This document shows, piece after piece, positions 1 to 34,150 of a DNA stretch of 34,150 nt (position 1 is the first letter of the stretch; each line of letters opens with the position of its first letter). The DNA is from Microbacteriaceae bacterium. Lineage in GTDB: Bacteria; Actinomycetota; Actinomycetes; Actinomycetales; Microbacteriaceae. The notes beneath the pieces were generated by a model that ran no database searches, was not told the DNA's origin, and was given only the letters and a program-made list of their open reading frames with translations. A program made the position numbers and the translations under genes. Where the stretch lies: contig CANGGK010000010.1 of NCBI GenBank assembly GCA_947453475.1, forward strand, positions 1 through 34,150, given 5' to 3'.

Positions 1-2
1 AG

Positions 3-1304
3 CGCGGCGAGGCGCTGCACTGCAAGTCTCGCCGAATCGGCAACGACGATGAGCGCCAGCAAGAGGCGTTAACTTATGCCGAAGCTGCGACCGAGATTTT
101 CCGCAACCTCAAAAGCAAGCCTGACCTAGTCGAGGCTCTTTGGGCCGTGGCCGACCCGCTCTACTCTTTGAAACGCTTCGAAGAGGCGCGCACAATAAGC
201 ATCGAAGCTGCCGAATTCGCCGTCGAAACTCTCAACGACTCAACCGCCGCCAAGCTCTATTACAACGCCGGCGGCTGCTCGTTCAATCTCGAAGAGTTTC
301 AGGCCGGCGCCGATTTTTGCCTGAAATCGGTTCAGTTCTTTTTGGCCGCCGATGAACGCATCGCCGCCGGTCGGGCCGGAATCTGGGCGGGCAAGAACTT
401 TGCCGCCATCGACAACTTCGACGAAGCGCTCGGATGCATGACCGACGCCATCAAGATCTTCCAAGAAGAAGGCTCGATGACTAAGCTGGCCGATGCCTCT
501 CGCCTTCTGGCCAAGGTTTATCTAGCAATCGGAGACGCGCCGAAGGCTCGTCAATCCCTCGACCGCGCTGAAGCTTGTCTCGAATTCGTCTTGGATATCG
601 AAGTGGCCGAAAAGATCAAATATTCGCGAGCCCGCTTGTTGGCTCTCGAGGGCAAACACGCCCTGGCTGTTGAGGCATTCCAAGAACGGTATGAAGCGGC
701 GATGGCGCTCAACAATCCAGATTTCAGCACCAAGGCAGCTTTCGGCCGGGCTCTTTCGCAACTAGAACTCGGGCAGTATGAGCCGGCGGCAAAGACCTTC
801 CGAAATCTCGCTCTCGCGCTCAAGGGCACCAAGAGCCCGATTACCTCACTTGACGCCCTGCTGAAACTTCTCAAGTGCTACGAGAAACAAGAAAATGTGC
901 TCGAGCAAGAGCAGGTCATTAGTCAGATCTTTGAGATTCCTGAGGCACTCGAGAACATCGCGCTGACCAACCAGCTAAAACTGCATTTAGGTGTCATTCT
1001 CACCGGCACCCAGGACAACACTCGAGGGCTGCAGATTCTCGAGGCTCTGCCTCGGTCGGTGTTTGAGGTCGGCTCTGATGATTGGATGCAGCACGCGCTT
1101 GCTTTGCTCGACAACTATGAAGATCGAGGTCGCTTCAGCGAGTGCATTTTCTTGGCCAACGAAGTGCTGGCGCTCGAAAACTTGGAAGATTTCGATGGCG
1201 TGGCCGAGATTGTTGCCACCGTCAAGAACAAGGCCGTTGCACACCTCAACCCAGCAGCCGGAGAGATTGCGAAAGCGCCAGAGGAATCAGTCTTGTTCGT
1301 CTAG
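3..1304 (+). CDS. TPR-repeat protein, 5'-truncated by window edge
   Basis: The ORF track starts this at GTG 147, but the frame is open back to base 3 with no stop. The real gene therefore begins upstream and at least 433 residues are visible. The protein is nearly all helical, with repeating roughly 34-40-residue Ala/Leu-rich helix pairs (for example around FNLEEFQAGADFCLKSV and YLAIGDAPKARQSLDRA) that fit tetratricopeptide repeats. There is no signal peptide, membrane segment or catalytic motif in the visible part. TPR arrays are protein-interaction scaffolds, and its partner cannot be read from the sequence. It ends convergently with the downstream Nudix regulator, overlapping it by 18 bases on the opposite strand, so it is not part of that operon. 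It could be the C-terminal half of a larger regulator or a housekeeping TPR protein. Confidence 0.75.
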   Translation, partial: RGEALHCKSRRIGNDDERQQEALTYAEAATEIFRNLKSKPDLVEALWAVADPLYSLKRFEEARTISIEAAEFAVETLNDSTAAKLYYNAGGCSFNLEEFQAGADFCLKSVQFFLAADERIAAGRAGIWAGKNFAAIDNFDEALGCMTDAIKIFQEEGSMTKLADASRLLAKVYLAIGDAPKARQSLDRAEACLEFVLDIEVAEKIKYSRARLLALEGKHALAVEAFQERYEAAMALNNPDFSTKAAFGRALSQLELGQYEPAAKTFRNLALALKGTKSPITSLDALLKLLKCYEKQENVLEQEQVISQIFEIPEALENIALTNQLKLHLGVILTGTQDNTRGLQILEALPRSVFEVGSDDWMQHALALLDNYEDRGRFSECIFLANEVLALENLEDFDGVAEIVATVKNKAVAHLNPAAGEIAKAPEESVLFV

Positions 1305-2165
1305 GTTCAGGGCGCTGTTGAGAGTGTAGAGGGCCGCCGGCTTGCCTGGGCGACTCGAGTCGACCTTGCCAATCTTCTCGAGAAAGCTGTCATCGCCAAG
1401 CATTTCACGGCGGAAGGCATCGCGAGGCGTAACCGAGCCGCGGGCAACGTCCTGGAATTCCTGAAGGTCGCTTAGTCGGAACTCTTCACCTAGAGCCTTC
1501 ACACCCAAGAAGCGGAACGGGTCGAGCTGGCCCTTGAACGCATAGCGAAGCTTGCGCCAGGCATAGAACACCATGTCATCGTGGTCAAGCCCGAGAATGC
1601 TACGCCCCGAAACTTCAACACTTGAAAGGCGCTTATGACCGCGGGTTCGACTAGGCATCAAACGGAGGCCGAAGCGGGAGATTCCGTCGAACTCCTGCAT
1701 ACCACCATGCTCTTCGGCATAGGCAGTCATGAAGGCTTTCGAGTTAACCAGTTCAAGGCCGACCTCATCGCGACCGCCCAAGACCTTGCGAAGATCGTTG
1801 AAAGCCACGAACCCCCAATAGCTGAATGAGATCGCGCGCTCATTTGGGTTGCGGCCCGGCTGGTCATAGAAACCGGCATCGCGCAGGCGAACCCGAGCAC
1901 GGATGCCTAAATCCTCGCGAACGATTCGTTGCGCTGCTTCTTCGACTCGCTCGCTTGGCCCGATTGGCGACCCAGGCAAAGAGCGGCCGAATTCGCTTGC
2001 CTTGGTGACAACCAACAGCGAGAGGCCAGTTTCGTCGCTTCGCAGCAAAGATGCCGGCTCAACCAACGAGTCGTTCCAGAAGCCGCCCTTGAGGGTGCGT
2101 TCGTCGACCACCGTGAAAAGCACGACATCAACGTTTAGCGTCGGGCGAATTTCATTGTCTGACAT
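1287..2165 (-). CDS. NrtR-like Nudix-domain transcriptional regulator
   Basis: The N-terminal ~150 residues look like a Nudix fold and the C-terminal ~100 residues look like the winged-helix domain of NrtR regulators (a LSDLQEFQDVARG segment, then RDAFRREML, then SSRPGKPAALYTLN). NrtR proteins sense ADP-ribose or related NAD metabolites and repress NAD-metabolism genes. The Nudix box is degenerate (around residues 65-89, PGSPIGPSE...RIVREDLGI): the canonical REUXEE core reads RIVRED, so catalysis is doubtful and ligand sensing more likely. I prefer ATG 2165 over the tracked TTG at 2171 because the AGAGG ribosome site is about 9 nt from the ATG and only 3 from the TTG. It is divergent from the ARPP-1 gene, and the shared 126-bp gap holds inverted repeats, so it probably regulates that operon and itself. 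The family call is firm. The ligand is inferred. Confidence 0.82.
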   Translation of the reverse strand: MSDNEIRPTLNVDVVLFTVVDERTLKGGFWNDSLVEPASLLRSDETGLSLLVVTKASEFGRSLPGSPIGPSERVEEAAQRIVREDLGIRARVRLRDAGFYDQPGRNPNERAISFSYWGFVAFNDLRKVLGGRDEVGLELVNSKAFMTAYAEEHGGMQEFDGISRFGLRLMPSRTRGHKRLSSVEVSGRSILGLDHDDMVFYAWRKLRYAFKGQLDPFRFLGVKALGEEFRLSDLQEFQDVARGSVTPRDAFRREMLGDDSFLEKIGKVDSSRPGKPAALYTLNSALNLDEQD

Positions 2166-2210
2166 GGCCAATAACCTCTTTCTAACTTGATTTTAGGACT
2201 ATTTCACAAA

Positions 2211-2227
2211 ACATCGGAATAAAATGT
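2211..2227. promoter_or_regulatory. Candidate operator ACAT-N9-ATGT in divergent promoter region
   Basis: An interrupted palindrome (ACAT, nine bases, ATGT) sits in the AT-rich gap between the Nudix regulator and the ARPP-1 gene. Only four bases per arm are symmetrical, so chance is possible. The position suits an NrtR-type operator. Confidence 0.25.
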
Positions 2228-2238
2228 CGGCGGTTACC

Positions 2239-2257
2239 CTTATGCTATTCTAATAAG
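2239..2257. promoter_or_regulatory. Candidate operator/promoter CTTAT-N9-ATAAG
   Basis: A perfect 5-bp inverted repeat with 9-bp spacing lies about 35 bp before the ARPP-1 start codon. It encloses TATTCT (2246-2251), which fits an actinobacterial -10 element (TANNNT). A repressor bound here would block the ARPP-1 promoter. No clear -35 was seen. The operator role is inferred. Confidence 0.35.
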
Positions 2258-2291
2258 AGCGAAAACGCACAAAAAACAGGGGAGAATGAAT

Positions 2292-3329
2292 ATGAACGCA
2301 AATAACAACCAGGGATGGATCTCGGCCCTAACCAGTAACCTGCCACTAGTCGATGTAGTCACCGGCGCGTCTGCCGTCACCCGAGCCACCCGAGCCAGCA
2401 CCTCAGCGGCACAGCAAACTCAGGCCCCACGCGACACCTTCGCAATGCCCAATCTTCACGTCGGCCGAGGTTACCGTTACGGCAACCTCGATTGGTATCC
2501 AATCTGGAGCGACGCCGAAACCACCAAGCGCGATTACATCACCGAAGCTGCCGGGGACACAATCCGTATTTCAGAGCTGGCTGAGCCGAACGTCGGCTGG
2601 CTAGAAGTGACCAACACCGGCACTAAGGATCTCGTCATTCTCGAGGGAACTTTCATTGAGGCTGGTTTTCAGCACCGAGCCCTCGTCAATACAGTTGTGA
2701 TTGCAGCCGGGGAAACACGCCAAGTCCATGTGGTCTGCATTGAGCGAGGCCGTTGGGGTGGTGCACATGGCCAGCAGCTGGGCAGTCGACGCGCTCCAGC
2801 AAAGGTCCGCGGAGCCCTACGCGGAATCCGCACCACAAATCGCGGGGCTATTCAAGGTACAGCCGATCAGGGCGAGGTCTGGGCGAAAGTTGCCGAATAC
2901 GGCCGCAACCTAAACCGTCACAACCAAACTGAATCACTAGTCGAGATGCGCAATGGGCTAGATGCCGAGGCGAAGCTGCCAAAGGTGCGTGCCCTTGCCG
3001 GGCAGATCGGTGTGCTAATCGCTATTGGTGGCCACCCGATTGCCCTCGAGGTGTTCGATCACCCGAAGACTCTTGCCGAGCGACTTGATTCCATCGTTGC
3101 GAGCTACCTACCAGACAGCGCTACGGTCGCCTATCAAGCAACCCCCGGATACCGCGTGCGCGCATTCGTTCAGAAGGCAGGCTCCAAGAAGCTTCAGGTT
3201 ATTGAGCAGAGCACAACGGCAGTAAACCTCCCGGATGCCCTAATCGCAACCCAGGCCAAAGTGCACAAGAACCGTTTGCTGCACATCTCAACGCTGAATG
3301 CCAAGCACGAGTTGGTGTTGGCCGCATAG
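2292..3329 (+). CDS. ARPP-1 family protein
   Basis: I recognise the ARPP-1 family (ARG and rhodanese-phosphatase superfamily associated protein), defined from operons of NAD/ADP-ribose metabolism. The diagnostic core is at about residues 105-155: a Tyr-rich strand (DWYPIW), TRISELAEPNVGWLEV-like strands, then LEGTFIEAGFQHRALVNT and VVCIERGRWGG. These correspond to the family's usual GeeLxGakQNR and VsCVErGRW blocks. No catalytic mechanism is known to me. The protein is soluble. The N-terminal ~45 residues are Ala/Thr-rich and look like a flexible linker. ATG 2292 is preferred over ATG 2286 because GGGGAG is 7 nt from the former and only about 1 nt from the latter. It is first in a run with the vWA, 127-aa and macro genes, downstream of the divergent NrtR-like regulator, which supports a role in ADP-ribose biology. 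Confidence 0.8.
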   Translation: MNANNNQGWISALTSNLPLVDVVTGASAVTRATRASTSAAQQTQAPRDTFAMPNLHVGRGYRYGNLDWYPIWSDAETTKRDYITEAAGDTIRISELAEPNVGWLEVTNTGTKDLVILEGTFIEAGFQHRALVNTVVIAAGETRQVHVVCIERGRWGGAHGQQLGSRRAPAKVRGALRGIRTTNRGAIQGTADQGEVWAKVAEYGRNLNRHNQTESLVEMRNGLDAEAKLPKVRALAGQIGVLIAIGGHPIALEVFDHPKTLAERLDSIVASYLPDSATVAYQATPGYRVRAFVQKAGSKKLQVIEQSTTAVNLPDALIATQAKVHKNRLLHISTLNAKHELVLAA

Positions 3330-3424
3330 TGCCGAAGCCGACGAGGCGCCCAGGACGACGCAAACACTCAGCTCCACACAGCTATAGCAACATCTAAAAC
3401 TTCACCTCTCTATAAGGAGAAACC

Positions 3425-4717
3425 ATGAACGTAAACATCAAGGCCGAACACGGCACAGTGAAGGTTGGCGAGAAAAACTCGCTAGGCCTAATGATCGAAC
3501 TCACCGCCCCCGTTGCCCAGGCAACCGAGGCAACCCAGCGCACCCCAAAGGGTGTGATCTTTTGCATCGATAAGTCTGGCTCGATGGGAGGCGGTCGCCT
3601 AGACCTCGTCAAGAAGTCGGTGCTCGACCTCCTTGCCCGACTAAACCGTGAGGACTATTTCGGTGTGGTCAGCTTCGATAGCAATGTAACCATCGAGGTT
3701 CCGGTCGGCAAGCTCGCTGACCTGAACCCGGATGAAACCCGAAAGGCCATCCAGCACATCAGCCTTGGTGGCAACACGAACCTCGAGCGCGGCTATCGTC
3801 ACGCAATCGCCGAGGCCGCCAAGCTACCGGAAGGCATCGAGAGCACAGTCATTTTGCTCTCGGATGGTCAGGCTAACGCAGGCGTTGCCGACCCCGCCCA
3901 GCTGGCACAACTAGCAGCCGCTGCAACCGAACACCTGATCAGCACGTCGACACTTGGCATCGGTGAGGGGTACGACGAGAAGATTCTCGACGCACTTTCA
4001 ATCTCAGGCCAAGGCAACCACTTTGCGGCAGTTCGCTTGGCCGAAGCCGTTGCAGGGCTCGAGGCAGAGTTTGATGGACTGCTTGCTCGCACAATGGAAG
4101 ACGTCAAAATCGCAATCAAATGCGAGGCAGGTTTTGGTAACTCAGAATGGCGAGCCGTGACGGCAAGTACCGGCTCTAACTGGGAACCCGGAGCCATTGA
4201 AGCAAAACTGGGCAATCTAGCATCAGGCGAATCGAAGAACTTCGTGTTCGAGGTCAACCTTGAAGCGCAAAGAGAGATAAGTGAGCGCCCACGCTTGGCA
4301 TTTATGGTCTTTGTCGACTACCGAGACCTTGTAACCGGCACCACTGAGCGACTGGAGAAATCTTTCTATGTCGACGTCGCATCGGCCGCAGACTTCGTTG
4401 AACCGGCTCGCGATGAGGACATCCTGGCTGAACTGGCAGCACTTCGAGCGGAAGATCGCAAAGAAGAAGCCGTCGAGCTCATGCGACGTGGAGACACCGA
4501 AGGAGCTCGCCGAATCATCGAAGCGCTTGGCCGTGACTTTGAAGAGATGATGCGCGACTACCTGAACCTAAGTGAGCGCCAGCGCGCTCGTATGGGTGAT
4601 TCATACGACGAGCTCATCGTTATGCAGGCCATGGCACCAGAGGAGTTCGTAAAACGAGGTGTCGAAAGCGTAAACCGCGGCCGACGCTCAAAGACCGATG
4701 GAAGAAAGGGCCGATAA
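3425..4717 (+). CDS. von Willebrand factor A domain protein with intact MIDAS
   Basis: This 430-residue soluble protein has a vWA domain at about residues 40-220. The metal-ion-dependent adhesion site is complete: CIDKSGSMGGG gives the D-x-S-x-S motif at D49-S53, the Thr is in SLGGNTNLERG, and the Asp is in VILLSDGQANAG. A beta-rich segment follows (about 225-320, like the vWA-associated VIT/C-terminal sandwich), then a charged helical tail with RAEDRKEEAVELMRRGD. Such stand-alone vWA proteins act as metal-dependent protein-interaction modules. There is no signal peptide or sortase motif, so it should be cytoplasmic. AAGGAG lies 6 nt before the ATG. The gap to ARPP-1 is 95 bp and the next gene starts 2 nt after its stop, which indicates an operon. 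Confidence 0.88.
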   Translation: MNVNIKAEHGTVKVGEKNSLGLMIELTAPVAQATEATQRTPKGVIFCIDKSGSMGGGRLDLVKKSVLDLLARLNREDYFGVVSFDSNVTIEVPVGKLADLNPDETRKAIQHISLGGNTNLERGYRHAIAEAAKLPEGIESTVILLSDGQANAGVADPAQLAQLAAAATEHLISTSTLGIGEGYDEKILDALSISGQGNHFAAVRLAEAVAGLEAEFDGLLARTMEDVKIAIKCEAGFGNSEWRAVTASTGSNWEPGAIEAKLGNLASGESKNFVFEVNLEAQREISERPRLAFMVFVDYRDLVTGTTERLEKSFYVDVASAADFVEPARDEDILAELAALRAEDRKEEAVELMRRGDTEGARRIIEALGRDFEEMMRDYLNLSERQRARMGDSYDELIVMQAMAPEEFVKRGVESVNRGRRSKTDGRKGR

Positions 4718-4719
4718 AT

Positions 4720-5103
4720 ATGTGGATTTTCACAGACACCGGATTCGTAAGTGCAGTGCTAAAACCGGAGCACGAAACCACCCTGACTGTTCGAGCACGA
4801 GATCGACGCTCACTGGTCGAACTCGCTGAGCTAGCCGGGGCAGAAATTGCCCAGTCGCCTAAGGGAGACTACCCATACCGTTTATTCGTTGAAGATGCCG
4901 TGTTTGCGCAATGGGTTGCTGACCAGGCGATGAAGATCACCTATAGCAACTTCAAGTCTCGAGTTCATAAGACTCGCGGCTATGACTACACGCACAGCCT
5001 GCATAACGTGTGGGCAGCAATGCTCGACACCGAGGATGAAGAAGCTCGCAACAACGAACCAGTATGGGTTGTTCCATCCACTAATTTCGAAACTAGGGAG
5101 TGA
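4720..5103 (+). CDS. Small conserved hypothetical protein (actinobacterial type)
   Basis: A 127-residue soluble protein starting MWIFTDTGFVSAVL, with an RARDRRSLVELAEL helix, a GDYPYRLFV strand and a KITYSNFKSRV segment before a C-terminal VWAAM helix. This pattern (MW-[IL]-FT-x-x-G-[FY] ... DYPYR ... DYPNFK) matches a short family I have seen widely in actinobacteria without assigned function. It starts 2 nt after the vWA gene's stop and ends 6 nt before the macro gene, so it is translated as part of that operon. It may work with the vWA or macro protein, but nothing in the sequence gives an activity. There are no membrane segments or Cys clusters. Confidence 0.75.
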   Translation: MWIFTDTGFVSAVLKPEHETTLTVRARDRRSLVELAELAGAEIAQSPKGDYPYRLFVEDAVFAQWVADQAMKITYSNFKSRVHKTRGYDYTHSLHNVWAAMLDTEDEEARNNEPVWVVPSTNFETRE

Positions 5104-5109
5104 ACAACG

Positions 5110-5652
5110 ATGAGTAAAGCAGAAGATCGAAAGCAAGTTATCGAAGTTGTTGTTGGAGACATCACCAAGTTTGCCGCCGATGTCATCGTCAACTCGGCCC
5201 ACGAGTCGCTTGCCCCGGGAGGAGGAGTCTCTGGTGCGATTCATAGAGCTGCTGGTCCAGGCCTAGCGGCTGAATGTGCCGAAATTGTAGAGAACCGCGG
5301 GTGGCTAGAAGCAGGCCAGGTTGCAATAACTAAGGCTTATGGTCTGCCAGCAAAGTTCGTCGTTCACGCAGTCGCACCTCGCTATGCCGACCTTGGCCCA
5401 AGTTGTCACGTTCAACTGTCGATGGCCTACTGGCGAGCAATCGATGAGGCCGGCAAGGTCGGAGCCCAATCGATTGTTTTCCCGAGCCTGGGCACAGGAA
5501 TCTTCGGTTTCCCTATCGAATCCGCGCCGCTTTATGCCCTAGACGGCATTCGCGCCGGCCTATCAGCGAATCCGTCAATCGAGAGGCTAACGATTTGCTG
5601 TTTTAGCGAATCGGATGCGTCCCTTTACCGATCCACTTTTGTCGAAAAGTAA
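5110..5652 (+). CDS. Macro-domain protein (ADP-ribose binding)
   Basis: The whole 180-residue protein is a single macro domain: VVGDITKFAADVIVNSA, then APGGGVSGAIHRAAG, and the C-terminal phosphate-binding loop in FPSLGTGIFGFPIESA. Macro domains bind ADP-ribose and many remove it from proteins or nucleic acids. Here the motif usually written NAAN reads NSAH (residues 28-31), and the Asp in the usual GGGVD reads Ser (GGGVS, S41). In MacroD-type enzymes this second Asn and the Asp are the catalytic polar residues, so this copy may read ADP-ribose rather than hydrolyse it. AGGGAG precedes the ATG and the start lies 6 nt after the previous gene. Context (NrtR-like regulator, ARPP-1) agrees with ADP-ribose signalling. 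Confidence 0.92.
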   Translation: MSKAEDRKQVIEVVVGDITKFAADVIVNSAHESLAPGGGVSGAIHRAAGPGLAAECAEIVENRGWLEAGQVAITKAYGLPAKFVVHAVAPRYADLGPSCHVQLSMAYWRAIDEAGKVGAQSIVFPSLGTGIFGFPIESAPLYALDGIRAGLSANPSIERLTICCFSESDASLYRSTFVEK

Positions 5653-5766
5653 GCACCTACCACGCTAAAGGTTTACTCAGCTTTTTAGCTGCCGGCGAAC
5701 GCGAACCAAAATGTCCGACCCCTGTGTCAAACTAATCAACTTTCCAAATTAGAGAAAAGAGAAGTT

Positions 5767-7071
5767 ATGTCTGAGAAGACTTCAGGTTTCACCGGCACCA
5801 TCAACATGCTCGACCGCGCAGTGTCGTTCACAAAGGTTGCCACCCTAAACCCACGTATCGTGGCAAGCTTCAACGTCGCTATCGAGGCGGGCATCGATCC
5901 ACTGGCTCACCTAGAGCGCCTGCTCGAAGCTGGCATCTCGGTTGCTGCGTTTGGCTCAAACAGTGCCGGCGCCGAAAAGCTCGAAGCCACAGTTGGCCAC
6001 GCTAAGACCACCATTGAAGATGTGGTTGGCAAGGTTGAGGCGTCAATCAAGAAGCAAGTCGGAGAGCTCGCCGCGGATGATGGTGCGCTGGTTCGAGCAA
6101 TCGATTCAGTTCTTGAATCAGTACGCGATGAGGTTGAAGAAATGACTGCAGGCGAGGATTCGCCATTCCGCGTTGCCATGCTGACGAGTTTGACCACCGC
6201 CCAAAAGGCCATTCGCGAAGATATTCAAGGCCAGGTCGCGAAGCAGAAGCGTGAAATTGCCGAACTTCTTGATCCGTCAGATCCAACTTCTCCACTACGT
6301 GCACTAAGTGAGAAGATCGATGGAATCGGCCGAGTCATCAACGAGGTGCAAATTGAGGTTGCCAGCAAGAAGGCAATCGAAGCCGAGGTTGCAATCGGCA
6401 CCTCGAAGGGTTTCGCCTATGAAGAGGTAGCTGTGCGTTCAGTTCAGATTGTTGCTGGTCTCGCCGGAGACGATTGTGAGCACACCGGTAACGTAACCGG
6501 GCGAGTGCCACGCAGCAAGATGGGCGATGGAGTAGTTGACGTTAAGGTCGGCGCTAAGGTATTCAGTCGAATCGTTGTGGAGGCGAAGAACAAGGCCTTG
6601 ACGAAGGCTGAATGGGAAAAGGAAGCAGCAGGCAGCAAGGAAAACCGCGCTGCAACTGGATTTCTGGGCATGTGTAAGAACATCAATGACATGCCGAACG
6701 GAAGCCGCGTTCTAATCTTGGACGAACAATCGATTGTGATTGCCTTTGACCCAGAAGTCGACGACCCGAACCTACTTGGTCTGGTTTACCAAATGGTTCG
6801 TATGGCAACACTCAGTTCGACTGGTCAACTAGATGAGGTTAACGTCGCTGAGGTCAAGCGCGCTATCGACGATGCCATCAAGTCACTTGAGAAGTTTGAC
6901 AACATCACCAAGAGCGCAGCGGCTGTAAAGAACTCAGCCGACTCGATCGTCAAGGAGGCGAATGCCATTCGCACGGCTATTTCGACGAACCTAGGTACCG
7001 CGCAAGCATCGATCAGCCGCGGACTTGAGCCGGAGGCCCTTGAATCTGCCACTTCATTCGAACTGGAGTAG
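5767..7071 (+). CDS. Coiled-coil protein with PD-(D/E)XK-like core
   Basis: The 434-residue protein has a long helical/coiled-coil front part (about 60-205, rich in E, K, A), a compact alpha/beta middle, and a helical Ala/Ser-rich tail. The middle reads GFAYEEVAVRSV (candidate helix Glu, ~219-220), KMGDGVVDVKVG (acid strand, D254/D258) and RIVVEAKNK (E272-A-K274). That spacing is how a restriction-endonuclease-like fold looks in RmuC/DUF2130-type proteins, which also pair a coiled coil with such a core. The assignment is by pattern only. The spacing from the macro gene (114 bp) suggests a separate transcription unit on the same strand, with GAGAAAAGAG before the ATG. Downstream a strong hairpin separates it from the convergent helicase operon. 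It could be a DNA-end-associated nuclease or a non-catalytic DNA-binding relative. Confidence 0.6.
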   Translation: MSEKTSGFTGTINMLDRAVSFTKVATLNPRIVASFNVAIEAGIDPLAHLERLLEAGISVAAFGSNSAGAEKLEATVGHAKTTIEDVVGKVEASIKKQVGELAADDGALVRAIDSVLESVRDEVEEMTAGEDSPFRVAMLTSLTTAQKAIREDIQGQVAKQKREIAELLDPSDPTSPLRALSEKIDGIGRVINEVQIEVASKKAIEAEVAIGTSKGFAYEEVAVRSVQIVAGLAGDDCEHTGNVTGRVPRSKMGDGVVDVKVGAKVFSRIVVEAKNKALTKAEWEKEAAGSKENRAATGFLGMCKNINDMPNGSRVLILDEQSIVIAFDPEVDDPNLLGLVYQMVRMATLSSTGQLDEVNVAEVKRAIDDAIKSLEKFDNITKSAAAVKNSADSIVKEANAIRTAISTNLGTAQASISRGLEPEALESATSFELE

Positions 7072-7087
7072 TTGAGGGTTAGTTCGT

Positions 7088-7120
7088 TAGTGGGTCGCAG
7101 GGGTTACCTGCGACCCACTA
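7088..7120. terminator. Perfect 14-bp hairpin between convergent genes
   Basis: TAGTGGGTCGCAGG and its exact reverse complement flank a 5-nt loop (GGTTA). It lies between the stop of the coiled-coil gene and the stop of the 1559-aa helicase, whose TAG lies inside the right arm. The G+C-rich stem with no long T-tract fits an actinobacterial-style bidirectional terminator serving both genes. Confidence 0.75.
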
Positions 7121-10100
7121 GCTCTTCCCCAGAATCAATTTCAGAGGCTCCAATGCCAACCCACGCTGAAGGTTTTCGTGCTCACGTTGATTCTTGAAAG
7201 AGCGTAGGCACTGATAGCAACTCGATTCGAGCCCGCACTCGCAACGTGAAACTCTCGTGTGTGCCGCGTCGAAGACAGAACTGATGTTCTCTGCAATCAA
7301 CTTTGCAAAGCCAGCGCCTGCCGGAACTGCATCAATAAGAGCTAACCGAATTTCGGCATCAGTCGAAGGCAAAGGAACCACATCTATGTCATCGTGTGAA
7401 ATTTGAAGACCCTCAGCTGCTCCTTCGAGCAGCGCGTAAGCCAGCGATGAAGCCGCAGCACGGGTATCAATACCGTGCTTACTGACGTCAATTGAAATGT
7501 GGACAATGTCCGTTTCAAACACGTGGCCAAGGTGCACTCGATCCCTAAACTTACCAGCGCATTTTCTCGAGCCGTCGTAAGGCGCCTCGTGGTCGGTGCT
7601 CTTTTGCTTTTCAAGAGCCGGGTGTGCGTCGTTGCACCATGTGCAAACGTCGTACCCCTGATTCCCAGGCCCAGAGTTTAGAACGACCAATTTAGCGACC
7701 GAACGAAGCTCTGCTTCAACTCCTGGAGGCGTACGCTTTCCAGAAATCAGAACAACTTCACCTTGGTCCTTAAGGTGGATGCTTCTATTCCATGCGAACT
7801 TTTTAACGGACTCTCCTGGTTTCTTCAAGCCGCCTTTGGCGTGGAATCCCCATTCGGGAATAACGTAGTTGCCCTTGCGGAGCTTGTTTGAACCGCAACT
7901 TGGACAAGAATCGATTGAATCAGAGTCCACGTAAATTCGCTCCTGATATTCCTGACAATCAGAGCAGGCGGCGTACCTAAAGCGTCGGAAGCCTTTCTCC
8001 GTGTTTGCAGGCCGCACTAATCCCGTTGATTCCCAAACCACGCCTGCAGCAATTACTTGGGCTCCAGGTGCGTAGTCAAAAATTGCCACGGCCAAATCTC
8101 GATCGAGTTCGATCTTCTGGGCGAGCGCGGAGTCCCCTCGTCTCGGGATAAGTGGAACTGTGTCTACAGGGAACCCATACTTTGGAATCAGATTGTTCTT
8201 AGATAAGAATCCAATCAAATCCTTTTCAGTGATCGTCTTCAAACTACGGCTCAGACGACTTGCTTCCATCATCGCCTTTGACGTCGCTATCGCTGCTCCA
8301 TTGGGGGTAAGAAGTTCCTTGATGAGGTTCTCATATTGAGCAACTTCCTTTTGAAAACTCTCTCGAACGAAGTTGAACCGAGCAGAGAATTCACTTTGAA
8401 TCTTGAACCAAAGCTGATCAGATTTGCCTTTCAAGACCGCTGGAACGATGGCTTCGAAACGGGGCTTCAGTATTGCCGAATTGCTAGTAAGCCAGGAATC
8501 CAAAGCATTTCCCAAGCCGCCGTTAGGTGCGAGAAAGTCTCCTGCTTTTGGAAGAGCTTTAATCCCCATGTCTTTAAGGAAGGCAGAGAAGAAAAGGCTG
8601 AAAACGTGCCGCGCCAAGATGCGCTCATTGTGCAAATCCACATATGGAGAGCGCATTTTTCCGGCAACCATTGAAACTGGATCGCTGAACATGGACAAAT
8701 CATGCGGGCGACGTTGCGCATAAGTCAAGATAAGCGCGGCGCTGTCAGCACGACGACCTGCACGACCTGCACGCTGAATATAGTTGGCTACCGCGGGCGG
8801 CATGTTTCGCAGCAAAACTGCCTGGAGCTCACCAACGTCCACGCCCAGTTCGAAAGTCGTAGAAGAACTGAGAACGTTGATTCGGCCTTCGATGAAGTCC
8901 TGCTGGACCTGCGCGGCGTAGTCCGTCTCAAGTTGCGCCGTGTGTTCTCTAGCAACCATGCCAACTACTTCATCTGCGGCATAAAGTGACGCGTAGTGAG
9001 AACTCGCAATTCCGCCGGTGAGGTATTTGGCCCCCACCATCTGGAGGGTGCCTTCACATTTGAACCTCGGACATACGTCACCTGCAGAGACCGAAGTGAT
9101 GCGACGGCAGAGTCCGCAACGAAAAAGGTTTCCGGCTGCCTCTGTGGATTGGATGACAATGTTCTTTGGGTTTAGCGCGAACACTACCCCTTGTGTGCCT
9201 ATAGTTTGATTTGCTAGGAATCCGTTGAATACACCTTGGGGTGATGACAATGCCGACCATAGGTCCTTCAGAAATTTCACTGGATCCGCTTGGATGCCAA
9301 TGGCTTCGAAAACTTTCTTGGTGAAATCTAGACGTGTATTCGAGGCTGATTTTGGCAGCCACGCGTAGGTCTTTATTTGAGAATTAGCCTCAGCCTCGCG
9401 AATGTACAGGGGTCCTGTACGAGGTTTGAAGAGTTCATCGCCCAGGTCAACACCGTCTGCACCTTGAACGATGCCGGAGATTCGAAGAGTGTTCAAGATT
9501 TCGCTTAAGAATGCCTTAGCTTGTTCGATGCTGAAACCAAGGTTTGTCATTGGTTTGTAGGCTACATCCCCGCTCGGAAGGCGGAATCGCCAGCTAATGA
9601 GGCCACTTCCCTCTAGGTTGGTCTGCAAGTCTGTAGACGTTGCTTCCCAATAAAGTCTCTTCAAAACCATGTCCTGCTGAGCGATTGAGCTGAGTCCCTG
9701 CAGGATGTTCGCGTTTCGAGCCTCGTTGACCACATATGCCTTAAGGTCCAGGAAGCCGATCTCTGTGCCTGGGTGAGCACCTTCGGCAACTGCGAGTGCC
9801 TTGCGGATAATTCTTCGCCACAGAATACGCTCGTGGCTGTCCTCGAGATAGGGAGCAAAGAAAGCAGCCTGCTGTCGGCTATCGGAGAAAATCATCAACT
9901 TTCTGCCCTCACCAGGCAAGTGTGCTAAAGCCCCAAGGGGCGCCGGAGGGAGGTCATGATAGAGACTCGTAGCCAAAACTGCGGCAGCAGCATCATTCCC
10001 ACTTTCAAGCTTTCTAATGATGCTTTGTCCGAGCCCCGAGCATACTTGGCACTTAGTCACTCGATCCGTGAATCGCACTTCGAACACTTCATCACTATGG

Positions 10101-11797
10101 CAGTCGGTGCACGATGAAATATTTTCGTGTGAGATCAAACCACACTTCCCGCACAGAAAACTACTCTGTGATTCCACATCGCTTGCCGCTGGTGGTGTGT
10201 CGTCAAAATTGACCTCATCCTCGTTATCCGAGTCGCTGGCGAATTCAACAGGATAGGCATAGGTCGCAGGCGATGCTTTTTCAGACTTCCCGCTTGCTTT
10301 GAAATACTCTCGTCCTGCGCTTTCAACAACGTAACCGGCGTAATAGCTAGCGCCGCAACGTTTGCAACCCGCTAACTCATACGAAGGCGCAGAGCAATCC
10401 GGGCATGAGAGATGTCTCGAAAGATGCGCGTGCGGTGTGCTCGAGAGACAGCTAAAGACGCCTTCCGTTGCACGAGCAAAAAGGTGGAATCTTGCCTGGA
10501 ATGATGGATTGCCAAACTGATCCTTAATCCCCGAACCTAGCTCAACAATTCGCACAACAGCCTCTTGAGCCGTCTCAGCGTCTGAGCCGAAAACCCTGAT
10601 GGCAACATCTGCAACGCTGCTTGGCTGAAGCAGTAGGAATTGGCGAACCAGACTCACATGCTCATTCTCAAGGAACAGATTGGACGCCGTGTCGTTATTG
10701 GCACCTGACGCAATAGCCGCGGAGACAAACGCGCTTTCGTCATTTAGCGGTATCCAAGCCTCTGGTGAACTGAAGCTCCAGGAGCCAGGGCCAATATCGC
10801 GACGTTGTGGTTCGACTAGGTCCCTGAATTTGCCTTCGTTTTCCGCTATCGCATATTCATTTCCAAAGAAATTGGAGGCAAACCGCTCCTTGTCTTCATC
10901 AGAGCCTCCGATGGTTGCAGTTGTGCCAATAGTGATTATCGAGTTTGTTTTATCAACTCTTTCGCGAAGTTTTTTGAGCAAAAGCGCTACTTCGACACCG
11001 TGTGCTCCATCGTAAGTATGAGCCTCATCCGCGACGATAAACTTCCATGAGTTTGCGTCGCTTCCGTTGAATATTTCGTGGTCTTCTGGGCGAAGCAAAA
11101 GATACTCAAGCATTGCGTAGTTAGTCAGCAAAATGTGCGGTGGAGTCGAGCGCATCTCTTCCCGCGAGACCAACTCATTTGAAGGAGGCATTTTGCCTTC
11201 GCGTTGCAAGTACAACTGCTTGGCTCGGTCTTGTGTCTCCAGGGTTTCGCCGGTGTATCGACCAAACGTGATTGAGCTGTAACCCGAGAGTGTTTCCCGA
11301 ATGCGTTTAACTTGATCGTTCGCCAAAGCGTTCATTGGATAGAGCAATAGGGCTCGAACGCCGCTACCCAGGGTGCCGGCCTCTTTCTCCTTCATCAGGT
11401 GATTGATGATGGGAATCAGGAAGCTCTCTGTCTTTCCTGATCCTGTGCCGGTCGCTACGAGGAGGCTACGTCCGCCCCCGATTTTTCGAATTGCATCTTC
11501 TTGGTGTTTATAAACCGGGCGATCTAGAGGAAATGCGTTGTTTCCAATCTTCAGGAACTCAGGAGACAGAGTTCCATCGGCAACAAGTTCGCGGATTGTG
11601 CTCCCTGTTAGATAAGGCGGTGTGGCCTCCAAGTAAGGGCCTTTGACGATGCCACCCGGTTCGGCAATCGATCGGTCAATCGCGAAGGCGATGGCCTTAG
11701 CAAGGTCGACTTGTCGAGGTTGCACCAGGGACTTCAGATAACGACCATACGTTTCAGAAATCTCTTTGGAGGACTTAAGCGGGTTGATGTTATTCAT
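7118..11797 (-). CDS. DEAH-box helicase with DUF1998-type zinc domain
   Basis: A 1559-residue superfamily 2 helicase. RecA-1 carries ATGTGSGKTE (Walker A, ~115-124), LLYPMNALAND (motif Ia) and VADEAH (~255-260). RecA-2 carries FSDSRQQAAFF and, after an inserted zinc-cluster region (CPDC...CKRC, CGKC...CTDC...CQVC), the motif VI stretch QRAGRAGRR. The C-terminus has further Cys pairs (CSDC, CPSC, CTWC) and ends CECGLESSCYQCLRSF...NQ..H, the hallmark of DUF1998/MZB helicases. B. subtilis MrfA and the DruE protein of Druantia share this architecture, and DISARM splits it over DrmA and DrmB. Its ATG overlaps the upstream gene by 8 nt, with AGGAGA about 9 nt before it. It is the last gene of the six-gene operon. 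It probably translocates on DNA as the motor of the defence system. Confidence 0.9.
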   Translation of the reverse strand: MNNINPLKSSKEISETYGRYLKSLVQPRQVDLAKAIAFAIDRSIAEPGGIVKGPYLEATPPYLTGSTIRELVADGTLSPEFLKIGNNAFPLDRPVYKHQEDAIRKIGGGRSLLVATGTGSGKTESFLIPIINHLMKEKEAGTLGSGVRALLLYPMNALANDQVKRIRETLSGYSSITFGRYTGETLETQDRAKQLYLQREGKMPPSNELVSREEMRSTPPHILLTNYAMLEYLLLRPEDHEIFNGSDANSWKFIVADEAHTYDGAHGVEVALLLKKLRERVDKTNSIITIGTTATIGGSDEDKERFASNFFGNEYAIAENEGKFRDLVEPQRRDIGPGSWSFSSPEAWIPLNDESAFVSAAIASGANNDTASNLFLENEHVSLVRQFLLLQPSSVADVAIRVFGSDAETAQEAVVRIVELGSGIKDQFGNPSFQARFHLFARATEGVFSCLSSTPHAHLSRHLSCPDCSAPSYELAGCKRCGASYYAGYVVESAGREYFKASGKSEKASPATYAYPVEFASDSDNEDEVNFDDTPPAASDVESQSSFLCGKCGLISHENISSCTDCHSDEVFEVRFTDRVTKCQVCSGLGQSIIRKLESGNDAAAAVLATSLYHDLPPAPLGALAHLPGEGRKLMIFSDSRQQAAFFAPYLEDSHERILWRRIIRKALAVAEGAHPGTEIGFLDLKAYVVNEARNANILQGLSSIAQQDMVLKRLYWEATSTDLQTNLEGSGLISWRFRLPSGDVAYKPMTNLGFSIEQAKAFLSEILNTLRISGIVQGADGVDLGDELFKPRTGPLYIREAEANSQIKTYAWLPKSASNTRLDFTKKVFEAIGIQADPVKFLKDLWSALSSPQGVFNGFLANQTIGTQGVVFALNPKNIVIQSTEAAGNLFRCGLCRRITSVSAGDVCPRFKCEGTLQMVGAKYLTGGIASSHYASLYAADEVVGMVAREHTAQLETDYAAQVQQDFIEGRINVLSSSTTFELGVDVGELQAVLLRNMPPAVANYIQRAGRAGRRADSAALILTYAQRRPHDLSMFSDPVSMVAGKMRSPYVDLHNERILARHVFSLFFSAFLKDMGIKALPKAGDFLAPNGGLGNALDSWLTSNSAILKPRFEAIVPAVLKGKSDQLWFKIQSEFSARFNFVRESFQKEVAQYENLIKELLTPNGAAIATSKAMMEASRLSRSLKTITEKDLIGFLSKNNLIPKYGFPVDTVPLIPRRGDSALAQKIELDRDLAVAIFDYAPGAQVIAAGVVWESTGLVRPANTEKGFRRFRYAACSDCQEYQERIYVDSDSIDSCPSCGSNKLRKGNYVIPEWGFHAKGGLKKPGESVKKFAWNRSIHLKDQGEVVLISGKRTPPGVEAELRSVAKLVVLNSGPGNQGYDVCTWCNDAHPALEKQKSTDHEAPYDGSRKCAGKFRDRVHLGHVFETDIVHISIDVSKHGIDTRAAASSLAYALLEGAAEGLQISHDDIDVVPLPSTDAEIRLALIDAVPAGAGFAKLIAENISSVFDAAHTRVSRCECGLESSCYQCLRSFKNQREHENLQRGLALEPLKLILGKS

Positions 11798-14700
11798 TGG
11801 ATTCTGTCTCCTGTAATTTCAAAAAGAGTTCTGCGAGCGTTATGTCTAACTCAGTTATTGATGGTGAAACCGTACTTATTTGTTTGTGCAAGTACATGTA
11901 TTTGGTCCAGGCTGTCATTGCCTTTGAGTCACCCCTGGCAGCCAGGCGCACTAGCAAAGCCAAGCGCAGCGATATCCAAGGTATGTCCAGGGTCGTAATT
12001 CGGAGGCCTCGGGTCTTTCGAACTCGATCACGGGTTTCAGGGGTGGCAACTGGTCGAGTGGCAACTAGCTCACGAACGTTGGCTGGATAACCTTCGAACG
12101 CTTCATCTAGGTTCTCTATGGCAGTTCGGAGCGATTGAATATCAATGACCTCGTGAGCGGCATCCGCTTCTATTGCCAGGTCTCGAGCGATTCTCGCCAT
12201 TGTTCCGCCCTCGAAAAGCGAACCAGGAACATACTCTTCAAACCAGGATTCAAATTCCTCTTCGCTCCATAAGGCGAAGAGTTGAGGCACAGTCGCAAAT
12301 AGCCTTGACTTCGAAATTAGAGTCGAGGAAAGTGATTCATCGTCTTCGCCTAGGTCTTCTTGCTTGGGGTTCCTGAGGCCCCAGAATGCAGTCGCCAGCG
12401 CAATCAGACTCTCCATCTGGTTTTCGTCGCTTTCATCAGCTAGTAGGCAAGCCAGCACCGGCTTGTTAGCGTAATTGCTGATATCGATTTCGGTGCTCGC
12501 GCTAGATGCCAACAGTCCTGCAGTGAACAAATGCTTCAGGTAGTGCTCGTCGTCTCGAAGTTCGCTCGGGTAGGATTTCAGCGCTAGCGAAGGCTGTTCC
12601 CGCAGGATGGTAGCCGCGAAGTCTCTCATGGCAACACGATTGACTATTGCCCCCGACTGCATGTTCCCAAGGAGCATGCACTGCCAGGCGCGTTCTAGGC
12701 TGATAGAAAACAGCTTTTGTGTTTGAATGCCGCTCGTCAACCAATAAGCAAGTGCGTGATCAGCTGATGTCTCGGGGACGATTTCGCCGGCATCAAATCG
12801 ACCGGTGTTTGTCCCGGACCTATCTGGGATGTCAGGAAAGACCGACTCGACCCAAGCGTTTGCGATAGCGATCGTGAAGTACGCCTCCCCGAAACCTAAA
12901 ATCTCCTCCGGAACGGACGTCATAAAACCTACCAATGGGATCACAATTGGTTTTATCCACGGCGCCCTGGAGGAGTAAAAGGCTATTTCTAAACCCTCGG
13001 GAGCGGTGTCGGAACGAAACGTGAATTGAAGTTCACCCGACATGGCATCGAATGTGAAACTCTCAAATATTTTTCTTGGGTAAACCTGGCCCGCAGCAAG
13101 GTTTCTGCCGGCATCAGTTAGCAGGTGGAGCTCAAGTGGCCCTTTGTGGTTGGCGGTTTCAGCCAATTCGGCAAGGTTGAAGCGCAGTCGTGAGGCTGAT
13201 TCTTTCGGTGCCAGCTCAATGACTGTTTTATCCGAGCTGACTCCGACTAGCCGAACGCCCACCCGATCTCGTAGCGCGGCATAAAACTGCAAGTCCGGCA
13301 GGTCTTCTATGTGGGCCTTGACCGGTGTGAACCAGGTGCTCTTTCTGAGCGAACTTGTGTTTAACAGCTCAAAACTTTCATGAGCGGGCTGAATCACTAG
13401 ACGCTGAGCACTGACATTGGCATCTGTGATGTGTGTTTCAATCTCCTGCGGCCCGAAGGCAAGTTCAAGCTCAAAATCCCCTCTTCTAAGAGTGGTTGAA
13501 AATTTCTCGAGTCCTTTGCCGTCGTCAGCGAGACTTCGCATCTCGCGTGCTGAGTTTTCTAGGCCAGTCACGATGTTGGCGTTGAATTTCAGGCCAGTTC
13601 CGAAACCCTTGGAGACTGAAACTTCGAAGCTTCCGTCTAGCTCCCGGCCAAAGACCGGCTTGAGGAGGCCCTTGTCAGGGGTGAGTGATGTTTCCAGAAT
13701 CGATGCGTCGATCATGTTCGTGAGTCGATACGTCCAAATATCATCCCCGCCATCGCTAGGCGGCACCATTACGTTCGGAGGTGCGCTGAGGATTGAGTTT
13801 CCTAGTTGATCGAAAACGCCAGGTATTTCATTGCTCTCATGCACCTGGGGCTTTTTATAAGCAGAGACGGGTCTCTTTACGGCAGGCTTTTTGGTACTTC
13901 CAATGAAGATGGCGAAAAGTTCGGCGCCGTCTAGGTCTAATTCATATGCCACCCAGTTAGTCTTTGAGTCGCCTGAACCCCAACCCAGCGGTGCATCGAT
14001 CCGTCTGAGTTGCGCAACCCCATCCACTTCGATTCGAGTCTCAATGCCCTTATACGATTCGCGAACGAGAACTCGGTGAACAGCGGGTTCGATGGGGCCT
14101 CGGATCTGATCCATGGAACCATCGGATTTGAATATTAGGACAGGCGCATCCTCTGTAAAGAGCTTCGTGTTCCAACGGCGATTGAAGGCCTGCCCATTGA
14201 CGTTCTGAAGCACTGAAGCTACGAAAGAAACATTGGGAGTGACTTCTCGAATTTCGAAACTTGCGCGGGTAGGGGTAAGGCCCGGCATAGTTCTAGGGAC
14301 ATGAATTTCACTTTGGTGGAATTGGGCATCCATCGTCCAATTGCTTTGTGAATAGGCGTTTTCTGGCAGAACTGGAAGAAGAGCAAGCAATTCCGTTGAT
14401 CGCCAGCGAATCTGAGGCGAGAAAATGCGAGCCGCACTCTTGGCTCGTCTTAGGGAGCCCAGCTCAGACACAACTCTTACGATCTCGTCGATGACTCGTT
14501 TTGGAAGTCCTTGGCCACCGCCGCTGTTCAAAACCCCGTCGTCTTGGAGGTCATCAAGAACTTCGATGCACTTTTCTACAAAATCCTCCGCGACCTCACC
14601 GGCCTGGTTGATGAAATGCCACGTAGGGGCGTCCAAGCCTTTCGACTGTATGCGCTCGCGAGGTATTGACCTAACTTCGTTGCAAAAATAAGCAGCGTCA

Positions 14701-15146
14701 AAGTTGGGAACCGTCCGATATTCGCGAATCAGTTTCTGGATGAATGTCTTCTGGCTATGCACGGGTATACCAGCGTGCAGAATGATTTCACCGATGCGCC
14801 CCAAGGGGTGTTCGAATCGCTGCAGCCCAAAACGATTTAGAGCCGCGCGATGTAGCTTTGTGATTCGAACCTGATTGCCTTGATTATTTTCCAAGTTGTT
14901 CAGAGCTGACATAATTTGGGCCCAGAGCGCGCCTTGTTCCAGTTCTGCAGAAGCTACTAGATTTAGGCCAACTAAGAGAGATGCCATGTGGCCAGTTTCT
15001 ACCACATAGATATCTCCGCGTTGGATCAGGTAACCAATTCTTTGAAGCGCCTTGCGGGCAAGCTCATCGTCATACTCAAGCTGAACCACCAGCGATTGGT
15101 TACTCAGCGCGTCTCCCCAGACGCGCTCCGCTTCAAAAATGTCCAT
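11790..15146 (-). CDS. Large protein of unknown function in the defence operon
   Basis: No family is recognised with confidence. The track extends it to 15257, but that would overlap the HEPN gene. The ATG at 15146 (MDIFEAERVWGD) has a GGGGGG site just before it and begins 22 nt after the HEPN gene's stop, giving 1118 residues. The N-terminal ~230 residues are helical with a recognisable block PLGRIGEIILHAGIPV, then AYFCNEV and FINQAGEVAEDFVEKC. The middle (about 270-800) is beta-rich, like tandem sandwich domains, and the last ~300 residues are helical and acidic. There are no Walker, nuclease or methylase motifs and no membrane segment. It overlaps the helicase start by 8 nt, so the two are translationally coupled and are likely partners. 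It could be a structural or DNA-recognition subunit. Confidence 0.8.
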   Translation of the reverse strand: MDIFEAERVWGDALSNQSLVVQLEYDDELARKALQRIGYLIQRGDIYVVETGHMASLLVGLNLVASAELEQGALWAQIMSALNNLENNQGNQVRITKLHRAALNRFGLQRFEHPLGRIGEIILHAGIPVHSQKTFIQKLIREYRTVPNFDAAYFCNEVRSIPRERIQSKGLDAPTWHFINQAGEVAEDFVEKCIEVLDDLQDDGVLNSGGGQGLPKRVIDEIVRVVSELGSLRRAKSAARIFSPQIRWRSTELLALLPVLPENAYSQSNWTMDAQFHQSEIHVPRTMPGLTPTRASFEIREVTPNVSFVASVLQNVNGQAFNRRWNTKLFTEDAPVLIFKSDGSMDQIRGPIEPAVHRVLVRESYKGIETRIEVDGVAQLRRIDAPLGWGSGDSKTNWVAYELDLDGAELFAIFIGSTKKPAVKRPVSAYKKPQVHESNEIPGVFDQLGNSILSAPPNVMVPPSDGGDDIWTYRLTNMIDASILETSLTPDKGLLKPVFGRELDGSFEVSVSKGFGTGLKFNANIVTGLENSAREMRSLADDGKGLEKFSTTLRRGDFELELAFGPQEIETHITDANVSAQRLVIQPAHESFELLNTSSLRKSTWFTPVKAHIEDLPDLQFYAALRDRVGVRLVGVSSDKTVIELAPKESASRLRFNLAELAETANHKGPLELHLLTDAGRNLAAGQVYPRKIFESFTFDAMSGELQFTFRSDTAPEGLEIAFYSSRAPWIKPIVIPLVGFMTSVPEEILGFGEAYFTIAIANAWVESVFPDIPDRSGTNTGRFDAGEIVPETSADHALAYWLTSGIQTQKLFSISLERAWQCMLLGNMQSGAIVNRVAMRDFAATILREQPSLALKSYPSELRDDEHYLKHLFTAGLLASSASTEIDISNYANKPVLACLLADESDENQMESLIALATAFWGLRNPKQEDLGEDDESLSSTLISKSRLFATVPQLFALWSEEEFESWFEEYVPGSLFEGGTMARIARDLAIEADAAHEVIDIQSLRTAIENLDEAFEGYPANVRELVATRPVATPETRDRVRKTRGLRITTLDIPWISLRLALLVRLAARGDSKAMTAWTKYMYLHKQISTVSPSITELDITLAELFLKLQETESNE

Positions 15147-15168
15147 GTGCCCCCCCGGAATTCTGAAT

Positions 15169-16275
15169 CTAGTCCGCTTCGACCGTCTCAACAAAGAAGT
15201 GGCTGGCAAACCAGTCCTTCGATTCAACTTCACCGATGTACTCAGGGCCTGAATCACCGAAATAAATCATGTCGCCATCCCAGGTAACTCGAATTATTTC
15301 GCCTTCCTGAATAGTGTCCCTGCCCCGCATAAGCGTGGATTTCGTAATTGGTCCGATGTGAGATTCATCGAGGGACAGCATGGACTCCCGATCGTGAAGC
15401 TTGCCGCCTGCAAATGTGTAGCTCCGAGGTAACAGAAACTTAGCGAATGGGTCTTGTTCGGTCTCATCAGCAGATGAACCCCAGTACCCAACCATGCGTA
15501 ACGAACCCAAAAAGTTCGCTGCTACTGCGCCATTGGCATCCACCCACAGCCAGTCGAGCTCGAGCGCTCGCCACAATTTGTAGTATCGATTTGTTGTCGT
15601 GTTGCCAATCTCAGACGTGACGTTTTTTGCCGCATCTAAGTCGATAAGTGACCCCGAAGCGTTTAACTGAATCTTTCGAGGACCAACAATGCCCAGCCAG
15701 GTCGCACCAACCGCACTTTGTTTGAGTGACTTCGGGCTTTCCGATGAGCCTGAGGCCGGCTGCGCCGGCACATTATTCTTGCCAACACCTGTGTAAGAAC
15801 CTGCCGCAATAGCGTTGACGCGGCTTATGACAGGGAGGAGCTCATCCGCGAGCTCGAGCCCACACTTATCTGCGACATATTTCACCAGACTAAGTGCGCT
15901 TCTTAGCCCTGAAATATTGTGCGGGTTGTGATCGTGGTACCACTGGTTTCGAGTCGCTAGAAGTTTCTTCAACGACGGGTAAAACTGGTACTCATTCTTA
16001 GGTAGGTACTCGCGAATCGGTGAATCGACGTAGCGGAAAGGCTCGTTGATGATCCAACTTAGGTCTAACCTGCTTGTGTAAATGTAGTGCGAATCTGTTG
16101 CCCGTCGGGCTTCACATAGCTGAGTAAACCAGTGGGCGCCATACTTTGCGCTCATCTGGTTATCAAAGTAAGTGCCAAGCTCAATCGACAGCGAAGAAAG
16201 AACTGTCGAGAACGTCGCGAGACAGTGACCCGGGGAAGAGTCCTCTGGCATGTGAATCGGGTAGAAATCCACCAC
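15169..16275 (-). CDS. HEPN-domain protein (Swt1-like), candidate RNase
   Basis: A 368-residue protein. The N-terminal part holds LLATRNQWYHDH at about residues 105-116, which is the HEPN R-x4-H signature (R109-N110-x-x-x-H114) in its Swt1-like RNxWxH form, followed by the expected helix LRSALSLVKYVADKCGLE. HEPN domains with this motif are usually RNases that act as toxins or abortive-infection effectors. A ~40-residue Ser/Pro/Gly linker (around 150-190) leads to a beta-rich C-terminal half (ATWLGIVGPRKIQLNASG ...) of unknown fold. The GTG start shares one base with the upstream gene's TAG stop, giving tight coupling. Within a modification operon it may provide the cell-suicide or RNA-cleaving arm. 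RNase activity is inferred from the motif. Confidence 0.72.
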   Translation of the reverse strand: MVDFYPIHMPEDSSPGHCLATFSTVLSSLSIELGTYFDNQMSAKYGAHWFTQLCEARRATDSHYIYTSRLDLSWIINEPFRYVDSPIREYLPKNEYQFYPSLKKLLATRNQWYHDHNPHNISGLRSALSLVKYVADKCGLELADELLPVISRVNAIAAGSYTGVGKNNVPAQPASGSSESPKSLKQSAVGATWLGIVGPRKIQLNASGSLIDLDAAKNVTSEIGNTTTNRYYKLWRALELDWLWVDANGAVAANFLGSLRMVGYWGSSADETEQDPFAKFLLPRSYTFAGGKLHDRESMLSLDESHIGPITKSTLMRGRDTIQEGEIIRVTWDGDMIYFGDSGPEYIGEVESKDWFASHFFVETVEAD

Positions 16276-16832
16276 TAGCTGAGGTCCACAACTGCTGGTT
16301 TGCCTAGTTTCTTCATAAGCGCTACGACACGCGTCAGGGCCCAGGGTAGAACAAGAAGATTTCCATCCTCGGCAGAAATCGCAACTGCCAACGAATCCTT
16401 GAACTTAGCCGCCTTCGGGTTCAATTCTGACCATGTGCCGGTTTCAAACCCGAGGCCCTCAAGCCATTGCTTCGCATTTGCGCCGAGGAGGCCATCCAAC
16501 TCATCCCAAGATACCCCGTTCAGAGTCGGGTAGTCTTTGCCACCAGGGCGTAATGCGCGCAACAGGGCAACCCACTTACCATCCTCGCGAATTTGAACAG
16601 TCATGACTCCGTTGCGGGTCAAGTGACTGTAGAGGGGTGGTGGGCTAGACAAAAATTCCGAGAGACGCACGTGGATCGTTCCGTCTGGGTGAGATTGCAC
16701 CGCCACTTCCGCGTGTAAACCGTCTGGTGACTCGAGATCAGAAATACTAGAGTCAACCTCTTGGCCTGAAATAGCAACTCGCGCAGACCTTTGATTCACC
16801 TTCAGCAATAGGCTGGCAACTTGATGTGTCAT
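16275..16832 (-). CDS. 185-aa protein of unknown function in the defence operon
   Basis: No family recognised. I place the start at ATG 16832 (MTHQVASLLLK) rather than the tracked 16847, because GGGGGAG sits 6 nt before it and would otherwise be inside the coding sequence. The protein looks like a small alpha/beta fold: an N-terminal beta-rich half (VAISGQEVDSSI, AEVAVQSHPDGTIHVRL), a WDELDGLLGANAKQWLEGLG helical region, and a C-terminal LPWALTRVVALMKKLGK helix. It starts 27 nt after the methyltransferase stop and its stop overlaps the HEPN start by 1 nt. A small protein tightly coupled to a HEPN gene could be its partner or antitoxin. That is inference from position only. Confidence 0.7.
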   Translation of the reverse strand: MTHQVASLLLKVNQRSARVAISGQEVDSSISDLESPDGLHAEVAVQSHPDGTIHVRLSEFLSSPPPLYSHLTRNGVMTVQIREDGKWVALLRALRPGGKDYPTLNGVSWDELDGLLGANAKQWLEGLGFETGTWSELNPKAAKFKDSLAVAISAEDGNLLVLPWALTRVVALMKKLGKPAVVDLS

Positions 16833-16859
16833 AGATATCTCCCCCATATTTTGATGAGC

Positions 16860-19800
16860 TTACAACTGAGCGGCACGAAATACTCTTCTAGCCAAGTTCT
16901 CAGAGAGGTTTACGCCGTTTGCGTTCTCGCGAGTTGATTTCATGACTTGGCGATACCAGATGTTTAAGGGGCGCCAATGCTCTTCGAGTCCGAGCTCTCT
17001 CAAGAGGGCCGAGTCAAATTTGTCTGTGATTTCGCGAAGTGCACTCCACCGGATGTTTGATTGGTACCAGCCGGCATTCTGAGACGCAAACGTCGCTGTG
17101 TAGCCAGCTTGGATAACCTCGGTAGCAAGTCGCGTTAGGTTTTCAGAACCTGAGACAGTCAGTGCAAACAATCGTGGTTTCAACGATTCAGATGTTTTTG
17201 TGTGAAAATCATCACCTGACGCCGACCACCAGAGATATCCAATTTTGCCTGCAAGTACTCCTAATGCCGTCAACTCGCTCTCGTCAGGCAGCAGTTGAAT
17301 CGAGGGAACCCCTGGATCGAGTTCGGCGGTCAATTCTCGCTCAGCCGAGAGTACGGAAGGAATTTCCGGCAGAGCTGGAAACCAATAGCTTCCAGTCTTT
17401 CGCAGATAAATACTCCGAGTAGACAGTCCTTTACCAGGCGGCTGTTTGGCTTTTGAAATAGTCTCCACAAGTTGATTGGCGATTCCCGACCTAAAGGGGG
17501 CGCTGTCGCCGACTCGATTAAGAGGGAAGTACTCAATGTTTTTAAACATGGTTCCTCTTGAGGCCTTAGTGAAAATTTGCTGCGAAGTTGAAAAAACTCC
17601 TTTGCCAGGCGCCAGAATTAGAATTGTGTTACGAACCTGGACTCCGGTGAATAGGGAGTCCGGACGTTTGCCGAAGGTGCTCCACCATTCAGCGCCATCT
17701 CGGCAGCTTATTCGTTCTCGCAGTCTGTCAAAGCCGCTAGAGAATGCCAGGTTTAGCATCACGATAAAGGCATGGCGACCTGAGTCGGCGAGAAGTGAAA
17801 GCGACCGTTCGTAGCAGACGGCGAACAGGTCTGGCGCATTAGTGGTGAAATAGCCGCGGAAATCACTCGTATCAGTGTCACGACGTTGAACGTATGGGGG
17901 ATTTCCAATAACAACATCAAATCCGCCGCGAGCTGCTATTTGAGGGAACTCAGCAAACCAGTGGAATGGACGTTTTTTTGAAATCCAATCCGTAACATCT
18001 GCCTCGGGGATGAACAGCATTCTTGCAAGGGCCAAGTCGCATGCGGCAGTGATCTCTTTGTTAAGGCGCACGAGCGTGGCTTTGTCAGATGTGTTTGTGC
18101 CATTCCCCTGAACTGAGCTTTCAACGAAATTGAGGTAGGCCTGGGCATAACTCTCGATTTGGGGCTCAATCGCAGCTAACTCAAGTCGAGAGGTTAGGTC
18201 GCCTTCGGAAATGCGTTCGATGTCATCCAGATCTTTAATGCCGACGACAAGATTGCCTGGTTTGAAATTGAAATCTAAGTCTGGTAGCGGCTCAATTTCC
18301 GCGGATGAATCTAAACAGGCGGCCAAGGCAAGAAAGACGCGAAGTTTTGCCGTTTCAATCGCGTCAGGCATGAGGTCTGTGCCGTACAGATTACTTAGTG
18401 CAGCCTTTTTACGAATGAAGTAGCGTCGACTTGGATGAATATTCAGTTCTTCAATCAACGACCTTGCAAACTCATTTGTTCCGGTGAACATCTCTGCCGC
18501 ATCGAGCAAAGCGCTGTAAATGTCCTCAAGAACTTCAAGCGCTGCGAATAAAAATGCTCCTGAACCGCAGGTGGGATCGATAACACTGATTCTAGAAATG
18601 CCATTCCACAGTATCTCGATGTCATTGCCGTCATCGAGAGAATGTAAGGCGTCTAGAAGCAGCAGCTGGCTATCTAGGTTAAGAGTGACCAAATTATTGA
18701 CTTCGCTAATCTGGCCGCCGGCAATCTTTTGTCGCAAAGCTTCTACTCGTTCGCGTCGATGAAACATTTCAACAAATGATTCGCCTGGTAGGCACACGGC
18801 GCTATCGGGGGCAGCCGAATCTAAGTCACCCCACTCAATGGGGTCACCTTGCCAAAGAAGTTCGAGTCGTCCTTCAACTCTGATCCAATCCTCTGCTTGC
18901 GAGTCCCATCCATGTGTCAGAGAGTCCTGAATGTATCTGTCGCCGCTCAGGGGAATCAGCGACAACGGGGTAAGCCCCTCGGCGATGAGGAGATCTAGAA
19001 TGCGCGGAACAAGTGTTTGGCCGACCATGTAGCCGGAAACGTCTTGCTTCGTGTAGTAGGCGCCGTTTTCCTTTTTTCCACCGACAGTAAAATTGATGTA
19101 CTGCTCGAAGATGTAGCCGAGCACTTCAGGATTGATTTCATCCGATTTACCAGTCGGGCGAGTATCCAGATGCCATGTAAATGACTCGAAAAATTCAAAA
19201 ATGTCGCTGAAAACCTGATCTGGAATTTGAATGTCATTGGAGGACTCAAGAGTTGTTTCTCCAAATATTCCGCCGTTAACATAGGGAACTTTTCCTAAAA
19301 TTCTTGCAACAGCAGGCGATCTATAGCTTTGCTTTGCATCGTTTAGGCCATCAAAGAAGAGGGTAAGCAACAAATCTTTGTAAAAATTGTAAAATCTGTC
19401 CCCGGAGTTCAGAGCCTGTAACTTGGCCAAGCAAGTCTGCAAATAGAACGCGTCGCCGTTTAGAAACTCTTTTTTCTGCAAAAAGAAGATGAACATCAAG
19501 CGATTCAACAAAAGTGTGGCGTAAGAGCCGCAATCCTCTGCGTTCAGCCCGGAAATAGAACCGGCGAGTAACGAGTGATTTTTTCGAAATCGATCATAGA
19601 ACTTTTTAGTTACGTTAGAAGTATCGAAAGCGCCACGCAATTTTTCACGTAAATTCGTAACCGAGACTCCTTGCATAATTTCCGACGCACTATAACGAAG
19701 GCCAGCAAGACGTTGGGCCAAAAACACTGGCAAATGATTGCTCTGGACTACGATTTTTTCGTGAGTTAGAGTGCCGCCGGCAGTTTTTTTGGGCCACAAC

Positions 19801-20102
19801 CAAGTCTCAGAGTTTTTGGTCCGGATGACCAATAGGTGTTCTACATACCTTAATCCGACTTCGCGAGAAAGGTCATTTTGGAGTTGTGGAGAAACGTTGT
19901 CAACGGCTGTGAAGTCAAAATCGAAAACAGCAATCGCAGCGAGCATACTTGCGGTTTTGTTGCCCTTCACCTCGACACCATTGAGTTGAAAAGACACCTG
20001 CTCATCAGCTTTGACATCCCATCCGAGAACATCGCGAAAGACAGACTTCAAGCCGCCTGCCGAGAATGAATTGAGGACTTGTTGGTAAATGGGAGTTGTC
20101 AT
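16860..20102 (-). CDS. Eco57I/PglX-like N6-adenine DNA methyltransferase
   Basis: 1080 residues. SAM-binding motif I is VIDPTCGSGAFLF (~507-519) and the catalytic motif IV is GNPPYVQRR (NPPY ~734-737), diagnostic of N6-adenine methylases of the Eco57I/type IIG/PglX group. GAYYTKQDVSGYMV (~347-360) is the usual lead-in block. The ~340-residue N-terminus has a short LLVIRTKNSETWLW strand pair but I cannot see a convincing PD-(D/E)XK site, so I do not call it a self-contained restriction enzyme. The C-terminal ~300 residues should hold the target-recognition domain. The ATG overlaps the stop of the PLD-SNF2 gene by one base (TAATG). Length and order match DrmMI or PglX of DISARM/BREX-type systems, where it marks self DNA. 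Confidence 0.92.
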   Translation of the reverse strand: MTTPIYQQVLNSFSAGGLKSVFRDVLGWDVKADEQVSFQLNGVEVKGNKTASMLAAIAVFDFDFTAVDNVSPQLQNDLSREVGLRYVEHLLVIRTKNSETWLWPKKTAGGTLTHEKIVVQSNHLPVFLAQRLAGLRYSASEIMQGVSVTNLREKLRGAFDTSNVTKKFYDRFRKNHSLLAGSISGLNAEDCGSYATLLLNRLMFIFFLQKKEFLNGDAFYLQTCLAKLQALNSGDRFYNFYKDLLLTLFFDGLNDAKQSYRSPAVARILGKVPYVNGGIFGETTLESSNDIQIPDQVFSDIFEFFESFTWHLDTRPTGKSDEINPEVLGYIFEQYINFTVGGKKENGAYYTKQDVSGYMVGQTLVPRILDLLIAEGLTPLSLIPLSGDRYIQDSLTHGWDSQAEDWIRVEGRLELLWQGDPIEWGDLDSAAPDSAVCLPGESFVEMFHRRERVEALRQKIAGGQISEVNNLVTLNLDSQLLLLDALHSLDDGNDIEILWNGISRISVIDPTCGSGAFLFAALEVLEDIYSALLDAAEMFTGTNEFARSLIEELNIHPSRRYFIRKKAALSNLYGTDLMPDAIETAKLRVFLALAACLDSSAEIEPLPDLDFNFKPGNLVVGIKDLDDIERISEGDLTSRLELAAIEPQIESYAQAYLNFVESSVQGNGTNTSDKATLVRLNKEITAACDLALARMLFIPEADVTDWISKKRPFHWFAEFPQIAARGGFDVVIGNPPYVQRRDTDTSDFRGYFTTNAPDLFAVCYERSLSLLADSGRHAFIVMLNLAFSSGFDRLRERISCRDGAEWWSTFGKRPDSLFTGVQVRNTILILAPGKGVFSTSQQIFTKASRGTMFKNIEYFPLNRVGDSAPFRSGIANQLVETISKAKQPPGKGLSTRSIYLRKTGSYWFPALPEIPSVLSAERELTAELDPGVPSIQLLPDESELTALGVLAGKIGYLWWSASGDDFHTKTSESLKPRLFALTVSGSENLTRLATEVIQAGYTATFASQNAGWYQSNIRWSALREITDKFDSALLRELGLEEHWRPLNIWYRQVMKSTRENANGVNLSENLARRVFRAAQL

Positions 20103-23100
20103 TACATCGTCTCTCTAACGAATCCGAAGCTGAGCACTATTTCAAGATCTGTGGAATGGGACCCGAGCTGGTCCAGGAGTTCACCATTACGGTGAAGTTC
20201 TACGATAGCCCGGACCGTTTCTAGGGCACCATTCTTATGACGCGCGCGATAAATTTCTCTAGATTTATCCTCTGCAGTTTTGAAAATTGGGTAAGCCAGA
20301 AGAGACGTGGCAATAGTTTCAACATCGCTAGATAGATCATCTGGTGTTTCGCCAGAGCCAGCGAATTCTGTCAGCAGGCTATAAACATTCCTGCGTATGC
20401 CATGGTTTAGAAGAACCTTGGTTTGGTTGGCTTGTGGCGCGATGGCCTCTTTCACCATGAGTTCCACATTCTCCAAATGCCCTGGGATTTCCGGCGCTGA
20501 TGCCTCTCCGGGTTCACTCGCTGTTAGTTTTAGGGCTTCAAGCTGTGTGATGGTCCTCGTTGAACCAGCGCTATCGATACTGGCAAGTAGGTCAACCGGG
20601 GCGTTGTCATTTTGAGTCACTTTTGAGTGAACCAGTGAGACAGTTTTGCCTTGCATGTCGTACTTGGTTGTTGAGACACCAACTGGTAGAGCCGCGGCTG
20701 CATTTCTCTCCGCTTGAGTTGCGCCGTCCCAAATACCAAGGGCGTAGGAGCCGTAATCCACTTCTCCTTCATATGCTGCAAGTTCGTGTTTGCCATCAAA
20801 CATTCCTTCGAGGTCAAACTCGTCATCGCCAAAGTCTTGCGCGAGAATGTCCTCTCCACCGCCGAAAATGTCTTGGTTGGTTTGCAGGCGCTTGGCAAGG
20901 CGCTTAATAAGCGTTATGCGGTCATCCACGCTTTCATGAGGCATAAAAGATAGAGCATGAATGGTGTCAGATTTTTGACCTATTCGGTCAACGCGACCAG
21001 CTCTCTGGATCACTTTAATAATCGTCCACGGTAAATCCCAGTTCAAAACCAGTGCGCTGTCTTGAAGGTTCTGTCCTTCGGAAAGAACGTCCGTGGCCAG
21101 AAGGACCTGAAGTTCGGTCGAATCCTTCGGGAGCCCACCAAGACTCTTATTGGATTCAGGCGAGAAGCGTCTAGCGAGAATCGTTGGGTTGTCGGAGTCG
21201 CCTGACACAGACCCAATTTGGACATTAGGGCAAAGCGGTGCCAGATACTTGGCGATGTAATCGATCGTGTCTTTGTATTCGCTGAAAACTAGAAGTTTCT
21301 CAGTGGCGCCAAGGTTATTTATTCTTTCAGCCAAGGCGATCAGCTTGCTGTCGTGGGCAGGATCCCAGTCGCCAAACTCATCGACTATAGCCTGGAGTAC
21401 TGCATTGTCCTCGGCAACTGCTTTCGAGAATTCGTGAGATTTAAAAAGTTCGTGGCGCGCCCAACGCAGGCCCCGGGGTGTGGAACTCAGCAACTTCGCA
21501 TATGACTTAGCTGCGATTTCATTCCAAGCACCAGCAGTCAGACCCTTGACCCATGACGCGGCAAGGTTGTCTGATGAAGTTTCCCCGTCAATGACGATGT
21601 CCCCATCAATGCCCTTATCGCTGTCAGAAAGAGCGTAGGCGCGATCATCCAGCGTGCCAATAGGGACAGCCAAGCCGTTGTCTAATGCATATTTGAGAAC
21701 GTGCGCACGATGAAGCATCTTTTCAACCGTTATGAAAAAGGCCATTGGAGAAGACGCCAACCGTTTCAAGACAGTTGTCTTAATAAATCCGTTGGTGGAG
21801 TTAGCTCGCAGCATGTCTTCAAGAAGTGATTTTTCGCTGTCAGTTTCAGGCTTAATCTCAGGTAGGAGATAGCGACCTGGTTGGTAGCGGGCATAGTTCA
21901 TGTGATCAAGTGCTTCGAAATTCTCTAGCGAGGCCAATCGATCGCCTGGGTCGTTGGGGCCTCCCTGATATTTGAGGGGCATTGAAATTCGTTTAGGAAA
22001 ACTAAATTTCGTTCCGTCGTTGAAGCGGAAGAATATGCGGCCGGTTTCGGCGTCTACCTCACCATAGGTTTCCTCAAGATAGCGGCGCGTGCGTCGCACA
22101 AGGTATTGGCCTAGAAGTCGCTGCCAGTCTTTGGGAAAGGCTGACTGTTCGAAAGCTTCGAGCGTCGAAAGGCGCCCATTTGTTTTTTGAGCCAACTGGA
22201 ACTCACCGTCCTGCCCAAGGCTGGCGATGTGCTCCTCCGGGCGGATGCCCAAATCCTGATCAGTTGGAAGTTTCAGTTTCAGTTGACCGCTGATATCGAA
22301 GTGGTCTGCGTTGAACATCGTTGCAGTCATTAAAACAACGTCAGAATTCCATGTTTCGATGTAGTCGTGGATTACTTGCCAGTCATTCCGAGACGTGTGG
22401 CGGATATTGTGGGATTCATCCACGAGAACGAGCTTGTGAGGAACCAGGTCCGGCAGGTCCTTTTTCACCATGCTAAGGCTCATTACCTTGCCATGAATCT
22501 CATAAGTATCCAGGTGTTTTTGCCACATCGTTACCAGGTTCTTTGGGCAAATAATCAGAACTCTCTCACCATAGGTAGCAGCGATAGCAGTTCCTGTGAG
22601 GGTCTTACCCAATCCGACGACGTCACCAATTACAGCTAGGCCGCGTTGCTTGAGCATTCTGGTTGCTACACGAACCGCCGACTCCTGCCAAGGAGTTAAG
22701 TCCGCCGCGACAATCGCCGGGATATCTAGATTTCTTCCTGCCCGGGCATCCCTCGATAGTTCGTAGGCCATCTTGAGGTGTACTAAGCGGGGGCTAGGTT
22801 GATCGATTGTCGCCCAAGAGTTCTCGAGAACCTCGATAAGCAAATTAGTAATGTCAACGCTGAAATTGTCCGACCACTTATCAGTGAACCACTTGTATAG
22901 CTTTTGGCCTTGCTGAACGTCAGATTCTTCGAGATTCAGCTCACCCTGGTGATGCATGCCGGCAGCAGTAAAATTCGAGGACCCAACAATCGCTCTGAAA
23001 TTCTGGACAGGACCAGCGAGATGGCAAACATATAGTTTTGCGTGAAGGGGGTTGCGGGCCGCGAACTTTACCTTTAGAAATCCTGAACGAAGATCGTCGA

Positions 23101-23479
23101 GTAGGTCTCGAATGCCATTTCTATCGTGTTCTGTGGGTGCACCCCAAGTTAGCTGTTGCGCGAATTCTCGAACAGCTGCCTTTGCTTGCATGACCGCTTT
23201 GGTTAGCCCCATATCATTCGAGTCATCAGCGCCTAAAATCGACAAATACGATTTCGTTTGCTCACTGCCAGATAAAGCCATGCCAACAAGTAGTCGAACG
23301 CGCTCGGGAGAATCATCGATGTCTGCGTGGCTCTGCATCGCATGCAGTTCCTCGCGGAGCCCCTGCCATCCACGCAAGTTGAAGTAGCCAACGCACGCAT
23401 CGAGCTGTCGGCTGCTCGGGAGGTGTTCGCGAAGGACACCAAGTAGCTGTACGTCTTCGTTGTCGATAATTCTTGACAT
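20102..23479 (-). CDS. PLD-nuclease/SNF2-family helicase fusion
   Basis: 1125 residues, first gene of the defence operon, with ATG 23479 preceded by GGGGGA. The N-terminal ~230 residues form a phospholipase-D-type nuclease domain: PLHAKLYVC (H-x-K at 146-148), then IVGSSNFTAAGM and GELNLE. An SNF2/HepA-type helicase follows: GDVVGLGKT (Walker A, ~285-293), VLVDESHNIRH (DESH, ~354-357), LMTATMFN (motif III), and near residue 830 the motif VI stretch IQRAGRVDRIGQ. A ~200-residue C-terminal helical extension has no recognised fold. Only one HxK half-site is seen, so the nuclease would have to dimerise. SNF2 (DrmD) and PLD (DrmC) are separate proteins in DISARM, and here both functions lie in one chain. 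It would be a DNA-translocating nuclease. Confidence 0.9.
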   Translation of the reverse strand: MSRIIDNEDVQLLGVLREHLPSSRQLDACVGYFNLRGWQGLREELHAMQSHADIDDSPERVRLLVGMALSGSEQTKSYLSILGADDSNDMGLTKAVMQAKAAVREFAQQLTWGAPTEHDRNGIRDLLDDLRSGFLKVKFAARNPLHAKLYVCHLAGPVQNFRAIVGSSNFTAAGMHHQGELNLEESDVQQGQKLYKWFTDKWSDNFSVDITNLLIEVLENSWATIDQPSPRLVHLKMAYELSRDARAGRNLDIPAIVAADLTPWQESAVRVATRMLKQRGLAVIGDVVGLGKTLTGTAIAATYGERVLIICPKNLVTMWQKHLDTYEIHGKVMSLSMVKKDLPDLVPHKLVLVDESHNIRHTSRNDWQVIHDYIETWNSDVVLMTATMFNADHFDISGQLKLKLPTDQDLGIRPEEHIASLGQDGEFQLAQKTNGRLSTLEAFEQSAFPKDWQRLLGQYLVRRTRRYLEETYGEVDAETGRIFFRFNDGTKFSFPKRISMPLKYQGGPNDPGDRLASLENFEALDHMNYARYQPGRYLLPEIKPETDSEKSLLEDMLRANSTNGFIKTTVLKRLASSPMAFFITVEKMLHRAHVLKYALDNGLAVPIGTLDDRAYALSDSDKGIDGDIVIDGETSSDNLAASWVKGLTAGAWNEIAAKSYAKLLSSTPRGLRWARHELFKSHEFSKAVAEDNAVLQAIVDEFGDWDPAHDSKLIALAERINNLGATEKLLVFSEYKDTIDYIAKYLAPLCPNVQIGSVSGDSDNPTILARRFSPESNKSLGGLPKDSTELQVLLATDVLSEGQNLQDSALVLNWDLPWTIIKVIQRAGRVDRIGQKSDTIHALSFMPHESVDDRITLIKRLAKRLQTNQDIFGGGEDILAQDFGDDEFDLEGMFDGKHELAAYEGEVDYGSYALGIWDGATQAERNAAAALPVGVSTTKYDMQGKTVSLVHSKVTQNDNAPVDLLASIDSAGSTRTITQLEALKLTASEPGEASAPEIPGHLENVELMVKEAIAPQANQTKVLLNHGIRRNVYSLLTEFAGSGETPDDLSSDVETIATSLLAYPIFKTAEDKSREIYRARHKNGALETVRAIVELHRNGELLDQLGSHSTDLEIVLSFGFVRETM

Positions 23480-23746
23480 TCGTTCCCCCGGTTATTTTCT
23501 TATGTCAGCGTATCAATAGGATGAGACATCGGCGGGCCTAACCACTCTGACGCACATATGAGCGTTACTTCCCGTCTGGATAAGTGAGATCGCTTCAGTG
23601 ATGGCCGCTTTAGATTTGCCGTTCGTCCGAAAAGCGGTGAACTAAAGTTTCATAGGTTTAGAAGCCTTCAAGTCGACTTCAGGTCCCCCAGTTCGACGGT
23701 TCCGTATTCTTGTCAGTTAGAGGTGCTCGGGTAAAAACTACAGAAA
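23480..23746. promoter_or_regulatory. Divergent intergenic region with inverted repeats
   Basis: This 267-bp gap separates the defence operon (leftward) from the DUF3293 gene (rightward) and must hold both promoters. It contains a 10-bp perfect palindrome AAGTCGACTT (23670-23679) and an inverted pair CCGCTTT/AAAGCGG (23605-23611 and 23631-23637). On the minus strand TACGCT, about 30 bp before the operon start codon, could be a -10 element. No RNA gene was recognised. Confidence 0.4.
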
Positions 23747-24241
23747 GTGACTAACTTGAACCAAGAACTAGCAGATGCCTACGCGCGCTCAAAAGTTTCC
23801 ATTTGGTCTGGCGATTGCAGGCTCGTAGCACGACCCGCACATCAACTCGAGGTTGCTGACTCAAAGTTTTTCTTGTCCAAGTTTGGCGCACGAACCTTAT
23901 TTGTAATCACGGCTTGGAATCCCGAAAGCCTCGAGGTGTCGGTCGAGGCTAATGCGAAGGCGAACAAAGAGCTTTTGATTGAACTGGAGAATCTCGACTG
24001 CGAGGTTCTTGAAGCCCTGGGGTCGAGTCTCGATGACAGTTGGTTCGAGGACTCCTTCGCCCTTGTCGTTGGAGATCAGGAGATTATGCATGAGGTTGAA
24101 AAGCGAATCCGAGATTTAGCACTCAAGTATCGCCAGAACGCGTATTTCAAGATAACCCCTGAAACAATAGAAATTGTAGGGGCTCTTTTTGAAGGGCTAC
24201 ACCTATCACTCCCATTAGCTCTGGAGGTTATGCAACCTTAG
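23747..24241 (+). CDS. DUF3293-family protein
   Basis: A 164-residue protein matching the DUF3293 pattern: an N-terminal LADAYARSKVSIW helix/strand, LFVITAWNPESLEVSVEANAKANKEL (the family's FxTAxNP...N...N..L block), DDSWFEDSFALVVGD, and YRQNAYFKIT near the C-terminus. The function of DUF3293 is unknown to me. The GTG start at 23747 fits the usual family N-terminus but has only a weak upstream site (CAGAAA), so expression may be low or the RNA nearly leaderless. It is divergent from the defence operon and 51 bp from the zinc-ribbon gene, which could be co-transcribed. No signal peptide or membrane segment. Confidence 0.78.
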   Translation: MTNLNQELADAYARSKVSIWSGDCRLVARPAHQLEVADSKFFLSKFGARTLFVITAWNPESLEVSVEANAKANKELLIELENLDCEVLEALGSSLDDSWFEDSFALVVGDQEIMHEVEKRIRDLALKYRQNAYFKITPETIEIVGALFEGLHLSLPLALEVMQP

Positions 24242-24292
24242 ACGCATGCGGTGCCTGGCGTTTATACTTTTGACAACTAGCTAGGGGGAGCT

Positions 24293-25420
24293 ATGGAATC
24301 TTGTCCAAATTGCGGACGACTTTATTCAGGTGAGTATTGCGCCAACTGTAATGTTGGTTCGCCTGAATATAAGCAGGATTTCCCAAACGTATCGTGGGCT
24401 GAAGTCCGCGATCACCTCGTAAAACGTCTACTGATTGACCAAGAATCCATCGTGCACGGTGAAGACGAATATCGCTGGTGGCCAGCATTTCTGTGCCAGC
24501 GAGTATTCAAAGAAGCGGAAGGCCGCTTTATCGAGGCGAGTCCTGACAACTGGATGGAAATCGTCGCGGAGACTGAAATCGGTCGGATGGACGATGAGTT
24601 GGGATCTGCCCTTGCAGATGCGATCAATAGTGAGTTTGTGCACGGTGCAGCGATTTACAACGAGGGGCTTCTCAAACTTCGAACCTCATTTGCCTTCAAC
24701 CCTTTGAACAGAAGTCTTCTAAAGGTTTTTCACGAGTTTGTGCTCGCTCAAGCGACTATTGCTCATGAAATCGCCATCAAGTGGAAAGACATTGAGGGAA
24801 TCGAGTTCGCTTACTCCCAACATCCAGAGAGTGGAGCTCGAGATACCTGGGATGACCTACTGGGCGTGTTTTGGGGTGACGAATACAGCGGGGGCGAAAT
24901 CCTGCCCGATTTTCAAACCGCTCTTGATAAGGCTCGAACGCTTATTCCTCAAATTATGGAAAAAGAAGGTTGGAATCCTGGTTTTTCCAACGAAGATGTT
25001 GCCTTTTTCACGCTCGGCAATGCGTCAGTTGGTATGGGCTTAAGGCCGGCGGATCCTGAGAACCTGAAGTACGGCCCTGGAATATACATCTATGCCAATG
25101 ATCTCAACTATCAGCATTCGCTGGAAGTCGAACAGTCAAATTTCATGAATTTCATGGCCTCTGAACTTGAAAGCGCCTCCCAACTTGGCTCATTCGTTAG
25201 TAAAAATTACATCGGAGAATCCGCGGCCAGGGTTACTTCATTTATCCCCTATGGCCCTTTGGCTGAGAACCGATTCAATCCCCTAGATATAGCGATTCTT
25301 ATAACCAATCTTGCGACCCACGTTTCAAATTCTTGCATGGGTGCGTTTTGGCTAGTCAATGAGGCTACGAAAGCGAAAAGCTCGAATTTTGGAGATGACG
25401 ACAGGAATCAGGCACTCTAA
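24293..25420 (+). CDS. Zinc-ribbon protein of unknown function
   Basis: 375 residues, with GGGGGAG just before ATG 24293. The N-terminus is a short zinc ribbon, CPNCGRLYSGEYCANC (Cys 4, 7, 16, 19), followed by a mostly helical acidic body. Blocks such as YRWWPAFLCQRVFKEA, FHEFVLAQATIAHEIAIKW and GLRPADPENLKYGPGIYIY do not match a family I know. There is no membrane segment. A terminal CPxC ribbon on an otherwise unknown protein often serves nucleic-acid or partner binding, but nothing here fixes the role. It is convergent with the 699-aa gene, 93 bp apart. The tracked 77-aa ORF at 25421 is not supported. Confidence 0.7.
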   Translation: MESCPNCGRLYSGEYCANCNVGSPEYKQDFPNVSWAEVRDHLVKRLLIDQESIVHGEDEYRWWPAFLCQRVFKEAEGRFIEASPDNWMEIVAETEIGRMDDELGSALADAINSEFVHGAAIYNEGLLKLRTSFAFNPLNRSLLKVFHEFVLAQATIAHEIAIKWKDIEGIEFAYSQHPESGARDTWDDLLGVFWGDEYSGGEILPDFQTALDKARTLIPQIMEKEGWNPGFSNEDVAFFTLGNASVGMGLRPADPENLKYGPGIYIYANDLNYQHSLEVEQSNFMNFMASELESASQLGSFVSKNYIGESAARVTSFIPYGPLAENRFNPLDIAILITNLATHVSNSCMGAFWLVNEATKAKSSNFGDDDRNQAL

Positions 25421-25513
25421 TTGAGACCTACCGCCTCTGAGGAAGCGATATCACAGATGCGATTACTGGATGTAGGCTATCTCGCTTTATCTTGTGATTT
25501 TCGGACGAAGGAC

Positions 25514-27613
25514 CTAATCCGAGTAGTCGGGTATGATCTGAGGCAAACTATCGAAGAGCGCTTTCGATTTCTTAGCCAGGTATTGGCCATATACTTCCGG
25601 CAAATGCGTCGTGAAATAGCCCCTAGGGTCAAGCTGGTCCGCTGCCTTCAGTAATAATTCGTGAACGTGTTCTTCTGCGGCGCCGTATTTAGAGGCGCTG
25701 GAATCTAAGGTTTTGAAAATGGAAATCTTTGGTAAGTCATCCGGCTGAGAGCGGCCCTCAAAGTGGCGCTTAATCAACGGCGCAAAATATGCCCTCAAAA
25801 GCGTCAATTCAAGATGGTTTTTGTCCCACGGTGCTAGCTCAATTAGGCGAGAAAGGCGTCCGGCCTCCCCAAGGTGCGACAAGCCCCACACCCAACTCCC
25901 GTATTGTCCCAGTCTCGCTATCAATTTATCTTTGGTCAATCCAAAGTAGTGCTCAGCCAGCACAAAGGCTTTGTCCTCCAAAGAAATGCAGTGGCAGCCA
26001 GGCAGAGCGCCGTTGCACGTGTCGCACTTGGTCAAGCCGTCCTCTCTCAGGCTCTCGCAAATTAGTACTGCATCTACGGCACCCAATAGGTCTTCAACAC
26101 TTTCCTGAAGAAGGGCCTCGGGTTCAGATTCAAACATAAGAATGCTGTCAAGTAGCAGTTCATTGCGTTTTCTAAACTCCCTATAAAGAGACAGAGTGAA
26201 TCCGTTATGCGAAGTCTCAATGGTGAATTTCAGAAGCGCATCTAGCTGTGACAAGGAGTCTTCTTTTGCTTTTTCAGATTTTGAAATTGTTGCTTCAAAA
26301 GAGGCAATCGATTTTAGAAGTTTTTCGACTTCAACTCTCCGTTTTGTGAGCTCGGTGCGCAATGGCCTGGCCTCAGAATCTAGCTTCTGATGAGCGACAA
26401 TTATCTGTTTTGATTGGGCTTCCGCAATCGAAATTCCCCGAGATATGTCCGTCGGTGAGGGAGAAAATTTGGCCGGGAAAAGGTTTGAAATCAATCGGCG
26501 CAACGCACCCACGTTGTTGCCGGCAGCGATTTTCGTGAAGCCTGTCAAAGTGTAAGTGAAATCCGGAATCTGAAGTTCGCTGTTTTTTAGCTTGGACAGT
26601 GTTTTGCGCACTTCGGCTATTTCTATGTCTAGCTGAACTAGAGACCGTTCCACGAAAATGGAAGGTTTGCATTCGCAATCGTTAAGAACATCGTTGCAAT
26701 AATGCCAATGGTCCTTTTCGAGAGACAGACGGTTCAATAGTCGAAGGAGAATCTCATTTCTGACTTTCTGAACCAACAAGCTAAAGAATGCAGTGCCGTG
26801 CTCTTCCATCGCTTGGAGAATTCCCATGCGCTGCGACTCCGAGTACTCACTCAGTTCCTCTGACTGGGTTACGGCCGACAGAAGGTAATCGCTGATCTTC
26901 AAATCTTTGAGGATTAAAATATCCGATAAAGCAGCCCGCAGCGCGGCCACGATTTGCCCATTGCTGCTGTGGAGCGCAAACAAAGTTCTAGTGTCAATGC
27001 TTATCTCGAGTTCCGCATCAAGCACAGTGAGCTTCTCTTCGAGCCCTAAAACGTTTTGGCTCTCAATCTCTAGAGCCTTTGCGACCGCATTCGCGGAATG
27101 CTTGTTTGCGCTAATTGCTTGTTCCGAATCTTGGAGACCCAGGGCAAGCTTTCTAGCATGTCGAGTCACCGCTACTCGAGCTGTAGGCGAGAGGGGCGAT
27201 TCGAACTTCCCGAGGCTAGCAACCATGGGCTCTGCTAAGAAAAGCTCCCTTGCTGAAGGCACGTTTTGCTTTCGGCCTCGGTCAAGATTCCCACTCGACC
27301 CTTCGGCTGGGTTTTTCTTTCCCTCCTGAGCTGTTGCTCTCGGTGGGCCGAGCGGCTTTAAACCCTTTTCAATGAGGATTAGGTTTGCCTGGTTGTACGC
27401 CTTGGGGAAAAGCTTGAGCCAACCTGCTGGGTCTGCGGTAAACCAAGCCTCATGCTGTCTTTGGGCTTGTGCTGTGGTGGTGAAAAGTTGTTTGTTGTAA
27501 GAAAGGCCATGTGCAATACAGGCGTCTACGAATCGGATGAAATCTCTTTGATAGTCAAATGGGGGCTCCAGGTTGGCTAGTGCCGCCCGCATTTCTTCAA
27601 TTATTTTTTTCAC
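25514..27613 (-). CDS. Long coiled-coil protein with C-terminal Cys cluster
   Basis: 699 residues, GTG start with GGGGGT about 4 nt upstream. The N-terminal ~75 residues form a helical domain (FVDACIAHGLSYNKQLF..., HEAWFTADPAGWLKLFP). A charged Pro/Gly-rich linker (~90-115) and ~400 residues of heptad-rich helix follow (LEEKLTVLDAELEISI, KRRVEVEKLLKSIASFEATI). A CDTCNGALPGCHC cluster lies near residue 530, then a helical C-terminal domain. No Walker A/B motifs are present, so it is not an SMC ATPase despite the coiled-coil look. No family recognised. It could be a structural or sensing component. Its upstream 426-bp gap separates it from the divergent type IV nuclease gene. Confidence 0.72.
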   Translation of the reverse strand: MKKIIEEMRAALANLEPPFDYQRDFIRFVDACIAHGLSYNKQLFTTTAQAQRQHEAWFTADPAGWLKLFPKAYNQANLILIEKGLKPLGPPRATAQEGKKNPAEGSSGNLDRGRKQNVPSARELFLAEPMVASLGKFESPLSPTARVAVTRHARKLALGLQDSEQAISANKHSANAVAKALEIESQNVLGLEEKLTVLDAELEISIDTRTLFALHSSNGQIVAALRAALSDILILKDLKISDYLLSAVTQSEELSEYSESQRMGILQAMEEHGTAFFSLLVQKVRNEILLRLLNRLSLEKDHWHYCNDVLNDCECKPSIFVERSLVQLDIEIAEVRKTLSKLKNSELQIPDFTYTLTGFTKIAAGNNVGALRRLISNLFPAKFSPSPTDISRGISIAEAQSKQIIVAHQKLDSEARPLRTELTKRRVEVEKLLKSIASFEATISKSEKAKEDSLSQLDALLKFTIETSHNGFTLSLYREFRKRNELLLDSILMFESEPEALLQESVEDLLGAVDAVLICESLREDGLTKCDTCNGALPGCHCISLEDKAFVLAEHYFGLTKDKLIARLGQYGSWVWGLSHLGEAGRLSRLIELAPWDKNHLELTLLRAYFAPLIKRHFEGRSQPDDLPKISIFKTLDSSASKYGAAEEHVHELLLKAADQLDPRGYFTTHLPEVYGQYLAKKSKALFDSLPQIIPDYSD

Positions 27614-28039
27614 TTGACCCCCAAGGCTATTTCGTAAAGACTAGCAAACCGGCATCGTTGCAGCGGCTGCACGACGAACGTATTCAGGTCCCACGTCGCA
27701 CCGCGCACAAGAGTAGGCTGCCCCCTCGGGGGAGGGGGCAAAGTTGAGCCGACCCAAACACTGCGAACCTTCGATGTGAGTGACACGTTAAGTCGGGAGA
27801 CAAACATTTGGCTCGAGGTATTACTTTGCCGAGTGCTAAGCGAATTCTCTGGTCGAAGTAGTGACCATGACGAATTTCTTTGGATTACTCCCGCCGATTT
27901 AGATTCGCTGACGTAGGCAACTCCAGACATCCCTGCGGTTCAATTACTGCGCTGGCTCGGTGATTTGGGTGCGCTCTCCAGCTAGAGAGAGCGTGGCTAG
28001 GCTTAGTTATAGGGATGCAAACACAAAGTGGGAGATCAA
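27614..28039. promoter_or_regulatory. 426-bp divergent intergenic region with hairpins
   Basis: No convincing gene is present. It lies between the divergent coiled-coil and type IV nuclease genes and should carry both promoters. Two clear inverted repeats stand out: TGCCCCCTC-GGGG-GAGGGGGCA (27719-27740, a 9-bp perfect stem) and CGCTCTC-N8-GAGAGCG (27972-27993), the second about 47 bp before the nuclease start. The tracked 106-aa reverse ORF here has no ribosome site and is low-complexity. Confidence 0.45.
27719..27740. repeat. G/C-run hairpin (9-bp stem, 4-nt loop)
   Basis: TGCCCCCTC and its exact complement GAGGGGGCA flank GGGG. There is no T-tract on either side, so an operator, an RNA leader structure for the minus-strand gene, or a cruciform are all possible. 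Confidence 0.5.
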
Positions 28040-28963
28040 GTGACGCGTTATTACAGAGTAAGTCTCGGCAAAGGCGGAGTTTACGCACCAGATGCGGTAG
28101 CCCAGGGGTGGGTCGGCACCGGTTGGATGGCTGATCTTGACCTGACGGGAAAGTTCCCTGCCGTTTGGAAGGAGTTTAATCGCGATTACATCCCCGTGAT
28201 AATGGCGAGTGGTGAATCTACCAACAAAATTGGCGCTGGCCTTGCGTGTGGAATGACTTGGACCGTGGCGGAGGGGCTCAGCGAGGGTGATGTGGTTTTA
28301 AGCTCCAACGGCAAGGGCTATTTTCACGTTGGAAAAATTACGGGGGCGTATTTCTATGCTCCTGGAGAAAAGTTACCTCACAGGCGTCCGATCGTTTGGT
28401 TTCCAGAGCTGATCGATAAGAAGGCCATGTCTGAAGAGTTGACCAGAAGCATTGGTGGTCTTGGCACCGTCCAATCCCTTGATGGCTTTGCTGCAGAAAT
28501 AGAGCGCATCCTGTTAGGAAATGTCCCAGAGATCGTTGTAAATGAACAAGATGTCGAGAACCCTGTGTCATTTGTTCTCGAAAAGCACCTGGAGGACTTC
28601 CTAGTGAGTAACTGGGAAAGAACAGAGCTGGGAAAAAACTTTGACATCTATGAAGAAGATGGCGAGAAGGTCGGGCGGCAATTTCTTTCAGATACCGGCC
28701 CCCTGGATATCCTTGCTGTCAGCAAAGATCGAAAGTCCTTGCTGGTGGTCGAACTAAAACGCGGCCGAGTCAGCGATGTTGTGGTTGGCCAGATCCAGCG
28801 TTACATGGGGTACGTAAAGGAAGAATTGTGCGAGCCGGGGCAGGAGGTCCGAGGAATCATTATCGGTCTTGACGATGACAAGAAAATCCAGCGCGCCCTC
28901 GTTGTCGCGCCACAGATCGACTTCTATCGCTATGAGGTCAGTTTCAAGCTGACCAAGGGATAG
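28040..28963 (+). CDS. Probable type IV restriction endonuclease (PUA/EVE-like + NucS-like nuclease)
   Basis: 307 residues from GTG 28040 (MTRYYRV), chosen over the tracked GTG 28028 because GGGAG lies 5 nt before it. The first ~120 residues have an EVE/PUA-like pattern (YYRVSLGKGGVYAPDA, GLSEGDVVLSSNGKGYFHVGKITGAYFYAPG, HRRPIVWF), the fold that reads modified bases in modification-dependent restriction enzymes. The C-terminal ~140 residues carry a PD-(D/E)XK nuclease of the NucS/DUF91 kind: FVLEKHLEDFL, DTGPLDILAV (D223), LLVVELKRG (E238-x-K240) and GQIQRYMGYV. The combination predicts cleavage of phage DNA with modified bases. The front-domain call is weaker than the nuclease call. It stands alone, behind a 7-bp hairpin. 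Confidence 0.75.
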   Translation: MTRYYRVSLGKGGVYAPDAVAQGWVGTGWMADLDLTGKFPAVWKEFNRDYIPVIMASGESTNKIGAGLACGMTWTVAEGLSEGDVVLSSNGKGYFHVGKITGAYFYAPGEKLPHRRPIVWFPELIDKKAMSEELTRSIGGLGTVQSLDGFAAEIERILLGNVPEIVVNEQDVENPVSFVLEKHLEDFLVSNWERTELGKNFDIYEEDGEKVGRQFLSDTGPLDILAVSKDRKSLLVVELKRGRVSDVVVGQIQRYMGYVKEELCEPGQEVRGIIIGLDDDKKIQRALVVAPQIDFYRYEVSFKLTKG

Positions 28964-29254
28964 GCGAATTTCACTCAAATAAACAAGTAGCTGTTCGAAT
29001 CTTTACTGAATGGCATTGTGCAGTCAGCGGTAACCGTTTTTACTCGACTCTTTGATGACACTTGGTCCCTAACTCTTGAGTAGCTGCTGCAAGACCACAC
29101 CATTTAGGTGCTAGATTGCGGCAACTTCGATTGTTCCGAGAAGATGTTCGGCGAAGTTTTCGAGGTCGAACGAGCTGATTTCGGCGTTTCGAATGTCCTA
29201 GGTTGCAATTAGTTTTCTCTTGATCAGATTTTCAATGAGAGAAGTGGGTTTGTC
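28964..29254. other. 291-bp intergenic region, no supported gene
   Basis: This gap follows the type IV nuclease gene and precedes the small membrane protein. I found no strong terminator hairpin and no RNA gene. A short open stretch (about 29108-29210, GTG start, ~33 codons) has no ribosome site and may be chance or a gene remnant. The promoter for the downstream pair is probably in its last 100 bp, but no clear -35/-10 pair was seen. Confidence 0.4.
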
Positions 29255-29584
29255 ATGAGTGAAGTTGATCAGAAACTTTGGGCGTCGATTTTGAGATCGA
29301 AGCAGGTGCTTGCTTCCGCAGGTGAATTCTGGAACTTGATGCGATGGGTCATTCTGGGCACCCAGTTGGTATTTGCCGTCTGGGCTGCAGCTACTGGTCT
29401 GGGCTGGGGAGATGCACTGAAGTTCATCGTCTACGCAAACATCGTGATGGTCCTTAACCATTTGATCAAATTTGCGTTATCCAAGTACGAACTGTCGATC
29501 GCCAAGACTGAGGCAGAGTTGGCCTATCGGCTTGACTATGCTGACTTCGCAAGCAAACTTATAAAGGGAGGCAGTTTTGACTAA
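29255..29584 (+). CDS. Small membrane protein, two predicted TM helices
   Basis: 109 residues with two hydrophobic stretches at about 31-50 (WVILGTQLVFAVWAAATGLG) and 55-74 (LKFIVYANIVMVLNHLIKFA), separated by a short WGD turn. The N-terminal helix and C-terminal tail (KTEAELAYRLDYADFASKL) are charged and probably cytoplasmic, which suggests a hairpin in the membrane. No family is recognised. The ribosome site is weak. The 3' end overlaps the next gene by 8 nt, so the two are translationally coupled. A two-TM protein paired with a soluble partner is a layout seen in membrane-effector defence pairs, but nothing here proves that role. Confidence 0.7.
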   Translation: MSEVDQKLWASILRSKQVLASAGEFWNLMRWVILGTQLVFAVWAAATGLGWGDALKFIVYANIVMVLNHLIKFALSKYELSIAKTEAELAYRLDYADFASKLIKGGSFD

Positions 29585-30521
29585 TGCTCCGACATTTATT
29601 GCTAGAAAATATTCTGTCGGCAAAGAACCGGTAGAGCTTTCGGGCTCTGGAGAGGATCTTGAAGCCGGCGCTCTCGCGACTTTCAACCCAGTTGCTGCGG
29701 ATGACTGGATTGAGCTCAATTTGAAAGCCGGTATTGATCGCTTCAAAGCGGCCCAATGGTTTGCGTTTGACGCATCCGAGGAAATTATCTTGGAAGAAGA
29801 GCCTGAGGGGTGGTGGTCGAGAGATTTCGAGCCGGACCGAGACGATCTTGAGCGCCAGATGGGGGCAGTACCCCGGTTTGTTTTCCTGACTCAAGATTCA
29901 ACGACTTGGCAAGTTGTTCAACTTGTAGTTGGCGAGAAGCCAGTCAAGTTCTTGAGGTCTTTGACGGATGCATATGTGGCAACCGATCGATATGATTCCG
30001 AGCGTGTCTTGGCTCAGTTTTCTTATCACTCCGATGGCCCTGGTCCAATTTCTTGGTCTGGCAGCTTCGCCATACTGGATGTTGGGTCGTATTTGCTTTA
30101 CACAACCGATGGCGACAGCGTCGATGACGATAGTGCGTATGCGAAGCCGAGTTCGCTCGCTTCGGAGCTTTCGAGTTGGCTTGCCGATTGCAGTGCAAAG
30201 TACCTTTATGTGCTTAATTCGTCTCAAATCGACTGGCTAGATCTTGAAAAAAAGGCCGAATATGTTCGATTACTCTCCGACCTGGATGAATTTTCTCAGG
30301 TGAGCATGAATCTTACCGATGATGAGAAGTCACAGCTCGAAGGTCATTTAGCGCAGAATGATCGACAAGTTGGTGAATTGCTGGCCTGGTTCGGCGACCC
30401 AGCCGGGGCTTACGCAGATAAGTTGATCGCCGGCGTGAGAGAAGCAATCAATGACAATTCAGGAAGTCTTCTGTCTGACAGCCAAGACATAATCGATTAC
30501 TTCAATCGGCAGGAAGTCTAA
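29577..30521 (+). CDS. Soluble protein of unknown function, partner of the membrane protein
   Basis: 314 residues starting at TTG 29577, supported by GGGAGG 6 nt upstream inside the end of the membrane-protein gene. The protein is acidic with many Asp/Trp residues (ADDWIELNLKAGIDRFKAAQWFAF, EPEGWWSRDFEPDRDDLERQ), a middle alpha/beta region, and a helical tail with DFNR-like ending DIIDYFNRQEV. No membrane segment and no recognisable catalytic motif. The 8-nt overlap with the upstream gene implies that they act together. It is followed by an inverted repeat and then the terminator of the purL-fragment side. I cannot name a family. Confidence 0.7.
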   Translation: MTNAPTFIARKYSVGKEPVELSGSGEDLEAGALATFNPVAADDWIELNLKAGIDRFKAAQWFAFDASEEIILEEEPEGWWSRDFEPDRDDLERQMGAVPRFVFLTQDSTTWQVVQLVVGEKPVKFLRSLTDAYVATDRYDSERVLAQFSYHSDGPGPISWSGSFAILDVGSYLLYTTDGDSVDDDSAYAKPSSLASELSSWLADCSAKYLYVLNSSQIDWLDLEKKAEYVRLLSDLDEFSQVSMNLTDDEKSQLEGHLAQNDRQVGELLAWFGDPAGAYADKLIAGVREAINDNSGSLLSDSQDIIDYFNRQEV

Positions 30522-30595
30522 TAAACAACCGCGTCCTGAAAATATTTTCCTAATTTGGCTCATTTCGCCCAAACTTTTATTTTCGTGTGCAATAG

Positions 30596-30643
30596 TTTCA
30601 ATATCGCTAACAAGACCCGCTGAAAAGCCCTTGTTAGTTGAAA
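30596..30643. repeat. Interrupted inverted repeat TTTCAA..CTAACAAG / CTTGTTAG..TTGAAA
   Basis: CTAACAAG (30607-30614) pairs perfectly with CTTGTTAG (30630-30637), and outer TTTCAA/TTGAAA arms also match with a 5-nt bulge on the left. It lies just outside the purL duplication and about 80 bp after the 314-aa gene. It may be that gene's terminator (no T-tract) or an operator or junction element. Confidence 0.5.
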
Positions 30644-30647
30644 TAAA

Positions 30648-30685
30648 TGAAAACCCGCCAAGCCCCAAAGCTTGGCGGGTTTTCA
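30648..30685. terminator. Terminator hairpin, left copy of the purL terminator
   Basis: TGAAAACCCGCCAAGC and its exact complement form a 16-bp stem with a 6-nt CCCAAA loop. The A/T arms provide a T-run on both strands, so it can act bidirectionally. It lies in the same position after the purL fragment as the right-hand hairpin does after purL. Confidence 0.88.
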
Positions 30686-30978
30686 ACAACCAAAAAAGAA
30701 CTACTTAGCCAAACAACTCAGCCAAAGTGCCCTTGTGCGCAGCACCTAGGTCGCCTAGGTTCCAGTTCGCGATGTCCTGAATCTCTAGGTGGCCTGAGTT
30801 GTCGGTGACGCCGATGCGGAGTACTGGAATTCCGCAGGCTTCGCAGAGGCCGAAGAACTTCACCTCATCCTCGCGACCAATAGAAACAATCACGCGGCCG
30901 GTTGACTCTGAGAACAGAGCGGCGGTGCGGTCAACGCCATCGCGCTTACAGGTCTCGCCAAGCGAGATGCGGGCACCT
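30648..30978 (-). repeat. Left direct repeat: purL 3' end plus terminator
   Basis: About 331 bp, roughly 93% identical by eye to 33684-34014 in the same orientation, with one small indel after the hairpin. Homology stops abruptly at GGGCACC (30978). Beyond that the sequence is unrelated. Together with the right copy it brackets the restriction-modification genes. Confidence 0.85.
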
Positions 30979-31001
30979 ATTTCGATTCGAGAGACACTCA
31001 T
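30705..31001 (-). pseudogene. purL 3'-terminal fragment (truncated duplicate)
   Basis: About 90 codons match the C-terminus of the purL gene at the right edge of the window, with about nine amino-acid changes, and both end in AELFG-stop. It lacks the SAHDLSEAG motif and everything before it, so it cannot make formylglycinamidine ribonucleotide synthetase. An in-frame ATG at 31001, with GGGGATC before it, supplies about eight unrelated codons, so a 98-residue peptide could be made. I treat it as a relic of the duplication. The MTase ORF of the track (30799 start) runs antisense through this fragment by chance. Confidence 0.85.
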
Positions 31002-31003
31002 GA

Positions 31004-31053
31004 GATCCCCAAAATGTCAGTGGATTGACTTAGGATCTTCGAAGGAGAGTGAA
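31004..31053 (+). promoter_or_regulatory. MTase leader with two GATC sites
   Basis: The short gap before the methyltransferase start holds GATC at 31004-31007 and 31034-31037, a TAGGAT (31031-31036) that could be a -10 element, an 8-bp palindrome CTTCGAAG (31037-31044), and the AAGGAGAG ribosome site. If the system targets GATC, methylation here could tune its own promoter. Confidence 0.3.
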
Positions 31054-32310
31054 ATGACCTACACGACGAAGAAATATGAAGAACCTGCAAGCCCAGTAGG
31101 TACTGTTGCAGAGTTATTCGCGGGTGTAGGAGGTTTCAGAATCGGGCTGGCGCCTGCTGGCTTCAAGACGGTCTTTTCAAACCAATGGGAACCTTCAACC
31201 AAAACCCAACACGCATCTGATGTGTATGTTGCAAACTTTGGAAGCGAAGGTCACTGCAACGAAGATATTGCAACCGTAGACGCTATTCCTGAAGTTGATT
31301 TGCTTGTAGGAGGTTTTCCTTGCCAGGACTACTCGGTTGCTAAATCTTTGAATTCATCCAAGGGGCTCGAAGGCAAAAAGGGAGTCCTGTGGTGGGAAAT
31401 TCTCAGGTTAGTAAAGCAAGCGAAGCCAAAATCTATCTTTCTTGAAAATGTGGACCGCCTATTGAAATCTCCGTCTGCACAGCGAGGGCGCGATTTCGCA
31501 ATCATGTTAAAGACCCTCGGATCTCAGGGATATTTGATTGAGTGGCGGGTGGTTAGTGCGTCGGATTACGGATTCCCTCAAAGGCGCATTCGGGTATTCA
31601 TTGTCGCCACTCGAAACTCAACCGTGCCATCGAGTGCAAGGGAATTTGTAACCAAGTCGGGGGTGCTTGCTCGCGCTCTCCCGGTTTCGGCACACACCGC
31701 CGAGGAATCCGTCTTTCTGCTGGATGACGAACCGGATGTTATTTCTCAATCATTCAATCTAGGGTCGGCCAAGTCGCCATTCCTCAACGCTGGCGTTTAT
31801 TTTGACGGGGAAGTTCATACATTTAAGACCCAGTCAGCATACGCAGGTCAAAAAAGCACACTTGGCGACGTTATTCTGCCGAATGCCGAGGTCGAAGACG
31901 GGTATTTCGTCGACCCAGACAGATTGGCGGAATGGGAGTACCTGAAAGGCGCTAAGACAATCGAACGCACGCACAAAGGGAGTGGAGCGTCATACAACTA
32001 TGCCGAGGGAAAAATGGCTTTCCCTGACTTGCTTACCAACCCCAGTCGAACCATCCTGACGGGGGAAGGTGGCACTTCACCATCTCGGTTCAAGCACATC
32101 ATAAAAACGGACGAAGGGTTTAGACGCTTGACTCCAACAGAGCTAGAACGACTAAACGGCTTTCCGGACGGATGGACTGCCTTGGGCGCCGACGGGAAAC
32201 AAATCTCTGATGTCCGACGCGCGTTCTTCATGGGGAATGCTCTTGTCGTGGGGCTCATTGAGCGCGTGGGAAAAGTCCTCGCAGAGGATATTCAAGCCAG
32301 ACGAGGTTAA
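31054..32310 (+). CDS. C5-cytosine DNA methyltransferase (type II, probable GATC)
   Basis: 418 residues from ATG 31054 (MTYTTKKYEEP), with AAGGAGAG upstream. The tracked start at 30799 only extends through the antisense of the purL fragment. All C5-MTase motifs are in order: I ELFAGVGGFRIGL (~20-32), IV GGFPCQDYSV (catalytic Cys 90), VI FLENVDRLL, VIII DYGFPQRRIRVF, and IX-X TPTELERLNGFPDGW ... MGNALVVGLIERVG. The variable region between VIII and IX holds the target-recognition domain. It protects host DNA from the endonuclease 30 nt downstream. Because that enzyme is Sau3AI-like, the likely product is GAT-m5C. M.Sau3AI has a similar length (about 410 residues). Confidence 0.95.
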   Translation: MTYTTKKYEEPASPVGTVAELFAGVGGFRIGLAPAGFKTVFSNQWEPSTKTQHASDVYVANFGSEGHCNEDIATVDAIPEVDLLVGGFPCQDYSVAKSLNSSKGLEGKKGVLWWEILRLVKQAKPKSIFLENVDRLLKSPSAQRGRDFAIMLKTLGSQGYLIEWRVVSASDYGFPQRRIRVFIVATRNSTVPSSAREFVTKSGVLARALPVSAHTAEESVFLLDDEPDVISQSFNLGSAKSPFLNAGVYFDGEVHTFKTQSAYAGQKSTLGDVILPNAEVEDGYFVDPDRLAEWEYLKGAKTIERTHKGSGASYNYAEGKMAFPDLLTNPSRTILTGEGGTSPSRFKHIIKTDEGFRRLTPTELERLNGFPDGWTALGADGKQISDVRRAFFMGNALVVGLIERVGKVLAEDIQARRG

Positions 32311-32340
32311 TTCCCTTATCTAGGGGACTTTAGGGGGAGC

Positions 32341-33666
32341 ATGTTTCAGGAAAAGTACGACAAGTCGTCAGTCGATTCAATTGTTTCGTATTCAAATTTA
32401 CTCACTGGGAAAACCTTGGATGAGGTTGTCACGCTTCCTGGCAAAGTTGAAAATCTCAAAAATAAAGGCGACTTGGGTCGCTTGATTGAAACTCACTTCT
32501 TCGAAATCGACCCGTCAAACCAGCAAATCGACTTCCCAGAAGCCGGGCTCGAACTCAAGGTCACTGGGTTACTTAGGAGGACCGACGGCTCATTCTCGGC
32601 GAAGGAGAGGCTCGTCCTTGGGATGATTAATTTTCACGCTCTGATCGAGGAAGACTGGGAAACGTCCTACGTCTACATCAAATGTCAGTTGATGCTGATC
32701 CTCTTCTACCTTTACAACAAGGATGTGCGAAGAATAGATCAAAAATTCGTTTTAGCGCCTTTGCTTTACCAAATAACCGAGTGGGATGAAGCGGAGCTAA
32801 AGCGGGATTGGCAGATCATCCGCGCAAAGGTAATTGCGGGAAAGGCCCACGAGCTCTCGGAAGGCGACACGTTCTTGCTAGGAGCATGTCGAAAAGGCGC
32901 GGGCGGCGAAAAAGAAGCACTTCGAAGTCAACCTAAATCCAATGTTCTAGCCAAGAGTCGGGCTTTTTCGTTCAAAACCTCCTACCTAAACCGAATCATT
33001 CAGCGTCATCAAGGCGGGTACGCCCCCGTTGCAAACGCAGTCGACTACAACTTTGAGGATTCGATTCTTTTGAAGTTCAAGCCATTCTTAGGTAAGAATG
33101 TCAGAGCAATCAGCAGCGACCTTAACTTTCACAAGTCAGGAAAGAATCACAAGGGTTTCTTGAGCGACCTTTCCCGCAGGATGCTTGGCACCAGTAAGAA
33201 ATTGCTTCCAGAATTTCAAGACAATGCCATCGAAATGAAGACTGTTCGTCTCGAAGCAAATGGCATCCCGAGGGAACACATGTCATTTCCGCAAATCGAC
33301 TTTGATGAGATTCGTAATCAGACTTGGGAGGACTCGGAGTTCTTTGAGAAAGTAGAGCGGAAATTCCTGATTGTAGTTTTTGATCGGGACGACGACGGCC
33401 TAACCTTGTCCAAGGTTTTCTTCTGGAACATGCCGTATGAAGACCGACTTGTTGCCGGCGGTGTCTGGGAGGCAACTAAGGCAGCAATCGAGCGCAGCCA
33501 AACTAACTTCCCTCGAGCTAAAGCGTCGCGGGTCGCGCACGTTCGACCTAAAGCTAGGAATAAGCAAGACACCGCAGCTTTGCCAGATGGGTCACACTTC
33601 CCAAAACAGGCTTTTTGGCTTAATCGCGAGTACATCGCAGATGTGATTCGCAACTATCGAAGATAG
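32341..33666 (+). CDS. Sau3AI/MutH-family type II restriction endonuclease
   Basis: 441 residues with AGGGGGAGC directly before the ATG. The N-terminal domain matches the MutH/Sau3AI fold: KGDLGRLIETHFFEI, then QQIDFPEAGLELKVTGLL, in which D64-x6-E71-x-K73 has exactly the spacing of the MutH active site (D70, E77, K79). The C-terminal half is a second, Sau3AI-like domain (SFKTSYLNRIIQRHQGG ... MSFPQIDFDEIRNQTWEDS ... FFEKVERKFLIVVFDR), so overall it resembles Sau3AI, which cuts GATC. It lies 30 nt after the C5 methyltransferase, forming one operon. Cleavage specificity is inferred from the family. The active site appears intact. Confidence 0.9.
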   Translation: MFQEKYDKSSVDSIVSYSNLLTGKTLDEVVTLPGKVENLKNKGDLGRLIETHFFEIDPSNQQIDFPEAGLELKVTGLLRRTDGSFSAKERLVLGMINFHALIEEDWETSYVYIKCQLMLILFYLYNKDVRRIDQKFVLAPLLYQITEWDEAELKRDWQIIRAKVIAGKAHELSEGDTFLLGACRKGAGGEKEALRSQPKSNVLAKSRAFSFKTSYLNRIIQRHQGGYAPVANAVDYNFEDSILLKFKPFLGKNVRAISSDLNFHKSGKNHKGFLSDLSRRMLGTSKKLLPEFQDNAIEMKTVRLEANGIPREHMSFPQIDFDEIRNQTWEDSEFFEKVERKFLIVVFDRDDDGLTLSKVFFWNMPYEDRLVAGGVWEATKAAIERSQTNFPRAKASRVAHVRPKARNKQDTAALPDGSHFPKQAFWLNREYIADVIRNYRR

Positions 33667-33683
33667 CGACGGTCAGAAGTTTA

Positions 33684-33719
33684 GAAAACCCGCCAAGCTG
33701 CAAAGCCTGGCGGGTTTTC
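33684..33719. terminator. purL terminator hairpin (right copy)
   Basis: GAAAACCCGCCA and TGGCGGGTTTTC form a 12-bp stem around a 12-nt loop, with T-runs on both strands. It follows the end of purL on the minus strand and also closes the endonuclease gene on the plus strand. The loop side has diverged from the left copy, whose stem is longer. Confidence 0.85.
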
Positions 33720-34014
33720 AACTACTAAAAAGAACTACTTAGCCAAACAACTCAGCCAAAGTGCCCTTGTGCGCAGCACCTAGGTCGCCTAGGTTCCAGT
33801 TTGCGATGTCCTGAATTTCTAGGTGGTCTGAGTTGTCGGTGACGCCGATGCGCAGCACTGGAATTCCGCGGGCTTCACAGAGGCCGACGAACTTCACGTC
33901 ATCCTCGCGACCAACAGAAACTAGCACGCGGCCGGTTGACTCTGAGAACAGAGCGGCGGTGCGGTCAACGCCATCGCGCTCGCAGATCTCGCCAAGCCAG
34001 ATGCGGGCACCCAT
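33684..34014 (-). repeat. Right direct repeat: resident purL 3' end plus terminator
   Basis: Partner of the left repeat at 30648-30978, same orientation. Here the homology continues uninterrupted into the rest of purL, so this copy is the intact gene end. Confidence 0.85.
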
Positions 34015-34150
34015 GCCAAAGCGAAGAGTGCACTCAACAACAGCCTGAGCCAAACCGGCCTCAGATAGGTCGTGAGCCGAGGCGATTAGGCCCTGCTCGC
34101 TACCGGCGGCGATTGCCTCGGCAAGCTGCTTCTCGAACTTCAAGTCAACC
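33739..34150 (-). CDS. purL: Phosphoribosylformylglycinamidine synthase PurL, C-terminal part
   Basis: The frame is open to the window edge, so only the C-terminal ~137 residues are seen. SAHDLSEAGLAQAVVE is the conserved block of the AIR-synthase-related C-terminal domain of the large FGAM synthase subunit, followed by the RTAALFSESTGRVLVSV segment typical of PurL. PurL converts FGAR, glutamine-derived ammonia and ATP to FGAM in purine synthesis, in the cytoplasm. It is a core gene and marks the edge of the accessory region. Its last ~90 codons are duplicated 3 kb away on the other side of the restriction-modification genes. The tracked start at TTG 34143 is internal. Confidence 0.92.
   Translation of the reverse strand, partial: VDLKFEKQLAEAIAAGSEQGLIASAHDLSEAGLAQAVVECTLRFGMGARIWLGEICERDGVDRTAALFSESTGRVLVSVGREDDVKFVGLCEARGIPVLRIGVTDNSDHLEIQDIANWNLGDLGAAHKGTLAELFG

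Follow-up and report, generated by a model that had tools for sequence, protein, structure and literature searches.

How R-M and other defence genes that lack an integrase enter bacterial chromosomes is an old open question. Insertion of R-M genes with long target duplication was reportedly described by Nobusato et al. in 2000, and we know of no mechanism that has been agreed upon since. The class has been reviewed (PMC3874152), and six type II systems of H. pylori lie between repeats that measure 65-395 bp, show 86-98% intra-strain identity and occur as a single copy at empty sites (PMC10423294). In E. coli, a conjugation assay built to catch homology-facilitated illegitimate recombination gave duplications instead in 56 of 60 recombinants; these measured 109-950 bp in the sequenced clones and were explained by degraded, recircularised DNA and one crossover (PMC3240628). 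The T6SS effector-immunity arrays of Vibrio cholerae have been explained similarly (PMC5361080).

The stretch of DNA analysed here (34,150 bp, hereafter the window) is the entire contig C10 of a 76-contig, 1.37-Mb metagenome-assembled genome (MAG) of a freshwater bacterium of the Rhodoluna group in the Microbacteriaceae (genome G000). It carries a C5-methyltransferase/Sau3AI-like endonuclease pair flanked on both sides by a 331-bp direct repeat, whose copies are 93% identical and consist of the last ~94 codons of purL plus the terminator. Read leftward from the contig end, the order is the last 136 codons of purL, its terminator, the endonuclease gene, the methyltransferase gene, 57 bp, a second purL end and a further island (Table 1). 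Both R-M genes are intact and convergent with purL. The second purL end begins in the middle of the gene and keeps its stop codon and terminator, and the island continues beyond it.

An insertion of R-M genes at the purL 3' end, with a long and diverged direct repeat, had already been proposed from the letters of the window (the sequence-only reading), and both the repeat search and blastn agree with it. The repeat search paired copy 1 with 30649-30980, in blocks of 288 nt (94%) and 48 nt (90%), while blastn within the genome aligned the copies over 332 columns (93%, E=4e-140); its remaining matches were only those of each copy's own terminator palindrome on the opposite strand. A profile of the purL 3' end pushed the boundary of the fragment out to 30996. 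Across 89 codons the copies show nine amino-acid differences (Nei-Gojobori Nd=9), read from the open reading frames as W>S, I>T, E>K, L>I, V>I, D>E, V>F, R>C and D>G. The link to long target duplication drawn by the same reading also stands, as R-M genes are flanked here by long direct repeats of a chromosomal target. Taken alone, the G000 locus matches that class: a type II system lies between long, variable direct repeats of its target, in this case 331 bp at 93%.

Table 1. Features at the purL end of the window and in the adjoining older island.
Feature	Position	Strand	Basis
Resident purL, C-terminal 136 codons (contig ends inside the gene)	33739..34150	-	PF02769 AIRS_C; orthologues across Rhodoluna
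Repeat copy 1: resident purL end and terminator	33684..34014	-	93% to copy 2, E=4e-140
purL terminator palindrome, between convergent endonuclease gene and purL	33684..33735	.	Repeat search; same hairpin after purL in G005
Sau3AI/MutH-type restriction endonuclease (REase), 441 aa, predicted	32341..33666	+	PF02976 E=3.5e-34; PADLOC REase_II E=2.9e-65; Sau3AI 4pxg E=1.1e-46
C5-cytosine DNA methyltransferase (MTase), 418 aa, PCQ/ENV/QRRIR motifs, predicted	31054..32310	+	PF00145 E=4e-62; PADLOC MTase_II E=9e-144; HhaI methylase
Junction: ~57 bp of methyltransferase-gene 5' region fused to interior of purL fragment	30997..31053	.	Homology stops abruptly
purL 3'-end fragment, repeat copy 2, decaying	30705..30996	-	nhmmer E=3.3e-75; omega 0.42 vs resident
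Terminator copy after fragment, 17-bp stem	30648..30685	-	Repeat search
PDC-S02 candidate defence nuclease, older neighbour past the scar	28028..28963	+	PADLOC PDC-S02 E=1.9e-132
PLD-helicase, older island part common to G007	20105-23479	-	PADLOC; G007 homologues in same order
Type IIG-like methyltransferase/REase, older island part common to G007	16863-20102	-	PADLOC; G007 homologues in same order

Judged by its domains, the R-M pair is a Sau3AI-type type II system, in which an endonuclease of the Sau3AI/MutH fold adjoins a C5-methyltransferase, with a putative GATC specificity. Homologues of the endonuclease also occur off the purL contig in two other genomes (G013:C16:16197-17495 and G370:C19:1474-2772). 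Further into the island, a helicase resembling DruE of Druantia (7121-11797, minus strand; PADLOC DruE E=8.7e-190, MZB domain) has as neighbours (11793-16847) a protein of 1155 aa that matched no family and one with a weak HEPN_Swt1 match, a region that is possibly a divergent Druantia-type system. Two island proteins of 699 aa (25517-27613, minus strand) and 314 aa (29577-30521, plus strand) had no Pfam or PADLOC match and sit in the part of the island that G007 does not share.

To the divergence of the two copies the sequence-only reading had attached a further proposal, namely that the R-M unit arrived with a foreign purL end. Alignment to the purL genes of relatives, the comparison which that reading had itself put forward, went against this at the window locus. 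Among the genomes searched, the closest purL to the fragment is the local one (93.8%, followed by G007 with 90.7% and G005 with 89.1%), and five derived third-position bases are common to fragment and resident, while neither G007 nor G005 has them. Private changes number 11 in the fragment (5/2/4 by codon position) and three in the resident. Moreover, omega is 0.42 between fragment and resident, against 0.03-0.14 for resident orthologues. Given the shared derived sites, the neutral codon positions of the private changes and this omega, the window fragment is, on its substitution pattern, a decaying copy from the same lineage; the 93.8% local identity, the five shared derived sites and the omega of 0.42 count against a foreign origin, which we reject for this locus. 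Since dS between fragment and resident (0.11) is about half of that between G000 and G007 (0.215), the event is probably younger than the split of these two genomes.

We infer that the window event brought in DNA from a close relative rather than copying the local purL end. Local duplication fits the window equally well, because hardly any difference separated the two copies at the time of duplication. According to this alternative, the R-M unit would have inserted without purL homology, the insertion itself would have copied ~331 bp of the resident purL end (or would have fallen between tandem copies), and the fragment would then have decayed. It draws support from the silent sites, as ~5 silent differences are expected from the nonsynonymous decay and 7 were observed, which places the copies close to identity at the start. 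It also agrees with the derived sites that fragments share with their own resident (5 in G000 and 11 in the first of two fragments in G362, hereafter f1 and f2) and with differences that are mainly neutral.

The event is recurrent, which goes beyond the single locus considered by the sequence-only reading. In all, eight genomes yielded ten purL 3'-end fragments, a count based on short fragments and mostly on MAGs, in which ascertainment favours insertions whose breakpoint lies inside purL. All lie downstream of purL and in purL orientation, in the Rhodoluna genomes G000, G007, G006 (two), G362 (two), G017 and G008, and in G185 and G268 of other genera. They were recovered by searches with the purL C-terminus, by own-gene searches of ~70 downstream regions and by a profile search, in which reversed decoys gave no purL fragments at E<0.2; two further fragments at contig ends (G012 and G001) were left out of the count. 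The fragments start between 92 and 292 bp before the stop codon. Homology ends 2-8 bp past the stop, since the downstream DNA differs between strains from there, and passes beyond this only where the terminator is shared (G000 and G268).

The DNA between purL and fragment varies from genome to genome. It consists of the R-M pair in G000, a gene of unknown function for 134 aa in G007, and beta-helix surface protein and response regulator genes in G185. In G006, an unknown 587-aa gene is followed by two nucleotidyltransferase genes that form an AbiE-like pair, and a type I R-M system lies past the second fragment. G017 has Abi_2 and DUF4145 genes, and the same R-M pair as in G000 is also present further out; G362 has ABC transporter genes and then PLD-helicase and NUDIX genes. 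The insert of G268 comprises Cas9-Cas1-Cas2 and a 33-repeat array, the end of which lies ~20 bp from the fragment. No recombinase or integrase family was found among the insert proteins scanned with Pfam.

The fragment starts fall near four places in purL, at ~272, 216, 162 and 92-104 bp before the stop, some of which are common to different genera. By hand count there are ~6 close pairs where ~2.5 are expected, with a possible alignment bias, so that the grouping may reflect chance or such bias. Two further details concern the gene end itself. The resident purL of G007 ends TTTGCAAACTAG vs TTTGGCTAA in relatives (L034:13213-13230), and the G007 fragment keeps the ancestral GGCTAA stop; since this resident end differs both from relatives and from its own fragment, the insert would have rewritten the last codons of a functional purL. 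In G268, both purL ends are followed by the same 55-bp palindrome, which is likely the purL terminator (L141:2976-3030 and 10335-10389; 100% identity), although the coding parts are ~88% identical; with up to 3 mismatches allowed, the genome contains no further copy, and gene conversion is possible.

It is at the sister loci that copying and import can be told apart. Between the G185 fragment and its resident, 35 of 40 differences fall at third positions (dS 0.80, omega 0.03), and omega is 0.05 for f1 of G006. From this excess of third-position changes and these low omega values, we read the two purL ends at G185 and at G006 f1 as two functional alleles brought together, that is, as DNA imported with its own purL end. 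The import idea, which is not supported in its foreign-end form at the window, thus holds at these two loci. G268 is intermediate (dS 0.39, omega 0.14, one frameshift) and probably also represents two functional alleles. Decay is the prevailing signal in G000, G007, G362 and the short old fragments, where a copy is indistinguishable from a conspecific import. A repeat that is a copy of the recipient's own target is therefore compatible with G000 and G362 f1 and not with G185 and G006 f1, whose copies are distinct functional alleles. Moreover, local duplication leaves unexplained why the event recurs at one gene end with no recombinase. We regard it as the less probable account, though one that keeps appreciable weight.

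Comparison with other genomes indicates which of the two ends is old. In G238 (genus g80), which has no insert, purL directly adjoins the sequence that follows the fragment in G185, with 84.6% identity over 4.3 kb. Likewise, the DNA after f2 of G362 matches, from its first base, the DNA directly after purL in G028. On these two matches, the fragment is best read as the former purL 3' end, still beside its former neighbour, with newer cargo between it and the complete gene. At G185 and G006 f1, the displaced native end appears to be the fragment, and what may have arrived later is the end with which the 'intact' gene now finishes. The resident end of G185 is not provably foreign, because sliding identity shows affinities that shift along the gene, as recombination blurs them. 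The islands of G000 and G007 have common far parts and different purL-proximal parts, the pattern that entry of new cassettes at purL should produce. G006 departs from this simple ordering: of its two fragments, the one closer to purL has decayed further, suggesting the joint entry of two cassettes as one block.

Empty sites with one purL end were seen in other species (G014 and G238), and G007, the nearest relative of G000, carries a different insert and a fragment of its own. The sequence after the fragments of G000, G007, G006 f1, G008, G362 f1 and G268 had no match in the purL-proximal DNA of the relatives compared, and an empty-site comparison of G268 with G217, G077 and G312 gave no collinear flank.

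The account that we consider rather probable is an integrase-free, homology-anchored and additive insertion of cassettes at a purL-purA hotspot, of which the repeat is the scar; it would be a form of R-M insertion with long target duplication that is serial and extends to several kinds of system. The recombination steps and the transfer route, as we infer them, would run as follows. Incoming DNA would carry a purL 3' end followed by cargo (the R-M pair at the window locus), and this end would pair with the host purL by homologous recombination, so that a complete purL is kept. At its far end, the cargo would be attached by an illegitimate join within a purL 3' end, either on the chromosome, by homology-facilitated illegitimate recombination, or earlier, in a recircularised fragment that enters by one crossover. 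The purL 3' end from this join to the stop codon would be left behind with the previous downstream neighbour and decay, and repetition of the process would stack the cassettes. The junctions are abrupt with few shared bases. ComEC was present in 7/7 genomes tested, which makes transformation possible, and Ku was found in 0/7, which makes Ku-dependent joining unlikely; a different end-joining route would have to serve for recircularisation.

Islands at integrase sites typically have a 3'-end target, a direct orientation and a displaced 3' fragment. The purL loci share these three features, and their fragment starts look grouped at about four places across lineages, as could be expected if an integrase, since lost, recognised a site in the purL 3' end and its elements supplied a replacement for that end, in the manner of islands at tRNA genes. 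Nevertheless, no integrase occurs among the scanned insert proteins, the repeats reach ~400 bp, far above the length of an att core, and the spread of breakpoints from 92 to 292 bp before the stop rules out a fixed att site; we consider site-specific integration improbable. An assembly or binning artefact of the MAG is hardly credible. The contig does run on for just 136 bp beyond the repeat, and among 36 Rhodoluna purL contigs there are 8 whose end lies within 700 bp of the purL stop (3.1 expected, P=0.006), an excess for which mixtures of strains that differ in the DNA downstream of purL may be responsible. Against an artefact, the copies differ by 7%, and the single-contig genomes G006 and G268 have the same architecture.

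The proposed homology-anchored insertion at purL has parallels in several described systems. Unlike in insertion with long target duplication, one core-gene 3' end is reused here for many types of cargo, including CRISPR-Cas9, and at some loci the 'duplicate' is apparently an imported allele. One homologous anchor and one illegitimate junction would be shared with homology-facilitated illegitimate recombination and the single-crossover duplications of the laboratory (PMC3240628), whereas the present events are serial, occurred in nature and are deduced from sequence comparison. As in the T6SS arrays (PMC5361080), a conserved upstream anchor is retained while the 3' ends of old genes and their cargo are shifted downstream by incoming modules and form an array; the T6SS anchor is upstream of the variable effector module and extends into it, whereas the anchor here is a housekeeping gene and the cargo consists largely of defence genes. 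Finally, replacement flexible genomic islands (PMC4033161) are likewise hypervariable loci beside core genes of aquatic bacteria, exchanged by homologous recombination, but the purL cassettes are added, not swapped, and leave scars. No paper on purL as such an island site was found in the open-access literature searched. What is added to these systems is the purL-purA hotspot, its serial scars, the range of cargo and the demonstrated cases of two alleles.

The repeats at purL are old enough to date and diverse enough to separate copies from imports. Some 'duplications' are two alleles joined by transfer, in which the fragment marks the old end. This makes the mechanism testable by comparative genomics and transformation, and gives a simple scar to look for at other defence islands. 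A bolder and doubtful extension would be that the purL 3' end serves small Microbacteriaceae as the shared homology handle of an integrase-free cassette system, in which modules for defence (R-M, Abi, CRISPR-Cas9) would travel with part of purL attached and dock at the purL of any relative. The old end would be displaced, perhaps at favoured breakpoints, and the locus would be a readable record of defence acquisition. The recurrence of one scar next to various defence genes in related bacteria suggests that imported DNA brings such genes in together with a purL end of its own, while the old end stays behind.
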